Below, in pieces: positions 1-64,000 of a stretch of DNA of 64,000 bases. Within the stretch, counting starts at the first letter, position 1. The number at the start of each line of letters is the position of its first letter. A program made the position numbers and the translations under genes. The stretch comes from Halothermothrix orenii H 168 (GTDB lineage: Bacteria; Bacillota; Halanaerobiia; Halanaerobiales; Halothermotrichaceae): assembly GCF_000020485.1 (NCBI RefSeq), contig NC_011899.1:1458501-1522500 (forward strand). Direction: 5' to 3'. The notes beneath the pieces were generated by a model. That model was given only the letters and a program-made list of their open reading frames with translations, did no database searches and was not told where the DNA came from.

Positions 1-147
1 GAGTTATGATTCGACGTTACCGTACCGTTAGGGTTGGCATGGCTTTTGCTGCAACAACCTCTTACCCTTCTTTTGCAAAAGACATGACAAAGGTAATGTC
101 CCTACAGGGTAGTCTGCTTTTTGGCGTCACGGGAAATCTTGTTATCT
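1..147. repeat. attC-like site 1 (left core missing)
   Basis: The right core GTTATCT is at 141-147 and the right arm GGCGTCACGGGAA is at 123-135. The inner stem GGCTTTTGC/GCAAAAGAC is also present. The left arm is diverged and no AAC core is visible, because the window starts here or the site is worn. It shows that the array continues to the left of the window. Confidence 0.75.
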
Positions 148-185
148 GAAGTTCCTGGCGCATTTTCATTGTTAAATTATTAAAA

Positions 186-868
186 TTAATCAGCAAATGG
201 TTTATTATTTAATTTACTATAAACTTTATTTTTCAAAGCTTGAATCCTCCATGACATATTTCCCATAAAAGTATATAATCGTTTGCTAGACATAAGTGGC
301 TTTGCCATATATTCAATAGCTTTTTCAGGAATTTCTTCATCTTTAATTATAGACTCACTTACTAAATCTAATGATTTTTTTACATTTGTAACCATACTGC
401 CTAACTTATCAAAAGATTTTCCACTAATATTTCCTCCCATACCTAAAGCTAGTCCTCCAACCCACTGTATTCCTGTTTCTAAAGCAAACTGTTCACAAAT
501 AGCAAGAGCAAATCTATTCTGATTTGCTTCTGGAAAACCACAATTAGCTATAGCCATTAACTTTTGTGTTCTTTCCTGCTTTTCTCTATTAATATTATCT
601 GAAATTAATTCAAATGTTTTATTACAGGAGCAGGAAGAGTATCAACATAAAGAGGAAAAGTGAGTACTATTAAATCTGTATTTTCAATTTTATTAAGTAA
701 CTGTTCTCTTTTGTTTTGTGTTTTTAATTGTGAATGTATATGTAAAACATCTGTTTGGAAACTTTTCTCTTTAAGCTTTTTTAAAATATAATGACCTAAC
801 ACTGCTGATGTACTAGATTCTCCTTTAGGACTACCAATTAATAAAGTCACTTTTTTTGTATTATTCAT
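186..868 (-). pseudogene. NADPH-dependent FMN reductase-like flavoprotein, frameshifted
   Basis: The N-terminal half (start about 868, MNNTKKVTLLIGSPKG) has the beta-strand and phosphate-binding turn GSPKGESSTS of a flavodoxin-fold NAD(P)H-dependent oxidoreductase, and it ends early after LPAPVIKHLN. The C-terminal half continues in another frame (186-557, MAIANCGFPEANQNRF). The break is in an A run near 620: this copy has four A on the minus strand, while the partial duplicate at 2847-3124 has five and stays in frame (VIKTFELI). The two halves together make about 225-230 residues, a full domain. The start overlaps the stop of the upstream flavoprotein by 8 bases, so the two were one two-gene cassette. 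A sequencing error in the run is an alternative to real decay. Confidence 0.75.
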
Positions 869-1436
869 TTTTATCACTCACCTTATTTAAAAGCTTATTT
901 ATTTTCTTTTGCATGTGGTCTATATCTTTATCACTTACAATAACCTCACTTACATAATTTGGTGAATGAAAATTAATACTATTCCTCTTAATTAAATTAT
1001 TGAACAATTGTACTTGTTCTTCATTAAAATTTGACATTACTCCTATTCCCAAAATTGAAGGGTACTCTTTATAACGTGGTTTATGATGTATCTCTCCATC
1101 GACTTTGATAAAAAAAGGAGAAATTAAAGGAATCATTCTATCAAGTGCTTTCTTAAGCTGATATGAATCCCCCCCAAAAACTATCGGGGTTAAATAAATT
1201 ACTAAATCTGAATTAATAAACATATTTGCTATCTTTTGAGCATAGTCGTCTATAATGCAGACACCAGGTTTTTTTATCCAACACCCAAAACAACCTATAC
1301 AGTCAGCAATTCTTTTTTCATGCAATATAACAGTATTAACTTCATAATCTCTACTTTTAAGCTCTTTTCTAATAATTTTTGAATATACATTTAAAGATTT
1401 ATTATCCTTTTCTCCATTAAGTAATAAAGCTTTCAT
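861..1436 (-). CDS. Flavodoxin-fold NADPH-dependent FMN reductase / iron-sulfur flavoprotein family
   Basis: The protein is about 191 residues from the ATG at 1436, which is preceded by AGGGGG on the minus strand; an upstream in-frame ATG at 1475 lacks such a site. It starts MKALLLNG, and a cysteine motif CIGCFGCW near residue 47 is typical of the NADPH-dependent FMN reductase family, where CxxCxxC(W) follows the second strand. Further on, DLVIYLTPIVFGGDS matches the second flavin-contacting loop. It probably reduces or carries FMN in the cytoplasm; the substrate is unknown. It is the promoter-proximal gene of a two-gene cassette (attC at 1512-1615 on its 5' side), followed by the broken flavoprotein. 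It could be a quinone reductase or an azoreductase-like protein. Confidence 0.75.
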   Translation of the reverse strand: MKALLLNGEKDNKSLNVYSKIIRKELKSRDYEVNTVILHEKRIADCIGCFGCWIKKPGVCIIDDYAQKIANMFINSDLVIYLTPIVFGGDSYQLKKALDRMIPLISPFFIKVDGEIHHKPRYKEYPSILGIGVMSNFNEEQVQLFNNLIKRNSINFHSPNYVSEVIVSDKDIDHMQKKINKLLNKVSDKNE

Positions 1437-1511
1437 GGTTTTCCCCCTAATAATAACATTATGATTTAGATACATTTAATCTTTTCAGAGTGTGCTCTAG
1501 TCAGGAATTTC

Positions 1512-1615
1512 AGATAACGTTCCTGGGGTTTAAGAGGTTCATGAGCCTTAGGGCGGCTGTTCTTGGCGAATGAGTTTGGGTGCAGCGATAGCAGAACCTT
1601 AAACCCATGTTATAC
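1512..1615. repeat. attC-like site 2, short class
   Basis: Left core AGATAAC is at 1512-1518 and right core GTTATAC at 1609-1615. Arms GGGTTTAAG/TTAAACCC and AGGTTC/GAACCT pair. This 104 bp site lacks the long AAGCTT inner stem of most other sites and resembles only the site at 9717. Its left core pairs with GTTATCT at 141, closing the flavoprotein cassette. Confidence 0.75.
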
Positions 1616-1642
1616 GACGTTCTTTACGTTTCATTAATAAAT

Positions 1643-1747
1643 TCAATTGATTTTTTTTATATGATTAGAAAAGTTTTCTGATAAAGTATGGCCTAAATCT
1701 TTCTCTACAATTAATTTTATTGGATAATTTAATTCATTAAAAATTGG
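1643..1747 (-). pseudogene. C-terminal remnant of a cassette gene (possible alpha/beta hydrolase tail)
   Basis: A minus-strand frame without a start reads about 34 residues to a TGA at 1643, ending LIVEKDLGHTLSENFSNH plus a short tail. The DLGHT segment looks like the catalytic-histidine loop at the end of esterase or dienelactone-hydrolase-type proteins, but the fragment is too short to be sure. The 5' part of the gene and the left core of the next attC site are both missing, so one deletion probably removed them together. Confidence 0.4.
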
Positions 1748-1886
1748 TGTTCCCGACGTGCCCGGGCCAAAGGCCTGGCACAAAGCTTGCCAGTCACATC
1801 TACCTCATTCATTGCAAGCTTTATGACAGAGGGCATGTCTCAAAGAGTAGCCACGTTTTTGGCGTCACGGGAACACCATGTTATGT
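1748..1886. repeat. attC-like site 3 (left core lost)
   Basis: Left arm GGTGTTCCCGACGTGCCCG begins directly after the remnant gene, without the AAC core or spacer. The inner stem GCACAAAGCTTGC/GCAAGCTTTATG and right arm GGCGTCACGGGAACACC are complete, and the right core GTTATGT is at 1880-1886. It is a site truncated by deletion. Confidence 0.8.
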
Positions 1887-1938
1887 GATGTCGACGACTC
1901 TTACACCTACTATCTTTCTCATATTATCAAATTATTTC

Positions 1939-2517
1939 TTAAATATTTTTTCTTTCAAAACCAATTTCGCTTATTTGGTTATCTATAAAATTATAAACTC
2001 TTTTTATCTCTTCTTCATAATTATCGTCAATCTCAAAGTAATTTGTATTGACTTTAATGCATTTTTTTCTAAATTCTTCATGCTCATTAATAAATTGAGT
2101 TATAGGCCTTTCTTCTGAGTATTTACGAGTTTCAATTACACTTCTATGTTTTATAATATTTGATGTAAAATTATTCTTAATATAATTAGATGAAAAACCT
2201 AAAAAGACTGAAATAATTTGTTTTGAGTATTCATTCTCTAAATCTTTAACCAAATGAGGTAAAAGATAACAGCCTTCAATTATTATGTGTTGATTATTTT
2301 CAATAATCGTCATAATCATTTCTTTTATAATTGGCCATAATTTTTTCCCGATTACTTCATTGTTATCCAGAGGCGTAAATCCACAATTGCTATCGCTTCT
2401 ATATAAACCCATTTTAAGATGATCTATTGAAAAGTAAGGAATATTATACTTTTCAAGTAATTTTTGTGACATTAATGTTTTACCTGTACAGCTATTTCCA
2501 CCCAATAGTATAACCAC
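1939..2517 (-). CDS. P-loop nucleoside/nucleotide kinase-like protein
   Basis: The protein has 192 residues. It begins MVILLGGNSCTGKT, a Walker A motif at residues 6-14, followed by a DHLKMGLYR segment and HIIIEGCYLLPHL, the Walker-B/substrate strand seen in small AAA_33 or 2-phosphoglycerate-kinase-like P-loop kinases. The substrate cannot be named. The start is GTG at 2517 with AAGGAG nine bases upstream. It is the single gene of the cassette 1881-2706, whose ends GTTATGTGA and TCACATAAC-type match each other. A zeta-toxin-like role is possible but no antitoxin is present. Confidence 0.65.
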   Translation of the reverse strand: MVILLGGNSCTGKTLMSQKLLEKYNIPYFSIDHLKMGLYRSDSNCGFTPLDNNEVIGKKLWPIIKEMIMTIIENNQHIIIEGCYLLPHLVKDLENEYSKQIISVFLGFSSNYIKNNFTSNIIKHRSVIETRKYSEERPITQFINEHEEFRKKCIKVNTNYFEIDDNYEEEIKRVYNFIDNQISEIGFERKNI

Positions 2518-2556
2518 AACTGATTTCTCCTTCCACTAAAATATGTCGTCGGTTTC

Positions 2557-2712
2557 ACATAACGTCCCGAGGGTTCCCGACATGCTCGTGCCCGTAAGGG
2601 CCTGGCGCAAAGTTTGCAGCCCAAGCTACTTACCTAACTCATTTCAAGCTTTGTGACAGAGGGCATGTCCCGGGGTAGCCTGGTCTGTGGTGTCACGGGA
2701 ACACCGTTATCT
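2557..2712. repeat. attC-like site 4
   Basis: Cores are ACATAAC at 2557-2563 and GTTATCT at 2706-2712. Arms GGGTTCCCGACATG and GTCACGGGAACACC pair, and the inner stem is GCGCAAAGTTTGC against CAAGCTTTGTG. The length of 156 bp is typical of the array. The left core pairs with GTTATGT of site 3. Confidence 0.85.
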
Positions 2713-2846
2713 GAAGTCCCGGCTTATCTAGACATAATATACACAATGTCACATTGACATTTTATACGTATGGTAATTTAATAATATACGTAAGGAGTGA
2801 TCAGAATGCAAAAAAAGCTTACTTTGAGCATTAATGAAGATTTAAT
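2713..2846 (+). pseudogene. Duplicate of the DUF6364 antitoxin promoter and first codons
   Basis: This segment repeats 6425-6558 almost base for base: the -35 TTGACA, a -10 with one change (TTTAAT for TATAAT), the AAGGAG ribosome site, the ATG, and codons for MQKKLTLSINEDL. It then jumps without a gap at 2846/2847 into flavoprotein sequence. It is therefore the 5' stub of a second toxin-antitoxin cassette whose body has been replaced. Confidence 0.85.
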
Positions 2847-3124
2847 ACTAAATCTAATGATTTTTTTACATTTGCAACCATACTACCTAACTTATCAAAA
2901 GATTTTCCACTAATATTTCCTCCCATACCTAAAGCTAGTCCTCCAACCCACTGTATTCCTGTTTCTAAAGCAAACTGTTCACAAATAGCAAGAGCAAATC
3001 TATTCTGATTTGCTTCTGGAAAACCACAATTAACTATAGCCATTAACTTTTGTGTTCTTTCCTGCTTTTCTCTATTAATATTATCTAAAATTAATTCAAA
3101 TGTTTTTATTACAGGAGCAGGAAG
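2847..3124 (-). pseudogene. Duplicate of the flavoprotein C-terminal part
   Basis: It copies about 362-645 of the window (MAIVNCGFPEANQNRF and neighbours, few substitutions). It keeps the five-base A run that the first copy has lost, so the frame here is open through VIKTFELI. It has neither the N-terminus nor the C-terminal end of the gene: it joins the antitoxin stub on one side and half an attC site on the other at 3124. It is a non-functional fragment. Confidence 0.85.
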
Positions 3125-3190
3125 GTGACAAAGAGCATGTCCCCAAGGGCCAGGCTGGTTTTTAGCCGGAGCGTGAACACTCTGTTAGAC
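3125..3190. repeat. attC-like site 5, right half only
   Basis: Only the part from GTGACAAAGAGCATG to the core GTTAGAC (3184-3190) is present. The left arm and left core are missing. The right arm is worn (AGCCGGAGCGTGAACAC). The right core still pairs with GTCTAAC at 3718-3724 across the next gene. Confidence 0.75.
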
Positions 3191-3227
3191 GACGTACCGG
3201 AACACCTTGCGATCTATACGTTTATAT

Positions 3228-3671
3228 TTATTCATCAAATAACTTACTTATTGAATCATCAAATCTAAAAGTATTTAATAACCATGACTCTTTAGGCTTA
3301 TAAAAAATAAATATCCATCTTAATATATGATTTTCATACTTTATTACATATGTATATTTCAAAAACATTTCATCTACTAATTCTTTTTTTAACATTTTAT
3401 AACCTAATATTTCACCAAATCTCTCTTTAACTAATTCTAATTGCTTAACAGTTTGTAACTCAATAGCTTGTATTTCTGAAGGCACGAAAAGCCATTGAGA
3501 TTCAATTAAATCAAATGCATTTTGAGTATCTTCTTTTATTAGATATTCAACAAATGTATCACAATACTCTCTGACCTCTGTTTCATCTTTAAACCCAATA
3601 TCTTTTGCTAAACTTACAGTAGTAAAAGCTAATAAAATTACCATTAACGTAAAAATTACTTTTATTTTCAT
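3228..3671 (-). CDS. Small exported protein of unknown function
   Basis: The protein has 147 residues. It begins with a clear signal peptide (KIK, then hydrophobic VIFTLMVILLAFTTVSL, with a cleavage-like SLA-K near residue 22). The mature part is acidic and mixed alpha/beta and may be a small NTF2-like or DUF3887-type fold, but I cannot assign it. Ribosome site GGGGAAGGGG precedes the ATG at 3671. It is the single gene of a cassette with ends GTTAGACGAC at 3184 and GTCGTCTAAC at 3724. Confidence 0.7.
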   Translation of the reverse strand: MKIKVIFTLMVILLAFTTVSLAKDIGFKDETEVREYCDTFVEYLIKEDTQNAFDLIESQWLFVPSEIQAIELQTVKQLELVKERFGEILGYKMLKKELVDEMFLKYTYVIKYENHILRWIFIFYKPKESWLLNTFRFDDSISKLFDE

Positions 3672-3717
3672 TTAAAACCCCTTCCCCCTTTGTATAATCC
3701 CTTATCTCCGGTATGTC

Positions 3718-3902
3718 GTCTAACGTTCCGGGTGTTCCCGATGTTGTCGGTCCTGGACGTTTTATTATTATTACTAACCTAAGGATTGAAACGGATTTTG
3801 CTCGTCCACCCCCTAACCCCTTTATTGCAGAAGACGTTACAAAGACAATGTCCCGTAGAGTAGGGCTTGCTCTGTAGCCGTGACGGGAACACTTTGTTAT
3901 AC
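3718..3902. repeat. attC-like site 6, long central loop
   Basis: Cores are GTCTAAC at 3718-3724 and GTTATAC at 3896-3902. Arms GGGTGTTCCCGATG and GTGACGGGAACAC pair. At 185 bp it is among the longest, because the centre carries an AT-rich insert (TTTTATTATTATTACTAAC) absent from most sites. Confidence 0.8.
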
Positions 3903-3935
3903 GATGGTGCGGACGGCTTATAATAATTAAAACAA

Positions 3936-4205
3936 TTATTTATATTGTTGTTTTTTCCATTTCAACCATTTCTTACTTATAAGAGTCGCTTTTTCATTGT
4001 TAATAATGTAATTACATGGAAAATCTTTGCATTCTCCACAAAAATTAATATCTTTTTTTAATACACAATCATATGTGAAGCATTTATCTGTTTCATTATT
4101 ATAACATCCCTTACACTTTCCAGATAAATAAGAAGGACAACTCCCACAATAAAAACCACAAGGTGCTATTAAATCAGAGTTTAATTTATTATTGATAAAT
4201 ATCAC
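3936..4205 (-). CDS. DUF3795 cysteine-rich protein
   Basis: A protein of about 89 residues with the DUF3795 pattern: LIAPCGFYCGSCPSY (Cys 16, 20, 23), CKGC (31, 34), then CFTYDCVLKK and NFCGECKDFPC. The eight or more cysteines suggest zinc or Fe-S binding; the family has no established reaction. The start is uncertain: the first in-frame start is GTG at 4205, and GGGGTGAT lies on it rather than in front, so initiation may be slightly downstream. Single gene of its cassette. Confidence 0.75.
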   Translation of the reverse strand: MIFINNKLNSDLIAPCGFYCGSCPSYLSGKCKGCYNNETDKCFTYDCVLKKDINFCGECKDFPCNYIINNEKATLISKKWLKWKKQQYK

Positions 4206-4288
4206 CCCAAACTTAATTGATAATTTTAAATATATTTATATCTGTCCTTTTTAATATTTAAAATGCAAAAAAATCAGTCTGCACTTTC

Positions 4289-4458
4289 GTATAACGTCCC
4301 AGGAATTTCAGACGTGCTCGTCCCGATAGGGTTGGCAGGTCTTTTGCTGTTGTAACGATTTCCCTATTGCAAAAGACATGACAAAGAGCATGTCCTTCAG
4401 GCAACGGACGTTTTTTTTAATTATCTACCCAGTGATAAGCGGAAATTCCTTGTTAGGC
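4289..4458. repeat. attC-like site 7
   Basis: Cores are GTATAAC at 4289-4295 and GTTAGGC at 4452-4458. The inner stem is GTCTTTTGC/GCAAAAGAC. The right-hand arm differs from its neighbours (CAACGGACGTTT, then GCGGAAATTCC) but still pairs with GGAATTTCAGACG on the left. Confidence 0.8.
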
Positions 4459-4473
4459 GACGTGTGACTTTTA

Positions 4474-4947
4474 TCATTTTATCTCTTTTAGATGATTAAT
4501 ATCTATATAATCTTTATTTTTTGTTATTTCAAATAGGGAATTGCCTTTATCATATTCTCCCTCTGGAAAACTACCATATCTCCTTGAAAAATCAAGATAC
4601 TTGATTACCTTCTTATCTTGAACAAATAACAATAAATACACTCCATCATCATATTTAATTGTTGTTATTATAGAATTAGACCATTTGACCCCTTTTTTAC
4701 TGCAAAATATTTTGGGGTCAGTATATGGACCTACAATATATAACTTATTCCAATTAAATTTTGTCATCTTATTTAAGTCTAAAACAATTTTATCCTTGTT
4801 ATTAATATCTTCTGTTATTATTTTTATCATTTTATCATTAAGTTCTTTTGCTTCAGTTACCTCATAGTTATTAACATAATTTATGTAATATAATACCATT
4901 GAACTTATTAAAACGATTAAAATGATAATATAAAAAGTCTTTTTCAT
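4474..4947 (-). CDS. Membrane-anchored or exported hypothetical protein
   Basis: About 157 residues. I chose the second ATG (4947), which sits better behind GGAGGA. A single hydrophobic segment (residues about 5-22, FYIIILIVLISSMVLYYI) is followed by an extracellular-type domain. The motif FNWNKLYIVGPYTDP (W-x-K-x-Y-x-x-GPYT) recurs in small uncharacterised Firmicutes lipoproteins, as far as I remember. There is no lipobox cysteine here. Sole gene of its cassette; function unknown. Confidence 0.65.
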   Translation of the reverse strand: MKKTFYIIILIVLISSMVLYYINYVNNYEVTEAKELNDKMIKIITEDINNKDKIVLDLNKMTKFNWNKLYIVGPYTDPKIFCSKKGVKWSNSIITTIKYDDGVYLLLFVQDKKVIKYLDFSRRYGSFPEGEYDKGNSLFEITKNKDYIDINHLKEIK

Positions 4948-4972
4948 CATGTTCCTCCATTTTTCACATGTC

Positions 4973-5135
4973 GCCTAACGTTCTGGGTATTTTCGACGTG
5001 CCCGTGCCCCTTGGGCCTGGCACAAAGCTTGCCAACTCGCCACACTTTCCTCACTCTCACTGCAAGCTTTGTGCCTGAGGGCATGTCCCGTAGGGTAGGC
5101 TGGTCTTTAGCCGTAACGGAAATACTGTGTTATCG
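4973..5135. repeat. attC-like site 8
   Basis: Cores are GCCTAAC at 4973-4979 and GTTATCG at 5129-5135. Arms GGGTATTTTCGACGTG and CCGTAACGGAAATAC pair. Inner stem GCACAAAGCTTGC faces GCAAGCTTTGTGC. The left core pairs with GTTAGGC at 4452. Confidence 0.85.
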
Positions 5136-5187
5136 GATGGACAGGTTCTCTAAACTAATAAACTTTCTAAAAAAATAAATATATTAC

Positions 5188-6222
5188 CTAAATGTCACTC
5201 TTTTGAACTTCAATTTCTGGATGAATGATTATCCTATCATATTTTTCTACAGAATCCTTGTTAAATTTATATATTTGTATTATTAAGTCTTCAACTTTTA
5301 CATTATCTAACTTATTATAAAAATCATATGATATCTTTAACATAAAAATGTTATCAGATTTATCTTTATAAAACTTATATCCAAAGCAAATTAAATCATC
5401 ATTACTAGTAAATATTTGCTCCATTCCTTTAAATTGATTTGTAAATTCATCCTTTGATCCAATTTTCCATTCAGTTGGCGCATAACCAACAGAAGTATAT
5501 TGCAAATAAATATTATATTTAAATACATTGTTGTTCTTTTTATCATTTATCACTACATTCATATTATGATCACCATTTGATTTCTCGATTAACATAATAT
5601 CAGAATTTGATGCAGGATAACTATCTAATGAATTTAAATAATTATTGTTAATTATTCCTTTTAATTTATGAATTCCTGATATATCATAATATTTTTTAAT
5701 GTTATATACCACATTTTGTCTAAACGATGATCCATCAAAACGGTACTCAATAACTTGACTAATAAATTTCGTATCAAAGTCAGACTTTACCTTAATAAAA
5801 TGAACTTTATTATTGTAGATAACTGGAGACATAAAACCTTCCTTTTCATCTAATAAAGCAAAATTATTACCATTATTTTCATATATTTTAAAACTATAAT
5901 TTCTCATAGAACCTTGACATAAAACCAACAAAAGTTCTTTAGTATTATCATTATTTACGTCAACCAAATACGCATCACTAATAGCATTAAGTTCCCATGA
6001 TTCCATTACATTCGTAAATTCTTTATTTTTCATTAATTCTTTAATATTTATCTTAATACTTTCATTTGTTGATAACATATTTCTAATTTTATTATTAGTT
6101 AATCCTTCTGTTATGTACTCATCCCAAGATAGTTCATTTGCATTAGTTAGAACATTGACAAATATCATAGTCAATATCATTATAAAAATATAAATCTTCA
6201 ATATCCATCTGTTTCTTGTCAT
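5188..6222 (-). CDS. Exported hypothetical protein with a VCBS/FG-GAP-like segment
   Basis: About 344 residues from the ATG at 6222, which follows GGTGGGAG; a GTG four codons upstream (6234) is the less likely start. An N-terminal hydrophobic segment (ILKIYIFIMILTMIFVNVL) acts as signal or anchor. Near residue 90 the sequence DVNNDNTKELLLVL resembles the calcium-loop turn of integrin-like or VCBS repeats (D-x-N-x-D-x-x-x-E-L). No enzyme motif is seen. Sole gene of its cassette, whose ends GTTATCGGA and its complement match over about 16 bases. Confidence 0.65.
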   Translation of the reverse strand: MTRNRWILKIYIFIMILTMIFVNVLTNANELSWDEYITEGLTNNKIRNMLSTNESIKINIKELMKNKEFTNVMESWELNAISDAYLVDVNNDNTKELLLVLCQGSMRNYSFKIYENNGNNFALLDEKEGFMSPVIYNNKVHFIKVKSDFDTKFISQVIEYRFDGSSFRQNVVYNIKKYYDISGIHKLKGIINNNYLNSLDSYPASNSDIMLIEKSNGDHNMNVVINDKKNNNVFKYNIYLQYTSVGYAPTEWKIGSKDEFTNQFKGMEQIFTSNDDLICFGYKFYKDKSDNIFMLKISYDFYNKLDNVKVEDLIIQIYKFNKDSVEKYDRIIIHPEIEVQKSDI

Positions 6223-6264
6223 ATATACTCCCACCTTAATAATATTAAAATATACCTGTCTTTC

Positions 6265-6424
6265 CGATAACGTTCCCGGTGTTCCCGACGTGCCTGTGCC
6301 AGAGGCCTGTCACAAAGCTTGATTACGGCTGCATTACTAATCTCATTTATTTCAAGCTTTGTGACAGAGGGCATGTCCCGCAGGGTAGCCTGGTCTGTGG
6401 CGTCACGGGAACACCGTGTTATCT
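6265..6424. repeat. attC-like site 9
   Basis: Cores are CGATAAC at 6265-6271 and GTTATCT at 6418-6424. The arms CCGGTGTTCCCGACG and CGTCACGGGAACACCG are the cleanest in the array and pair perfectly except for two extra bases (CA) in the right arm. It serves well as a type sequence. Confidence 0.9.
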
Positions 6425-6465
6425 GAAGTCCCGGTTTATCTAGACATAATATACACAATGTCACA

Positions 6466-6494
6466 TTGACATTTTATACGTATGGTAATATAAT
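6466..6494 (+). promoter_or_regulatory. Promoter and candidate operator of the DUF6364/PIN cassette
   Basis: TTGACA (6466-6471), 17-base spacer, TATAAT (6489-6494): a consensus sigma-A promoter. Two direct TATACGTA-type octamers flank the -10 (about 6475-6482 and 6496-6503) and are plausible binding sites for the ribbon-helix-helix antitoxin, which would give autorepression. Confidence 0.75.
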
Positions 6495-6517
6495 AATATA
6501 CGTAAGGAGTGATCAGA

Positions 6518-6769
6518 ATGCAAAAAAAGCTTACTTTGAGCATTAATGAAGATTTAATTGAATTCGCACATGTTTTTTCTAAAAAAACTAACCAATCCAT
6601 TTCCCATATTGTAGAAGAATATCTTAATGAACTTAAAAAACAAGAAAACAATCCTGATAAAAATAATTTTAAACCCAAAATAAATAAGTTATATGGTGCC
6701 TTTGAAAGCCAACCTATTCCAGATAAAAAAGAGTTGAGGAGAAATTTTCATGAAAAAAATTACAATTGA
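6518..6769 (+). CDS. DUF6364-family antitoxin (ribbon-helix-helix type)
   Basis: An 83-residue protein from the ATG at 6518, with AAGGAG eight bases upstream. It begins MQKKLTLSINEDLIEFAHVF, the strand-helix-helix pattern of RHH/DUF6364 proteins, and continues SKKTNQSISHIVEEYLNELK. DUF6364 proteins are encoded next to PIN-domain toxins and act as antitoxin and repressor. The stop overlaps the toxin start by 20 bases. The gene is on the plus strand, opposite to most cassette genes. A stub of the same gene occurs at 2713-2846. Confidence 0.8.
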   Translation: MQKKLTLSINEDLIEFAHVFSKKTNQSISHIVEEYLNELKKQENNPDKNNFKPKINKLYGAFESQPIPDKKELRRNFHEKNYN

Positions 6770-7172
6770 TCTTAATGTTATTCTTGATTTTTTAAACAAA
6801 AGAAAAAAACATGTACAAGCAGCTAAAATAATAGAATTATGCAATGACAACCAAATTCAAGGATATATATGTGCACATGAAATTACCACTTTAGCTTATT
6901 TTCTTATGAAAAATTACAATAACTCTAACAAAGTAAAATTTGTTCTTAATGAACTTTTAGATATGTTTAAAATAATACCAATAACAGAAACAATCCTAAG
7001 AAAAGCCTTAAATTCCAAAATTAAAGATTTTGAAGATGCAGTAATAGAAATCAGTTCACATGAAAACGAAATAGATTATATAGTTACACGAAATTTAGAT
7101 GATTTTAAACACAGTAGTGTGAAATCGATTAGTCCAACTGAATTTCTTGCTCTCTATAATAAATTTAATTAG
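6750..7172 (+). CDS. PIN-domain ribonuclease toxin
   Basis: A 140-residue PIN domain. The metal-binding acidic residues are visible: D7 in ITIDLNVILD, E44 in HEITTLAY, D93/D96 in DFEDAVIE, and D117 in TRNLDDF. PIN toxins of TA pairs cut RNA, often tRNA or rRNA. It is encoded directly after and overlapping its likely antitoxin, in a cassette whose own promoter is at 6466. All catalytic residues are intact, so it may be functional. Confidence 0.85.
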   Translation: MKKITIDLNVILDFLNKRKKHVQAAKIIELCNDNQIQGYICAHEITTLAYFLMKNYNNSNKVKFVLNELLDMFKIIPITETILRKALNSKIKDFEDAVIEISSHENEIDYIVTRNLDDFKHSSVKSISPTEFLALYNKFN

Positions 7173-7179
7173 GGATTTC

Positions 7180-7338
7180 AGATAACGTTCCTGGCATTTC
7201 CGACGTTGCCGTTCCATCAGGATTGGCATGGCTTTGGCTGCAACAACCCCTTCCCTCTTTTTATGCAAAAGACATGACAAAGGCAATGTCCTGCTAGGGT
7301 AGGTTGGTCTTTACCGTCACGGAAATGCCATGTTATAT
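7180..7338. repeat. attC-like site 10
   Basis: Cores are AGATAAC at 7180-7186 and GTTATAT at 7332-7338. Inner stem GGCTTTGGCTGCA against TGCAAAAGACATG. The left core begins only eight bases after the PIN stop codon, so the cassette is very tightly packed. Confidence 0.85.
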
Positions 7339-7401
7339 GACGTTGGACAATCTTTTTAACTCGTTTTATTTATATTTATTCAAGAACACAAAATATATAG
7401 T

Positions 7402-7430
7402 TTTATTTTTTATCATAATTATGATATAAT
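7402..7430 (+). promoter_or_regulatory. Promoter with overlapping palindromic operator, Phd/ParE cassette
   Basis: TATAAT is at 7425-7430, with a weak -35 (TTTATT, 7402-7407) 17 bases upstream. The perfect 16-base palindrome TATCATAATTATGATA (7411-7426) runs into the -10. This is the expected position for a Phd/YefM repressor site. Confidence 0.65.
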
Positions 7431-7463
7431 GTTATTAATAATAATGATAAAGGAGTGTTGTGT

Positions 7464-7730
7464 ATGCCTAATATTAGACCTGTTTCAGACTTAAGAAATA
7501 ATTTTAAACAAATATCAGAGTTATGCCATGAAGAAGGTGAACCAGTATTTTTAACCAAAAATGGCAAAGGCGATATGGTTGTTATGAGTCAGGCTCTTTA
7601 CGAAAAACAACAGTCTTTAATAGAACTATATCAAAAATTAGGAGAAGCAGAATTAGAAAGTGAATCAAATAAAAATAGAATTTCTCATAAAGATTTAATA
7701 AAAGAAATGAAGGCTAAGTTAAATGAGTAA
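7464..7730 (+). CDS. Phd/YefM-family antitoxin
   Basis: An 88-residue protein from the ATG at 7464, behind AAAGGAG. MPNIRPVSDLRNNFKQISE and the later VVMSQALYEKQQSLIELYQKL match the Phd/YefM fold: an N-terminal DNA-binding and dimerisation domain and a C-terminal helical tail that would cover the toxin. It overlaps the downstream toxin by 8 bases. Expected to autorepress through the palindrome at 7411-7426. Confidence 0.9.
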   Translation: MPNIRPVSDLRNNFKQISELCHEEGEPVFLTKNGKGDMVVMSQALYEKQQSLIELYQKLGEAELESESNKNRISHKDLIKEMKAKLNE

Positions 7731-8034
7731 AAAATATAAAATATTATATCTCCCCATCGCCCGTAAAGATTTAATAGAGATAATTGAATATATTCAACAA
7801 GACAACCCAAGTGCAGCCTTAGAATTATTAAATAAAATAGAAGAAACAATTTCTAAACTAGAAAATTTTCCATATATGGGTACACAACCAAAAGATTCAT
7901 TATTACAATATAAGGGTTATCGGGTATTAATAATTGAAAGTTTCTTAGTTTTCTACGTAGTAAAAGGAAATAAATCAGAAGTCGAAATTAGGAGGATCAT
8001 TCATGGTAAAAGAAAATATGATTTTTTACTCTAA
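7723..8034 (+). CDS. ParE/RelE-superfamily toxin
   Basis: 103 residues. YKILYLPIARKDLIEIIEYI opens with the two beta-alpha elements of the ParE group, and the core RVLIIESFLVFYVVKGN and the end VEIRRIIHGKRKYDFLL follow the family pattern. ParE members poison DNA gyrase while RelE members cut mRNA; the sequence is closer to ParE but the target cannot be read off. It is paired with the Phd/YefM antitoxin. The full-length gene lacks frameshifts. Confidence 0.85.
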   Translation: MSKKYKILYLPIARKDLIEIIEYIQQDNPSAALELLNKIEETISKLENFPYMGTQPKDSLLQYKGYRVLIIESFLVFYVVKGNKSEVEIRRIIHGKRKYDFLL

Positions 8035-8087
8035 GTCCTTTTCTAGAACTTATTCTTTTTTACATTTTATACCCAAGGTCAAATGTC

Positions 8088-8244
8088 ATATAACGTTCCT
8101 AGGATTTCCGACGTGCTCGTACCGAAGGTCTGGCAGAAGGTTTGCTACCCAAATACTTACCTAATTAATTGCAAACTTTGTGACAGAGAGCATGTCTCGA
8201 AGAGTAGCCGCGATCTTTAGCGTGACGGGAACACCATGTTATAC
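8088..8244. repeat. attC-like site 11
   Basis: Cores are ATATAAC at 8088-8094 and GTTATAC at 8238-8244. The inner stem is weakened (GCAGAAGGTTTGC against GCAAACTTTGTG). The right core does not match the next left core (GTCTAAC at 9717), so the cassette between them has ends of different origin. Confidence 0.85.
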
Positions 8245-8371
8245 GAAGTAGTACCCTGTTTATAGTGATCCGGGTATTGGGAATGTTAAATTATTAATTA
8301 AAGCATATGACCTTCCCCCCATTTGTCGGACACTGGGTTTAGGTATATAATTAACCCAGGAGGTGCCCATA

Positions 8372-8668
8372 ATGGGAAGGAAAAAATATTCAGAAGAATT
8401 TAAAAGAGAAGCTGTGGAACTTAGTTTTAGCTCGGATAAATCTTGCACAGTTATAGCAAAAGAACTAGGTATAAGTTATCATAATCTAATCAGATGGCGT
8501 AGGGAATACAAAAACAAAGGTGACTTAGCTTTCCCAGGCAATGGTAAACAAAAGTTAACCCCTGAACAGGAAGAAATTCAAAGACTAAAAAAAGAATTAA
8601 ATGATATAAAAATAGAGCGTGATATATTAAAAAAAGCAGTGCGCATCTTCTCAAAGGAACCGAAATAA
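8372..8668 (+). CDS. IS3-family OrfA (helix-turn-helix)
   Basis: 98 residues from the ATG at 8372 behind [25 protein letters not shown] and [20 protein letters not shown] form the HTH_Tnp_1 DNA-binding domain, followed by a leucine-zipper-like helix ([21 protein letters not shown] split over 8570-8630). The A-run AAAAAAAG at 8629-8636 near the 3' end is a typical slippery site for producing the OrfAB transposase. Confidence 0.9.
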
Positions 8669-8706
8669 TATATGGTTTCATCCGGGATCACAGTGATGAA
8701 TTTACT

Positions 8707-9540
<834 letters not shown>

Positions 9541-9716
9541 TTTATTGGGGGAACCCCAAAAATATTGAATGAATTACATAATAATTTTTTACACTTGCAT
9601 ATCCCTTTAAAAAACTTAAAATATATACAGTAATGCTTAAATAAAATCCTATTAATGATGAATAGTAAAGAATTCTTTTCATTTTAAAACTCCTCTTACA
9701 CAAATTAGGCAATGTC

Positions 9717-9829
9717 GTCTAACGTACCCGTATTTCCGAAGTCCAGCAACCCTTAGTTAGCTCTTAACTTGGGTTGCTGGATTTGGGTGCAGTGACGACA
9801 GGAACGGAAACGGAAATATATTGTTAACT
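9717..9829. repeat. attC-like site 12, short class
   Basis: Cores are GTCTAAC at 9717-9723 and GTTAACT at 9823-9829. The arms are CGTATTTCCG/CGGAAATAT and the inner stem CAGCAACCC/GGGTTGCTG replaces the AAGCTT stem of other sites. At 113 bp it groups with the site at 1512; both share TTTGGGTGCAG on the right side. Confidence 0.8.
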
Positions 9830-9874
9830 GAAGTTGCTACCTCTTAAAACTATAAACTTAACAATAACTCTTTT

Positions 9875-10965
9875 CTATACTGAAAAATTATTATCTTTAT
9901 AATCGTTTAATATTTCTTTAACATCACTTTTACTATTAATATGATTATACATAATCTTACTCCTGGGAATAAAGTTTTTAATTTTATTTAAATTTATATT
10001 ACAAAATAACATAGTCTTAAACTTTAGATAAAGCTTATATTCGTCATCAATTGTCTTTTTGAAATTTATTCTTGAAAAGATTTGTTCGTAACCTGAATAA
10101 ATAACAAGAAAATATACATAAATAGTAAACATAACAGATAAGACTGATGGAAGAAATAATAATTTAAGTTGTTTTATTAAATTAATACTATCTAAATTTG
10201 AAATAGTCATTTTAATTGAATGAAATAAGGCATAAAAACCTATAATAGCAAGAATTGTATTAAGAACATTAATTAGTAACTTACTGTCTTTATCTTGATA
10301 TTCTGGGTTATTATTCATAAATGCTACTAACATTGATAAAACAGTTATAATAAAAACTTGTATTAATTCATATATCAATGAAAAACTGTATAAATTAACA
10401 ACAAATGTTAATATAATAATTAATTTAATATTATCTTTTATAACATTAATAAAATAATTGATATCTTTAGCATTATCAACAGCTCTAAATGAAGAAATAA
10501 ATGCTACCGCTACTATCCAAATAATTGTATTTTTTAATAATGATATATCCCAAAAACCTATTTTATGTAAAAATAATATCATTAAATATACATATATGCC
10601 CATACTAAGGTACCAAAATATAAAGTGTTATTAAAAAGCAACTTAATTAAACCAGGAATTTGCTCCCTAGCACCTTTTACAGACAAAGCAAATATTATAA
10701 AAACAATCAACCAAAACCCAATAGCTAATTCCCTATTATTAAATACTTGACTTAAATTATTAAACCCATCTCTTATAAAATTTGTTGTTGTAGTAAATAT
10801 CTGTATTATCTTTATAAATACAGTATTTGAATTTTCTGTTATCACGTTTAATATTATCATTAATTTGTCATTATAATTATATAATGCTATCACGCAACAA
10901 ATAACAATTAATAATATTAATACTACTAACAATATATTTTTTACTGATTTACAATTTTTAGTCAA
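9875..10965 (-). pseudogene. Multi-pass membrane protein split into two overlapping frames
   Basis: The first frame (10582-10965, 127 aa) has two membrane segments and ends FGTLVWAYMYI. The second (9875-10603, 242 aa) starts GIYVYLMILFLHKIGFWD and has about five more segments. From memory, homologous proteins carry the stretch around LHKIGFWDISLLKNTIIW in the middle of a single chain, so I infer a frameshift in the TATATGTATATT dinucleotide run near 10590. The alternative is two translationally coupled genes overlapping by 22 bases. Function unknown. Sole content of its cassette, with well-matching ends (GTTAACTGAAG at 9823, complement at 11032). Confidence 0.55.
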
Positions 10966-11025
10966 ATTCCCTCACCTCAATGATTCTTATTAACCTAACT
11001 TTTTCTTAATTATGGTAGCAATTTC

Positions 11026-11171
11026 AGTTAACGTTTCTGGGATTTACGACGTTGCCGTCCCGTTAGGGTTGGCACGTCTTTTCGCTGCTCTTTTTTGCAA
11101 AAGACGTGCCAAAGGCAATGTCCCGAAGGGCAGGCTGGTCTTTGCCGTCCGCGGAAATCCTCATGTTAGGC
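11026..11171. repeat. attC-like site 13
   Basis: Cores are AGTTAAC at 11026-11032 and GTTAGGC at 11165-11171. Arms GGGATTTACGACG and CGTCCGCGGAAATCC pair. The inner stem GTCTTTTCGCTG/TTTTGCAAAAGAC is compact, making this site 146 bp. Confidence 0.85.
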
Positions 11172-11184
11172 GATCGTTCATTAT

Positions 11185-11874
11185 CTATTTTGGTAAATCA
11201 TCAAGGTTTGCATTTTCAGGATATACTAATTTCATTTTGTCATTATGTATCCAGTTTTCTTTAGTTAATTTTCCATCTAAATATTCATCTAATTTATTTA
11301 CAATGTCGTCAACTACTTTTTTAGCAGTTTTTACATGTTCTACTCTTATCGCATAAGGATCCTTTGGTATTTGTGTTTGTCTGTAAATTATATCTTTTTC
11401 CTTAACTTCTAACTTTTCAGGAATGTCCTTCCATGATAACGGAATCCATTCACCATAAGTTTTTGCTTTATAGTAAACAGACCTATTATGTTTTGGATGT
11501 ACAAAATCATTTCTTAGTCGTATAAGTTCTGAAAAATGACTCCAAGGATAACTTGACTTGTCAAAACTCATTTTTTTATTCTTTGAACATAATAAAGGAA
11601 CTAGCTCCCATTTATCTTCAATGGAAAACTTTTGCTCTCTTCTCATAATAAAACTTTTAATATATTCTGGTAAAAAGTGATCCATAACACGATTAATTAG
11701 CCCTTCTAAACTAAAAATATATAATAATAATGCAGTCCTACAAAAGCGTGTATGATCAAAACTATTTTTATTATTGCTGTTTTCTGCTTGTTCTTGAAAA
11801 AATAATGCATCTTGGTATAAATAATGAAAGCTATTAACGAAACTTTCAAAAATGAATTGTTTATTTTCTGGCAT
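11185..11874 (-). CDS. Hypothetical protein with a HEPN-like RX4H motif
   Basis: 229 residues from the ATG at 11874, with AAGGGGGG nine bases upstream; the longer frame to 11994 reads through the attC site and is not real. The protein is helical and soluble. Residues 121-126, RNDFVH, preceded by SELIRL, match the R-x4-6-H signature of HEPN ribonuclease domains, and the helical stretch CRTALLLYIFSLEGLINRV fits a HEPN core. A HEPN-type RNase is a reasonable guess, not established. No partner antitoxin is in the cassette. Confidence 0.55.
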   Translation of the reverse strand: MPENKQFIFESFVNSFHYLYQDALFFQEQAENSNNKNSFDHTRFCRTALLLYIFSLEGLINRVMDHFLPEYIKSFIMRREQKFSIEDKWELVPLLCSKNKKMSFDKSSYPWSHFSELIRLRNDFVHPKHNRSVYYKAKTYGEWIPLSWKDIPEKLEVKEKDIIYRQTQIPKDPYAIRVEHVKTAKKVVDDIVNKLDEYLDGKLTKENWIHNDKMKLVYPENANLDDLPK

Positions 11875-11897
11875 AAAATCCCCCCTTAATGAATGTC

Positions 11898-12037
11898 GCC
11901 TAACGTCCCGAGTATTCCCGACGTGCTCGTGCCGAAGGCCTGGCATGGATATTTGCTGAATTTTGCAAAAATCATGCCAGAGAGCATGTCCCATAAGGGT
12001 AGCCGGTTTTTGGCGTCACGGGAATACTCTGTTATAC
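11898..12037. repeat. attC-like site 14
   Basis: Cores are GCCTAAC at 11898-11904 and GTTATAC at 12031-12037. Arms GAGTATTCCCGACGTG and CGTCACGGGAATACTC pair. Inner stem GGCATGGATATTTGC/GCAAAAATCATGCC is shorter and differs in sequence from the common type, showing compensatory change. Confidence 0.87.
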
Positions 12038-12081
12038 GAAGGCAGCACAGAACATTATCAATTAATTATACATTATATACA

Positions 12082-12306
12082 CTAACTAAAAAAAGAATAA
12101 ATCAATAATCCTACTCCAATAAAAGAACTTAGCATATTAACACTTGCCCAAAAATCGGGAATCAAATCAGGGTTTCTTCTATAGTTATGCATAATTCCAA
12201 AAGACCAAAGATTAGCAATAGTTATAATAAGTGCAAACGCAAACAATGTGCTATTATATAAACGATATGTAGCTATTCCACAAATAATCACAGCAAAAAA
12301 ACCCAT
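12082..12306 (-). CDS. Small two-pass membrane protein, unknown
   Basis: 74 residues, with membrane segments at about 2-28 and 50-72 and a short polar linker HNYRRNPDLIPDF. Ribosome site AAGGAGG precedes the ATG at 12306. It follows the 182-aa gene on the same strand 40 bases downstream, in one two-gene cassette bounded by GTTATACGAAGGCAGC (12031) and its near-complement ending at 12939. No family recognised. Confidence 0.65.
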   Translation of the reverse strand: MGFFAVIICGIATYRLYNSTLFAFALIITIANLWSFGIMHNYRRNPDLIPDFWASVNMLSSFIGVGLLIYSFFS

Positions 12307-12345
12307 TAATTCAACCTCCTTCCTAAAATATTTTATATGATTTTC

Positions 12346-12894
12346 CTATAATTTAGAAAATCTACTCTGAATATTTCTAGCCTCAATAAATTGATTTACA
12401 AGAGAAAACAAATAGGTACCATCAATTATTGGATTTACTGTGTCTTCTAATATGTTTGACAAATGATATGAAAAACGCCCTAAAGCACTATTATCTGTTT
12501 CATCTGGTGCAAATTCTAAATTTTCATCTATAGGAAATAACTTGTATTGAGTATATTCACTATATCTTTTTGCTACTAAATTATTATTTATATTTGGAGT
12601 TTTGTTTATTGTATACTTAACAACATTATCCATAAAAGTTTTATGTTTTGATTCTGTTAGTATATTAGAACTTTGCCAACTTAAAGAATATAATAAAAAT
12701 ATTTGAAATTCATGAGCTAATTTCATTTGAATGTCGTCATTATCTGCTACTTCCCATTTTTTATAAATATCTTCATCATTTTCTGAACTCTGACTTAAAT
12801 CATTAAGTCTATGAACCGTAATAATAGAAAATTCGAATACTTCTTTTGATATTTCCTTAGCTAAAGATTTTGTTTTATTTCCAAACAACCCCAT
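12346..12894 (-). CDS. Hypothetical soluble protein
   Basis: 182 residues, mostly helical and acidic, starting MGLFGNKTKSLAKEISKEVF after an AGGAGGTG ribosome site. No catalytic motif or membrane segment is seen. It is the first gene of a two-gene cassette; the partner is a small membrane protein, so the pair may work together. I do not recognise the family. Confidence 0.65.
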   Translation of the reverse strand: MGLFGNKTKSLAKEISKEVFEFSIITVHRLNDLSQSSENDEDIYKKWEVADNDDIQMKLAHEFQIFLLYSLSWQSSNILTESKHKTFMDNVVKYTINKTPNINNNLVAKRYSEYTQYKLFPIDENLEFAPDETDNSALGRFSYHLSNILEDTVNPIIDGTYLFSLVNQFIEARNIQSRFSKL

Positions 12895-12932
12895 TTTTTC
12901 ACCTCCTTCTTGTTGAACTTTGTGCTGCTTTC

Positions 12933-13091
12933 GTATAACGTCCCCAGTGTTCCCGACGTGCTCGTGCCCATAAGGGCCTGGTCACAAAGTTTGCTCCCAG
13001 ACCACTTACCTAAGTTACTGCAAACTTTGTGACAGAGAGCATGTCCCGTAGGGTAGCCGGTCTTTGGCGTAACGGGAACCCTCTGTTATCT
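12933..13091. repeat. attC-like site 15
   Basis: Cores are GTATAAC at 12933-12939 and GTTATCT at 13085-13091. Arms CAGTGTTCCCGACGTG and GGCGTAACGGGAACCC pair. Inner stem GTCACAAAGTTTGC/GCAAACTTTGTGAC is perfectly complementary. Confidence 0.87.
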
Positions 13092-13112
13092 GAAGTAAAT
13101 GAGGATATAAAA

Positions 13113-13730
13113 CTATATAACAAAAGCAATTAATGAAAATGAAATAATATTTGCTACTGAATGGGCACACCAACTAGGGATAATACTACCATTCCCTAAA
13201 CGCTCATTCAAATATCCAAATATATAACCAAATATACCAGTCGTTAAAGTTAATACAATAATTACAATTATTTTATTAATATCAAAAAATATAACACCAT
13301 GTAATAATCCAAATAAAATAGATTGAATTATATTTCCATATAAAAATCCTAATTTATTATATAATCTTTTACCTAAAAATCCTCTGAAAATAATTTCTTC
13401 CCATAATCCTGTACCAATAATAGATCTAATTAGTAGTATTAAAACTGCTTGAATTCCAAACCCCAATTGTTTTAGATTCCCACTTACTGTACCCGGTGAT
13501 TTTAAAATAGTAAACAAATCAAACAAATAATAAACAAAAAATATTAAACTAACATATAAAATAGATACAATGATAGAATGAATAATTGTTTTTTTCTTAG
13601 GTTTTATTAAACCAATGTAATTAAAAAAATCTTTATATTCTTTTCTATTAAAATAATAAAATACAAATGGAATAAGCGAAAAAACAAACACAGATAAAAT
13701 TGCTGAAATTAAATTATTAAATACCAACAT
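13113..13730 (-). CDS. CPBP-family intramembrane metalloprotease (CAAX protease / Abi)
   Basis: 205 residues with about six membrane segments. The family motifs are present: EEIIFR at 111-116, His144 in GLLHGVIF, and HSVAN at 190-194. These bind the metal of CPBP (Abi/CAAX) glutamic intramembrane proteases. Some bacterial members give immunity to self-made bacteriocins or occur with abortive-infection functions; the role here is unknown. Ribosome site AGGGGGG precedes the ATG at 13730. Sole gene of its cassette. Confidence 0.88.
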   Translation of the reverse strand: MLVFNNLISAILSVFVFSLIPFVFYYFNRKEYKDFFNYIGLIKPKKKTIIHSIIVSILYVSLIFFVYYLFDLFTILKSPGTVSGNLKQLGFGIQAVLILLIRSIIGTGLWEEIIFRGFLGKRLYNKLGFLYGNIIQSILFGLLHGVIFFDINKIIVIIVLTLTTGIFGYIFGYLNERLGNGSIIPSWCAHSVANIISFSLIAFVI

Positions 13731-13786
13731 ATTTCCCCCCTAAAAAAATTATTTACTAATCATATTTTAAAACTCTCATTTATTTC

Positions 13787-13977
13787 AGATAACGGTACTG
13801 ATGTTTCCGACGTGACTGTTCCTGGACATTCTATGTAATAATTATATACTGAAGGATTGGCATGGTGTTTGACCCTTTTTAACTGTCAACCCAATGGTAA
13901 TGCAAACAGCATGACAAAAGTCATGTCCCGTCCGGGTAGGCTCGCTCTTTAGCCGTCACGGAAACATCATGTTATGC
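13787..13977. repeat. attC-like site 16, longest of the array
   Basis: Cores are AGATAAC at 13787-13793 and GTTATGC at 13971-13977. Arms GATGTTTCCGACGTG and GCCGTCACGGAAACATC pair. It is 191 bp because of an AT-rich central insert (CATTCTATGTAATAATTATA) much like that at 3718. Confidence 0.83.
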
Positions 13978-14335
13978 AGACGTTTTGGCAAATTAAGTAA
14001 TGAAATTCTCAGAACTCCTGGCACGTTTTCTTTGTTTGATTACTTAGTGAACCACCAAGTATGAAATATTAAATTTTTCCTCTTATTAAAAAGTTTACAC
14101 GAAGGGAAAAAACTTCTTTCCACTATTAAACTTACTGCCATTAATTAGATAAAGGAGTTCTGATCAAAACTGTAATTAGTTTTCTTAATAGGTTATTCTA
14201 AAAAATAAAAATTTACACTAAACCTTTCAGTTTCTTATAGTAATTTTTATTATCATAATAATAATTTTTATTTTTAATAATTCTATATTTGGTTTTAAAT
14301 GAAACATGGCAACCTTTTTTCTCAGCCAAAATGTC
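13978..14335. other. Cassette without a convincing gene
   Basis: About 358 bases between two good attC sites with matching ends (GTTATGC at 13971, GCATAAC at 14336). The longest frame I see is about 20 codons. The DNA is very AT-rich, and AAAGTTTACACGAAGG / CTTTCCACTATTAAAC stretches might form short stems. It could carry a small RNA, a promoter, or the remains of a gene. I see no clear signal for any of these. Confidence 0.6.
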
Positions 14336-14495
14336 GCATAACGTTCCTGGTGTTCCCGATGTACCCGTGCCCTTCAGGGCCTGGCGCAAAGTTTGCTCAC
14401 CATATACTTACCTAATTAATAGCAAACTTTGTGACAGAGAGCATGTCTCGAAGAGTAGCCACGCTCTTTGGCGTGATGGGAACACCATGTTAGAC
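14336..14495. repeat. attC-like site 17
   Basis: Cores are GCATAAC at 14336-14342 and GTTAGAC at 14489-14495. Arms GGTGTTCCCGATGTACC and GGCGTGATGGGAACACC pair. Inner stem GCGCAAAGTTTGC/GCAAACTTTGTG. Confidence 0.87.
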
Positions 14496-14502
14496 GAAGT
14501 TA

Positions 14503-15173
14503 TTAAGTTTTCTTTAGGTAATACACTCTATTAATCATATTATAATCTTTAAATTCAATTTCTTTATATTTGCAAATCTTATAATATGGAGCTATAATTT
14601 TTTTAATTTGTTTATTACTTATATTCCAAAAGTACAAACCTGATCTTTCTTTGTAAAAATCTTTTTTTATTTTTTTAAAATTATTATCTTTTTCTAATTC
14701 ATTTGGATTAAAATATGGATTCAATTTAAGAATTATTTTTCCTTTACTCTTTAATATTCTATAAATTTCTTTTAACACAAATTTAGCATCATTAGGCTTC
14801 AAATTATCAATTATATTAAATAAAATTGCTCCATCATATGTATTATCATTAACTTTTTTAATAAATCAATTCCTCCATATAAATAATTACATTTATCCTG
14901 TAATTGATTATTATTAACCACTTTTTTTGCAATATTTATTGCTTGTTCAGATAAATCAATTCCGTAAACTTTTTTAACTTTATAATTTAAACATCTATTA
15001 AGAACTTTACCGTTACCACAACCAAAATCAAGTATAAAATCTGAATCTTTACATAACCATTGAATCGCTTCTTCCATTTCTGAATAAGATAACTTTTCAA
15101 AAGGATCATATAAATCTTCTTGCTTAAACACCTTATCCCAATACTTTTCTGTTTCTTTATAGCCACCTTTCAT
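14503..15173 (-). pseudogene. Class I SAM-dependent methyltransferase, frameshifted
   Basis: The start is ATG 15173 behind AAGGAGG. The SAM-binding motif I, LDFGCGNG, is at residues 48-55, and motif II, YGIDLSEQAI, follows about 20 residues later. At about 14860 the frame is lost in an A run (six A on the minus strand; seven would restore LLKKVNDNTYDGAILFNII). The rest (14503-14802, EIYRILKSKGKIILKLNPYF) is the normal C-terminal half. The substrate is unknown; small cassette methyltransferases often act on metabolites. A base-calling error is the alternative to real decay. Confidence 0.8.
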
Positions 15174-15197
15174 AGCATAAACCTCCTTAATCATTTC

Positions 15198-15354
15198 GTC
15201 TAACGTTCTGGGTGTTCCCGACGTGCTCGTGCCGTAGGAACTGGCACAAAGCTTGACGGCGGCTATATTACTCACCTCATTTATTTCAAGCTTTGTGACA
15301 GAGGGCATGTCCGTAGGCAGGCCGCTAGGCCGTAGCGGAAATACCGTGTTATCT
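15198..15354. repeat. attC-like site 18
   Basis: Cores are GTCTAAC at 15198-15204 and GTTATCT at 15348-15354. The right arm is unusual (GGCCGTAGCGGAAATACC) and matches the site at 17237 rather than its neighbours, so these two sites form a sub-family. Confidence 0.85.
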
Positions 15355-15404
15355 GAAGTAGCCGGTTTTAATTTTTGATTGTTCGGTAATAATATTAATA
15401 ATAA

Positions 15405-15433
15405 TTAACATTAGATTCACAACATGTTATAAT
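15405..15433 (+). promoter_or_regulatory. Promoter of the HEPN/MNT cassette
   Basis: TTAACA (15405-15410), 17-base spacer, TATAAT (15428-15433), followed 24 bases later by the AAGGAG of the first gene. This is the third plus-strand two-gene cassette with its own sigma-A-type promoter. Confidence 0.65.
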
Positions 15434-15466
15434 ATAAGTAACATACTTTTATAAGGAGTTATACAC

Positions 15467-15865
15467 ATGTCTAATGAAAATTATTGGCTTGAAATTGCTA
15501 GTTACGATTTAAAAACAGCGGAAGCAATGTTAAATTCTAAAAGATTTTTATATGTAGGATTTATGTGTCATCAATCAATAGAAAAAATATTAAAAGGTAT
15601 TTATTCGAAAAAATTCAATGAAGTTCCACCTAAAATACATAATTTAGCAAGATTATTAAAACTAGTTGAGCTTGAAAATGAAATTCCTGATAATTTTATA
15701 GATTTAATTAATGAATTAAACCCATTAAATATCATAACAAGATATCCTGACCAGGAATTAGATATAATTAAAAACTTAGATTATGAATACTCCTCTACAC
15801 TTTTGGAACGAACAAGGAGGTTATTTGAATGGTTCAAAGTAAAATTACAATCAGAAACAGAATAA
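15467..15865 (+). CDS. HEPN-domain protein of a HEPN/MNT toxin-antitoxin pair
   Basis: 132 residues. NENYWLEIASYDLKTAEAML, GFMCHQSIEKILKGIYSKKF and PPKIHNLARLL are the standard blocks of the HEPN domain (PF05168) found next to minimal nucleotidyltransferases. In studied HepT/MntA pairs the HEPN protein is an RNase toxin that is neutralised by AMP transfer from the nucleotidyltransferase. I do not see a full R-x4-6-H motif, so RNase activity is uncertain. It overlaps the partner gene by 37 bases. Confidence 0.85.
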   Translation: MSNENYWLEIASYDLKTAEAMLNSKRFLYVGFMCHQSIEKILKGIYSKKFNEVPPKIHNLARLLKLVELENEIPDNFIDLINELNPLNIITRYPDQELDIIKNLDYEYSSTLLERTRRLFEWFKVKLQSETE

Positions 15866-16167
15866 ATCAATTTATTAATAAACTTCAAAAATATGTTACT
15901 GTAGACAAAGTGATACTTTATGGTTCATGGGTAAATGGTAACCCAGGTGAATTTAGTGATATTGACTTAGCAGTATTTTCTCCTGAGTTTGGTAAAAACA
16001 AACTTAAAGAACTTCAACTACTATCTAAATTAGCATGGGAAGTTGATGAATCAATTGAGGCAATCCCATACTCTTCAAATCAATTAAATAATCATGATCC
16101 TACAAATTTTGTCTATGAAATAATGAAAACTGGCGAAACTATATATGATAGAGCTATAAAGCATTGA
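15829..16167 (+). CDS. MNT-type minimal nucleotidyltransferase
   Basis: 112 residues. The polymerase-beta-like active site is clear: ILYGSWVNGNPGEFSDIDLA, with GSW at 32-34 and the metal-binding DxD at D44 and D46. It begins behind AAGGAGG inside the HEPN gene, so the two are translationally coupled. By analogy with MntA it would transfer AMP to the HEPN toxin and silence it. Last gene of the cassette, followed by attC site 19. Confidence 0.88.
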   Translation: MVQSKITIRNRINQFINKLQKYVTVDKVILYGSWVNGNPGEFSDIDLAVFSPEFGKNKLKELQLLSKLAWEVDESIEAIPYSSNQLNNHDPTNFVYEIMKTGETIYDRAIKH

Positions 16168-16217
16168 ATTGTTTTATAGTTCTTTTTTTATATGATTTTA
16201 TATTTAAGGGCTATTTC

Positions 16218-16374
16218 AGATAACGTTCTAGGGATTTACGACGTTGCCGCCCCTTTAGGGTTGGTATGGCTTTTGCTACCCAAATCCTCATACCCTCTGA
16301 CTGCAAAAGACATAACAAAGGCAATGTCCCGTAGGGTAGCCGGTCTTTGGCGTCACGTAAATCCCGTGTTATAC
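16218..16374. repeat. attC-like site 19
   Basis: Cores are AGATAAC at 16218-16224 and GTTATAC at 16368-16374. Arms GGGATTTACGACG and CGTCACGTAAATCCC pair, with a compensatory change relative to the GTTCCC type (TTTACG/CGTAAA). Inner stem GGCTTTTGC/GCAAAAGAC. Confidence 0.87.
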
Positions 16375-16382
16375 GAAGTCAA

Positions 16383-17207
16383 TCAAGCAATATCATTAAG
16401 ATCTATATTATAACCAGCAGCTTTTAATTCACGCCCTAATATAAATTTCCAGCTACCACTTGCGTCATATGGCACATATAAAATACCATCAAAATCAGAT
16501 GGTAATTCAACTTCTTCTAAAAAAATAGGACATACCTTCTCTCTTCCTAATTTTGCGATAAAATATCCCATTTCTACAAGAACATTTTGCCGTGCTCTAT
16601 ATTTATAATCATCTTCTGACTTAGCTTTTCCTAGGTCATCAGGAGTAAGAAGAATAATGGCAAAACCAACATCTGAATTATTCTCAAGTTTTTCGATAAT
16701 TGTTTGCCCTGTATTTGGTCTTTCATTTAATATGACTGCCTCAAGTCCTAATTTCTCTATTGTCCTAGCTACCGTTTCTTTTACTTCAATATTATGACCA
16801 TGAACTATAAATACTTTATTATTATCTGTTTTCACATCCTTTTCATCAGTATGTACTAAATGTTCAAAAAGAACAAGTCTTTCTCTTATAGATTCTAAAG
16901 CTTCAATTTTTTTCTTAATAATATCTTTATGTCTTTTTATTTTTTGTCCTAAAGGTTCTCTATAATGTCCTATAACACCAATAGTAAACCCATTATAATC
17001 TTCAATAATTTAATTTTCTTCAAATATTTTTCCAAGCAAATCTTTATTAAAGGCTGTCCATTTTTTATATTCAGTTTTAGATTGCTCTAATTCAGCAATA
17101 GTAGATATTTTGCGTTCATATAGTTTAATACCCAATTCAATTCTTTCACTTAAATATTTTTCAGCTTCCTTTTTAGGTATTTTTAATTTGTAATTTTTCT
17201 CTGACAT
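16383..17207 (-). pseudogene. TIR-like nucleotide-binding effector (PF10137 type) with an in-frame stop
   Basis: The start is ATG 17207. Codons run to a TAA at 17010-17012, then the same frame stays open to 16383. The first 65 residues form a helical N-terminal region; after the stop come about 57 more (IGVIGHYREPLGQKIKRHKD), then the TIR-like domain: KVFIVHGHN, AVILNERPNTGQTIIEKLE, GFAIILLTPDDLG, ARQNVLVEMGYFIAKLGR. This is the predicted nucleotide-binding TIR family used as CBASS/Pycsar effectors (NAD cleavage). The part after the stop could restart at GTG 16835, leaving the bare TIR domain. Nonsense mutation, readthrough or sequencing error are all possible. Confidence 0.8.
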
Positions 17208-17236
17208 TAATAACCAACCTTTCTTAGATTGATTTC

Positions 17237-17396
17237 GTATAACGTTCTGGGTATTTCCGACGTGCCCGTGTCCTTTGGACCTGGCGAAAAGCTTGACGAT
17301 AGCTATATTTACCCACCTCATTTTGTTTCAAGCTTTGTGTCAGAGGGCATGTCCGAAGGCAGGCCGCTAGGCCGTAGCGGAAATACCGTGTTATAC
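17237..17396. repeat. attC-like site 20
   Basis: Cores are GTATAAC at 17237-17243 and GTTATAC at 17390-17396. It shares the GCAGGCCGCTAGGCCGTAGC right half with site 18, suggesting these sites moved or were copied as a sub-family. Inner stem AAGCTTGAC against TTCAAGCTT. Confidence 0.87.
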
Positions 17397-17444
17397 GATG
17401 GCAAGGCGGTCTTTTTATTTTGTTAAATTTTTGGTTAAAATTAC

Positions 17445-18083
17445 TTATAATACTACCTTTTCTGGATTATATAATTTATCTTGTAATTTATTAATATATT
17501 TACCAACATGAAGCCCATCCATTAATGCATGATGGACCTGAACTGAAAAGGGTAACTTTAATAATTCATTTTCTTTAAAATATTTTCCCCATGCGATTCT
17601 AGGTACTGAATCAATAGGATTTAAATTAATTGGATGTGAAATACTTTTGAATGAAACCCAGGGAATACTAGTTATATAAATCAAATCATCTCTAGCTTCT
17701 TTATCACTATCAATAAGGTTTCCAGTGCTGTTTTTAATAGATTTTTCAACATTTTTTATAAAATTATCAAAGTTATTGTCATATTCTGCATAACAAAAAT
17801 TAAAGGTTTCTTCATCCATTAAGTATGTAAAAGATGGACTGATTTTATTGTGCTTAATAATTTCCTCATTACTTATACGTAATTTGAAGTTATCATTTTC
17901 ATTTGCAGTTTTCATAACGAAATATAGTAAAGTTTTAAAAAATGAATAATCATTTTGTTTAATAAAAGAATAAAACTTTGTTATATCAATATCTGTTGTT
18001 ATATTAAAATAGGGAATATCTAATTGTTTAAAGAAATTATAATGTTCTTTTCGTGACCATTTAGAAAGATCTATTTTCTTCAT
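17445..18083 (-). CDS. Type A chloramphenicol acetyltransferase-like protein
   Basis: 212 residues from the ATG at 18083 behind GGAGGT, the normal length of CatA enzymes (about 213-220). The catalytic block VQVHHALMDG is at residues 181-190 with the general-base histidine H185 and D189, and WSRKEHYNFF near the N-terminus is also typical. CatA uses acetyl-CoA to O-acetylate chloramphenicol; related proteins acetylate other acceptors. The second serine/phenylalanine drug-pocket residues cannot be judged. Sole gene of its cassette. Confidence 0.82.
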   Translation of the reverse strand: MKKIDLSKWSRKEHYNFFKQLDIPYFNITTDIDITKFYSFIKQNDYSFFKTLLYFVMKTANENDNFKLRISNEEIIKHNKISPSFTYLMDEETFNFCYAEYDNNFDNFIKNVEKSIKNSTGNLIDSDKEARDDLIYITSIPWVSFKSISHPINLNPIDSVPRIAWGKYFKENELLKLPFSVQVHHALMDGLHVGKYINKLQDKLYNPEKVVL

Positions 18084-18120
18084 ATTTACCTCCATTTTTA
18101 AGTATATTAGCCTGGCTTTC

Positions 18121-18296
18121 GTATAACGTCCCAGGCATTTCCGACGTGCCCGTGCCAAGCCTGGCACAAAGCTTGACGACGCGGCTGTATTACTACCCTC
18201 ATTTGTTTCAAGCTTTGTGACAGAGGGCATGTCCTTTAGGCAACGGACGATAATACTTTATTTCCTCTCTCAGTAAGCGGAAATGCCTTGTTATGT
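18121..18296. repeat. attC-like site 21
   Basis: Cores are GTATAAC at 18121-18127 and GTTATGT at 18290-18296. The right side has the CAACGGACGATAAT type also seen at 4289-4458, with arm GCATTTCCGACG/AGCGGAAATGCC. Length 176 bp. Confidence 0.85.
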
Positions 18297-18312
18297 GACG
18301 TTTTTGCATAAT

Positions 18313-18930
18313 TTATCCCTTATTATTCACAAAATCAAATGCTTTTTTGATATCTTCTGATATCATCTTTCTTTTTGTTTTCTCAATAAGATAATTTTTC
18401 CCTGTTTGTAAATACGAAGGGATTACTTTTTTTCCTTCATAATAATATTCACTATTTCTTATCTTATAAGTGGATCCGTTTGGAATTATCTTTTTGCCAG
18501 TCTTTCTCTTCCATATGTAATTCATTGCCTTTATAGCTACATCACCCATTAGAAGATATACTTGTACATTTGAAAAATAATTTATTTCTTGTTCTAGAAT
18601 TTCTGAACACTTTTTTATAGTCTTAGCTGATATCCGATATTGAAGCTTTGGACACTTAACTGCGGTTGTAACATATACTCCTAAGTCAATTAAATCATTT
18701 ATACTATCTATTGTTATTCCAGAATCTTTAAAAGCCTGTATTGTTGTCTTCATGTAGTCAGATTCATCGGAAAAATAAAAGTAATCTTCTCTATTAACTG
18801 GTGGCACTTCTGATATCATTAAAATCTTTATTTTCTCTGGCTCAATATCTTTTGAAGGTACTAAGAATCCATTTGAATTAATATCACTGCATAAAAGATG
18901 GTTACAATTTATGTGATCTTTAATATTCAT
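18313..18930 (-). CDS. Uracil-DNA glycosylase superfamily protein
   Basis: 205 residues from the ATG at 18930, behind AAAGGAG. Blocks match the UDG-like fold: KILMISEVPP (motif A region, 35-44), VYVTTAVKCPK (85-95), VYLLMGDVAIKAM, and VIPSYLQTGKN (169-179), where the usual motif-B H(P)S is PS. The catalytic Asp/Asn-His set of true UDGs is not obvious, so base-excision activity is uncertain; family 4/6-like or UdgX-like relatives are possible. Sole gene of its cassette. Confidence 0.7.
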   Translation of the reverse strand: MNIKDHINCNHLLCSDINSNGFLVPSKDIEPEKIKILMISEVPPVNREDYFYFSDESDYMKTTIQAFKDSGITIDSINDLIDLGVYVTTAVKCPKLQYRISAKTIKKCSEILEQEINYFSNVQVYLLMGDVAIKAMNYIWKRKTGKKIIPNGSTYKIRNSEYYYEGKKVIPSYLQTGKNYLIEKTKRKMISEDIKKAFDFVNNKG

Positions 18931-18974
18931 TATTTTCTCCTTTCCTTACATAATAAGCAAACGGCAAAAATGTC

Positions 18975-19134
18975 ACATAACGTCCCCAGTGTTCCCGACG
19001 TGCCTGGGCCCCCTGGGCCTGGTACGATGTTTGCTAATATTTCTTCCAGTTTGATTCACTTGCAAACATCGTACCAGAAGGCATGTCCCGAAGGGCAGGC
19101 TGGTCTTTAGCCAAGCGGGAACACTGTGTTATAA
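18975..19134. repeat. attC-like site 22, nearest the integrase
   Basis: Cores are ACATAAC at 18975-18981 and GTTATAA at 19128-19134. Arms CAGTGTTCCCGACGTG and GCCAAGCGGGAACACTG pair. Inner stem GGTACGATGTTTGC/GCAAACATCGTACC is perfect over 14 bases but differs in sequence from the AAGCTT type, showing that structure rather than sequence is kept. Confidence 0.88.
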
Positions 19135-19177
19135 GAAGTGGGGCAACCCCCGTAATTGTCTCATACAATTTTCCTAA

Positions 19178-20038
19178 TTATAATACTCCATAGGATGATA
19201 ATCTGAATAGTGCATCTAAAGTCCAACGTCCACGCCATTCCAATTCAGAAGCTAATCCTGGTGGTTCCCACCATATAGGCCAACCTCCATCAGGAAGCTG
19301 TTTCTTTACAAGATCTTCAAGATGACTATCAATCTGACTTTGAGTAAATAGTTGTCTACAGATTGAGTCTGGCTTATGTGCAAAATGAAGTGGTGTGAGA
19401 CCATAAGTTTCTACAGGTGTTCCTGGTATAAAAAAATTTGCTTGAGAAAGAGATTTCTCTATTACATCCAGGAGATTCATTGCAATTTTTTTATCAGGTA
19501 TATATTCTGCTAATCGGCTAGCGCAATGGAGGGTATGTGCTTCCAGAGGTGGATTTTTGAAAAACATATTACAACAAGTTTCTGTTGCTAATGTAAGCCA
19601 TTCGTGTTGTACACCCTGATAATGGAGAAGACCACAAATATTCATTGTAGGATTCAGACCAGGAGTTACTGTCATTTCATTCCAATGGCTAGCAATTGGA
19701 GACTGGTATGCACTTTCCATAAAAAACGGTACTAGACCCTTACTATCTGAAACTGACTCAATATAATCACATAAAGAAGTGGCAAACTCTATGTCCCGAT
19801 ATCCAGCTTCTTCTAATGCTTCTAGACCTTGACTAACAAAAAGTGGCTGACTTTCAGGACAGCGAACATCCGGTTCCAAACCATGACCTAATCCACCATC
19901 TGAATTTTGATATGCACAAACAACTCGTCCAACATAATTAGGTGATAAACCTTCAAAATGTACTTCAAAAAGCCTACGTTCCAATAACCTTGCATTTGTA
20001 AGTATAAATTTATGAGCATTAGTTAATATTTCTTTCAT
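19178..20038 (-). CDS. Terpenoid-cyclase/prenyltransferase-fold (alpha6-alpha6 barrel) protein
   Basis: 286 residues from the ATG at 20038, behind GGAGGG. Repeated helical hairpins with glycine-rich loops (YQNSDGGLGHGLEPDVR, and LPDGGWPIWWEPP near the end) are typical of squalene-cyclase/prenyltransferase-like barrels. The DxDD cyclase motif is not seen, so a catalytic role is doubtful; proteins of this kind are usually annotated only by fold. It occupies the cassette next to the candidate attI (ends GTTATAAGAAG at 19128 and TTCTTATAAC at 20117-20126). This is the position of the newest insertion in an integron. Confidence 0.7.
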   Translation of the reverse strand: MKEILTNAHKFILTNARLLERRLFEVHFEGLSPNYVGRVVCAYQNSDGGLGHGLEPDVRCPESQPLFVSQGLEALEEAGYRDIEFATSLCDYIESVSDSKGLVPFFMESAYQSPIASHWNEMTVTPGLNPTMNICGLLHYQGVQHEWLTLATETCCNMFFKNPPLEAHTLHCASRLAEYIPDKKIAMNLLDVIEKSLSQANFFIPGTPVETYGLTPLHFAHKPDSICRQLFTQSQIDSHLEDLVKKQLPDGGWPIWWEPPGLASELEWRGRWTLDALFRLSSYGVL

Positions 20039-20119
20039 TATTTTTTTACCCTCCATCATAGTATGTATAAATAAGAAACTATCTTTAAGAAGAAGTAATG
20101 ATCTTTTAAGCCCCATTTC

Positions 20120-20199
20120 TTATAACTCTCATCTTACCGACACCATAATGTCGTAAAGATATCGTTTTTTAACTTCTTTGCGACTAAAAGTGTCGGTAA
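20120..20199. other. Candidate attI site with a long hairpin
   Basis: The first cassette ends at TTATAAC (20120-20126). Beyond it lies a two-part inverted repeat: TTACCGACAC (20134-20143) with GTGTCGGTAA (20190-20199), and inside it GTCGTAAAGA (20150-20159) with TCTTTGCGAC (9 of 10). It sits directly downstream of the recombinase remnant, where attI is found in integrons whose integrase points the same way as the cassettes. No T-run follows on either strand, so a terminator is unlikely. Confidence 0.5.
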
Positions 20200-20206
20200 T
20201 ATCTTT

Positions 20207-20515
20207 TTATAGCTGACTTTTTCCTTTGTTTTTTATTAACTGATCAAGTGGGCTTTTTATATTTTTAATACTATTTCTGCTTACGTGTGTATATATTTGC
20301 GTTGTTTTTAAATCCTTATGCCCTAAAAGCTCCTGAATATATCTTAAATCTGTTCCCCCCTCTAACAAATGGGTAGCAAAAGAATGTCGAAGTGAATGAA
20401 CAGATACCTTTTTATTTATTCCCGCCTTTTTACAGGCTTTTTTAAATACCCTCTGAACTGTCCTTTCTGTAAGATGATTATTTATCTTTTGACCAGGAAA
20501 TTTGATTTTAAAACT
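20207..20515 (-). pseudogene. Truncated integron-integrase-like tyrosine recombinase (C-terminal part)
   Basis: An open frame of about 102 codons with no start, ending at TAA 20207-20209. It reads [20 protein letters not shown], then [36 protein letters not shown] and ends NIKSPLDQL plus a basic tail. The H-x-x-R box, the following His (GHKD) and the nucleophile Tyr (IYTHV) are all present; the first catalytic Arg, the Lys and the integron-specific extra region lie upstream and are gone. The SPLD end is common to IntI but also to other XerA-like recombinases, so the family is likely rather than proven. It cannot be active alone. Confidence 0.75.
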
Positions 20516-20614
20516 TTATAATAACTTTAGTTATATAATTCTACATAAATATTTAACATCCTCCAAAAATAGAAAAAATATTCCAGTAGATAAAATACCT
20601 AATCGGGCTGGCAA

Positions 20615-22537
20615 CTAATCTTGATAAAGTACAACTGTACTAATAAGGGGTACCTTTACTTCTCCATTTTTTACAGTAAAAATAGTATCGGTACCGGCTT
20701 CTTCTTCATACACTACTACATTCCATGCTCCCTCATAGGGCAAGTTAAAGGTTATTGCTTCCCTGTTAGGGTTATAGAGTACCACTATGTTTTTCCAGTT
20801 ATCCCCGTTAGCATAATCTTTTAATATAAACCCTACCGTATTTGGAAGTGTTTCTAAAAACTCAAGTTTTTTCCTGATTTGTTCAGCATTTGTCATCCTG
20901 AAAGCCGGATGTTCTCTTCTTAAAGTAATTAAACCTTTATAATACTTAAATGTTTTAAGATACTTACTTTTCCGTTCCCACTTGAGCTGGTTTACTTCAT
21001 CACCGGCATTATAACTATTATGGTTGCCAAATTTGGTTCTCAAAAATTCCTCCCCACCCTGTATAAAAGCCACACCCTGGGAAGTAAAAATTATAGCCTG
21101 GCTTAAATGGTCCATCCTTATTCTTACCCATTCTTCATCTTCACCGTTGGACTTACACAGTTTATCCCAGAGGGTTAAGTTATCATGGGAGGAAACATAA
21201 TTAACTGTCTCCCGGGGTTCTGAGGAGAAATCATTTATCTCATCATTATAATATATAGCCCCGACGACACCCCTTTTTATGGCATGCTCTAAACCCGGGG
21301 CTCCGGAGGCAAAACCCTTACCAAAACCATCGTTATCACCTTTTATAGCATTCCTGAAATTATCATTAAAAACAGCAACTTTCATACCCTTCTGGGCCCC
21401 TTTAAGCAACTGTCTTTCTGGATCAAGGGTTGTCAATCCCCCGGTCCAGGGTTCACCATATATAATAATCGAAGGATCAATTTCATGTAATGTATGTTCT
21501 ATATGTTTTATAGTTTCCCGATCAATTAAAGCCATAAGGTCAAACCTGAAACCATCTATATGGTATTCCTCAGCCCAGTATTTAACAGAATCAATAATAA
21601 ATTTTCTAACCATTGGCTTTTCAGAAGCAACCTCATTACCACATCCTGACCCATTGGAATAATTCCCATCATGGTCAAACCTGTAATAATACTGAGGTAC
21701 AATTAAATCAAAGGCCGATTTGCGCGTATAGTAGGTGTGGTTGTAAACAACATCCATAATAACCCCGATACCATTTTCGTGTAAAGATTTTACTAACTGC
21801 TTAAATTCTTTTATACGGGAGTCATCTGAAGGGTTGGTGGAATATGAACCTTCCGGTGTATTATAAAACAGGGGGTCATAACCCCAGTTATACTCTTTAT
21901 CATTAAGATCATCAACACTTCCAAAATCAAAGACGGGTAATAAATGAACATGGGTAACGCCCAGTTCCTTTAAGTGATCTAGCCCGGTTTTCACCCCACC
22001 AGGACCAGTAGTACCCCCTTCAGTAAAAGCAAGATATTTACCTTTATTTACAATACCCGAATGGGGGGAAGATGAAAAATCCCTGACATGAACTTCATAA
22101 ATTATTGCATCCTGGGGTTTTTGTAAGGTTACCCTCTCATCTTTTTCCCACCCCGGAGGGTTTGTTTTATCCATATTAACAATTAATCCCCTCTTACTAT
22201 TGGTGCTTAAAGCCCTGGCATAGGGGTCCACTACTCTATTAACTTTGCCATTAACCTCTAGTTCATAAATATAATACTTGCCTTCCAAATCACCTGAAAC
22301 TTCAGCAACCCAGCTACCCCCGGCTTCTTTTTTGAAGTCAGAAACAATCTCAGGGTTTTCAGAATTTTCATTAGAAAAAATATAAACTTTAGCCCACCTG
22401 GCCAGGGGAGACCAGAACCTGAAGGTAGTCCTTGAAGGGGTGTATAAAACCCCGAGATCATCCCCACCGTAGTAAAAACCCTTTTTTTTGACTGCTATTT
22501 CAGTTGACGTTTCGAAATCCTTTTTATTTTTTTTCAT
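20615..22537 (-). CDS. pulA: Type I pullulanase (GH13, CBM48)
   Basis: 640 residues from the ATG at 22537 behind AAGGAGAGG. It hydrolyses alpha-1,6 branch points in pullulan, starch or glycogen. A CBM48-type beta domain covers about residues 20-110. The GH13 barrel shows the pullulanase marker YNWGYDP (216-222), DVVYNH (262-267), GFRFDLM with nucleophile D333, GEPW with acid/base E362, and SSHDN with D452. A C-terminal beta domain ends VPLISTVVLYQD. No signal peptide is present, so it acts in the cytoplasm, probably in glycogen or imported maltodextrin breakdown. It stands alone; no other glycan gene is nearby. Confidence 0.95.
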   Translation of the reverse strand: MKKNKKDFETSTEIAVKKKGFYYGGDDLGVLYTPSRTTFRFWSPLARWAKVYIFSNENSENPEIVSDFKKEAGGSWVAEVSGDLEGKYYIYELEVNGKVNRVVDPYARALSTNSKRGLIVNMDKTNPPGWEKDERVTLQKPQDAIIYEVHVRDFSSSPHSGIVNKGKYLAFTEGGTTGPGGVKTGLDHLKELGVTHVHLLPVFDFGSVDDLNDKEYNWGYDPLFYNTPEGSYSTNPSDDSRIKEFKQLVKSLHENGIGVIMDVVYNHTYYTRKSAFDLIVPQYYYRFDHDGNYSNGSGCGNEVASEKPMVRKFIIDSVKYWAEEYHIDGFRFDLMALIDRETIKHIEHTLHEIDPSIIIYGEPWTGGLTTLDPERQLLKGAQKGMKVAVFNDNFRNAIKGDNDGFGKGFASGAPGLEHAIKRGVVGAIYYNDEINDFSSEPRETVNYVSSHDNLTLWDKLCKSNGEDEEWVRIRMDHLSQAIIFTSQGVAFIQGGEEFLRTKFGNHNSYNAGDEVNQLKWERKSKYLKTFKYYKGLITLRREHPAFRMTNAEQIRKKLEFLETLPNTVGFILKDYANGDNWKNIVVLYNPNREAITFNLPYEGAWNVVVYEEEAGTDTIFTVKNGEVKVPLISTVVLYQD

Positions 22538-22760
22538 TAATGTACCTCTCCTTCCCACAAGAGTCCTATAATATAAAAAATTTAAAAATACTAAATATTA
22601 AACTAATATTTCCGGTCTATTCTTATCTTCACCTTTTATTATTTATATAATTCATTAAACAGGTATTAAATTCCTTTTCAAATTTACTCTGTTATTATTT
22701 CACGTTTATTAACAAAAAAACATATATTATTAACAAATCAGTAAAGGGGGGAAAACTTAA

Positions 22761-22859
22761 ATGGGTAACTACAATGATGACAATGCTTTTGTAATCTTCC
22801 TAATATTAATATTATTACTCTTGAGCGGATACGGTTACGGTGGTTACAGTCAGCAATAA
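22761..22859 (+). CDS. YjcZ-like tiny membrane peptide 1
   Basis: 32 residues: an acidic start GNYNDDNAF, one hydrophobic stretch VIFLILILLLL, then SGYGYGGYSQQ. A GGGGGG-containing ribosome site lies in front. Such peptides (YjcZ/YrzQ-like) are made in sporulating Firmicutes; the exact role is not known. It is the first of three tandem copies with the same layout. Confidence 0.75.
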   Translation: MGNYNDDNAFVIFLILILLLLSGYGYGGYSQQ

Positions 22860-22898
22860 AGATTTAAGCTTTTAAAACTTTTGAAAAGGGGGATTAAT

Positions 22899-22991
22899 AT
22901 GAGTGGATATTATGATGAAGCTTTCATTATCTTCTTGATTCTTATCCTACTCCTATTGGGAACCTTTGGCTACGGACACTATAATAAATAA
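22899..22991 (+). CDS. YjcZ-like tiny membrane peptide 2
   Basis: 30 residues, SGYYDEAFIIFLILILLLLG then TFGYGHYNK. AAAGGGGG precedes the ATG. The core FLILILLLL is identical to copies 1 and 3 while the flanks differ, so the copies arose by duplication and have diverged. Confidence 0.75.
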   Translation: MSGYYDEAFIIFLILILLLLGTFGYGHYNK

Positions 22992-23022
22992 TTTTTAAAA
23001 AAAAATAAAAAGGAGGATTAAA

Positions 23023-23115
23023 ATGGGTGGCTATGACGACAATGTATTTGTAGTTTTTCTGATTCTAATATTGTTGTTACTTGGTAGCTTCGGTTATGGC
23101 TATCATAAAAAATAA
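23023..23115 (+). CDS. YjcZ-like tiny membrane peptide 3
   Basis: 30 residues, GGYDDNVFVVFLILILLLLG then SFGYGYHKK, behind AAGGAGG. Last of the three-gene run, followed by a terminator. The basic end (HKK) contrasts with QQ in copy 1, but all place Gly/Tyr after the membrane segment. Confidence 0.75.
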   Translation: MGGYDDNVFVVFLILILLLLGSFGYGYHKK

Positions 23116-23130
23116 TTATTAATTATTAAT

Positions 23131-23158
23131 CTAAAGCCGGGACTTATCCCGGTTTTAG
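23131..23158 (+). terminator. Terminator-like hairpin after the YjcZ-like genes
   Basis: CTAAAGCCGGGA and TCCCGGTTTTAG form a stem of about 11 pairs around a short ACTTA-type loop, with a TTTT in the 3' arm. It may stop part of the transcription before the LysM gene. Confidence 0.6.
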
Positions 23159-23192
23159 ATTTTGATATTATAAACGGGAAAGGAGGTCTTAT

Positions 23193-23720
23193 ATGCCTAC
23201 AGCACTTCAACTGGCCAACAGGATATTAAGACAGGAAAGAAATCTACAACCCCTTTATGCTCAGTTAGAAAATAATTTATTTGATCCAAGATATTTAAGG
23301 GCTGTTCAAACTTTACGCTCCCTGCAGGCCAGGCAGATAAACATTTTAACAACCCTGGTGGATGAACTGGAAGAAGAACAACCTCCAGCTCCAAGAGATA
23401 AATATTATGCCCAGCACATACTACAAATGGGAGAAAACCTTATGATTCTGGCCAGGGAATATAATACTACTGTATCTGAAATCAGGCGGGTAAATCCCGG
23501 ATTACCAGCACAACCCCAGCCTGGTCAAATAATTAACCTACCGATTGAAATACCAGAACCACCTGAAGATAGCTTCCGGTATATAGTAAGACGGGGCGAT
23601 ACCTTATCCGCTATTGCCAGGAGGTTTAATACAGATGTAGATACCCTGGTTCGACTTAATAATATTGGAGACCCAGATGTAATCTTTCCCGGTCGGATTC
23701 TTATAATCCCCAGGAGTTAA
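23193..23720 (+). CDS. LysM-repeat protein (two LysM domains)
   Basis: 175 residues. A helical N-terminal region (1-66) that may be a coat- or wall-anchoring part is followed by LysM 1 (about 71-117, YAQHILQMGENLMILAREYN...) and LysM 2 (128-174, FRYIVRRGDTLSAIARRFNT). LysM binds N-acetylglucosamine polymers. No signal peptide is seen, which suits a spore coat or cortex-associated protein made in the mother cell, as does its position after the YjcZ-like genes. AAAGGAGG ribosome site. Confidence 0.85.
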   Translation: MPTALQLANRILRQERNLQPLYAQLENNLFDPRYLRAVQTLRSLQARQINILTTLVDELEEEQPPAPRDKYYAQHILQMGENLMILAREYNTTVSEIRRVNPGLPAQPQPGQIINLPIEIPEPPEDSFRYIVRRGDTLSAIARRFNTDVDTLVRLNNIGDPDVIFPGRILIIPRS

Positions 23721-23760
23721 AAAATTCTACCGTAAATATTTAATATTTCTATCGTTTTAT

Positions 23761-23788
23761 AACCCTATCAAATGATAGGGTTTTTTAT
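23761..23788 (+). terminator. Intrinsic terminator after the LysM gene
   Basis: AACCCTATCA and TGATAGGGTT form a perfect 10-pair stem with a two-base loop, followed by TTTTTATTT. Confidence 0.9.
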
Positions 23789-23883
23789 TTAAATATAAAT
23801 CAACTAAATAATACTCTTATTATTGACATCAATAAATAATTTTGTTACAATATAAAAGCAAATTAAATAACATGACACTATGT

Positions 23884-23958
23884 GCCCCTGTAGCTCAGTG
23901 GATAGAGCACTGGTCTCCGGAACCAGGTGCGCAGGTTCGATTCCTGCCAGGGGTACCA
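23884..23958 (+). tRNA. tRNA-Arg (anticodon CCG)
   Basis: A full cloverleaf can be drawn. The acceptor is GCCCCTG with CAGGGGT, including one G-U pair. The D arm is GCTC/GAGC, the anticodon stem CTGGT/ACCAG holds loop CTCCGGA (anticodon CCG, codon CGG), and the T arm is around GGTTCGATTCC. The CCA end is encoded (23956-23958). A small island with an excisionase-like gene lies just downstream. Confidence 0.95.
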
Positions 23959-23986
23959 TTTTTATATTCTTGATATGACAGTACTT

Positions 23987-24013
23987 AAGCCCTCTCATTG
24001 CGAGAGGGCTTTT
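23987..24013 (+). terminator. Terminator after tRNA-Arg
   Basis: AAGCCCTCTC and GAGAGGGCTT pair over 10 bases around a short loop (ATTGC), followed by TTT. This is a strong intrinsic terminator directly downstream of the tRNA gene. Confidence 0.88.
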
Positions 24014-24086
24014 TGGTGTTCCCGGTCAATCCCCGATAAATCCCCGATATTTTATTCTGTTTGCGCGCGCCGAAAAAATAAAACAA

Positions 24087-24111
24087 AAAAGCCCCAACTA
24101 AGGGGCTTTAC
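24087..24111 (-). terminator. Terminator overlapping the end of the lipoprotein gene
   Basis: On the minus strand AAAGCCCC, loop TTAGT, then GGGGCTTT and TTTTGTTTT. The stop codon TAG of the lipoprotein gene lies in the loop. Confidence 0.85.
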
Positions 24112-24691
24112 TTACATTTTTTTTAGCTGTTACCTTGAATTTAAATATATATTCTTTTACTTCTCCTTTATATTCTACAGGTAATGTTATTCCAATCTCT
24201 TCCTGATGGTATTGGGTAGCATTATACTGATTTACTATACCAGCATTTACCCAACTGTTCGAAATATTGCTCCAACTAATTCTATCAGTAGGTACTATCG
24301 TATCTTCTAAAATAGTCCCAGCCGGAATTGAAGTAGGAGCCATGCTTTCATTCCTATTTGCATATTTTACGCCTTGATGCATTATTTTTGTAACAGAATT
24401 ATCAATATCAATAAAACTCATATCGTCCCATAATATTTTAATTGTACTGTCGGATAAGTTTGTTACTCTTATTTTAATACCCTTTAAATCTGGAGGTAAT
24501 AATGGAGTAGTTGATATAACCAAAGGCGTAAATTTTATAGCAAGTGTATTATCTCTATACGTTAATGGTTCTCCATCTGGTTCAGGATCTATCATTTGAA
24601 TATTGTATACATAATTACTGCCACTTTCACAGCCAACCAGCCCTAACAACAAAACAGCAAGCATAAAAATAATAATTACCTTCTTCCTCAT
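24098..24691 (-). CDS. Lipoprotein of unknown function
   Basis: 197 residues. A type II signal peptide (MRKKVIIIFMLAVLLLGLVGC) with lipobox LVGC puts the lipidated cysteine at residue 21. The mature part is beta-rich (KIRVTNLSDSTIKILWDDMSF, TSIPAGTILEDTIVPTD), like an Ig-type accessory domain, and has no catalytic motif. It is the last gene of a short minus-strand island between tRNA-Arg and the carbonic anhydrase gene. Confidence 0.75.
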   Translation of the reverse strand: MRKKVIIIFMLAVLLLGLVGCESGSNYVYNIQMIDPEPDGEPLTYRDNTLAIKFTPLVISTTPLLPPDLKGIKIRVTNLSDSTIKILWDDMSFIDIDNSVTKIMHQGVKYANRNESMAPTSIPAGTILEDTIVPTDRISWSNISNSWVNAGIVNQYNATQYHQEEIGITLPVEYKGEVKEYIFKFKVTAKKNVSKAP

Positions 24692-24765
24692 GCCAATTCC
24701 CCCTTACAATATGTATTTTTCTATATATTTCTTTATTTTGTTGTTAAATTCCTTTTTTTCTCCAT

Positions 24766-24793
24766 AAAAAAGACCACTCAATGCGAGTGGTCT
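24766..24793 (-). terminator. Terminator after the excisionase-like gene
   Basis: On the minus strand AGACCACTC, loop GCATT, GAGTGGTCT, then TTTTTTATGG. It separates this gene from the lipoprotein gene downstream. Confidence 0.85.
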
Positions 24794-24797
24794 CAAG

Positions 24798-25007
24798 TTA
24801 TTCTTTATCTCTTTCTTTTTTATATCTTTCTATTTCACGTTTAGAAAAAAGTCTTACATTGTGTTGTTCATAGAAGGGTTTAAGCCTCTCCTCCTTTACT
24901 AAATAACTGATCCCTGCCCTGGATATTCCAAGGTAGTCAGCAGCTTGTTTTGTACTCATGACATTATCCTTAAGGAATTTTTCATATTCTTCTTTACTTT
25001 CAAACAT
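24798..25007 (-). CDS. Excisionase/MerR-type helix-turn-helix protein
   Basis: 69 residues. MSTKQAADYLGISRAGISYL (17-36) is a helix-turn-helix of the excisionase (HTH_17) type, with a wing KPFYEQHNVRLFSKREIERY. These small proteins bind DNA at attachment sites or promoters. It lies next to tRNA-Arg and follows two tiny membrane-peptide genes. It could be a leftover of an integrated element, but no integrase is nearby. Ribosome site GGGAGGAA. Confidence 0.75.
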   Translation of the reverse strand: MFESKEEYEKFLKDNVMSTKQAADYLGISRAGISYLVKEERLKPFYEQHNVRLFSKREIERYKKERDKE

Positions 25008-25009
25008 AC

Positions 25010-25210
25010 TTATTCCTCCCTCAGGACATCAACAACAAACGATATTGCGGTAGCAACACCTGTAATTATAGCAGGTGTCCAGCTTCTTTGAAATACAAAT
25101 ACCAGAGCCAGCAATACAAATATAATTGTGTTTGCGCTAATTCTCTTCATATGGTATAATAGGATTGGATAGAGAGGGGAGGTTTCCCTCCCCTTTGTGT
25201 GGTGCGTCAC
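25010..25210 (-). CDS. Small membrane protein (start uncertain)
   Basis: The C-terminal 46 residues (from ATG 25150) form two membrane segments, TIIFVLLALVFVF and WTPAIITGVATAISFVV. The longer version begins at a GTG (25210) that overlaps the stop of the preceding peptide (GTGA overlap), which would suit coupled translation. Neither start has a good ribosome site. A hairpin GGGGAGG/CCTCCCC lies between the two candidate starts. Unknown; the size and topology recall holin-like or toxin peptides. Confidence 0.5.
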   Translation of the reverse strand: MTHHTKGRETSPLYPILLYHMKRISANTIIFVLLALVFVFQRSWTPAIITGVATAISFVVDVLREE

Positions 25211-25305
25211 TCATCTTCTGAGTGGCGCTTTTTCAATGTGGCGACTAATGTTATTACCGCCGTGGCAAGTGCGATAATTGATGTCGCCAAGTCTATCCAA
25301 TCCAC
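25207..25305 (-). CDS. Tiny single-pass membrane peptide
   Basis: 32 residues from GTG 25305, behind AAGGGGG: DWIDLATSIIALATAVITLV then ATLKKRHSEDE. One membrane helix with a basic then acidic tail, a layout shared with holin-like type I toxins (TxpA/BsrG group). The sequence similarity is only in pattern. It could be part of a small peptide toxin system; no antisense RNA is demonstrated. Confidence 0.5.
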   Translation of the reverse strand: MDWIDLATSIIALATAVITLVATLKKRHSEDE

Positions 25306-25432
25306 TTTTTTCACCCCCTTTCCTCATGTTCTATATATATTATACCATATTACTTTACTGCTGTCAAGTAATATTTAAAATTTCTTGCTGTTTTTTTTTA
25401 AAAAATAACCAGGTTTAAACCTGGTTATAATT

Positions 25433-26035
25433 CTAACATTTTGATTTATTATAATTATATACAATTCCGTTACCTATATCATAATACCATCCGTAGATTT
25501 TAAGGCCTGCATTCTGATATTTATTCTTAATATAAGGGTATGTCAGTAAATTTTTCATTTGTAAAATAATATTTTCCTGTTCAACTAACTGATAATCTCT
25601 CTCGTAATTAAAATCATACTTCAATTTTAGAACCTTCTCCTTTAAAGGTTCAACTAATTGAACCCACTTTTGGGTATAAGGGGTATCATTTATTTTTTCA
25701 TCCATGAATAATGCTTTACAACCCCCACAATTAGAATGGCCACATATTACGATATTTTTGACCTGTAATACATTTACAGCATATTCTATGCCAGATGTAG
25801 TAGACACAAAATCAAAGGCCTGGCTATATGGTGGGACTATATTGGCAACATTACGGATAATAAAAAGTTCTCCGGGTAAAGTGTCAGTTATTAAACCGGG
25901 AACCACTCTGGAATCAGAGCAGGTTATAAATAGTGTATGGGGACTTTGTTTGTTACTTAAATTTTTATACAGTGTTTTGTAATTCTTATATTCATGTTTA
26001 CTAAATTTTTTTACACCTTTAAACAGTTTATCCAT
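25433..26035 (-). CDS. Beta-class carbonic anhydrase
   Basis: 200 residues from the ATG at 26035 (AGAGGTGG upstream); the longer frame to 26092 is less likely. It interconverts CO2 and bicarbonate in the cytoplasm. The zinc ligands are visible: C39 and D41-R43 in TCSDSRVVPG, then H100 and C103 in ICGHSNCGGC. The length and the RNVANIVPPY block are normal for the family. It follows the broken hemolysin III gene 54 bases upstream on the same strand. Confidence 0.95.
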   Translation of the reverse strand: MDKLFKGVKKFSKHEYKNYKTLYKNLSNKQSPHTLFITCSDSRVVPGLITDTLPGELFIIRNVANIVPPYSQAFDFVSTTSGIEYAVNVLQVKNIVICGHSNCGGCKALFMDEKINDTPYTQKWVQLVEPLKEKVLKLKYDFNYERDYQLVEQENIILQMKNLLTYPYIKNKYQNAGLKIYGWYYDIGNGIVYNYNKSKC

Positions 26036-26088
26036 AATTAGTACCACCTCTTTAAATTTACACTGAAAAAAATTTAGAACTTTAAATT

Positions 26089-26723
26089 TCAAACAACTGC
26101 TGTAAGTACTAATAAATAGTGAAAAAAGGCCCCGATCAGAATAAAGATATGAAATATTTCATGAAATCCAAAAAACTTATTGAACTGTGGTTTTTTCAAG
26201 ATATAAAAGACAGCCCCGATAGTATAACATATTCCACCTGCCAGGAGAAAAAATAGTGCAGTCCCGGACATGGATTCAATAAATTTTTTAATGGGAACAA
26301 TACCAATCCATCCCATTAAAAGATATATAATTGTATAAAGAAAACGTGGTGCATTTAAGTAAAAGAATTTAAAAAAGAGTCCCCGAAAACAAGAGCCCAC
26401 TGAATAATAATAATACTCCATTTCCAGTATCCGGAAAGGTAAATAAAAGTCACCGGGGTATATGTTCCTGCGATCATTATAAATATAGCAATATGGTCTA
26501 ATTTCCTCCAGATTGATGTCTCCCCATCATACTTTTTATTAGCATGGTAAAGTGAACTTGCCAGAAATAACACCATAGTGGATATTCCATAAATGGTAGA
26601 AACGATTTTCAAAGATGGACCTTCTGTTATGTAAATTAAATAAATTGTTCCCAGCACTGCCAAGATAAACCCAACAAAGTGGGAATAAAAAGATATTTTC
26701 TCTTCTTTTTTAATCCTGATCAC
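26089..26723 (-). pseudogene. Hemolysin III / YqfA-family membrane protein, frameshifted
   Basis: The first part (26355-26723) reads ISFYSHFVGFILAVLGTIYL and SLYHANKKYDG, then leaves the family frame after IQWALVFG. The second part (from about 26380 down to 26089) continues LFFKFFYLNAPRFLYTIIYL and FHEIFHIFILIGAFFHYLLV with the conserved histidines. One missing G in a GGGG run near 26385 explains the break. The reassembled protein has seven membrane segments and about 210 residues. Error or decay cannot be told apart here. Confidence 0.85.
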
Positions 26724-26964
26724 CTTCTTATTAAAAAAATTTTCTCCATTTATAATGCCTTCAATACTTTTATTACTTCTCCAGATAAATGAACCAGGAT
26801 ACTCTGGTTTTGTTTTTTTTAACTACCAAATACCTCCTTTCTCCCGATGCTTGTCTAATATATTTATTCAGGTGTAATATAGGATTAGCTGCTTTCAAAT
26901 TATTTTGTAATAAATAATTCCACGCCAATCCAATAATATCACAATACTATTAGTCAATCAATCC

Positions 26965-27121
26965 TCACCCTAATATATATTTTAAATCCTCAAACGAATG
27001 AATCATATAAGTAGGTTTGATATCGTGTTTCCATTCTCCCCCATCCCTATTTATCCAACATGTCTTGATTCCAACCCGACTGGCCCCCGATTATATCTGA
27101 AGATGCCCCCTTAGTTGTTCC
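26965..27121 (-). pseudogene. C-terminal remnant of a HAD-superfamily hydrolase
   Basis: Minus-strand fragments in two frames read KGTTKGASSDIIGG and, after a shift, SRVGIKTCWINRDGGEWKHD ending at TGA 26965. ASSDIIGA-x-x-VGIKTCWINR is the motif IV end of HAD phosphatases of the YjjG/pyrimidine-nucleotidase kind. The first two thirds of the gene are absent; the neighbouring amidohydrolase gene starts 2 bases away. Confidence 0.75.
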
Positions 27122-27122
27122 T

Positions 27123-28179
27123 TTATATTTTTAATAACTTCTTAGCATTATTGTAAAATATATTTTTTCTTTCAGTTTCATCCTTAGTAGCCCGCAATAC
27201 TGATACAATAGAAAAGGAATGGTTAAATGCTGGATAATCTGTACCATACAAAATACGTTCACTACCAATTTCATCAAGTAGTAGCCTAATTTTTGCTGGT
27301 GGCTGGGTACTAATTTCAACATAGGTATTAGGATATAACTTCATTAATTTTACCAGCTCTTTAGTCTGATACATACCAGCATGGGCAAAAATAAAGGGCA
27401 CATTGGGTATTTCCTTTAAAACTTTATAAAACTTATTAATATTTTGGGTTTCCAGGTTTTTTCTTATTTTACCTGGTAATTTTTTTATTCGGTTCTCAGG
27501 AAATGCCAATCCACTACAAGATATAATTGGCAATTTGGTTTGGGCAAGTAATTTTAATAACTGAATCGTTTTTGCATCATCAATATCAATGTCTATCACA
27601 TGAGGGGCAATCTTCCATCCCTTCACACCAAAGTTTAAATTCCTTTCAATTTTCAATGAAAGTTCTCTGTCATAAGGGTGAATATTACCAAAGGTGATTA
27701 ATTCATCATACTTTGGAATTACTTCCGCTATATCTTCACTACTATCACATTCAGGGGTATTAAGTTGCAATACCACTGATTTAGAAATATTATTAAGTTT
27801 CATATCACGTATTATTCTTTCAGGTGTTGACCTTCTAACAGCAGAAAAAAAAACCACCAAAACCTGAAATCTCATATATTAACTTAATTCCACCTATACT
27901 AAACATTTTTTCTGGATAAGTTGTAAAAAATTCTTTATTAAAATCAAAATGTTTTAATGAAATTGGATAACATGACAAATCAAAAAATGAAGAATCCAGG
28001 TCAATACTTTTTCTTCTATACATCTTTGGTACAAAGCTCTTTGCTCCTTCAAAAAGATGACAGTGAAAATCGATAATATTATAATTCTTAACTAAGTCAT
28101 CCCTTACTTTAAAATCGCCAAAACTTGTTAATTCCAACTCAGGAATATCCCGTAATATATCTTTTTTTTCTGTATACAT
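27123..28179 (-). pseudogene. Metal-dependent amidohydrolase (Amidohydro_2), frameshifted
   Basis: The N-terminal part (27835-28179) contains IIDFHCHLFEGAK, the H-x-H metal motif. The frame is lost in a run of eight T near 27845, where GFGGFFFCC ends. The C-terminal part (27123-27840) reads STPERIIRDM, GVKGWKIAPH, FIFAHAGMYQ and ERILYGTDYPAFNHS, all standard blocks of this TIM-barrel family, ending KNIFYNNAKKLLKI. Restored, the protein would be about 350 residues. The substrate is unknown. The homopolymer break could be a sequencing error. Confidence 0.82.
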
Positions 28180-28273
28180 GAGCCTCTTAATTCCCCTTTT
28201 TAACTAATCTTATATAAAATTTATTCTTGAAAAAATATCCCTTGCTTTTTGAATAAATTAAAACTGGCCCTGT

Positions 28274-29344
28274 TTAATTTGAGCCAGCAAAAGCTTCACC
28301 GATTATTCCCATTGTTGACTCCTGGAAACTAAATAAGCTATCATTATTTTCAGCGGCTTTCTGGTAGAGCATAAAGAAATGAGAAGGATTTTCTAAAGCC
28401 CTTACAAGCACTTTCTTTCCAAACCTATCTTCAATCGCCTGAACCATGGTTGTTCCCACTGTATAGATATCTATCATTTTGGAAAAATATTCTCTATAAA
28501 CTGTACGCCAGTGTTCTTCAGGATTTTCATTTTTCCTTTGAATTACCTTTTCCATACGGGCAAATAGATTGTAAATTTCTTCATCTGATCTTTTCATCAT
28601 GTAAACATTATTTTTGGTATCTTCATCTGCAGTAGCCTCAACAGCATAACCCTCTAACATAATATATCCCAGAAAATAAGCCAGGTCAGAAGAATCGATC
28701 AACTTATGTGCATATTTTTTAAACAATAATTCTTTTGTTAAAATATGATGAAACTCGTGAGGAAATAATTCATTATCAAAATCTACCCCTTTTTCTTCTA
28801 AAAGCCTCTTTACCTGATAAATGGAAAAGACCATATCCGGCACAGGTGTATAGCCATCACTATATTCATCTACAACAAAGTATATGGTTCCTTTAAAGGG
28901 CTTTTTCTCAGGAAAATAAGAATAGGTCCGGTTAAGAACTTTTTCTGTCGGTTTCCAGCCTTTGAATCTTTCCAGAAACTTTCGATACTCAGCTCTGTGT
29001 TTGAATATATCTAGATAATAAAGGTCATAGCCTTCAAGGTCTTCTGTCTGTTCATGGATAATAATCCAGCTAACCCTGAAGATACGATTCATAATCTTAT
29101 TTTTATGGGGATTATACCCATGATAATCACATAATCTATGATAGCCCGCCGTATTATAAATCTTCTCCAGATGTTTAATGATATCATCTTTTGTCTTAAC
29201 TTCTTTTTTGGCTATTCCATCCATCAGATCCAGGACAGCTTCAGCCTCAGCAGTATTAACATAAACCCTCTCAGCCTGGACCAACTGGTTAGTAAAGGCA
29301 AGCAAAAAACATAAAATCACCATAATTATAAATCTTTTCTGCAT
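28274..29344 (-). CDS. Exported zinc-metallopeptidase-like protein (DUF5700 type)
   Basis: 356 residues with a signal peptide (MQKRFIIMVILCFLLAFTNQ, cleavage near VQA-E25). HEFHH at 196-200 supplies two metal histidines and the catalytic Glu197, and LEGYAVEATAD near 230-240 gives the third ligand glutamate, a gluzincin-type arrangement. It would act outside the membrane as a peptidase. The family is poorly studied and no substrate can be named. Full length and undamaged, unlike its downstream neighbour. Confidence 0.7.
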   Translation of the reverse strand: MQKRFIIMVILCFLLAFTNQLVQAERVYVNTAEAEAVLDLMDGIAKKEVKTKDDIIKHLEKIYNTAGYHRLCDYHGYNPHKNKIMNRIFRVSWIIIHEQTEDLEGYDLYYLDIFKHRAEYRKFLERFKGWKPTEKVLNRTYSYFPEKKPFKGTIYFVVDEYSDGYTPVPDMVFSIYQVKRLLEEKGVDFDNELFPHEFHHILTKELLFKKYAHKLIDSSDLAYFLGYIMLEGYAVEATADEDTKNNVYMMKRSDEEIYNLFARMEKVIQRKNENPEEHWRTVYREYFSKMIDIYTVGTTMVQAIEDRFGKKVLVRALENPSHFFMLYQKAAENNDSLFSFQESTMGIIGEAFAGSN

Positions 29345-29382
29345 GTTAATTTCTCTCCCCTTCCCAGGTCAGATTTAATGAC

Positions 29383-29823
29383 TCAATAACCATAAAAAAT
29401 CTCTATCCTGTTTTTTGCTTCTTTTTCGTTTCGCAATTCCATTAATAACTGTCTGGTAAATCCACCCAGATCATAATTATCGATTTCGTCCAGCCCCACC
29501 CATTTATATTCCTGGGCTTCTTCATTTAATGTTACTTCATATTGATCTGTTCTACATTTGAAGTCAATAAATATAAAATGTTTTTCCTTATGAAAAGTTT
29601 CACTGTATATACTTTCTTTTAAACTTAATAATTCTATATCATATATTTCCAGACCTGTTTCTTCGCGTATTTCTCGTATTAATGCTTCTTCCATTGTCTC
29701 ACCCAGTTCAATATGACCACCAGGAATTACATATTTATTATGCCATTTGTCCGATTTACATAGTAATATTTTATTGTCAGGATTATAAATTACTGCTCCA
29801 ACAGTCGGTTCTGGATATCTCAT
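29383..29823 (-). CDS. NUDIX hydrolase
   Basis: 146 residues. The Nudix box GGHIELGETMEEALIREIRE with ETGLEI (36-58) matches GX5EX7REUXEEXGU in full. The N-terminus PTVGAVIYNPDNKILLCKSD resembles MutT/ADP-ribose-type members. It hydrolyses a nucleoside diphosphate linked to another group; the exact substrate is not predictable. It is 15 bases downstream of the nitrilase pseudogene, same strand. Confidence 0.9.
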   Translation of the reverse strand: MRYPEPTVGAVIYNPDNKILLCKSDKWHNKYVIPGGHIELGETMEEALIREIREETGLEIYDIELLSLKESIYSETFHKEKHFIFIDFKCRTDQYEVTLNEEAQEYKWVGLDEIDNYDLGGFTRQLLMELRNEKEAKNRIEIFYGY

Positions 29824-29838
29824 TATTTTAACTCCTCT

Positions 29839-30574
29839 CTATCTTCTTGCATATTTTCTAATAAAAGGTTTTTCAACCTTGAAAGAGGTCAACATATCAT
29901 ATGTGCCTGGTTTTCTAAAGGCATTTCCCCAACTCTCTCTTTCTCTATAATTCCTGAGTTCATCCATATTAAATTCTGCTATATATATTCCTTCCTTTTT
30001 TACAGCTTTAATCACAACCATATCTCTTGTTTTACCTTCTTTAGAATAGGCCATTCCATCAAAAGCAACTGATTTCCCTCCATGCCCTGGGTAGTTTGCA
30101 AGAGCTATCCCCAACATATTCTCATAAGCCCTGGTCTTTAACTGATCAGTTCTAATTTCATTCATATCACATGCATTAGGAACCAGGATTATTTCTGCTC
30201 CTTTTAACATTAATATTCTTGCACTTTCTGGAAACTCACGATCATAACAAATCATTGCTCCTATTTTTACCATTCCTTTTTTGGTGTCAAGTTCACCTAC
30301 ATAAAAATCTTCACCTGGAGTACAGGCTGCTTCCAATGAAAAATCACATGTATGAACTTTTGCATAGGTAAAAATGATTTCACCTTTCCTGTCAATCAAC
30401 GAAAAGGAATTCCTTGGAGAACCATCAAATTCTTTCCACATTTCTGGAAATAAAGCTATATCAGCTTCTTTTTCTCTTGCCTTTCGGCAAGCCCTTTCTC
30501 CTTTTTTCCATGTTTTTTTTCTGGTTATTTCCACAGGCATCAATCTGCAGCAAAGCAACTTTTAATGACTTCAT
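29839..30574 (-). pseudogene. Carbon-nitrogen hydrolase (nitrilase superfamily), broken
   Basis: The true start is ATG 30574 (GGAGGG upstream), MKSLKVALLQIDACGNNQKK. An extra A in the run near 30510 shifts the frame, after which the long frame gives KKGERACRKAREKEADIALF. The catalytic E (FPEMW), K (TYAKVHTCDF) and C (MICYDREFP) are all present, but between FPEMWK and EFDGSPRNSFSL roughly 50 residues normal for the family are missing. So it has both a frameshift and an in-frame deletion. It once hydrolysed an amide or nitrile. Confidence 0.8.
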
Positions 30575-30575
30575 C

Positions 30576-31073
30576 TTAATGCCCTCCCTCTAGAATCTTT
30601 ATAATTTCATTTACTGATTCTTCTACAGTATTATTTGTTGTATCAATTTTTATTGTGTCCATTTTCTCATAAAGTTTAAGCCTTGCTAAACTCACTTTGA
30701 TAGTCTCCTCGTCACGGCCATCTTCTAACATTCTTCTTTTTAATTCTCTTTCAGAACAAATTAAAGAGATTTTATAAAGTTCATATTGGTGTTTTTGAAG
30801 TTTATCTAGAATCAAATTAAATATATCTTCATGATGAATAACCCAATTAAATATGATATATTTTAAAGAGGAATTCGCTAAAAAATTATTTAAAAGATAT
30901 GTAATATTGTCTTCTACCATTCTTTTATTTTCTTCTGTAGCACAAAAGGGGTTCATCATCCAGCACCAATCACCATCAAGCCAGACACTATAGTTAAGAC
31001 TTTTGTATAACCTCTGACAAATTGTTGTTTTTCCAACCCCCATCGTACCGTTGATAATAATTAATTTTTTCAT
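30576..31073 (-). CDS. P-loop nucleotide kinase-like protein
   Basis: 165 residues from the ATG at 31073, ten bases after AGAGG. KKLIIINGTMGVGKTT has Walker A at 9-16. LDGDWCWMMNP and the RELKRRMLEDGR lid-like arginine segment recall AAA_33/shikimate-kinase-type proteins such as cytidylate- or gluconate-kinase relatives. The substrate is unknown. Its stop is directly before the nitrilase start, and it overlaps nothing. It probably forms one transcription unit with the isomerase upstream. Confidence 0.7.
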   Translation of the reverse strand: MKKLIIINGTMGVGKTTICQRLYKSLNYSVWLDGDWCWMMNPFCATEENKRMVEDNITYLLNNFLANSSLKYIIFNWVIHHEDIFNLILDKLQKHQYELYKISLICSERELKRRMLEDGRDEETIKVSLARLKLYEKMDTIKIDTTNNTVEESVNEIIKILEGGH

Positions 31074-31107
31074 TTCTAACATCCTCTTATCTAATATCCT
31101 GAATATT

Positions 31108-31872
31108 TTATGACCCAAGTAATTTCTCCAGTTCAATTTTATCAGCTATAACACTACTCTTATCAAAGTATTTTAGTATAAGATTATATTTTTCTCCTTT
31201 TAATTGCTGCAATAACTCTTCGAACTTAATTTCTTTTTCCTGAAGTTTGCCCTGCCTAAAACTAAGATGCAAATCCCCTTCACCATCATTACTATGGAGA
31301 TAAATTGTCTTGATATACCTTTTAATCTTATCAAACCAGCTTACCAATGATTCCTGCCCCCACAAAATAGCATGGCCAATGTCAAAGGCAAGACCAAAAT
31401 TCCCCTTATCAACATAATCTACTATTTCTATTAAATAATCAGGATTAAATTCAAAAGTATTACATAACGATATTCTTATATCTTTATATTTATTTAATAC
31501 TTCTTCCCAGAACTTTTTTGAGGCTTCGATCCATCCCTTTTCGTAAAAATCCACTTTTATAAAAGGTAAGAAAGTTGATAAAAAAATAACTTCCTCTGCA
31601 CCTATTTCCTGGGCAAAATTAATTGACTCAATAACTTTCTGCATAGTTATATCTTTAATCTTTGGCTCACTGGTTCCAGGATTCAAATCAATATATGCAC
31701 CGTCAACTATGTATCTGTATTTAGTCATTTTATTAATTGATTTAATATCCTTTTCTGTAGCTTTTTCCAGATAACCTGGATATAGAGGATTTTCAATATT
31801 TATTACTTTAAACTTTGCAAAATCTTTATTATTGTTCAACTCCTCTAGACTACATCCGATACCTATCTCCAT
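31108..31872 (-). CDS. Sugar phosphate isomerase/epimerase-like TIM-barrel protein
   Basis: 254 residues behind AAGAGGTG. It belongs to the AP-endonuclease-2/xylose-isomerase-like barrel family: INIENPLYPGYL, GAEEVIFLSTFLPF, RISLCNTFEFNPDYL, FGLAFDIGHAILWG and TIYLHSNDGEGDLH carry the metal ligands (E, D, H) expected of this group. No specific sugar can be assigned. Full length with no damage. Confidence 0.8.
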   Translation of the reverse strand: MEIGIGCSLEELNNNKDFAKFKVINIENPLYPGYLEKATEKDIKSINKMTKYRYIVDGAYIDLNPGTSEPKIKDITMQKVIESINFAQEIGAEEVIFLSTFLPFIKVDFYEKGWIEASKKFWEEVLNKYKDIRISLCNTFEFNPDYLIEIVDYVDKGNFGLAFDIGHAILWGQESLVSWFDKIKRYIKTIYLHSNDGEGDLHLSFRQGKLQEKEIKFEELLQQLKGEKYNLILKYFDKSSVIADKIELEKLLGS

Positions 31873-31995
31873 TACTTTGACACCTCTTAGAATCTTTTTT
31901 CCCAGATGTTAATTTTATATTTATTAACAAACCCTATGGCCGTATAAAAGTCCTGGTCTGAACCTTTTTAAAACTTAATGTGATTCCATCACCAA

Positions 31996-32424
31996 TTATT
32001 TTTTATAAAATTTAAGGTGTTCACTGTTTACACTTATATTGATCTTGCCATTTTTCGCATTTTTTCCAATTAGATATAGCTTATAATTATTATTTGGATT
32101 CAACCCTTTGATAGTAAGAGTTCCATTAGACTTTGTGTCGGGGGTAAAAATCTTTTTATATATCTCACTTCCATCAGTTGTTGTTATTATTAATTCCAGA
32201 CTTCCTTTTTGTAATTTATAACCTGAATATTTAATTTTTATCTTTTTACTTTCAGTTACCTTTAACTCGTATGTTTTTTGTTTATTTAACTTGTCAAATT
32301 TAATATTTATCCTACCGTTAGAGTTAGAGCTTGAATAACCACATCCCCCTAACATAATAATCAACATTAGAATGACAATTACACTGATTGTTTTTTTATT
32401 TTTGCTACTTATTCTATTCATCAT
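31996..32424 (-). CDS. Small lipoprotein, beta-rich
   Basis: 142 residues. The hydrophobic segment KTISVIVILMLIIMLGGC contains a lipobox (LGGC, Cys28). The mature domain is Lys/Asn/Ser-rich with strands such as TYELKVTESKKIKIKYSGY, like a pre-peptidase C or fibronectin-type fold. No motif points to an activity. It lies 15 bases from the VOC gene, so both may be one unit. Confidence 0.7.
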   Translation of the reverse strand: MMNRISSKNKKTISVIVILMLIIMLGGCGYSSSNSNGRINIKFDKLNKQKTYELKVTESKKIKIKYSGYKLQKGSLELIITTTDGSEIYKKIFTPDTKSNGTLTIKGLNPNNNYKLYLIGKNAKNGKINISVNSEHLKFYKK

Positions 32425-32439
32425 TATTCATTAATCCTC

Positions 32440-32802
32440 CTACAGTAATAACTTTGAAAAAACTTCAATATGATTACCCTCTGTATCTTCAAATTCAAAA
32501 ACAAGATTATCTAAAATCTGTTTCAATGGAAAAACAATTTTAAATCCCCGCTTTTCTAATTTTTCTTTTAAAACTCTAGCATCCTCTACTTCAAAGCTAA
32601 GTAAGCAGTTATCACCATAAATTACATCCTCATCTTCATTTTTATGGTCAAATAAAAAAAGACGAAACCCATCAATATTGAACAAATATAAGCTGTCAGC
32701 TTGCTTAATGCCCTTTCTATTTAAAAACCATTCATAGAATTCTCTGGCTCTTTCCATATTCTCAACACATATATAAGCTGATTCTAATTTTGGTTTCATC
32801 AT
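32440..32802 (-). CDS. VOC-superfamily (glyoxalase/bleomycin-resistance fold) protein
   Basis: 120 residues. It shows the paired beta-alpha-beta-beta-beta layout: LESAYICVENMERAREFYEW ... FRLFLFDHK, then LLSFEVEDARVLKEKLEKRG ... FEFEDTEGNHIEVFSK. The last E (HIEVF) is a usual metal ligand; the first His is absent, so a glyoxalase reaction is unlikely and a binding or resistance role more so. Complete. Confidence 0.85.
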   Translation of the reverse strand: MMKPKLESAYICVENMERAREFYEWFLNRKGIKQADSLYLFNIDGFRLFLFDHKNEDEDVIYGDNCLLSFEVEDARVLKEKLEKRGFKIVFPLKQILDNLVFEFEDTEGNHIEVFSKLLL

Positions 32803-32974
32803 AAATATTTCACCCTAATTTTTATTTTAAATTATATCAACAAGGGATTCATCAAATGTCTTCTCAGAAATTTTATAAGGTTAACTTTTAATACTAAACA
32901 TTTAGTTAATATAATTTTTTATATTATACTTTATATAAAATTAACTTTCAACTGAATTTAACCTTTACTTTTAA

Positions 32975-33748
32975 TTATTCCCTTTCCTCTGGAATTAAAG
33001 TGTTTTCTTTCAAAAAATTCAAGGCTACTTTCCTAAAGAAATTTTTTTTACTTAACATCAAAGGATGCACCCCATCTGGTGATAATAGTATTATAGAGTG
33101 CTTAATTTTCTTAGCAACATTACACAACCTTTTTTCAATATTATCAATAAATTCATCTTTTAAACTTCCAGTGATAAGAACAGGACAACCAATCTTGTCT
33201 AAATCACTATGAAAATTATTTCTATATGTTTTAGCATAATTAATTAACATATTAGTATCGGCATCAATGACCTTTTCCCAGTCTTCTCCATGCATATAAC
33301 TCCAGAACCCACTTCCTCCATTATTTTTGGCCTTTTCCCTTTCTTTTTTTATAGTATTAGCTTCCTGTAAAGAGAGCTTTTCACCTACAAAACTATCAGC
33401 AATTACTCTATAAGTATTCTCCGGATAATTTATTGCAAAATTCAGGGCGACTATTGCCCCTCCACTTGTCCCCAGTATATTTACCCTGTTTATCCCTTCT
33501 TTTTTACATAAACCCCTTAACATTTTAGCATTTTCCTTCCAGTAATCTACAGGGAATTCCTTAACCCTCTCAGATTTACCATGTCCTATCATGTCAACAA
33601 CTATTACTTTGAAGTAGTTAGAATAATAATTTGCTTCATCCTTTAACATTAAAGAGGATGCTGTACTCCCGTGAATCATTAATAAAGGCTCACCTTTACC
33701 GTATATTTCATAATACATTTGATAAGCACCTTTAATATAATAACCCAT
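32975..33748 (-). CDS. Alpha/beta hydrolase
   Basis: 257 residues from the ATG at 33748 (AAAGGTG upstream). The oxyanion-hole HGSTASS (residue 26), strand VVDMIGHGKSE, nucleophile elbow GTSGGA (S95 in 93-98), acid region TGSLKDEF, and the catalytic histidine in SPDGVHPLM near the C-terminus are all present. Esterase or lactonase type; substrate not predictable. No signal peptide. Confidence 0.88.
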   Translation of the reverse strand: MGYYIKGAYQMYYEIYGKGEPLLMIHGSTASSLMLKDEANYYSNYFKVIVVDMIGHGKSERVKEFPVDYWKENAKMLRGLCKKEGINRVNILGTSGGAIVALNFAINYPENTYRVIADSFVGEKLSLQEANTIKKEREKAKNNGGSGFWSYMHGEDWEKVIDADTNMLINYAKTYRNNFHSDLDKIGCPVLITGSLKDEFIDNIEKRLCNVAKKIKHSIILLSPDGVHPLMLSKKNFFRKVALNFLKENTLIPEERE

Positions 33749-33845
33749 TACTACTACCACACCTTTCATAAATATGCTTTTATATAAAACAGTATTTTTT
33801 AACAATATTTAGTTATGTATTCAAATTTAAACCCTTTTTCTTTTT

Positions 33846-33947
33846 TTAATTCCCTTTCAACCAGTATTTATGTTGTAACCCAAAGGTAATAAGAAATCTG
33901 GTAGATTGAAGTTCATGTACCATACCCAGCACTGAAGCTATCTTCAT
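33846..33947 (-). pseudogene. Short remnant with intact ribosome site
   Basis: The sequence AGAGGAGTGGAATCT ATG starts a 33-residue frame, MKIASVLGMVHELQSTRFLI and on to stop at 33846. The opening MKIASV and a later GLQHKYW resemble the first strands and G-Q-H-Y loop of UDP-GlcNAc 2-epimerase-type proteins, but only loosely. Probably the 5' end of a lost gene. The rest of 33806-34131 shows nothing else I can identify. Confidence 0.35.
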
Positions 33948-34131
33948 AGATTCCACTCCTCTATATACGATAATTTTATAGATACATTGAATTTATATAA
34001 AAATATAAAAAAATCCTTCATTTTAATATGTATTATTTAAAAAAAGGCTTATCCCCTTTTTTCTCGAATTATATGTTTACAACCTGACTAAATACACCAA
34101 AAAACTTTGTCATAACAGGAGGTATAACATT

Positions 34132-35352
34132 ATGGGAAAGAATAAATTAACCTTAAAAACAGTTATATATTTAATGTTATTCATTTTTATAGCCTATAGT
34201 ATGTATCTATATTTAACCCCGGAAACACCGGAAAAAAACCAGCTCGAAATCCACTTTATCAGTGTAGGCCAGGGTGATGCTGTCCTGATTAAATTACCTG
34301 ACACCAAAAACATGCTGATTGATGCTGGAAGCAATAAATACAGCAACAAAGTTATCAACTACATCAGACATCAGGGAATAAATCAACTTGATTATGTAAT
34401 TGCTACCCACCCCCACGAAGACCATATAGGCGGTCTGGACAGGGTTATATCTACTTTTAGAATCGGTAAGATATTTATGCCTGATGTTATTCACCCCACC
34501 AGGTCTTTTGAGGATGTTTTAACTATAATTAAGAAAAAGAAATTGAGAATTACACCGGCAAAAAAAGATCTTGTTATCATTAACAACAATAAAAAGGATT
34601 TAAAAGCAGTGATTATATCACCTGAAGACAAAAAATATGATAAGATTAATAATTATTCAGTCGTTTTAAAGTTAACTTATCATAAAACCTCATTCTTATT
34701 TACCGGTGACATCGAAAAAGAGATTGAGTCAAAACTGGTTAATTCTAAATACAACCTCAGATCCAATTTAATAAAAATTCCCCATCATGGGAGTGCAACA
34801 TCGTCTTCTACTCCATTTCTTAAAGAAGTATCACCCGGTTATGCTGTTATATCTGTTGGGAGGGATAATGATTATAACCACCCTTCACCCATAACCCTGG
34901 AAAAATTAAAAGAAATGAAAGTAAAAATCTTTAGAACCGATAAACAGGGCACAATAATAGTAATGAGTGATGGCTCCAGGTTGTCCTTTAATTTGCAACC
35001 ATTAGAGATTTCTTACCAAAAGAAAAATAACAACAAGAATAAAGCAGTTAAAATTATTAGCCTGGACCTTAAAAATGAAGTAGTGGTTATTAAAAATACC
35101 GGAAATGAGACAATAAACCTGGCAGGCTGGAAACTGGTTAGTCTTAAGGGTAATCAACAATTCAATTTCCCTGACAACACAGTCTTAAAACCGGGACAAT
35201 CCTTTAAAATACTGAGCGGCCCCTCTGCCCTGAATAAGCCTGATAATATCATCTGGACCAGATCTAACATATGGAATAACAGTGGTGATGGGGCCCTCTT
35301 GACTGATTCTAACGGAGAGATAATTGACAGGTTATTAAGGGAGGAAGACTAA
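34132..35352 (+). CDS. Exported metallo-beta-lactamase-fold protein with C-terminal lamin-tail domain
   Basis: 406 residues. A membrane anchor or signal (8-28) is followed by a ComEC-like MBL domain: HFISVGQGDAVLI, ATHPHEDHIGG (91-101), FTGDIE, and IPHHGSATSS. These give the di-metal site. From about 295 to the end a lamin-tail (LTD) beta domain follows, KNTGNETINLAGWKLVSLKG ... GQSFKILSG. This combination occurs in secreted nuclease or DNA-processing proteins of Firmicutes. It is not full ComEC, as the channel part is missing. The DUF3006 gene follows 19 bases later. Confidence 0.85.
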   Translation: MGKNKLTLKTVIYLMLFIFIAYSMYLYLTPETPEKNQLEIHFISVGQGDAVLIKLPDTKNMLIDAGSNKYSNKVINYIRHQGINQLDYVIATHPHEDHIGGLDRVISTFRIGKIFMPDVIHPTRSFEDVLTIIKKKKLRITPAKKDLVIINNNKKDLKAVIISPEDKKYDKINNYSVVLKLTYHKTSFLFTGDIEKEIESKLVNSKYNLRSNLIKIPHHGSATSSSTPFLKEVSPGYAVISVGRDNDYNHPSPITLEKLKEMKVKIFRTDKQGTIIVMSDGSRLSFNLQPLEISYQKKNNNKNKAVKIISLDLKNEVVVIKNTGNETINLAGWKLVSLKGNQQFNFPDNTVLKPGQSFKILSGPSALNKPDNIIWTRSNIWNNSGDGALLTDSNGEIIDRLLREED

Positions 35353-35371
35353 ATAATAAGGAGGGAAAATA

Positions 35372-35584
35372 ATGATAATCATCGATCGTTTTGAGGGGGA
35401 AAAAGTCATTCTGGAATATAGCAATAATCAGGGAAAAATTATAACCTTTGCGGTTCCTGCTAATGTCCTTCCCCGTAAAGCTAAAGAAGGAGATATTTTA
35501 AATATTATAATAGACAACGAACTAACGAAACAACGCAAGAAAAGACTGGAGAAAATAAAAGATAACCTCTTTGAAAATAACTAA
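35372..35584 (+). CDS. DUF3006 protein
   Basis: 70 residues behind AAGGAGGG. IIDRFEGEKVILEYSNNQG and VPANVLPRKAKEGDILNI match DUF3006, a small beta-barrel-like domain commonly encoded directly after ComEC-type MBL genes, as here. Function unknown; the conserved pairing suggests it assists the MBL protein. Confidence 0.85.
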   Translation: MIIIDRFEGEKVILEYSNNQGKIITFAVPANVLPRKAKEGDILNIIIDNELTKQRKKRLEKIKDNLFENN

Positions 35585-35676
35585 TAATTTGGTTAAAACT
35601 AACAACATATTTTAATAAAATTGGTGAATAATAACTAATGCAGTATACTGCAAAACTATATAAAGGGGTGGATGCA

Positions 35677-36465
35677 TTGATTCAGATTCAGCAATTACAG
35701 GATAGCCTGCGCCAGTTTAGACAGAGCTTTAATTCTCTATATAACCAGGTAAACCAGCAGCTCAATAACTCTGAAAGACTGGTACAGCAACTAAACAGTC
35801 AGATAACACAACAGGGAATGCAACAGGTCGGTAGTCAGTATAGAGCTAATCAGTTCGGTGGAGGACAGTACACAACCGGACAAACAGGCTCTCAATATAC
35901 AGGACAGTTTGCCCAGACCGGCCAAAGCGGCTCCCAGTTCAGGACCCAGTCATACCCACAAAATACTGGCGCTGGCGGAACCACTCAAGCTAGCGGTCAA
36001 TATGGCAACCAATCTTACCAGCAAAGTGTTTACAGAGGAGGAACAACCCCGGGTAGTAGCCAGTATGCCCAGAACAAAAACTACTACCAGTCCTCCATGG
36101 CCCGTGGTGGTGGCGTCAACCAGTACGGGGCTCAATATTCATCAGGTAACAGAGATACCGATGTTGGACAATCTTACTACCAGATGAACCAGGGGGGCCA
36201 GAGTGGTGGTGGAGGTATGATGAGTCAGTATAATCCTACCACTACCGGGCAATACGGCAATCAGTCATACCAGCAGAGTGTATACAGGGGAGGTACCACT
36301 CCCGGCAAAAGCCAGTATGCCCAGAGCAACAATTACTACCAGTCCTCAATGAGCCGTGGTGGAGGCGTTAACCAGTACGGGGCTCAATATTCATCAGGTA
36401 ACAGAGATACCGATGTTGGACAATCTTACTACCAGATGAACCAGGGAACCAGGTCGCAATACTAA
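35677..36465 (+). CDS. Gln/Gly/Ser/Tyr-rich repeat protein
   Basis: About 262 residues if TTG 35677 (behind AAAGGGGTGG) is the start; an ATG 39 bases earlier (35638) lacks a ribosome site. The first 50 residues form a Gln-rich coiled coil (LQDSLRQFRQSFNSLYNQ). The rest is low-complexity, with two near-identical copies of about 70 residues (QYGNQSYQQSVYRGGTTPG ... GNRDTDVGQSYYQMNQG) whose DNA is also almost identical. No cysteine. The composition is like spore-coat or prion-like structural proteins. A strong terminator follows. Confidence 0.7.
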   Translation: MIQIQQLQDSLRQFRQSFNSLYNQVNQQLNNSERLVQQLNSQITQQGMQQVGSQYRANQFGGGQYTTGQTGSQYTGQFAQTGQSGSQFRTQSYPQNTGAGGTTQASGQYGNQSYQQSVYRGGTTPGSSQYAQNKNYYQSSMARGGGVNQYGAQYSSGNRDTDVGQSYYQMNQGGQSGGGGMMSQYNPTTTGQYGNQSYQQSVYRGGTTPGKSQYAQSNNYYQSSMSRGGGVNQYGAQYSSGNRDTDVGQSYYQMNQGTRSQY

Positions 36466-36487
36466 TCTATTAGCAGCCCTCCCTTTC

Positions 36488-36520
36488 GGGATAGGTTATA
36501 TATAACCTATCCCTTTTTTT
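36488..36520. terminator. Two-way terminator between converging genes
   Basis: GGGATAGGTTATA and TATAACCTATCCC form a perfect 13-pair stem with T7 on the plus strand. It ends the repeat-protein gene, and its other strand lies just past the stop of the ABC-F gene. Confidence 0.9.
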
Positions 36521-38441
36521 ATATCATTTTTTCCCATCTGGAATATAACTCATTTAACTCCTGTTCAATATTCATGTATTCTTCCTTAAGGCTGGCTAAC
36601 AATTCAAAATCATCCAGGTTTTCAGGTCTAACCATTTCCTGTTCAATTGTTTCCTTTCTTACCTCCAGGGCCTCAATATCCTCTTCAAGCCTTTTTAACT
36701 GTTTCTTTCGTTTGCGTTCCTTCTTCTTTTGTTCCTTCCGCAGCTCATAATCAGATTTTGTCTTTTCTTCTTTCCCGCTTTTCCCCTGAGAACTTATATC
36801 TCCATTCAGCTGCTTTTTCTTCTTTAAATAGTAATCATAATTTCCATGGTATTTGGTTAAAGAGCCATCTTCCAGTTCATATGTTAAGTTGGTTACTTTA
36901 TTTAATAAATAGCGATCATGAGAAACTATCAACATGGTCCCCGGGTATTGCTTCAGAGCTTCTTCCAGCACTTCCCGCGAAGTCAGGTCCAGGTGGTTGG
37001 TAGGTTCATCAAGTACCAGAAAATTATAATCCCCATACATCAGTTGTAATAACCTTAAACGACTCTTTTCTCCTCCACTTAAATCCTTTACCTTTTTAAA
37101 GACATCATCCCCGGTAAATAGAAATGATGCCAGTTTATTTCTGGCCTCACCCTCACTGACCACTAATTCCCGTTGTAGGGCAGTAACCAGGTCATCCTCA
37201 GGATCAAAACCTTCAAAGGTCTGACTATAATAACCTATTCTCACATTACTCCCCAGTTTAATTCTCCCTGAATCAGGTTTAAGGTCACCTGTAATAATCT
37301 TTAACAAGGTTGTTTTTCCAGTACCATTTTTACCGATGACAGCTACTTTCTCTCCCCAGTAGATACCCAGTTTTAAATCCTCAAACAAAACGTTGGTTCC
37401 AAAGGATTTACTCAAACTCTCCACCCTCAAAACTTCATTACCACTTCTTTTTTCTACCGAAAAATCAAGTTTTATTTTTTGGTCATCAAGGGTTGGCTTA
37501 TCAATCTTTTCCATCCGTTCCAGGGCTTTTTCCATACTTTTGGCCTTTTTAAAAAATTTTTGATTATCACCCTGACTTCCCCACTGTCTTAATCTTTTTA
37601 TGGCCTCCTCCATTTTTTTAATCTCTTTTTGCTGGTTTTCATACTTTTTTAATTGCTGTTCATACCTCTTTTTCCGTTCTTTAAGATAATACGAATAGTT
37701 CCCGTAATAAACCTCATCCCGGCCATCTCTGAGTTCTACAATACGGTCGACAACATGATCAAGAAAATATCTATCATGAGAAATTACAATAACCGTTCCC
37801 CTATAATCCTGGAGAAAGTTCTCAAGCCAGTCAATAGAGGAAAGGTCTAAATGGTTGGTAGGCTCATCGAGGAGTAATAAATCAGGCTCAGAAAGTAGTA
37901 ATTTAACCAGCCCCAGCCTGGTTTTTTCTCCACCACTCAGCTTACCAACTTTTTTATCAAGCTCTTCATGGGTAAAACCAAGGCCAACAGCCACCTGTTT
38001 TATTTTGCTATTATACCCATATCCACCGCGCATTTCAAAATTGTTTCTGAGCTTGCTGTATTTTTTCATCAAAAATTTAACATCTTCATCATCTTCTGCT
38101 CTTTTCCCCTGCTCGGCTATTTTAATTTCTAAATTATTTATTTCCCTTTCCATCATAATTAAATCAGAAAATACTTTCTTAAGTTCCTGATACAGAGTGT
38201 TCTCGGGATTAAAATCTGGCATCTGATTTAAATACCCAATACTCAACCCCTTCTTTAAAACCAGGTCACCTGATGAAACTGGTTCAAGACCACAAATAAT
38301 CTTAAAGAGAGTTGTTTTTCCAGAACCATTGACCCCGATCAGGCCTACCTTTTCACCCTGGTTTATATCCAGAGAAAAACCCTTTAATACTTCCTCTATA
38401 CCATAGGACTTATTTATATTCCGTATACTGACAACAGACAT
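36519..38441 (-). CDS. ABC-F family ATPase (YdiF/Uup-like)
   Basis: 640 residues from the ATG at 38441. There are two ABC domains without membrane parts: Walker A GVNGSGKTT (36-44) and GKNGTGKTT, signatures LSGGEKTRL and LSGGEKSRL, and Walker B LLLLDEPTNHLD and FLVLDEPTNHLD. A linker of charged helices (KKRYEQQLKKYENQQKEIKK) lies between, and a C-terminal coiled coil closes it. ABC-F proteins act on the ribosome E site in translation or antibiotic protection. The C-terminal YHGNYDYYLKKK suggests the YdiF subgroup. Last gene of the minus-strand core block here. Confidence 0.92.
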   Translation of the reverse strand: MSVVSIRNINKSYGIEEVLKGFSLDINQGEKVGLIGVNGSGKTTLFKIICGLEPVSSGDLVLKKGLSIGYLNQMPDFNPENTLYQELKKVFSDLIMMEREINNLEIKIAEQGKRAEDDEDVKFLMKKYSKLRNNFEMRGGYGYNSKIKQVAVGLGFTHEELDKKVGKLSGGEKTRLGLVKLLLSEPDLLLLDEPTNHLDLSSIDWLENFLQDYRGTVIVISHDRYFLDHVVDRIVELRDGRDEVYYGNYSYYLKERKKRYEQQLKKYENQQKEIKKMEEAIKRLRQWGSQGDNQKFFKKAKSMEKALERMEKIDKPTLDDQKIKLDFSVEKRSGNEVLRVESLSKSFGTNVLFEDLKLGIYWGEKVAVIGKNGTGKTTLLKIITGDLKPDSGRIKLGSNVRIGYYSQTFEGFDPEDDLVTALQRELVVSEGEARNKLASFLFTGDDVFKKVKDLSGGEKSRLRLLQLMYGDYNFLVLDEPTNHLDLTSREVLEEALKQYPGTMLIVSHDRYLLNKVTNLTYELEDGSLTKYHGNYDYYLKKKKQLNGDISSQGKSGKEEKTKSDYELRKEQKKKERKRKKQLKRLEEDIEALEVRKETIEQEMVRPENLDDFELLASLKEEYMNIEQELNELYSRWEKMI

Positions 38442-38458
38442 TGCAATCACCGCTTTAG

Positions 38459-39331
38459 TTATCTTACTTCAGGGCTGGCAACTCTATCCTTGCTCTGGAA
38501 AAAGACTGATACTGTATTTTTCCCAACATGGGAACCTATAGCGGCTCCTATTTCGGAAATATAAAATTCCTCAACCCCGTATTTTTCCTTAATCATATCT
38601 TTTAGTTTATTGGCTAGCCCTGGATTAGCAGAATGATTTAGTCCTATAAACTGACTACCCAGGTCCTTTCCCCTCTCCTCCATTTTTTCAAGGAGGTATT
38701 CAAACATTCGCTTCTTACCCCGGGCCTTTCCCAGGGGGAGGATTTCTCCATCCCTGAAGTGTAAAATAGGCTTAATTTTCAAAATATTACCAATAAATGC
38801 AGTGGTAGATTTAATCCGACCACCCCTTTTCAACATCTCCAGGGAACCTACTGCAAAAATATGCTCCTGATGGGCACAGTAATCCAGGGTACTTTCAATT
38901 ACCTCGTTTAAATCCCGGCCTTCTTCAAGAAGGCGGGCTGCATAGATTACAGATAATCCAAAACCAACAGAGGCACACCTGGTATCAATAACATGAATAT
39001 CATCAGATCCAATATTTTTCTTAGCCAGGGCAGCTGACTCAAAAATACCACTTAACTTTGATGAAAAATTTAAAGATAATACTTTATAACCCTCTTCCAG
39101 GGCTTTTTTAAACTCTGATTCAAATACTGTAGGACCTATCTGAGAGGTTTTAGGAACCCCTGAATAATTCTCCAGCTTATTATAAAACTCTCCCGGGGTT
39201 AAATTATCCCGGTCATAGTACCGCTCTTCCCCAAAGTAAACCGGGGTAGAGAGCATCTTAATATCATACCTGGATATAACATCAGGCGAGAGATCAGAAC
39301 AGCTATCTGTAAATATCTTTACCTTTTCCAT
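38459..39331 (-). CDS. DegV-family fatty-acid-binding protein
   Basis: 290 residues. KIFTDSCSDLSPDVISRYDI, PKTSQIGPTVFESEFKKAL, NFSSKLSGIFESA and VGSLEMLKRGGRIKSTTAFIG are the DegV signature blocks; the S in KTSQ and the SSKLSG serines contact the fatty-acid carboxylate. It probably delivers fatty acid to FakA-type kinase, which is not in this window. Complete, 17 bases before the ABC-F gene. Confidence 0.92.
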   Translation of the reverse strand: MEKVKIFTDSCSDLSPDVISRYDIKMLSTPVYFGEERYYDRDNLTPGEFYNKLENYSGVPKTSQIGPTVFESEFKKALEEGYKVLSLNFSSKLSGIFESAALAKKNIGSDDIHVIDTRCASVGFGLSVIYAARLLEEGRDLNEVIESTLDYCAHQEHIFAVGSLEMLKRGGRIKSTTAFIGNILKIKPILHFRDGEILPLGKARGKKRMFEYLLEKMEERGKDLGSQFIGLNHSANPGLANKLKDMIKEKYGVEEFYISEIGAAIGSHVGKNTVSVFFQSKDRVASPEVR

Positions 39332-39483
39332 CTACTCCACCCTTCCTTTATTTGACTGTGATTGACATACTTCACCTCAATCTGACAACCCGTCACTTTT
39401 TTCTTGTAACCTAATAATAATATTCATGAAAGATAATTAAATTCCTTCCCCGTTATAAAACTACAGTACTATATATTAAATCC

Positions 39484-39774
39484 TTATGGGAGAATATAAA
39501 TTGGTTCTTCTTCATTTCTCCTGAATAAAACAAACACATTACCGATAACCTGAACTACATCACAATTTAATTGACTGGATATTTCATCGGCAAAGGACCT
39601 GGGCTCACCCAGGGAATTTTTTAAAACCCGGCACTTAATCAACTCATGGTCATCCAGGGCGGCATCAACCTGATTCAACAAAGAAGGGGTAATCCCATCT
39701 TTCCCAATATGAATAACCGGGTTAAGGTTATTGGCTTCACTCCTGAGATAACTCCTCTGTTTTCCTGTTAACAT
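39484..39774 (-). CDS. yhbY: YhbY-type RNA-binding protein (CRM domain)
   Basis: 96 residues from the ATG at 39774, behind AGGAGG. LTGKQRSYLRSEANNLNPVI and HIGKDGITPSLLNQVDAALD, then ELIKCRVLKNS, form a CRM domain with the GKDG/GxxG loop. It associates with pre-50S ribosomes. It follows obgE by 12 bases, the usual arrangement in Firmicutes. Confidence 0.93.
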   Translation of the reverse strand: MLTGKQRSYLRSEANNLNPVIHIGKDGITPSLLNQVDAALDDHELIKCRVLKNSLGEPRSFADEISSQLNCDVVQVIGNVFVLFRRNEEEPIYILP

Positions 39775-39786
39775 AAAAAACACCTC

Positions 39787-41067
39787 CTATTCCATATATT
39801 CGAATTCCATCGGCCCGATTTTTACAGTATCACCATTTTTTACTCCTTTATCACGCAACAATTCATTCAAATCATGATGTTGAAGAACCCTGAGCAATCT
39901 CTTAACTGCTGCATCATTATTAAAATCGGTTTTAATAACATATTTTTCTACCAGTCTCCCTGAAACTTCATAAATACCATTCTTCTTTTCAACTACAATA
40001 TTCTCTTCTTCATCAGCAAAATCAGGTTTTATGACTATCCTGTCTTCTTTTGCTATTTTCCTTTCAACTGGAAGTTCTTTAAGTAAATCACCGGTATAAT
40101 AGATTAACTCTTTTACTCCTTCTTTAGTGGCTGCAGATATAGGAAAAACCTTATAACCTTTTTCCTCCAGGACCGGTTGAACCCGTTCCACATTTTCCCG
40201 GGCACCTGGAAGATCTATTTTATTTAAAGCAACAATCTGTGGTCTTGATGATAACTTCTCATTAAATTTTTCTAATTCCCTGTTAATTGTTTTAAAATCT
40301 TCAAGGGGATCTCGACCTTCAATCCCGGATATATCAATAATATGAATCAACAACCTGGTTCTCTCAATGTGTCGCAAAAATTCATCACCAAGGCCAACCC
40401 CCTGGTGGGCTCCTTCTATCAGGCCCGGGATGTCTGCCATAACAAAAGATTTATATTCACTCAAGGCCACAACTCCCAGATTGGGTTTCAGGGTTGTAAA
40501 ATGGTAGTTGGCAATCTTTGGCCTGGCTTCAGAAACCACTGAAATAAGGGTAGATTTCCCGACATTTGGAAAACCAATAAGTCCCACATCGGCCACCAGC
40601 TTAAGTTCCAGTCTGATAGACCTTTCTTCCCCGGGTTCCCCTTTTTCAGCAAAGCGGGGGGCTTTTCTGGTTGATTTTTTAAATCTGGCATTCCCACGGC
40701 CCCCTTTTCCACCATGGGCCACTATGTACTCTTCTCCATCTTCAGTCAAGTCAGCCAGTAGCTCATCGGTATCCGCATCATATACTACAGTTCCCGGTGG
40801 GACCTTGAGAACGAGGTCTTCCCCACTCCTGCCGTGTTTATTCTTCCCCGAACCATGATAACCCCGTTCAGCTTCATAATGCCTCTGGTACCTAAAATCA
40901 GCCAGGGTATTTAAACCTTCATCTACCCGTAATATAACATTGCCTCCGTCACCACCATCACCACCATCCGGGCCTCCCATTGGTTCGAATTTTTCCCGGC
41001 GGAAACTTACAACCCCGTTACCACCCTGACCACCTTTAACTTTAATTTCTACTTCATCGACAAACAT
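39787..41067 (-). CDS. obgE: Obg GTPase
   Basis: 426 residues. The glycine-rich Obg fold (1-157, [19 protein letters not shown]) is followed by the GTPase domain with G1 GFPNVGKST (165-173), G3 DIPG and G4 NKID, then the OCT domain (about 345-426). It acts in 50S assembly and stress signalling. A terminator separates it from rpmA, so obgE-yhbY may also have their own promoter in 41070-41140. Confidence 0.97.
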
Positions 41068-41143
41068 TTTATCACCCTCTTAACACTACCTAATATAACC
41101 AATACTAATTATTATTAACCATTCAGGGTTAAAGTCAAAAATT

Positions 41144-41178
41144 AAAAAACCCCCAGTCACAAGTACTGAGGGGGTTTA
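41144..41178 (-). terminator. Terminator between rpmA and obgE
   Basis: On the minus strand AACCCCCTCAGTACTTG ... ACTGGGGGTTTTTTAATTTTT: a seven- to ten-pair stem with a T-run. It would reduce ribosomal-protein transcription into obgE. Confidence 0.87.
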
Positions 41179-41183
41179 TAACA

Positions 41184-41462
41184 TTAATTTGCAACACTCT
41201 CGAACTGTTCCTCTGTGTAAACACTGACCGCTTTTTTATTCTTACCCTTTCTTTCAAACTTAACATAGCCATCAATTTTGGAAAAGAGGGTATCATCACC
41301 ACCGCGGCCAACATTCAGGCCAGGCATAAATTTGGTTCCTCTCTGACGAACCAGAATACTGCCTGCCTTAACAAACTGTCCGTCAAACCTTTTGACCCCA
41401 AGTCGTTTTGATTCACTATCACGTCCGTTCCGGGAGCTACCAACACCTTTTTTCTTGGACAC
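41184..41462 (-). CDS. rpmA: Ribosomal protein L27
   Basis: About 92 residues from GTG 41462 (AGGGGGTGG in front); an in-frame GTG at 41471 would add three. [20 protein letters not shown] and [20 protein letters not shown] are the L27 signature. The N-terminus begins right at SKKKG, without the LxLxFFA(H) extension that the protease Prp removes in many Firmicutes. In agreement, no prp/ysxB gene lies between rplU and rpmA (34 bases apart). Confidence 0.97.
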
Positions 41463-41496
41463 AACTTCCACCCCCTTTTAAAAATGGTTATATAAA

Positions 41497-41808
41497 TTAA
41501 GCCTCGATTTTTTCAATTAAAACCCTGGAATAGGGCTGACGGTGACCGGTTTTACGGCGGTAACGGTTTTTAGCTTTGTACTTAAAGACAATAATCTTTT
41601 TATTTTTGCCGTTTTCAATAACCTTACCGGTAACCCTGACACCTTCAACATAAGGTTGGCCAAATTTTACACCTTCATCATCAGCATAAGCCAGTACCTT
41701 ATCAAACTCAACCTGTTCACCTTCTGCAACAGGTAATTTTTCCACCTTGATAATCTTTCCTTCTTCAACACGGTACTGTTTACCACCGGTTTTTATAATG
41801 GCATACAT
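41497..41808 (-). CDS. rplU: Ribosomal protein L21
   Basis: 103 residues from the ATG at 41808, behind AAGGAGGTGG; the longer frame to 41895 runs through the leader. [20 protein letters not shown] and the basic end [20 protein letters not shown] are diagnostic. It binds 23S rRNA in the 50S subunit. Confidence 0.98.
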
Positions 41809-41814
41809 TCCAAT

Positions 41815-41890
41815 CCACCTCCTTACCCTGGACTCGCCGGAATCAGGTAAGCTCAACAGCTTTTTAAAACCCGTTCCGAGCGGCTTAGGT
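41815..41890 (-). promoter_or_regulatory. Possible L21 leader hairpin
   Basis: The untranslated region before rplU holds TTACCTG ... CAGGGTAA around a GC-rich loop (ATTCCGGCGAGTC), ending right at the ribosome site. A structured L21 leader is known in Firmicutes; I cannot check this sequence against that model. Confidence 0.35.
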
Positions 41891-41996
41891 AACACAACGT
41901 CACCATACAGTTAACATTAAAACTCCAGCAATTTATTTTAGCATAAATCTAACCTCAAGTCAAGGCAATTAACAGGATACCTGGAAAAACTAAGAG

Positions 41997-43466
41997 CTAA
42001 CCTGTTATATTAATCCTGTATTTTTCAATATGAAGACTATTAACCGGTTTTAATTCAAGGCTGACACCTGTTTTTTTAAATATTTTTTGTAATACCTCAC
42101 CATTATCCCCTTTCAGGCTAGAAACTACCAGGGGATGACACTCTACTACTGCCCTGGAAAATTCTTCACTGGCTTTTTTCAACTGGATATTTCTGATTAT
42201 TGATTCAGCCACACTGTTAGCCGATAAAATTAATCCCTTCCCCCGACAGTAAGAACACTCTTTTTGCATAAGTTCCCCCAGTCCTTCTCGAACTTTCTGC
42301 CGGGTCATCTCCAGTAACCCAAGTTTAGTTAACCCCTGAATTGAAGTTACAGACCTGTCTTTTGCCAGTTCCTTCTCAAAGGTTTCCAGAACCTCCTGCT
42401 GGTGCCGTCTTTCTTTCATATCAATAAAATCAATGATTATTATCCCACCTATATCTCTAAGCCTCAGCTGCCGGGCAATTTCCCGGGCTGCTTCAAGATT
42501 GGTTTTTAAAATGGTCCTGGCAGCATTCTTTTTTCCGGTATATTTACCGGTATTGACATCAATAGCCACCAGGGCCTCAGTTTGTTCAATCACTATAAAG
42601 CCACCAGAATCTAGCCAGATTTTCTTCCTGATGGCCCTTTCAAGTTCTTTCTCTATTCCATAAACATGGAATATCGGCATCTTCTTATTATAAAGATTTA
42701 TCCTGTTTTTTAAATCAGGGGCAAGTTTTTCACTCAACTCCAGAAGAACACGGTAATCAGATTCATCATCTATTAAAACCTTATCCACATCTTTATTTAA
42801 ATAATCCCGGACAATTGTCTTTAACAGGCTGGCATGCTCATATATAAGGTCCGGGGCCTTACTGTTATTATAATTCTCTTTTATCTGGGTCCAGGTCCGT
42901 TTCAGGTAAGAATAATCCAGTTCAAGCAAATCAGCCTTTTTGTATCGTGAGTTGGTTCTGATTATTAATCCCATATCTGGATCCTTGAGTTTCCCAACTA
43001 TTTTCTTCAATCTATCTCTTTCATCAAAGTCTTTAATCTTTCGTGAAATTGCAGTCCTGTATTCACCAGGTAATAATACCAGATATCTTCCGGGTAAGGA
43101 TATCTTGCAGGTTACTTTTGCCCCTTTTTCGTAGATAGGTTCTTTTACAACCTGGACCATAAGTTCCTGACCTGGTTGTAAAACATGCTGTATCCCGAGC
43201 TTGCCTTCTTTTTTTAATTTTAACTGCTTTTCGTCGAGCAGGGGATAAATATCACTAACATGTAAAAAGGCATTTTTATCATATCCAATATCGACAAACG
43301 CAGCCTGCATTCCCGGTAAGACATCTATAACCCGGGCCCTGTAAACATTACCAACAATTTTTTTATAACTATCCAGCTCAATAACTATGTCCTCCAGAAC
43401 ATTATCCATTAATATAGCAGCCCTTTTTTCCTTTATTCCTGAATTTATTATTATTTGATTTACCAT
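41997..43466 (-). CDS. rng: Ribonuclease G/E family endoribonuclease
   Basis: 489 residues. The S1-like region (about 36-125, GNVYRARVIDVLPGMQAAFV) is followed by the DNase I-like catalytic domain with D303 (VAIDVNTGKYTGKKN) and D346 (GIIIIDFIDM). A zinc-link pair is in CSYCRG near residue 409. It processes rRNA and mRNA. Its position upstream of rplU-rpmA-obg is usual in Firmicutes. Confidence 0.95.
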   Translation of the reverse strand: MVNQIIINSGIKEKRAAILMDNVLEDIVIELDSYKKIVGNVYRARVIDVLPGMQAAFVDIGYDKNAFLHVSDIYPLLDEKQLKLKKEGKLGIQHVLQPGQELMVQVVKEPIYEKGAKVTCKISLPGRYLVLLPGEYRTAISRKIKDFDERDRLKKIVGKLKDPDMGLIIRTNSRYKKADLLELDYSYLKRTWTQIKENYNNSKAPDLIYEHASLLKTIVRDYLNKDVDKVLIDDESDYRVLLELSEKLAPDLKNRINLYNKKMPIFHVYGIEKELERAIRKKIWLDSGGFIVIEQTEALVAIDVNTGKYTGKKNAARTILKTNLEAAREIARQLRLRDIGGIIIIDFIDMKERRHQQEVLETFEKELAKDRSVTSIQGLTKLGLLEMTRQKVREGLGELMQKECSYCRGKGLILSANSVAESIIRNIQLKKASEEFSRAVVECHPLVVSSLKGDNGEVLQKIFKKTGVSLELKPVNSLHIEKYRINITG

Positions 43467-44165
43467 CTATGAATCTGCCTCCACTACATGGTCATCTATT
43501 AATTCATATAGATTCCCATTTTTGGTAACGTAAAGCCCTATCCTGGTTATCTTAGTTAATGGTACTTCATTAACATTATTATAATTTTCCACCAGAGCCC
43601 TGATTAATTCCTCAATTCTCAAATTCCCCCTGCTCCCGGTACTGACAGTAAATAACCAGATATTGTCTTCCTCAATCTCGATACCCTTGATTAAGGGTCT
43701 GATGTTTATTTCCTTATCTTTTTTCTTTCTCCTCTTCCGTATAATCCTGATTTCCTGCCTGGACAGGAAGTCTTTAATGATAGACCTGCCATCAATCTTC
43801 CCGTCAAAATCCATCTCCACCCTGTACATCGCTGTATCAACCTGGGCCATCAATGACTTTAGCCTGTCGGGAATCTTTCGGGCCCGAAGAATCTCTAAAC
43901 CATGTGGTAAACATTTATTAGCCCGTTTTATAAATAACCCGGGTTCAATTTCCTGTTCCAGTTCAACATCAAAATATTCACCAAGTCCCGTTAATCCCAC
44001 GGAAAGGGCCATTCCCATAGAAAGCCTGGGGTGGGGGTTATATCCCCTGGAATAGGCGAGGGGTAATTTAGCCCGCCTGAAAGCCCGCTGTAAAGTATTC
44101 ATTAATTCCAGATGAGATATATATTTCAACGAACCAAATTTTTTAAACTTAGCCCTGATTTTCAC
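43467..44165 (-). CDS. TIGR03936-type protein (DUF2344)
   Basis: 232 residues. IRAKFKKFGSLKYISHLELM, AFRRAKLPLAYSRGYNPHPR and LSMGMALSVGLTGLGEYFDV define DUF2344, almost always next to a TIGR03960 radical SAM gene, as here, and fused to it in some genomes. The start overlaps that gene by 17 bases. Proposed to work on RNA or tRNA with its partner; no reaction is proven. Confidence 0.9.
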   Translation of the reverse strand: MKIRAKFKKFGSLKYISHLELMNTLQRAFRRAKLPLAYSRGYNPHPRLSMGMALSVGLTGLGEYFDVELEQEIEPGLFIKRANKCLPHGLEILRARKIPDRLKSLMAQVDTAMYRVEMDFDGKIDGRSIIKDFLSRQEIRIIRKRRKKKDKEINIRPLIKGIEIEEDNIWLFTVSTGSRGNLRIEELIRALVENYNNVNEVPLTKITRIGLYVTKNGNLYELIDDHVVEADS

Positions 44166-46029
44166 TGTTATCAGCCCCTACTAACTCCAGTTTAGCATCA
44201 AGGTTAAAGCAGACAGCACATCCCGGACAGTAACCATTCCTGCAATCTTCAGTAGTTTCCCCACGGAGGGCTGCTTCATATTCTTTTATTAAAAACTTTT
44301 TAGAAACCCCCATATCTATATGATCCCAGGGAAGTATTTCATTAATATCCCTTTTCTTTAAATATGTATCAATATCAACCCCACTCTTTTCAAAGGCCCT
44401 TAACCATTTATCCATATTAAAATGTTCATTCCAGCCGTCAAAACGACAGCCCATCGCCCAGGCCTGTTCCAGAGTAGAGGCCAGTCTTCTATCACCCCGG
44501 GAAAAAATGCCTTCCAGAATACTCAAATCAGGGTCATTCCAGCTGAAAGATAGTCCCCTCCCCCTTAAATTTTTCTTAAGATAGTTCTGTTTTTCAATAA
44601 TAGTATCCTTATCATCCATTGCCACCCACTGAAATGGAGTGAAAGGTTTGGGAATAAAGGTCGAAACACTGACCTGAACCTTTATTGGTTTCATCTTTTT
44701 CTTGTTAGATCGCCTTATCTCCTTACCTAGTTCGAGAACTTTCTTTGCCAGTTTAACAATTCCGGCAATATCCTCCTCTGTCTCAGTAGGTAGTCCAATC
44801 ATAAAGTAAAGCTTTAGGGTTGACCACCCTTCTTTAAAGGCAGACGTAACAGCTTCATACAGGTCTTCCTCTTTAACCCCCTTATTAATTACATCCCGTA
44901 ACCGCTGGGTACCGGCCTCCGGGGCAAAGGTCAGACCTGATTTCCTGACTCTCTGAACCTCTTTGGCCAGGTTTACCGAAAACCTGTCAACCCGCAACGA
45001 AGGCAGGGATATACTAATTCTCCTGTCCTCATATCTTGTTGCCAGGGTCTTTATTAAATCCTCTATGCCACTGTAATCAATGGTACTTAAAGAAACCAGC
45101 GACAGTTCTTCATATCCGGTGCTGGTTAAAATCTTATCAGCTAGCCTGACAATGGTATCTTTTTTCCTTTCCCGGACCGGGCGGTAAGAGATACCGGCAG
45201 CACAAAAGCGACAGCCACGCGTACAGCCCCGGGCAATTTCTACGACAGCCCGGTCATGGACAATACTTTTATAGGGGACAATAAAATCCACTGGATGAAA
45301 TGATTTATCAAGATCATTTACTACCTGTTTCTTTATCCGTTCCTTTACCCCTGGTTTTACCGTATCTATAGAAACCACCTGACCTTCATTTCCATACTCC
45401 AGTTCATATAATGAAGGTACATAAACCCCCGGTATCTCAGATAATTTTAATAAAATATCCTCCCTGTTTAAACCTCTTTGTTTATACTGATCATATCTTC
45501 TCACCAGTTCAACAATACCTGTTTCTGCTTCCCCGATGAAAAACAAATCAAAAAAGGGGGCCAGGGGTTCCGGGTTAAAAACAGTCGAACCTCCCCCTAT
45601 TACCAGGGGGTACTCCTCTCCCCTATCTTTACTATGTAAGGGTAAACCGGCCAGATCTATCATGGTCAAAATATTGGTGTAACTCATTTCATACTGAAGA
45701 GTAAAACCAAGAATATCAAAGTCTTTTATTTCATGTTTACTCTCCAGGGAAAAAAGAGGAATATCATTTTTGCGCAACTCTTCTTCCATATCAACCCAGG
45801 GTGCATAGGTCCGCTCACAGATTATGTCATCCTGTTTATTTAAAAGGTGATATATTATTTTCAAACCAAGATGGGACATCCCGATTTCATAAACATCGGG
45901 AAAAGCCACCGCCACTTTAATTTTATCGGGGGTCCATTCTTTTTTAACAGCATTCCATTCATCCCCAATGTACCTTGTTGGACTGTTAACCCGGTATAAT
46001 ATTTTCTCTAGCTGGTCTTTTACAATCAC
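44149..46029 (-). CDS. TIGR03960-family B12-binding-like radical SAM protein
   Basis: About 626 residues; GTG 46029, just after GGGGGTGG, is the likely start (ATG 46044 lies ahead of that site). A cobalamin-binding-like N-terminal domain (AVAFPDVYEIGMSHLGLKII) precedes the radical SAM motif CTRGCRFCAAG (Cys at about 269, 273, 276 from this start). Near the C-terminus, CRNGYCPGCAVC may hold a second cluster. It pairs with DUF2344. Function unproven. Confidence 0.9.
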   Translation of the reverse strand: MIVKDQLEKILYRVNSPTRYIGDEWNAVKKEWTPDKIKVAVAFPDVYEIGMSHLGLKIIYHLLNKQDDIICERTYAPWVDMEEELRKNDIPLFSLESKHEIKDFDILGFTLQYEMSYTNILTMIDLAGLPLHSKDRGEEYPLVIGGGSTVFNPEPLAPFFDLFFIGEAETGIVELVRRYDQYKQRGLNREDILLKLSEIPGVYVPSLYELEYGNEGQVVSIDTVKPGVKERIKKQVVNDLDKSFHPVDFIVPYKSIVHDRAVVEIARGCTRGCRFCAAGISYRPVRERKKDTIVRLADKILTSTGYEELSLVSLSTIDYSGIEDLIKTLATRYEDRRISISLPSLRVDRFSVNLAKEVQRVRKSGLTFAPEAGTQRLRDVINKGVKEEDLYEAVTSAFKEGWSTLKLYFMIGLPTETEEDIAGIVKLAKKVLELGKEIRRSNKKKMKPIKVQVSVSTFIPKPFTPFQWVAMDDKDTIIEKQNYLKKNLRGRGLSFSWNDPDLSILEGIFSRGDRRLASTLEQAWAMGCRFDGWNEHFNMDKWLRAFEKSGVDIDTYLKKRDINEILPWDHIDMGVSKKFLIKEYEAALRGETTEDCRNGYCPGCAVCFNLDAKLELVGADNSENQG

Positions 46030-46051
46030 CACAACCACCCCCATATATTTC

Positions 46052-46912
46052 TCATTTTCTTATTATATCATTTAATTTAATGTTATGCTTTTTTAACCGG
46101 AAAAAAGAATCTATCAACTGTGATTCTGTAATAATTCCCGATAATCTCATTTTACTATCGAGTACAATAAAAATATTATATTTTACAGGGTTTAAATGAT
46201 ATATCACCTCTTCAACTTGCATTTCCCCTCTTACAACTTTATTAACAACAGGGCTAATTGTCAGGTTTATATTTTCCTGCCGGCGTCGGGTTAAATACCT
46301 TACAAGCCGATAAACTATCTGATTTTCTTCTTTAAGGGAAGCTCCATACACAAAAAAAGATATTAATAACACCCACAGGTTTGATTTATTTAATAAGACA
46401 CAAACACCCCCCATGACAGCACCCGAAATTGCTAATATTTTTGCCAGCTTAACTGCTATTAGTGTTCCCCGTTTAAAACCAGAATTATAAACCATCAGAG
46501 CCCTGAATACCCGTCCCCCATCCAGTGGTAAAGCTGGAATTAAGTTAAAAAAACTTAAGACCAGGTTATATTTCACAATTAACAAATAAAGATTATGTGG
46601 TGTTAACATGTATATTAAATAAAATATACCGGCCATTGCCAGGTTATAAAGGGGACCTGCTCCCGCAACCTTTATTTCATCACCTGGATTCATCTCCAGC
46701 AAACCTGAATACTCGGCCATACCCCCGAAGGGGAATAACTCGATTTTTCCCGGCCGGTAACCCAGCCGGTAGGCCACAAGTAAATGAATAAACTCGTGGG
46801 TTATTACTAAAACTATCGAAATAATTGCTTCTGTGAACAGTCCAGCCAGAGCAAAAACTACCACTACCAATAAAAAAAGGGGGTTAATCCTAAAAGATAC
46901 CCCAGGTCTCAA
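46052..46912 (-). CDS. Site-2 protease family (SpoIVFB-like, M50)
   Basis: 286 residues with about six membrane segments. HEFIH (39-43) provides the zinc histidines and catalytic Glu; NLIPALPLDGGR (about 122-133) the third ligand Asp. A cytoplasmic CBS-like tail follows (DSKMRLSGIITESQLIDSF). SpoIVFB cuts pro-sigma-K in sporulation. Its usual inhibitor partner SpoIVFA is not next to it; rodA occupies that place. Confidence 0.9.
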   Translation of the reverse strand: MRPGVSFRINPLFLLVVVVFALAGLFTEAIISIVLVITHEFIHLLVAYRLGYRPGKIELFPFGGMAEYSGLLEMNPGDEIKVAGAGPLYNLAMAGIFYLIYMLTPHNLYLLIVKYNLVLSFFNLIPALPLDGGRVFRALMVYNSGFKRGTLIAVKLAKILAISGAVMGGVCVLLNKSNLWVLLISFFVYGASLKEENQIVYRLVRYLTRRRQENINLTISPVVNKVVRGEMQVEEVIYHLNPVKYNIFIVLDSKMRLSGIITESQLIDSFFRLKKHNIKLNDIIRK

Positions 46913-46965
46913 TTATTTTCCCCCTCCCTTTATAAGTATATATTTCAGGGAGGGGTTATTTATAC

Positions 46966-48105
46966 TTAAAATAATATTTTACTTTTTCTGAGATTTACAT
47001 TTATAACCAGCCCAATGGCAACAAGCGAAGAAACCATAAAACTACCACCATAACTGATAAAGGGCAAGGGCAACCCTGTGATTGGCATTAACCCCATTGC
47101 CATGCCAATATTTTCTATAATATGGAAGAAAAACATACAGCCTATTCCGGTTACAACCAGCCTCCCATAGTTATCTTTTGCCTCTATGGCGACATTGAAT
47201 ATCTGCCACAACAGGAAAATATATAATGATACCAGAATCAATATCCCAATAAAACCAAATTCTTCACCGATCACCGAAATGATAAAATCAGTATGTTTTT
47301 CCGGTAAAAACTTTAGCTGGTTCTGGGTTCCGGCAAATAGGCCCTTGCCAAACAACTTTCCTGAACCAATGGCAATTTTAGACTGATTAAGGTTATACCC
47401 AATATTATAGGGATCAAGGTCAGGATTAACAAAAGCAACTAACCGGTTTAACTGATATTCTTTAAGGAATATAAGCGGGACATTAAATTTAAAATGGGCA
47501 ATTATATATAACACAATGGACAGAAAACCTCCACCAAAAAACAAAACCATGTAAAAGAGATTTCCCCCGGCTACAAAAAGCATACCAATAAAGATAAAAA
47601 GAAAAACTAAAGAAGTTCCCAGATCATTCTGGAGAATAATTAAAACAAAAGGTATTAACACATATAAAAAAGGTTTAGCCATTCCCGTTAAATACTCGAG
47701 GTTTTTCTGCTCTTCATCCAGGACTGTGGCCAGAACCAGAATAACCATTATCTTGGAAAGCTCTGACGGCTGAAAATTAACCGGCCCCAGGCTAATCCAC
47801 ATTTTACCTCCTGCAATGGTCTCCCCGGCTATAAGCAGGACAACCAGGATTCCAACCGAAGTTAAATATATAATATCCATGTAATCCTTAAACATTCTGT
47901 AATCATAAAATTGAATCACCAGCACAGCTATTACCCCGAGTATAACGGCAATAATCTGTTTCTGCAAAAACCTCATCCCGTAAGAATGGGGTTTATTAAT
48001 TTCAACAGCACTGCTAATAGCAACCAACCCTATAACAATTAATAGAAAAACAGTTAACGGGATAGATATATTTAAATTTTTCAATAACTTTTTATTCCAG
48101 TGCAT
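46966..48105 (-). CDS. rodA: RodA-type SEDS peptidoglycan polymerase
   Basis: 379 residues, about ten membrane segments. GGKMWISLGPVNFQPSELSK, QNDLGTSLVFLFIFIGMLFV, and TGLPLPFISYGGSFMVSS are SEDS blocks; the catalytic-type Asp lies in a loop after the fourth segment. It builds lateral-wall glycan with PBP2 (mrdA, four genes upstream) and MreBCD, all in this cluster. Confidence 0.94.
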   Translation of the reverse strand: MHWNKKLLKNLNISIPLTVFLLIVIGLVAISSAVEINKPHSYGMRFLQKQIIAVILGVIAVLVIQFYDYRMFKDYMDIIYLTSVGILVVLLIAGETIAGGKMWISLGPVNFQPSELSKIMVILVLATVLDEEQKNLEYLTGMAKPFLYVLIPFVLIILQNDLGTSLVFLFIFIGMLFVAGGNLFYMVLFFGGGFLSIVLYIIAHFKFNVPLIFLKEYQLNRLVAFVNPDLDPYNIGYNLNQSKIAIGSGKLFGKGLFAGTQNQLKFLPEKHTDFIISVIGEEFGFIGILILVSLYIFLLWQIFNVAIEAKDNYGRLVVTGIGCMFFFHIIENIGMAMGLMPITGLPLPFISYGGSFMVSSLVAIGLVINVNLRKSKILF

Positions 48106-48119
48106 AATATATTCCTCTT

Positions 48120-48377
48120 CTAAACGGTTTTTTCCAGGGGAAAATTGGCCACTAGAGCCATCATATCTTTATTACGGTTTATCTTCATTTTAACATTGTT
48201 TGAATCTACCTTGATATATTTTGTTATTACCCCCATCAGTTCTTTTTTCATTGATTCTAACTCCTGGGGGGAGAGATCAATCCGATCCTGTATTAATATA
48301 AACTGAAGCCGCTCTTTTGCGATATCCTTACTGGGGCCTTCACCTTCTTTTAACCCCATTTTTTTCAGCAGGTCGAT
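48120..48377 (-). CDS. minE: MinE, probably starting at AUC
   Basis: 85 residues if the start is ATC 48377. This codon is 7 bases behind AAAGGAGGG and gives (M)DLLKKMGLKEGEG, the expected amphipathic membrane-binding N-terminus of MinE. The first ATG (48359) is 25 bases from the ribosome site and would delete this helix. The rest, DIAKERLQFILIQDRIDLS and VDSNNVKMKINRNKDMMALV, is the MinD-binding and topological-specificity part. It sets the division site by driving MinD oscillation. Confidence 0.9.
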   Translation of the reverse strand: MDLLKKMGLKEGEGPSKDIAKERLQFILIQDRIDLSPQELESMKKELMGVITKYIKVDSNNVKMKINRNKDMMALVANFPLEKTV

Positions 48378-48391
48378 GGCTATTCCCTCCT

Positions 48392-49189
48392 TTATGATAA
48401 TCCAACCATCTTTTTAATTTTCTTGATCAGGGTTTCCTTCTCAAGTGACATCAATGGTAATTCTTCTCCATTAATACGACGGGCTATATTCATAAAGGCT
48501 TCTCCGGCTTTTGATTTATCTGCTTTAATTACGATGGGTTCACCCTTGTTTGTTGAAATAACGATACTTTCATCTTCCGGGACAACCCCTAGTAAATTTA
48601 TGGCCAGGATTTCTATCATGTCATCAATATCCATCATATCACCTTTTTGAACCATATCGATCCTGATTCTGTTAATTATAACCTCGGGGTTTTTTAACCC
48701 CTCTGTTTCCAGAAGTCCAATAATTCTGTCAGCATCCCTGACTGCAGAAACCTCCGGAGTAGTAATAATAATGGCATCATCAGCCCCGGATATAGCATTT
48801 TTAAAACCCTGTTCAATGCCGGCAGGTGAGTCAACCAGAACATAATCCATATCTTCCTTCAGGGTTGTAGTCAATTCCTGCATCTGATATGGTGTTACAG
48901 CTGTTTTATCCCTGGTCTGGGCAGCCGGTAACAGAAAGAGATTTTTATTCCTTTTATCCCTGATCAGAGCCTGCTCCAGCCTGCAATTCCCTTCAACTAC
49001 ATCCACTATATCATAAACAATTCTATTTTCGAGTCCCATAACAACATCCAGGTTTCTCAACCCAATATCGGCATCAATTAAACAGACCCTCTTCCCCATC
49101 ATGGCTAGAGCTGTCCCTAAATTTGCTGTAGTGGTCGTTTTACCGACCCCACCTTTTCCGGATGTTATAACAATCACTTTTCCTGCCAC
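48392..49189 (-). CDS. minD: MinD septum-site ATPase
   Basis: 265 residues. The deviant Walker A GKGGVGKT (11-18) with the signature lysines, Walker B region DYVLVDSPAG, and the C-terminal amphipathic membrane helix ETLIKKIKKMVGL are complete. It recruits MinC and is released by MinE; all three are consecutive here. Start ATG 49189, AGGAGG upstream. Confidence 0.97.
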   Translation of the reverse strand: MAGKVIVITSGKGGVGKTTTTANLGTALAMMGKRVCLIDADIGLRNLDVVMGLENRIVYDIVDVVEGNCRLEQALIRDKRNKNLFLLPAAQTRDKTAVTPYQMQELTTTLKEDMDYVLVDSPAGIEQGFKNAISGADDAIIITTPEVSAVRDADRIIGLLETEGLKNPEVIINRIRIDMVQKGDMMDIDDMIEILAINLLGVVPEDESIVISTNKGEPIVIKADKSKAGEAFMNIARRINGEELPLMSLEKETLIKKIKKMVGLS

Positions 49190-49221
49190 TTTAGCTTCCT
49201 CCTTATGTAAATTTGTAAATA

Positions 49222-49827
49222 TTATAAATCTAATTCTTCAACGATGATATTACTTCCTTTAATATAGGCTTTCTCCGGCCTGATTTTATTCCTGTCTGAT
49301 TCCCCTTCAGGGGGTCTGGATATTATATTACCAATCCGAAGTTGAGTGGGTTCAAGCTTTAAGGCAATAACCTGGGCCCTGTTAGAACCCCGGGCTCCGG
49401 CGTGGACAACCCCCCTGATCTTCCCCAGGACTATAATATCCCCGGCAGCAATAACCTCAGCCCCTGGATTAATATCCCCAATGATGACAACATTAGTAGG
49501 ATAATTTATCCTCTGTCCTGACCTGATAGTCCTGGGAATTAATACAGTATCATTCAGGCCGGTATTTTTCTCTTCTTCATTTACAAAGTATATATTTTTT
49601 ACCTGTCTGTAGTTTGATGCAATATTAATCAATTCCTGCATCTCATCAAGGCTAAAAGTCCGACCTCCACCATTTAAAAAAACATCTACCCCGGCAAAAA
49701 AGTCCGAGGCCTCCTCAACATGCCGGTGGAAGGCATTTTTCAGGACAGAAAAATCTACCTCAGGGTTTAAATTAATGGTAACTCCTTTTGAATTTACCTG
49801 TATAGAAATCGGATAACTCATTGTCAT
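49222..49827 (-). CDS. minC: MinC septum-site inhibitor
   Basis: 201 residues (ATG 49827 or 49821; AAGGG precedes both). The N-terminal FtsZ-contacting domain (about 1-95) is followed by the beta-helical dimerisation domain, VVIIGDINPGAEVIAAGDII then VLGKIRGVVHAGARG, with the family R-S/G-G signature. It blocks FtsZ assembly away from midcell, with MinD/E downstream. Confidence 0.94.
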   Translation of the reverse strand: MTMSYPISIQVNSKGVTINLNPEVDFSVLKNAFHRHVEEASDFFAGVDVFLNGGGRTFSLDEMQELINIASNYRQVKNIYFVNEEEKNTGLNDTVLIPRTIRSGQRINYPTNVVIIGDINPGAEVIAAGDIIVLGKIRGVVHAGARGSNRAQVIALKLEPTQLRIGNIISRPPEGESDRNKIRPEKAYIKGSNIIVEELDL

Positions 49828-49916
49828 CTACCCTTGTCCCTTCTTGTTTCTTTGTATTATTTCTACACTTATGCTTTTATTTCCTGCATTATCTAATTAA
49901 TTACTTTAAATAATAC

Positions 49917-51932
49917 CTATTCTTTAGAAAAAACCTCTTCAAGATATTCCAGAAGTTTCTTATCATCATCTTGTATTTCTCTCTCTTTTTCTATTTCCTG
50001 TTCCTTGTCTTTTTTATCCCCTGTTTTGTCTTCAACCTCCTGGACATTTTCATCCAGACTACTACTTGAACCCTCATTATTTTGTTCTTCTTCAACAGGT
50101 TCTTCTATCCCAAAATAAGTTCTTAAAATACCGGCTACAATCGGTAAAGTATAGCTACTGGAATTACCATTCTCTAAAAACACCAGCACAGTAATTTCAG
50201 GGTCCTCAACAGGGGCATATCCAGCAAACCAACCGTGATTGGGTCTGCTTGTCCCGGTCTGGGCAGTACCGGTCTTACCGGCCACTTTTATGGGAAAATC
50301 AGCAAAAACAGACCTGGCAGTTCCATAAGAAGTTGAAGTAACCTCCACCATTCCTTTTTCCAGAATATTCAGGGTCTGCCTTCTAAATGGTAATCTCTTT
50401 TTAATGCGGGGTTTAACATCCAGGACAACCTCACCATCAGGACTAATAACTTTATCCACCAGATGAGGTTCATATATAATTCCTCCATTGGCAATAGAAC
50501 TGACCATAACCGCAAGCTGTAGTGGAGTGGTTAAAAGTCCACCCTGGCCAATTGACAGGTTTACAGAATCACCAGGATACCAGCCTTCATTGAAAACTTT
50601 CCTCTTCCATTTTTCATCAGGTACCAGCCCTTCTTTTTCACCGGGAAGGTCAATACCCGTTGGAGAACCGAGTCCATACTGATGGGCATACCATTTTAAT
50701 TTCTTCCCTCTATATTTTTTGTAAAGCCTGTAACCCAACTCATAAAAAACAACGTTATTGGACCGGGCAATGGCCCTGGTGAAGCTTAATTCACCTTCAC
50801 CACCGGGGTGCCAGTTTTTATAGGGTCTTGACCAGTTGGGTACAAAAAACATCCCGTTTTCATCAACAAATTTGGTATCAGCCCTGATCCCCAGTTCCTC
50901 TATAGCCGCCGTACCGGTAACAAGTTTGAATATGGAACCAGGAGGAACAGCCGCCATAATAGTCCGGTTTAATAAGGGTTTTAAGGGATCATTTAAAAGT
51001 TCTTTATACTCCTTAAGAGACAGGCCTTCGGCAAATTCATTTAAATTATAATCAGGAATACTGGCCATGGCCAGTATTTCTCCGGTGTCGGGGTCCATTA
51101 CAATTGCTGCAGCCCCTGTCGGGCTGTACATTTCCGGATCATCCAGGAATTCCTCCCTGAGTTTATAAAAATGTTCTTCAAGCAAACGCTCTGTCTCTTT
51201 CTGTAATTCATAGTCTAAATTTAGAATAAGGTTATTACCTGGTCTGGGTGGTTTTATCCCCAGGGTCCTGACCTTTTCCCGAAGGCTGTTAACCTCAATC
51301 TGTTCAATCCCGTCAGTCCCTTTCAGATAGATTTCATACTGACGTTCCAGTCCTGCCTTACCTACAATATCCCCACCGCGGTAATCGTAACCCTGACTGG
51401 TCAGGTTTCTTAATTCCTCTGTACTAATTTCCCCTACATAACCAACCACATGTGGGGCTAAATCACCATAGACATAGTAACGTATTGCTGATTCCTTAAT
51501 AAAAATACCAGGAAGGCTTTCTGCATTTTCCTGGATAATGACCATTGTTTCCGGTGTTATATTCCTTTTCAGGATAATAGGAGAGGGTGAACTATCACCC
51601 TCATGTTCCTGATAATTTTTTTCAAGTTGGCTGATAGGTAAATTGGTATATTTACTGAGGCGGTGAAGTATCTCTTTTACAGAAATGTCTGGAGGGACTT
51701 CATTGGGGAGTAAATACAGGTCATAGGCGAGTTTATTGGATACCAGAATTTTTCCATTTTTATCATATATTTTTCCCCGGGGAGCATTAATAGGCCTCAG
51801 GGATATCCGGTTACCCTCCGACAGCTGGTAATAATAATCACCCATCACCAGCTGAAGCTGGGCCGCTCTGGCAACAACTATAATTAATGCCAGCAAAAAT
51901 ACAACCTTCAGAACCAGTATCCGTTTAACCAT
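49917..51932 (-). CDS. mrdA: Penicillin-binding protein 2 (MrdA-type transpeptidase)
   Basis: 671 residues from ATG 51932 (GAGGTGG upstream). One N-terminal membrane segment and a dimerisation domain precede the transpeptidase domain: SIFK at 333-336 (nucleophile S333), SNN in AIARSNNVVFYELG, and KTGT in IKVAGKTGTAQTG. The end is an unusual, strongly acidic and lysine-rich tail of about 60 residues (EEEQNNEGSSSSLDENVQEV). It cross-links lateral peptidoglycan with RodA. It overlaps mreD by 8 bases. Confidence 0.95.
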   Translation of the reverse strand: MVKRILVLKVVFLLALIIVVARAAQLQLVMGDYYYQLSEGNRISLRPINAPRGKIYDKNGKILVSNKLAYDLYLLPNEVPPDISVKEILHRLSKYTNLPISQLEKNYQEHEGDSSPSPIILKRNITPETMVIIQENAESLPGIFIKESAIRYYVYGDLAPHVVGYVGEISTEELRNLTSQGYDYRGGDIVGKAGLERQYEIYLKGTDGIEQIEVNSLREKVRTLGIKPPRPGNNLILNLDYELQKETERLLEEHFYKLREEFLDDPEMYSPTGAAAIVMDPDTGEILAMASIPDYNLNEFAEGLSLKEYKELLNDPLKPLLNRTIMAAVPPGSIFKLVTGTAAIEELGIRADTKFVDENGMFFVPNWSRPYKNWHPGGEGELSFTRAIARSNNVVFYELGYRLYKKYRGKKLKWYAHQYGLGSPTGIDLPGEKEGLVPDEKWKRKVFNEGWYPGDSVNLSIGQGGLLTTPLQLAVMVSSIANGGIIYEPHLVDKVISPDGEVVLDVKPRIKKRLPFRRQTLNILEKGMVEVTSTSYGTARSVFADFPIKVAGKTGTAQTGTSRPNHGWFAGYAPVEDPEITVLVFLENGNSSSYTLPIVAGILRTYFGIEEPVEEEQNNEGSSSSLDENVQEVEDKTGDKKDKEQEIEKEREIQDDDKKLLEYLEEVFSKE

Positions 51933-52410
51933 AATATAACTCGCCACCTCTTTCAAGGCGATAAACAATGTAGTAGATAATAATTCCGGCTATACTATTA
52001 AAAAACGCCTCAGGTAAAATTGTCTGTCTTAAAGCGGTAAATAAATTAATGTTAAATAATAGTTCCTCTGTAATCAGAATAACCAGTAACCCATGAAAAA
52101 TACTGGCAATAAAGATAGTAGCTACCGGGACTACCGGGTTTTCCTTAAAAAATTCTTTCTCTAACAACCCCGATAAGCCACCCATAATTAGCTTAACGAT
52201 GGTATAGGTTCCAAACATACCTCCCAGAAACAAATCCTGTATATTTCCACCGATAAAACCCGTCCAGGCTCCGGCTTTGGAACCCTTAATTAATCCCATT
52301 ACAATTATTGTTACCAGAAAGAGATCAAAGTGTAATGTCCGGGGAGGAATAGTCAACTGAATTATAATTATTAAAGTGAATAACAGGACATACCATACTA
52401 TTTTTTTCAA
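51925..52410 (-). CDS. mreD: MreD membrane protein
   Basis: 161 residues, five to six membrane segments (IVWYVLLFTLIIIIQLTI to IAGIIIYYIVYRLER). The position between mreC and the PBP2 gene and GFIGGNIQDLFLGGMFGTYT are typical. It scaffolds the elongasome at the membrane. Its stop overlaps the PBP2 start. Confidence 0.93.
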   Translation of the reverse strand: MKKIVWYVLLFTLIIIIQLTIPPRTLHFDLFLVTIIVMGLIKGSKAGAWTGFIGGNIQDLFLGGMFGTYTIVKLIMGGLSGLLEKEFFKENPVVPVATIFIASIFHGLLVILITEELLFNINLFTALRQTILPEAFFNSIAGIIIYYIVYRLERGGELYYG

Positions 52411-52421
52411 TTGCCTCCCCC

Positions 52422-53249
52422 CTAAAAATCAGTGATAACGAGTACTTCTTCAATAGTATGCAAATTTAAAAACAGTTCAACCCTGGCCTTCTGGGAAAGA
52501 CCAAAGTTATCAGGTTCTACCTTAATAACTTCACCAATCGGAATTCCCTTGGGATACCTGTTGGATAAACCTGAAGTTAAGATTAAATCACCTTTTTTAA
52601 TGTCGGCATCCCAGGAAAGGTTGTCCATTAAGTTTATACCCTCTTCATTGAGCTGGCCTTTAACCAGTCCGATGGCCCTTGATTCAGGGCGCTGAACGAT
52701 TCCCCCAACAACAAATTCAGGGGAACTGACCAATAATACCTGGGAGGAGTTAGTGGCAACATAATCCACCCTCCCCACCAGAATACCATTATACGAAATA
52801 ACGGGCATATTGGGTTTAATGCCATCCCTGGAACCCCGGTTTATTATAATCTTTTCCTTCCAGGGTGAGGGACTGTAACCAATAACCCCGGCCCCAAGTG
52901 TTTTATAGGGAACAAATTCTTTAAAGGATAAAAGCTCCCTCAGCCTCTGGTTTTCACGGGCCATAAATTTAAGTACAAGTAACTGCCGTTCAAGATTAGC
53001 TACTTTCTTTTCAAGGCCCTTATTCTCATTAATCAGTTGCTTAACATTCATGATCCCATTCCAGTATTCTTGTATAGAATCACAGATGCCAGTTATATAG
53101 TTAACTATGGGACTTATAAGATTATGGGTCCCCACTTGAAGCCAGTTCAGGTATGGTATATCAACCCCGGTAAAATTTATAATCCCTAAAGAGGTAACAA
53201 ATAAAACCAGTATAATAGATATACTTATACTAAAGGTCCTTTTATTCAA
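52422..53249 (-). CDS. mreC: MreC rod-shape protein
   Basis: 275 residues. One N-terminal membrane helix (FSISISIILVLFVTSLGII), a coiled coil (NENKGLEKKVANLERQLLVL in part) and two beta-barrel lobes with the conserved SPSPWKEKIIINRGSRDGI and LTSGLSNRYPKGIPIG. It links MreB/MreD with PBP2 outside the membrane. It follows mreB by 12 bases. Confidence 0.95.
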   Translation of the reverse strand: MNKRTFSISISIILVLFVTSLGIINFTGVDIPYLNWLQVGTHNLISPIVNYITGICDSIQEYWNGIMNVKQLINENKGLEKKVANLERQLLVLKFMARENQRLRELLSFKEFVPYKTLGAGVIGYSPSPWKEKIIINRGSRDGIKPNMPVISYNGILVGRVDYVATNSSQVLLVSSPEFVVGGIVQRPESRAIGLVKGQLNEEGINLMDNLSWDADIKKGDLILTSGLSNRYPKGIPIGEVIKVEPDNFGLSQKARVELFLNLHTIEEVLVITDF

Positions 53250-53261
53250 TAAAACCTCCCC

Positions 53262-54302
53262 CTAAGATATTTTTTTCGGGGTGATTAAGACACGCTTCAG
53301 AGATTCCAGCTCTTCCAGGGCAACCCCGGTCCCTTTAACTACACAGTCAAGTGGTTCTTCAGCTAAATGAACAGGCATCTGGGTTTCCTCCATTAAAAGT
53401 CTATCAAGACCCTGTAGTAATGAACCACCACCGGTTAATACAATTCCCTTGTCCATTACATCAGCTGATAATTCAGGAGGGGTTTTTTCAAGGGTATACT
53501 TTACTGCATCCATAATCTGGGTTACAGGTTCTTCCAGAGCTTCTCTTATCTCCTCAGCCGTAACCTCTATTGTCTTGGGAAGACCAGAAACCAGATCCCT
53601 ACCCCTTATTTCTTTTGTCTTCTCAGGCTCATCAGTAACAGCAGACCCGATGTCTATCTTTATTTCTTCAGAAGTCCTTTCCCCGATCATCAGATTATAT
53701 TTACGTTTAATATACTGAATAATGGCTTCATCCATTTCATCACCACCGATCCGGATCGACCGGCTGGTAACTATACCCCCTAAAGATATGATAGCAACCT
53801 CGGTGGTACCTCCTCCAATGTCAACAACCATATTACCGGTTGGCTCATGGACCGGCAACCCGGCCCCAATGGCTGCTGCCATAGGCTCCTCTATCAAATA
53901 GGCTTCCCTGGCGCCAGCACTTCTGGCTGCATCCAGAACAGCCCTTTTTTCAACCTCAGTTACCCCTGACGGAACACAGATAATAACCCGGGGTCGAACC
54001 AGTCTGGTTCTTTTATGGGCCTTTTCTATAAAATGTCTAATCATTGTTTCTGTAATATCAAAATCGGCAATAACCCCATCTTTCATTGGTCTTACGGCAA
54101 TAATATTGCCAGGGGTTCTACCAATCATTTTTTTAGCCTCTTCACCAACTGCCAGAACACTATCCTCACTACTATCTAATGCTACTACTGAAGGTTCTCT
54201 AATCAGGATTCCTTTTCCTTTAATATAAACTAATGTATTCGCTGTTCCCAGGTCAATACCCATATCACGGGAAAATGGTGCACTGATAAATTTAAATACC
54301 AT
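53262..54302 (-). CDS. mreB: MreB actin-like protein
   Basis: 346 residues. [19 protein letters not shown] (phosphate 1), [20 protein letters not shown] (phosphate 2) and [17 protein letters not shown] (adenosine) are all intact. It forms membrane-bound filaments that direct lateral-wall synthesis. The spacing to the next gene is 12 bases; RadC is upstream. Confidence 0.98.
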
Positions 54303-54343
54303 AACGAGTACTCCTTTCCATATTTAGTATTTGTTTTGTATGG

Positions 54344-55030
54344 TTAAATTAAGTTTTCTTTTTTCATGCTTAAGTAAACTCCATCACCGATAATTATATG
54401 ATCCAGCACATCTACCCCCAGTATTTTTCCGGAATCCACTAATCTCCTGGTTACATTAATATCTTCATCACTTGGACTGGGGTCTCCACTGGGGTGATTG
54501 TGAACTAAAATAACAGCAGCACTACTGCGGCGAATAGCTTCTTTAAAAACCTCCCGGGGATGAACAATAGAACTTGATAGTCCACCACGGGAAATCTCTG
54601 ATATAGCAATTAACTGGTTTTTAATATCAAAAAGAATAATCTTAAATACTTCCTGCTTTAAATACCTCATATCGGGCATTACCAGCTCGGCTACATCACC
54701 TGGAGATTTAACCACCGGTCTATTATCCTTCCCTGCCTTAAATAATCGCTTGCTCAACTCTACAGTAGCCTGTATCTGGGCCCCTTTAGCCAGACCAACC
54801 CCATTTATCCGGGTAATTTCTTCAACACTAATATCGTTTAAAGCCTCAAGCCCCCCAAAAAAATTTAAAATGTCCTGTGATAATTCCACTGCAGTTCTTT
54901 TTTTATTACCGGTCCTGATAATCAGGGCCAGTAACTCAGCGTTAGACAGGGCCCGGGCACCATGTTTTATTAGTTTTTCCCGGGGCCTTTCCTCTTCAGG
55001 TAATTCTTTAATGGTATATCGATACTCCAT
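54344..55030 (-). CDS. radC: RadC-type JAB-domain protein
   Basis: 228 residues from ATG 55030 (AAGGAG). Two helix-hairpin-helix-like motifs (LIKHGARALSNAELLALIIR, ITRINGVGLAKGAQIQA) precede a JAMM metal motif, VHNHPSGDPSPSDED. Despite the name, a repair role is not proven. maf-radC-mreB is the usual Firmicutes order. Confidence 0.94.
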   Translation of the reverse strand: MEYRYTIKELPEEERPREKLIKHGARALSNAELLALIIRTGNKKRTAVELSQDILNFFGGLEALNDISVEEITRINGVGLAKGAQIQATVELSKRLFKAGKDNRPVVKSPGDVAELVMPDMRYLKQEVFKIILFDIKNQLIAISEISRGGLSSSIVHPREVFKEAIRRSSAAVILVHNHPSGDPSPSDEDINVTRRLVDSGKILGVDVLDHIIIGDGVYLSMKKENLI

Positions 55031-55100
55031 TCTCCACTCCTTACTCCTCTCCACCAGCACCAACATATATAATTTGATGAAGGCCGGGTTTAACCCGGAC

Positions 55101-55679
55101 CTAAATCACATCAATGGAAAACTCTTTTAGCATCAAGGATAACTTATGGATGGGAAGACCCATTACCGTAAAATAAGAACCCTTAATGCGTTCCACAAAA
55201 ATTCCACCGAGACCCTGAATAGCATAGGAACCCGCTTTATCCATGGGTTCACCGGTATTAACATAGGAGATAATCTCCTGTTTGTCCATTTCCCTCATAT
55301 AAACATCAGTTTTATCATAATCTACCAGTATTTTGCCATTTTCTGTTGACAAAACTGCAAGTCCTGTTAATACAGTATGTTTCTCCCCCTGAAGGCCGGA
55401 AAGCATGTCTATAGCTTCTTCATGGCTGGAGGGTTTACCGAGTATTTTATTCCCCTTAACCACAACAGTATCAGCAGCTATTACACATGATTCCTCGACC
55501 AGTTCTCCAACTTCACTTGCTTTGGCCCTGGCCAGTTCCTGAACCATATCCCTGGGGGGCAAATTTGTATATACACTCTCATCTATTTTACTCGGAACGA
55601 TAGTAAATTTCAATCCCATCAATTTAAGTAATTTTTCCCTTCGCGGTGAAGAAGATGCCAGTACCAGTTTAAGAGCCAT
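55101..55679 (-). CDS. maf: Maf-type nucleotide pyrophosphatase
   Basis: 192 residues. LVLASSSPRREKLLKLMGL (substrate loop), AADTVVVKGNKILGKP with the catalytic Asp, and YAIQGLGGIFVERIKGSYFT identify the family, which removes modified nucleotides such as dTTP/UTP analogues and affects septum formation. Its start overlaps the end of the Gx-transporter gene by 11 bases. Confidence 0.94.
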   Translation of the reverse strand: MALKLVLASSSPRREKLLKLMGLKFTIVPSKIDESVYTNLPPRDMVQELARAKASEVGELVEESCVIAADTVVVKGNKILGKPSSHEEAIDMLSGLQGEKHTVLTGLAVLSTENGKILVDYDKTDVYMREMDKQEIISYVNTGEPMDKAGSYAIQGLGGIFVERIKGSYFTVMGLPIHKLSLMLKEFSIDVI

Positions 55680-56196
55680 AGTTACTCCCCCTTAAAAAAG
55701 TTTCGGGAAGATAATTAACCGTAAAGTATGAAGCTAATCCTACCCCTATTCCGGTGGGAATAGCCATCAACACTAAATAGGGTAGATAGTAAAAAATACC
55801 GGGGTTTGAGATAACAAAATAAGCGGTAATAACCTGACCCAGGTTATGAAAAATAGCCCCAATAACACTTATTCCAATTAAACTAAATTTATTTTTAAGG
55901 TGGGTATAGGCCAGAAACATAGCCAGAAAACTAAATATACCCCCGGATAAACTCAGGTAAAAACTGACTGTCATAAAAGTACCGGCCATTAATGAGCCAA
56001 TTAAAATCCTGAGCAACAATATTTGAAAGCCTCCCTGAAAGCCAAAAAGGACCAGACCAACCAGACTGACTATATTGGCCAGACCCAGTTTAGCTCCGGG
56101 GACTATAGAACTCATGGGTATCATACTCTCTACAAAATGTAAGATTAATCCCATCGATACCAGTAATCCAGTGGTAACCACTCTATGTGTTTTCAC
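55669..56196 (-). CDS. Gx transporter family membrane protein
   Basis: 175 residues, about five membrane segments. MIPMSSIVPGAKLGLANIVS and FHNLGQVITAYFVISNPGIF are the conserved blocks of the family once named heptaprenyl diphosphate synthase component I. It is often encoded with apbE and NusG_II genes, as here, and is suspected of moving a small molecule linked to respiration or quinones. Substrate unknown. Confidence 0.88.
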   Translation of the reverse strand: MKTHRVVTTGLLVSMGLILHFVESMIPMSSIVPGAKLGLANIVSLVGLVLFGFQGGFQILLLRILIGSLMAGTFMTVSFYLSLSGGIFSFLAMFLAYTHLKNKFSLIGISVIGAIFHNLGQVITAYFVISNPGIFYYLPYLVLMAIPTGIGVGLASYFTVNYLPETFLRGSNYGS

Positions 56197-56430
56197 AATA
56201 ATCCCTTCTCCTGATTTAAATCTCCTGATTTATAACTATTACTACAAATGCTCTATTTTACCATATATTTATTATAACAAATACCAGACACATTTATTTA
56301 AATGAATTCAATAATAAAAAATTTATAATAAGTACTATTTGTAGACAAAAAAATCAATTACTAAAGACCCTGATTTATAATTCAATACAGGGTACTATAT
56401 TTCCTTCTTAATATCCAGAAAGGGTAAAAT

Positions 56431-57441
56431 TTACCTGTTAATTAACTCCCTGAATCCTTTACTCAACCAGATCTGGTCGTTTTTAATCATAAGCCCTTCA
56501 ACATCGGGGATTTTTTCAATTAATTCCCGTCCCCTTTCCCAGCCCATTATAAAAACAGCAGTTGACAAAATATCTGCTTCTAAGGCCGTTGGTGCATATA
56601 TGGTCACAGACTGAAGATCTGAACCGGGGTAACCGGTCCGGGGGTCAAGAAGATGGGAATAACGATGCCCGTTAGCCACAAAAAATCTCTCATAATCACC
56701 GGAAGTAGCCAGACTACCCCTTTTCAGGTTTATTATATACCCTTTTAGTATTTGCCCCCTATCTTCAGGGTCTCTTATCCCGAACTTCCAGGGAATACCC
56801 GGGGATTTCACCCCGGTTACTCTAATATTTCCCCCGGCATTTATCATTCCGGCTTTTATTCCATTATCTCTTAAAAATTTAATTCCTTCATCGACTACAT
56901 ATCCTTTGGCCAGACCACCCAGATCTATGGCCATTCCTGGAGGTAAATAAACCTGGTTACTACGGTAAATCTCTATCCTGTCATACCCCACTCTGGATAA
57001 TACCCCTTTAATCTCTCCAGGTGAAGGTACCCGGTTTTTCCTGTTTTTACTGAAACCCCAGAGGTCCATCAGGGGGGCAACAGTAGGGTCAAAAGCCCCC
57101 TGGCTCATCCGGGCATATTTTAAAGAATATCTCAATAATTCAACGGTATCTTCATTTACTTTAACAGCCTGACCACTATTTCGATTTATTACAGAAATAT
57201 CACTTTCAGGGTTAAACCTGTCAAACCTGTCGGCTTTCTCCTTCATATATGAGAGAGCTTCTTCTATAATATCCCCGGCTCCGGGTTGTTTTACTACTTT
57301 AATAGTAACTGTTGTATCCATGAAATAATCTGTCCGGGAAATTATTTCTGGTCGGGCAAAAAGTTTAACCATAATTACAGCAATTATTAATAAAATGAAA
57401 AGAATAATTACCCTTAGAAAATACTTACCAGGAAACCCCAT
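56431..57441 (-). CDS. apbE: FAD:protein FMN transferase (ApbE)
   Basis: 336 residues from ATG 57441 (AGGAGAC); the frame to 57498 overlaps the gene upstream. One N-terminal membrane helix (FLRVIILFILLIIAVIMVKL) anchors the domain outside. DTTVTIKVVKQPGAG, GQAVKVNEDTVELLRYSL, AIDLGGLAKGYVVDEGIKFL and MINAGGNIRVTG are family motifs, with metal ligands in the last third (SADILSTAVFIMG-like). It attaches FMN to Thr of RnfD and RnfG, encoded just upstream. Confidence 0.95.
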   Translation of the reverse strand: MGFPGKYFLRVIILFILLIIAVIMVKLFARPEIISRTDYFMDTTVTIKVVKQPGAGDIIEEALSYMKEKADRFDRFNPESDISVINRNSGQAVKVNEDTVELLRYSLKYARMSQGAFDPTVAPLMDLWGFSKNRKNRVPSPGEIKGVLSRVGYDRIEIYRSNQVYLPPGMAIDLGGLAKGYVVDEGIKFLRDNGIKAGMINAGGNIRVTGVKSPGIPWKFGIRDPEDRGQILKGYIINLKRGSLATSGDYERFFVANGHRYSHLLDPRTGYPGSDLQSVTIYAPTALEADILSTAVFIMGWERGRELIEKIPDVEGLMIKNDQIWLSKGFRELINR

Positions 57442-57844
57442 CAATTTCTGTCTCCTTTGACTCAATCCATATCGATATTTTGTTGGGAACACATACAATA
57501 ACAGGCCCAGGCCCTTTTATCCAGCCTGTTTTTTCACATATTTTCTCCGGATCCCTTTCTGGAGCCTCTTTAACCCTAACATTCCCATTATGGGCTTCAA
57601 TAATGTGGGTTCCGATAGGACCTTTTACCTTGATTAAAAGCGGTTTATCACCATAAGTATCCTCTACAGGTATCTTATGAATAAGCTTTCCCTCACGCAT
57701 TATTACAATAACCTGGTTTCCTCCGTCATTACCCCCACTTAAAAACCCTGTCAGGGGGAATATAATAAAAAAAATGCTAATAACAGTTACAGATACAATC
57801 AGTATTTTATCATAAATTGTCATATATTCTAACAGTCTCTTCAT
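57425..57844 (-). CDS. NusG domain II-containing protein
   Basis: 139 residues. A membrane helix (ILIVSVTVISIFFIIFPLTG) and a beta domain, VIVIMREGKLIHKIPV ... HIIEAHNGNVRVKEAP and GPGPVIVCVPNKISIWI, match the NusG_II family, which is unlinked to transcription despite the name. It commonly lies beside apbE and Rnf genes. It overlaps apbE by 17 bases. Confidence 0.9.
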   Translation of the reverse strand: MKRLLEYMTIYDKILIVSVTVISIFFIIFPLTGFLSGGNDGGNQVIVIMREGKLIHKIPVEDTYGDKPLLIKVKGPIGTHIIEAHNGNVRVKEAPERDPEKICEKTGWIKGPGPVIVCVPNKISIWIESKETEIDGVSW

Positions 57845-58031
57845 TATTTATCCCTTTCCCTGTTATACAAAAAAATCTTCACACATGGTTTGTAAACATA
57901 TTTTAATTTTGAAAGAGGCTGAAATTACCTTAATCATTATTCCCGTTTGAACCATTGAATATCAGGGAGTTGCTTAAATCTTCATAGTTTATTGTAACAT
58001 CTTTTACAGGGCTTGTCTACTGACCAAAATA

Positions 58032-58066
58032 AATAAAACAGGGGCACCACAGTACCCCTGTTTTTT
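58032..58066 (-). terminator. Terminator of the rnf operon
   Basis: AACAGGGG and CCCCTGTT flank a ten-base loop; the minus-strand side continues TTTTATTTATTTT. It lies 70 bases past the rnfB stop and divides it from the NusG_II-apbE unit. Confidence 0.85.
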
Positions 58067-58137
58067 TAACATTTTAAGTTAACTAATTTTTTATAAATTA
58101 TTCTTATTTTATAAATTACTCTTCCTCATTTTATAAA

Positions 58138-59133
58138 TTACTCTTCCACCTGATAGGTAACCTCAATGGCTCCTTTTACCTTACAGGTATCATAACATAT
58201 ACCGCACTTAACACAGGTTTCAGGGTTAATTTCATGTTTTTCCTTTAAAGACCCTTCAATAGCATCAACCGGACAGGCTCTGGCACACCTGGTACAACCA
58301 ACACATTTATCAGTAATATGAATTTCCTCAATCCTCCGGCCCTCAAACTCAATGGCACCGGTTGGACACTTCTCAGCACAGAGGCCACAGTTAATACACT
58401 TATCATAATCGATAACGGCAAGGTTATCTTCAATGGTGATGGCATCGACCGGACAAACCCGGGCACAGATCCCACAGCCTATACAACCCACTTCACAGAC
58501 ACCTTTTACTACTTTCCCATGGTCATGGGAAGAACACCTGATATGATTTTTCCCTGAAAGGGGGGCCAGGGTAATAATACCACGGGGACAGGCCTCTACA
58601 CATTTGCCACAGCCAGTGCATTTATCATAATTTACTTCCGGAAGACCATTTTCATTCATTTCAATAGCATCAAAAGGGCAGACAGCAACACAGTCACCCA
58701 GGCCAAGGCAGCCATACTGACAGGCCTTTGTTCCCCCATTAACCATATTGGCAGCCTTACAGCTTTCGATACCCATATATTCAGCAGGCTGACGGGTTTC
58801 CTTCCAGCCACCATTACATAAAACCTGGGCAACCTTTTTCTCACCAGCTTCTGCTTCAAGTCCCATTATATCAGCAATCTTATCAGCCACCTCAGCCCCT
58901 CCGACCGGACAACCGTTAACAGGGGCTTCTCCTTTAACTACCGCTTCCGCAAAACTACTGCATCCAGCATAACCACAGGCCCCACAATTGGCCCCTGGTA
59001 AGGCTTCTTCAACTTCATCTATTCTTTTATCCCTCTCAACATGGAAAGTTCTTGAAGCTATACCCAGACCAGCTGCCAGTAAGGCCCCGAGGCCTCCCAT
59101 GCTGAGGAGAGAATATACATATACTGGTTCCAT
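58138..59133 (-). CDS. rnfB: Rnf complex subunit B (iron-sulfur)
   Basis: 331 residues. A membrane helix at the N-terminus, then a 4Fe-4S motif [16 protein letters not shown] with further Cys (CPVG), followed by several ferredoxin-type CxxCxxCxxxCP clusters ([59 protein letters not shown]). It takes electrons from ferredoxin. More clusters than in proteobacterial RnfB, as in other Firmicutes/Thermotoga. A 19-base repeat covers the gene end (58110-58150). Confidence 0.96.
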
Positions 59134-59151
59134 CCTTTCACCTCCGTAAAC

Positions 59152-59745
59152 TTAAATGGAAATCATACCGGAAAAACCCATAAAAGCCATAGCCATAATC
59201 CCGGCAATAATCAGGGTTATGGGAACCCCTTTTAAAGCTTCCGGTACATCAGCAAACTCCAGTGTTTCCCTGAGACCCGCCATCAGAACAATTGCCAGGG
59301 TAAAGCCAACACCGGCACTCAATCCGAAGACAATACTTTCAATAAAATTGTAGCCATTTAGTGGAATTAATAAAGCCAGACCGAGGATAGCACAGTTAGT
59401 GGTAATCAAGGGTAGATAAATCCCCAGTGCTTTGTATAAAACCGGGCTGGTCTTTTTTATAAACATCTCAACAAACTGTACTAGAGAAGCTATAACAATA
59501 ATAAAGGAGACATACTGTAAAAAAGGCAAATTGAACATTTCAAGGATATAGGTATTAATTAACCAGGTTGCAGCCCCGGTCATAGTCATTACAAAAGTAG
59601 TTGCCAGTCCCATACTGAAGGCAGTCTCCACATGACGGGAAACACCTAAAAAAGGACAGATACCCAAAAACCGGACCAGTATAAAATTGTTAACGAGGAC
59701 AGTACTAATAAATATTAAAAGTATCCGGGTAAATTCTTCAGACAT
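59152..59745 (-). CDS. rnfA: Rnf complex subunit A
   Basis: 197 residues, six membrane segments. NNFILVRFLGICPFLGVSRH and TTNCAILGLALLIPL contain the two conserved cysteines that hold a 2Fe-2S cluster with RnfE. Inverted-topology partner of RnfE, four bases downstream of it. Confidence 0.96.
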   Translation of the reverse strand: MSEEFTRILLIFISTVLVNNFILVRFLGICPFLGVSRHVETAFSMGLATTFVMTMTGAATWLINTYILEMFNLPFLQYVSFIIVIASLVQFVEMFIKKTSPVLYKALGIYLPLITTNCAILGLALLIPLNGYNFIESIVFGLSAGVGFTLAIVLMAGLRETLEFADVPEALKGVPITLIIAGIMAMAFMGFSGMISI

Positions 59746-59748
59746 TGC

Positions 59749-60348
59749 TTATCTCTCCCCTTTATTACCGAGTCTACTTATATAATTCATGATTCCAACT
59801 AATATTCCCAGACTGATAAAAGCACCACCCGGTAAAACCATTATTATCATGGGTTCATAGCCGGCCCCAAAAATAGGATTACCGAAGATAGTCCCCATAC
59901 CCAGAGCCTCACGGACTACACTTAAAACAAACAGGGCCCAGGTAAAACCGGCTCCCATTCCCAGAGCATCAGCAATAGACAGGTGAAGAGGGTTTTTAGA
60001 AGCAAATGCCTCCTGCCTCCCCAGAATTAAGCAGTTAACCACAATTAATGGCACAAATAAGCTTAATGAGGCCGCAATGGTAGGAAAGAAAGCCTTAAGA
60101 AAGTAATCCACAAAAGTAACAAAGGTAGCTATAATCAAAATATAACTTGGAATTCTAACATCATTGGGTATTAACTTTTTTATCAGGGAAATAACAATTT
60201 CTGATGACAGTAAAACAAAAGTTGTTGCCAGTCCCATGGCCAGACCATTTTCAGCTGTATTGGTAACCGCCAGGGTAGGACACATTCCAATAACAAGCCT
60301 GAAAATCGGATTTTCATTCCATAAACCTTTGATAAATTCCTTTAACAT
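59749..60348 (-). CDS. rnfE: Rnf complex subunit E
   Basis: 199 residues, six membrane segments. NPIFRLVIGMCPTLAVTNTA and VVNCLILGRQEAFA are the family motifs (Cys of the shared cluster). Forms the pseudo-symmetric core with RnfA. Its start base is the same as the rnfG stop base (60348), so translation is coupled. Confidence 0.96.
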   Translation of the reverse strand: MLKEFIKGLWNENPIFRLVIGMCPTLAVTNTAENGLAMGLATTFVLLSSEIVISLIKKLIPNDVRIPSYILIIATFVTFVDYFLKAFFPTIAASLSLFVPLIVVNCLILGRQEAFASKNPLHLSIADALGMGAGFTWALFVLSVVREALGMGTIFGNPIFGAGYEPMIIMVLPGGAFISLGILVGIMNYISRLGNKGER

Positions 60349-60908
60349 TATTCAGACCCACCCCCATAATACCGCTTAATATCTTTTACAGCCTTTTCTA
60401 CAATATTTGTTACCTTCTGGGAGGATATCGTAGCCCCCGAAATAGCTTCAACTTCATAAGGGTTTGATACCGGTCTTTTTACAACACTGTATTCTCCGAA
60501 GGGTTTATCCCTGAAGTTTTTCTCAAAGTCTTCTCCAGTAATATTGGCTCCCAATCCAGGGGTTTCCTGGTGATTCAGGACCTTGATACCATATATTTTT
60601 CCACTTACCGGATCAGCTCCGAGCATCAGGGTTATGATACCCTGGAAACCGCCACCACTTGTTTCCAGAGCTATACCAACCATACTCCCATTACTATAAC
60701 CTTCATAAAAGGTAAGGTCACCTTTTTTGACCTGTTTCACGTCATCAACATCAGGTAAAACAGAGTAAATAGCCTCTTTTTTGGCCATTTCGTCATGTTT
60801 ATTTATCATTGGAGTAGTCCATTCATATACATAAGCAAGGGCAAAAGCAGAAAAAAGGCCGATAATTGTTAAGGTAAGAACTAACCTCATGAGATTATTA
60901 TTTTGCAC
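60348..60908 (-). CDS. rnfG: Rnf complex subunit G (covalent flavoprotein)
   Basis: 186 residues. One N-terminal membrane helix and an FMN-binding domain with SGAT at 157-160, where T160 would carry FMN (E-A-I-SGAT fits the ApbE target pattern). It moves electrons across the membrane side. Overlaps rnfD by 11 bases. Confidence 0.95.
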   Translation of the reverse strand: MQNNNLMRLVLTLTIIGLFSAFALAYVYEWTTPMINKHDEMAKKEAIYSVLPDVDDVKQVKKGDLTFYEGYSNGSMVGIALETSGGGFQGIITLMLGADPVSGKIYGIKVLNHQETPGLGANITGEDFEKNFRDKPFGEYSVVKRPVSNPYEVEAISGATISSQKVTNIVEKAVKDIKRYYGGGSE

Positions 60909-61821
60909 CTGCCTTCACCTCCCCCAGGCTACGGGGACGGGTATAACGGTTTAAAATCGGTACCGTCATATTCATTAAAAGAATTGAAAAGAGGACACCT
61001 TCAGGATAACCACCCCATAACCTGATAACAACAACAATAAGACCAGCACCAACTCCAAAAATCCAGCGACCCATTTTAGTAACCGGTGTTGTTACCATAT
61101 CGGTTGCCATATAAAAAGCACCGAGTACAAGGCCTCCGGCAAAGAGATGGAAAACAGGATCCTGACCAGATAACATTGTTAGCACAAAGACAGACCCCAA
61201 CATCCCGGCAGGAATCCTCCAGTCTATATAACCCTTATAGATTAAATAAACCGCTCCCAGTAACAGAGCCAGGGCTGAAGTTTCTCCTAAACAGCCTCCA
61301 ATATGACCTATAAATAAATCCCAGTAATCTGTCAAAATTCCATCAGACTTCATTAAATTTAAGGGGGTAGCTGTGGTTTGACCATCCAGTATCCAGGTGG
61401 TCATGGGAACCGGATAAGCAGCTATTAAAAAGGCCCTACCAACGAGAGCCGGGTTAAAGGGGTTATACCCCAGACCACCAAAAACCTGTTTCCCGAGGCC
61501 AACAGCCACAACACTCCCGAGGGCTGCAATCCATAACGGAATAGTAGGCGGGAGGGTTAAAGCAAGTAAAATACCTGTAATCACAGCACTCCCATCATTA
61601 ATAGTTACTTCCTTCCCCCGGGCAATTTGAAATATAACCTCGGTTAATAAAGCAAAAACAACTGTTACTGAAATAACTAGCAGAGCATTTATTTTAAAGA
61701 ACCACACTGCGGCTACAATTGCCGGAACCAGTGAGAAAACAACAGACCACATTATCTGATTTACAGTAGTAACATCCCTGATATGAGGTGATGAGGTTAC
61801 TACCAGTTGTTCCCTATTCAT
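60898..61821 (-). CDS. rnfD: Rnf complex subunit D (covalent flavoprotein)
   Basis: 307 residues, about nine membrane segments. DGQTTATPLNLM (146-157) is the FMN attachment site, T152 being the likely acceptor; GYNPFNPALVGRAFLIAAYP is also diagnostic. Together with RnfC, E, A it couples ferredoxin oxidation to Na+ or H+ transport; the ion cannot be read from sequence. Confidence 0.96.
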   Translation of the reverse strand: MNREQLVVTSSPHIRDVTTVNQIMWSVVFSLVPAIVAAVWFFKINALLVISVTVVFALLTEVIFQIARGKEVTINDGSAVITGILLALTLPPTIPLWIAALGSVVAVGLGKQVFGGLGYNPFNPALVGRAFLIAAYPVPMTTWILDGQTTATPLNLMKSDGILTDYWDLFIGHIGGCLGETSALALLLGAVYLIYKGYIDWRIPAGMLGSVFVLTMLSGQDPVFHLFAGGLVLGAFYMATDMVTTPVTKMGRWIFGVGAGLIVVVIRLWGGYPEGVLFSILLMNMTVPILNRYTRPRSLGEVKAGAK

Positions 61822-61832
61822 AACTATCCTCC

Positions 61833-63158
61833 TTACTGAGCCTTTTTCCGTCTGGCTATTATTTCTGCCTTTCCCAGCCTTATATACTCAACCAGAGGGC
61901 GACGGGCCGGGCAAACATAAGAACAGGTACCACATTCAATACAATTGAGAACATTATACTTTTCAAGCTCGTCATACATTTCATGTTTGGCAAAATTGGA
62001 AAGTTGAATCGGCATCAACATCATAGGACAGGAATCGACACACCGGGCACATTTAATACATGGTCTGGGATTAAAATCCTCAATCTCTTCTGGAGGTAAA
62101 ATCAAAAGACCTGAAGTCCCTTTATTGGAAGGAATTCCGGTATGAGGTTGTGAAATACCCATCATGGGTCCACCTACAATCACCTTACCTCCAGGAGAAA
62201 CCATTCCTCCGGCCTGTTCAATCAAATCCTCGATTGGAGTCCCTACCCTGAATACTAAATTCAGGGGGTTCTTAACCCCTCTACCGGTAATAGTTACCGG
62301 GCGTTCAATGAGGGGCATTCCCTTCTTAATAGCATCAGTTACCGCCACAGCTGTAGATACATTATTTACAATCACACCTACATCAAGCGGCAAACCTCCC
62401 ACTGGCACTTCCCTATCCAGGAGGGCTTTAATTAACATCTTTTCGCCACCCTGGGGATATTTAGTCTCCAGAACCTTAACTTCAATCCCCGGTTCATTTT
62501 CTACCACCTTTTTCATAGCCTGGATGGCGTCAGGTTTATTATCTTCAATTCCAATAAGTCCATTCTCTACCCCGGCGGCCTTCATCAAAGCCCTGAGGCC
62601 AAAGACAACATCTTCAGACCTTTCCACCATAATCCGGTGGTCAACTGTTAGATAAGGTTCACACTCAGCACCATTAAGAATAACATGATCAATTTCTTTG
62701 CCTTCGGGGACATTAAGCTTAACATGGGTAGGAAAAGTAGCCCCACCTAAACCAACAATCCCCGCCTCTCTTATAATGTTTTTAATGTCTTCAGGGGTTA
62801 AATCACTTAATTCACCCCGGGGTTTGATACTCTCATCAAGAACATCCTCTTCATCAGCTTCAATTACAACGGCCCTGGACTTTTTACCACTTGGGGTTAA
62901 AACATCAGTTATATCTTTAACAGTACCAGAAACCGAGGCATGAACAGGAGCTGATACAAAAGCATCAGTATCCCCGATTTTTTGACCCAGTTTGACCTGA
63001 TCACCTTTTTTTACCAAAGGATCACAGGGGGCCCCAATATGCTGTTGAAGGGGTATTACCACCTTACCGGGTCGTGCTGCTTTTTTTAATGGCTTATCTC
63101 TGGTAAGCTCTTTGTTATACTCAGGATGGACTCCCTGCCTGAATGTTAGTGCACCCAC
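61833..63158 (-). CDS. rnfC: Rnf complex subunit C (NADH-binding)
   Basis: 441 residues. The N-terminal RnfC barrel (GVHPEYNKELTRDKPLKKAA, AP(V)HASVSGTV) is followed by a Rossmann-type FMN/NADH part (GIVGLGGATFPTHVKLN, LNGAECEPYLTVDHRIMVER) and two 4Fe-4S clusters (CIKCARCVDSCP, CIECGTCSYVCP). It hands electrons to NAD. First gene of rnfCDGEAB; the promoter should lie in 63165-63280. Confidence 0.96.
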   Translation of the reverse strand: MGALTFRQGVHPEYNKELTRDKPLKKAARPGKVVIPLQQHIGAPCDPLVKKGDQVKLGQKIGDTDAFVSAPVHASVSGTVKDITDVLTPSGKKSRAVVIEADEEDVLDESIKPRGELSDLTPEDIKNIIREAGIVGLGGATFPTHVKLNVPEGKEIDHVILNGAECEPYLTVDHRIMVERSEDVVFGLRALMKAAGVENGLIGIEDNKPDAIQAMKKVVENEPGIEVKVLETKYPQGGEKMLIKALLDREVPVGGLPLDVGVIVNNVSTAVAVTDAIKKGMPLIERPVTITGRGVKNPLNLVFRVGTPIEDLIEQAGGMVSPGGKVIVGGPMMGISQPHTGIPSNKGTSGLLILPPEEIEDFNPRPCIKCARCVDSCPMMLMPIQLSNFAKHEMYDELEKYNVLNCIECGTCSYVCPARRPLVEYIRLGKAEIIARRKKAQ

Positions 63159-63279
63159 TTTTTTTCACCCCTTTAGTAATTATAATACAGTATTACGACT
63201 AACAAAAGAATATATATTAAATAAAAAATAAAACAGGCATATGCTAAAAATATTATATATTAAATCCTGGACAAAAACA

Positions 63280-63312
63280 ACCCAAAAAAAAACCCCACAA
63301 ATTAGTGGGTAA
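63280..63312 (-). terminator. Terminator after the SPOR gene
   Basis: On the minus strand CCCAC, loop TAATTT, GTGGGG, then TTTTTTTTT. It begins inside the last codons of the SPOR gene and separates it from rnfC. Confidence 0.85.
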
Positions 63313-63826
63313 TAAAGGCATCATATCCAAGAGATTCAACGACTTTTTCTGTCTGTTCAGCTTCCTGCCTGTCGGTCGTTGCCCCCAGTTGAACTTTATA
63401 GGGGACCCCTTCAGTAATAACCGCCTGGAGCCCTTTTTCTTCAAGTTCCTGTTTTAACCTCAGGGCATTATTATAGTTATTAAAGGCCCCAACCTGGACT
63501 GCGTAGACTTCTTCTCCCTGTAGCTGCTGTTTTATATACTTATATTCGATGACATCCTGGTCAGGGTCAACACTTTTCCCATTTAAATTTTCTTCCCCTG
63601 TCATATCCCCTGATGTCTCTGGTGAGGGAGTTTTTTGAGTATTTCCCTGATCATCCACAATCTCTTCTTCAATAATTTTGTCTTCAACAACCTGTTGAGT
63701 ATTTTGGCCGGGGTCACCGGTTACCATCTGGATTAACCAGTTCCCCAGTAGATAACCAACAAATATTGCCAGCAGGGCCATAACAATTACCATAATGGTA
63801 AGTGAAAAAGTATTCTGCCTGCTCAT
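63302..63826 (-). CDS. SPOR-domain membrane protein
   Basis: 174 residues. An N-terminal membrane helix (about 8-32, LTIMVIVMALLAIFVGYLLG) leads into an acidic linker (EDKIIEEEIVDDQGNTQKT) and a C-terminal SPOR domain (104-172, EEVYAVQVGAFNNYNNALRL and YKVQLGATTDRQEAEQTEKV). SPOR binds denuded glycan at division sites. The folC-SPOR-maf order is usual in this group; here rnf is inserted between them. Confidence 0.9.
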   Translation of the reverse strand: MSRQNTFSLTIMVIVMALLAIFVGYLLGNWLIQMVTGDPGQNTQQVVEDKIIEEEIVDDQGNTQKTPSPETSGDMTGEENLNGKSVDPDQDVIEYKYIKQQLQGEEVYAVQVGAFNNYNNALRLKQELEEKGLQAVITEGVPYKVQLGATTDRQEAEQTEKVVESLGYDAFITH

Positions 63827-63856
63827 TTTTTCACCACACTCCTTTTCTTTATACTA

Positions 63857-64000
63857 TTATGATTGACTGTTATGTTTTATACCACTTTGAACTAATATTT
63901 TAGCTTCTGAAACTGTATATAGAGAACCGGTGACACATATTACATCTTCAGGCCTGGCATCATTTAACACCCCCGTGAGGGAGGTCTTTAAATCAGGATA
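63857..64000 (-). CDS. folC: Folylpolyglutamate synthase FolC, C-terminal end (cut by window)
   Basis: Only 47 residues and the stop are inside the window: YPDLKTSLTGVLNDARPEDV then ICVTGSLYTVSEAKILVQSG. The D-x-V-x-VTGSLYTVSEA block is the last strand-helix of the FolC ligase domain. It adds glutamate to folates. Upstream of the SPOR gene in the same direction. Confidence 0.85.
   Translation of the reverse strand, partial: YPDLKTSLTGVLNDARPEDVICVTGSLYTVSEAKILVQSGIKHNSQS

Follow-up and report, generated by a model that had tools for sequence, protein, structure and literature searches.

A Putative HEPN Protein of an Uncatalogued Family in a Single-Gene Integron Cassette of Halothermothrix orenii

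Introduction

The passages of PMC3710099 that deal with the HEPN superfamily describe all-alpha proteins in which an R-x4-6H motif ends helix 3, a polar residue, N, D or H, follows the arginine, an acidic residue lies in helix 2 and an insert may separate helices 2 and 3. The same paper mentions HEPN proteins without RNase roles, RNases linked to restriction systems (PrrC and others) and, as early as 2013, HEPN proteins encoded in integron cassettes (PDB 3jrt in Table 1, listed for Gammaproteobacteria). Furthermore, the part of PMC12373285 concerning AbiF reports that R and H of its RNQCAH motif are required for toxicity. As for integrons, the relevant section of PMC9024848 gives just one complete integron and a few integrase-less attC clusters for the Firmicutes, and a review (PMC12409362) describes that, of 179 integron cassettes from Vibrio cholerae, at least 16 were anti-phage when expressed. 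Our literature search retrieved no paper pairing Halothermothrix orenii with "integron", and the main text of the 2009 genome paper (PMC2626281) contains neither "integron" nor "cassette".

Here we analyze P0001, a protein encoded in a stretch of 64,000 nucleotides of the H. orenii H 168 genome (the window). It resembles the HEPN superfamily in helix order, in the R-x4-H that ends helix 3, in the N/D after Arg, in the acidic residue of helix 2 and in the insert between helices 2 and 3; however, it matches no catalogued family, has N rather than K/R four residues after the glutamate and possesses, at residues 127-177, a long segment linking helices 3 and 4. With the cassette protein 3jrt it shares carriage between attC sites and the R-x4-6H, whereas the 3jrt family is listed for Gammaproteobacteria. 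Compared to HepT/MntA, whose entries are among the best-ranked structural neighbors of both models described below, P0001 is about 100 residues longer and its cassette lacks a nucleotidyltransferase partner. Lastly, two of its relatives are located in restriction loci, as restriction-linked HEPN RNases are, but P0001 has no ATPase domain and does not lie beside a restriction system.

Results

The gene and its cassette

The P0001 gene occupies positions 11188..11874 of the window minus strand (229 amino acids; ATG at 11874, stop at 11185-11187), in an intact frame according to the ORF reading. Five bases 5' of the ATG there is a sequence, AAGGGGGG (11880..11887), assigned by eye as ribosome-binding-site-like. 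Residues 115-129 read SELIRLRNDFVHPKH and embed the predicted active-site motif R121-N122-D-F-V-H126 (codons 11497..11514), which comes after "ELIRL", where model helix 111-125 ends; the codon of E57, the acidic residue of helix 2, is at 11704..11706.

P0001 is the sole gene between two attC-like sites on the minus strand, one on its 5' side (11898..12037; model match 11901-12035, a seed of the profile) and one on its 3' side (11026..11171; model match 11029-11167, E 1.9e-28, from a seed chosen by eye, with box ends also set by eye). Cassettes are usually cut between G and TT of the R' box of attC; applying this rule to the two R' boxes yields an inferred single-gene cassette of 872 bases (11032..11903). 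About 30 bases of it precede the ATG, leaving hardly any room for an antitoxin RNA. Thus, the first-pass annotation, which had described an RNDFVH motif after a helical LIRL stretch in a cassette protein, was right about both the motif and the cassette, the strand being the minus one.

The attC profile was obtained as follows. A strict scan gave one site, a false one; a looser one yielded 12 hits, including 9 within 1-20600, compared to 4, 3, 1, 1, and 0 in five block-shuffled controls. Seven of the 12 were retained as seeds, the five GC-poor ones being dropped by eye, and an eighth (11027-11170) was picked by eye. Across the window, the iterated profile, which its eight seeds match by construction, has 23 matches. 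The minus strand accounts for 21, spread over 12-19132 (19 long and 2 partial); the other two, weak and on the plus strand, overlap minus-strand sites, and the region beyond 19132 has no match. In the 20 kb to the left of the window, five partial matches reach E < 0.001 and one more has E 0.33.

Beyond the array, on the minus strand, lies a C-terminal remnant of an integron integrase (20237..20488), covering 84 of the 315 positions of TIGR02249 (E 2.4e-33; 116 bits, cut-off 265), with stops upstream in frame. TIGR02249 also scores, without reaching its cut-off, in each of the 14 control genomes and twice elsewhere in the window's genome; the integron reading therefore rests both on the location of the 20237-20488 match next to the array and on its being by far the strongest.

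The companions that the same annotation had named (PIN, ParE, HEPN/MNT, and TIR) are real. Three toxin-antitoxin pairs, PIN_3 with DUF6364, ParE with Phd/YefM, and HEPN with a Pol-beta nucleotidyltransferase, are located at 6509-8034 and 15467-16167, all on the plus strand and hence against the attC sites. At 16386-16835 there is a CAP12/Pycsar-type TIR protein, for which the best PADLOC model is PDC-S35, matched in the C-terminal half of the profile only (residues 2-149 against positions 130-277 of 278). A transposase pair of the IS3 type, recognized by eye, lies inside the array at 8363-9540.

No promoter-like site was found 5' of the P0001 ATG in the scanned region 11875-12350; therefore, the gene would depend on read-through from the array. 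Given also the broken integrase, P0001 may not be expressed here. The search of 10950-12100 against Rfam returned no family at cut-off, the only signal being an rnk_leader match of 21.1 bits, out of the 50 required, inside the ORF.

Assignment to a family

P0001 did not match any Pfam family at E 1, nor any model of PADLOC or NCBIfam at E 5, and nothing in PHROGs fell below E 0.11. Extending the NCBIfam search to 15 members retrieved a single match, of one member to a ribosome-binding factor model (E 0.011), which we read as due to chance. In the Pfam scan of nine relatives (a set without L002, L003, L004, L018, and L019) no match exceeded its cut-off. Below it, L014 gave RiboL-PSP-HEPN (PF18735) over the motif, with 14.3 bits against a cut-off of 28.4 (E 0.039), and L020 gave NopRA1 with a lower E-value (0.0031). 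Another relative (L012:1483-2133) has a match of the same sub-cut-off kind to DUF6548 (PF20185; E 0.0096) over residues 93-140, including its R-x4-H; judging from the sequence, DUF6548 may also be HEPN-like.

The resemblance to RiboL-PSP-HEPN was further checked with hhalign, using A2, the alignment of 15 members described below, against ten RiboL-PSP-HEPN proteins. The R-N-x3-H context aligned in register, with probabilities of 2.0 and 5.2% over 19-20 columns, compared to 0.2% for each reversed control, and no profile-profile match extended beyond the motif. The ten derive from 18 matches, of which 11 of the 12 over cut-off were taken (L045 being omitted) and the six below it left out; L052 was then dropped as lacking the motif, a choice that favors alignment of the motif. 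Among the 151 near-relative genomes of the window's genome, itself included, PF18735 had four matches, none over cut-off.

Probing the PDB sequences with P0001 gave no match at E 10. With the profile of four proteins (A1, see below) a single hit appeared (E 1.5), which we took for chance, and A2 gave three, the best two of which (E 0.014-0.016) are to Cry6Aa, span the C-terminal helix only and were attributed to chance rather than kinship. The cassette protein 3jrt is not among any of these matches.

Predicted fold

The AlphaFold model of P0001, built on the four sequences of A1, has a pLDDT of 68.5 and a pTM of 0.70, with helices at residues 16-31, 39-67, 70-78, 85-96, 111-125, 131-140, 178-199, and 205-210. 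A relative (L003) modeled with the same four sequences shows the same core order (pLDDT 65.6, pTM 0.69); since the alignment is shared, this represents only a partial replicate. At this moderate confidence, both models contain the predicted all-alpha four-helix core of HEPN proteins, with E57 in helix 2 (39-67 in P0001) and R-x4-H closing helix 3 (R121/H126, helix 111-125).

According to VIA-align, HEPN proteins are the best structural neighbors of both models. With the P0001 model, ranks 1-22 of the 50 listed belong to the superfamily (Z 9.6 to 5.7), the first unrelated row being IKK beta (Z 5.4); with the L003 relative, ranks 1-25 of the 50 listed do (Z 8.6 to 4.8), followed by the first unrelated one at Z 4.6. 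The margin between the lowest HEPN rows and the first unrelated ones is just 0.2-0.3, and for helical bundles a Z below about 13 can mean a common arrangement. HepT entries are near the top of both rankings (Z 9.4 and 8.6, respectively). The entries 1ufb, 1wty, 9oij, MntA-HepT, and SO_3166 are taken by us to be members of the superfamily. The missing 3jrt, absent from both sets of 50 rows, excludes nothing. The other HEPN rows were assigned by title or through Table 1 of PMC3710099. Foldseek found no match for P0001 at E < 0.001, its best being the SO_3166-SO_3165 entry (E 0.5), and the viral fold library none below E 0.26.

These data support the HEPN-like reading proposed from the letters, for which a structure prediction and a fold search had been suggested; the helical core, whose absence was to count against that reading, is present in the P0001 model, and the remark that the protein is unlike known families is borne out in Pfam, NCBIfam, and PADLOC. 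Hence, the predicted fold and the motif support P0001 as a member of the HEPN superfamily belonging to no catalogued family tested. What is new is the family, uncatalogued in the databases searched; the HEPN kind itself is already known.

Conservation of the candidate active site

An R-x4-H by itself is unremarkable, because some R-x4-H occurs in 29.7% of shuffled P0001 copies and the narrower R[NDH]x3-5H in 15.7%. The multialignment is more telling. A2 comprises P0001 and 14 relatives, the least similar being 17% identical to P0001; it excludes L008, which lacks the motif region, as well as L005-L007 and L010, duplicates of L003, L002, L004, and L008. Only five of its columns are invariant, namely A23, E57, L117, R121, and H126. 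The residue following the arginine is always polar, N in 13 proteins and D in two. Judged on the aligned sequences, the invariance of R121 and H126 in 15/15, together with that of E57, exceeds chance. The relatives were gathered with a profile containing the motif, which favors its conservation; yet the profile spans the full length and nearly all other columns vary.

Around E57, the Ex3[KR] form that characterizes many HEPN families, although not all, is absent from the 15 members: position 61 (E+4) is N in 13, with I and Y in the remaining two, and R appears at E+5 in 7/15. Moreover, seven members, as counted by eye, carry T-x-[IL]-P-[KR]-[DN] between helices 3 and 4, within the segment corresponding to residues 127-177. 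Values of dN range from 0.41 to 0.62, and dS is saturated in five of six pairs and 1.90 in the sixth; the low dN compared to the saturated dS implies that the family represents a constrained protein.

Distribution and neighborhoods of the relatives

A short-pattern scan of the genomes of 84,980 species retrieved at least three relatives, from Terriglobia (Acidobacteriota; 54% identity over the alignment), Desulfobacterota (47%), and Zixiibacteriota (46%), each aligning with P0001 over almost its whole length. The profile of these four proteins (A1) matched in 3 of 57 genomes of the phylum of L003, 2 of 396 of that of L002, 10 of 132 of that of L004, and 1 of 398 of the window's own, counts that include the centre genome each time and of which two come from samples drawn from larger groups. 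P0001 alone as query matched in 1 of 101 genomes, its own. Such sparse occurrence in distant phyla, with identities of about 50%, suggests, from the sequences compared, horizontal transfer. Protein searches of plasmid and phage collections and searches of viral contigs with the single protein and the profile retrieved no relatives of P0001.

We then inspected 12 distinct places harboring relatives (a count without those of L011, L018, and L019). Two are restriction loci. In L003, a type I locus, the order is hsdM, hsdS, a small R-x4-H gene, the relative, broken frames, a DarG-like macro-domain gene, and hsdR; in L038, the relative adjoins a methylase/Mrr-type fusion. Another place, L002/L035, has two R-x4-H genes near the relative, seen by eye and named by no Pfam family. 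In the other nine (L028-L034, L036, and L037), the neighbors look ordinary, mostly by eye and in a few cases by Pfam; L030 and L037 lie at contig ends and L034 carries a shortened copy. Isocitrate dehydrogenase is found near members in two places, and a prenyltransferase/DUF362 pair likewise in two. No antitoxin-like partner recurs across the 12 places, and when four neighbor genes of the window were searched by tblastn (E 0.01) against 14 stretches from the relatives, which represent these 12 places, none had a match. The window's attC model found no site at these places; attC sites of other types would be missed by it.

Some side observations concern the same loci. The R-x4-H proteins beside members (L003:4364-4861 and L002:2965-4573, with RSNLFH, RCGLLH, and RNDAGH) have no Pfam match over cut-off, and the small one of L003 matches phrog_27260 (E 1.5e-9). 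The broken frames of L003 (5670-6832) resemble, by eye, the start of a second hsdR and a fragment of DarT, before the intact DarG-like gene.

Discussion

Proposed function

We propose that the one-gene integron cassette carries a HEPN protein with a single domain, P0001, whose family is uncatalogued and which acts as a metal-independent endoribonuclease that causes triggered growth arrest, a reading to which we assign a probability of roughly 0.6. By analogy with known HEPN RNases, its most likely role would be that of a conditional enzyme in dormancy or abortive defense. Its RNase activity, dimer, trigger, target, and defense role are all things that we infer. Two subunits would probably face each other and form a cleft, where H126 would promote attack of the RNA 2'-OH on the phosphodiester, with R121 and N122 stabilizing the reaction and E57 completing the site. 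RNA cutting without metal is expected because such a mechanism has been proposed for HEPN RNases (PMC3710099; PMC12373285 for AbiF). As no antitoxin gene shares its cassette, where an antitoxin RNA would hardly fit either, P0001 should need a trigger or stay unexpressed; it would probably be silent or inactive until, for instance, phage infection or loss of restriction, whereupon it would cut cellular or phage RNA and growth would stop. The defense role is suggested by the restriction neighbors, the companions in the array, and the work on other integrons covered in part of PMC12409362.

The orientation of the gene bears on this proposal. P0001 runs in the same direction as the attC sites, unlike the three toxin-antitoxin pairs of the array. 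Modules with their own promoter are often oriented against attC sites; the orientation of P0001, together with the lack of a promoter-like site in the scanned region, is more in keeping with a stored effector than with an addiction module.

In principle, other scenarios can account for the same data. P0001 might be a silent passenger, its cassette intact but the array around it decaying and the gene without present function in the host, which is a possible if somewhat doubtful scenario and one compatible with an unexpressed RNase activity. The integrase reduced to its C-terminal remnant, the missing promoter-like site, the IS3-type element seen by eye inside the array and the relative that has lost its middle, motif included (L008), would all agree with it; however, the frame is intact, the conserved residues are kept and AAGGGGGG is a strong ribosome-binding-site-like sequence. 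It is less likely that the HEPN fold binds RNA or a nucleotide without cutting it, as a regulator, in the way MtlR or nucleotidyltransferase-linked HEPN domains are thought to work. Several relatives adjoin ordinary genes (Pfam recognizes isocitrate dehydrogenase and DUF362, a prenyltransferase was seen by eye, and FUR lies beside the shortened copy), no antitoxin partner recurs, and MtlR structures match the models (3c8g with Z 6.9 for P0001, 3brj with Z 5.1 for the L003 relative). Against this, the part of PMC3710099 dealing with nucleotidyltransferase-fused domains and the MtlR family reports that R-x4-6H is wholly or partly lost in the former and in part of the latter, whereas here R, N/D, and H are present in 15/15 members.

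The idea that P0001 is the toxin half of a toxin-antitoxin pair, with a neighboring cassette or a small RNA as antidote in the manner of HepT/MntA or of AbiF with its RNA, seems to us improbable. HepT ranks near the top of the structural matches (Z 9.4), the array carries three other pairs, and the toxicity of AbiF needs the same kind of R-N-x3-H residues, according to the portion of PMC12373285 devoted to them. But P0001 is alone between its attC sites, with no second gene in the cassette and no recurring partner at the places of its relatives, where the four window neighbors searched are also without matches; Rfam detected no family at cut-off in 10950-12100, and the established pairs oppose the attC sites that P0001 follows. 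Least probable by far is an unrelated helical bundle in which R-x4-H is coincidental: the motif arises with a chance of 0.30 in shuffles, the Foldseek E-values are not significant, and the Z values fall in the range where VIA-align allows for common bundles, but R and H are among just five invariant columns in 15 members and in the 50 rows listed for each of the two models no unrelated structure outranks a HEPN one.

Returning to the endoribonuclease reading, one might go further and suppose an antidote-free, self-controlled HEPN RNase family that constitutes a single-gene anti-phage system, moves alone between phyla through cassettes and restriction loci, and has its own trigger sensor in residues 127-177; this is a speculative and rather unlikely extension. 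The family would in any case add to the HEPN RNases one that is unnamed in the domain and defense databases searched, with three candidate active-site residues, and P0001 offers a way to test whether defense genes are stored in integron cassettes outside the Proteobacteria. If it turns out to be ordinary, it would be just another toxin-like HEPN gene carried by a mobile array.

Two variants of the protein were encountered among the relatives. L008 (L034:8006-8425) encodes a close relative with an in-frame loss of residues ~66-160, motif included, adjoining a FUR gene. Finally, L016:598-2190 is a frame of 531 amino acids in which a family member forms the second half and the first half contains, by eye, an R-N-M-A-V-H of its own, so that its sequence would possibly correspond to a tandem HEPN protein.
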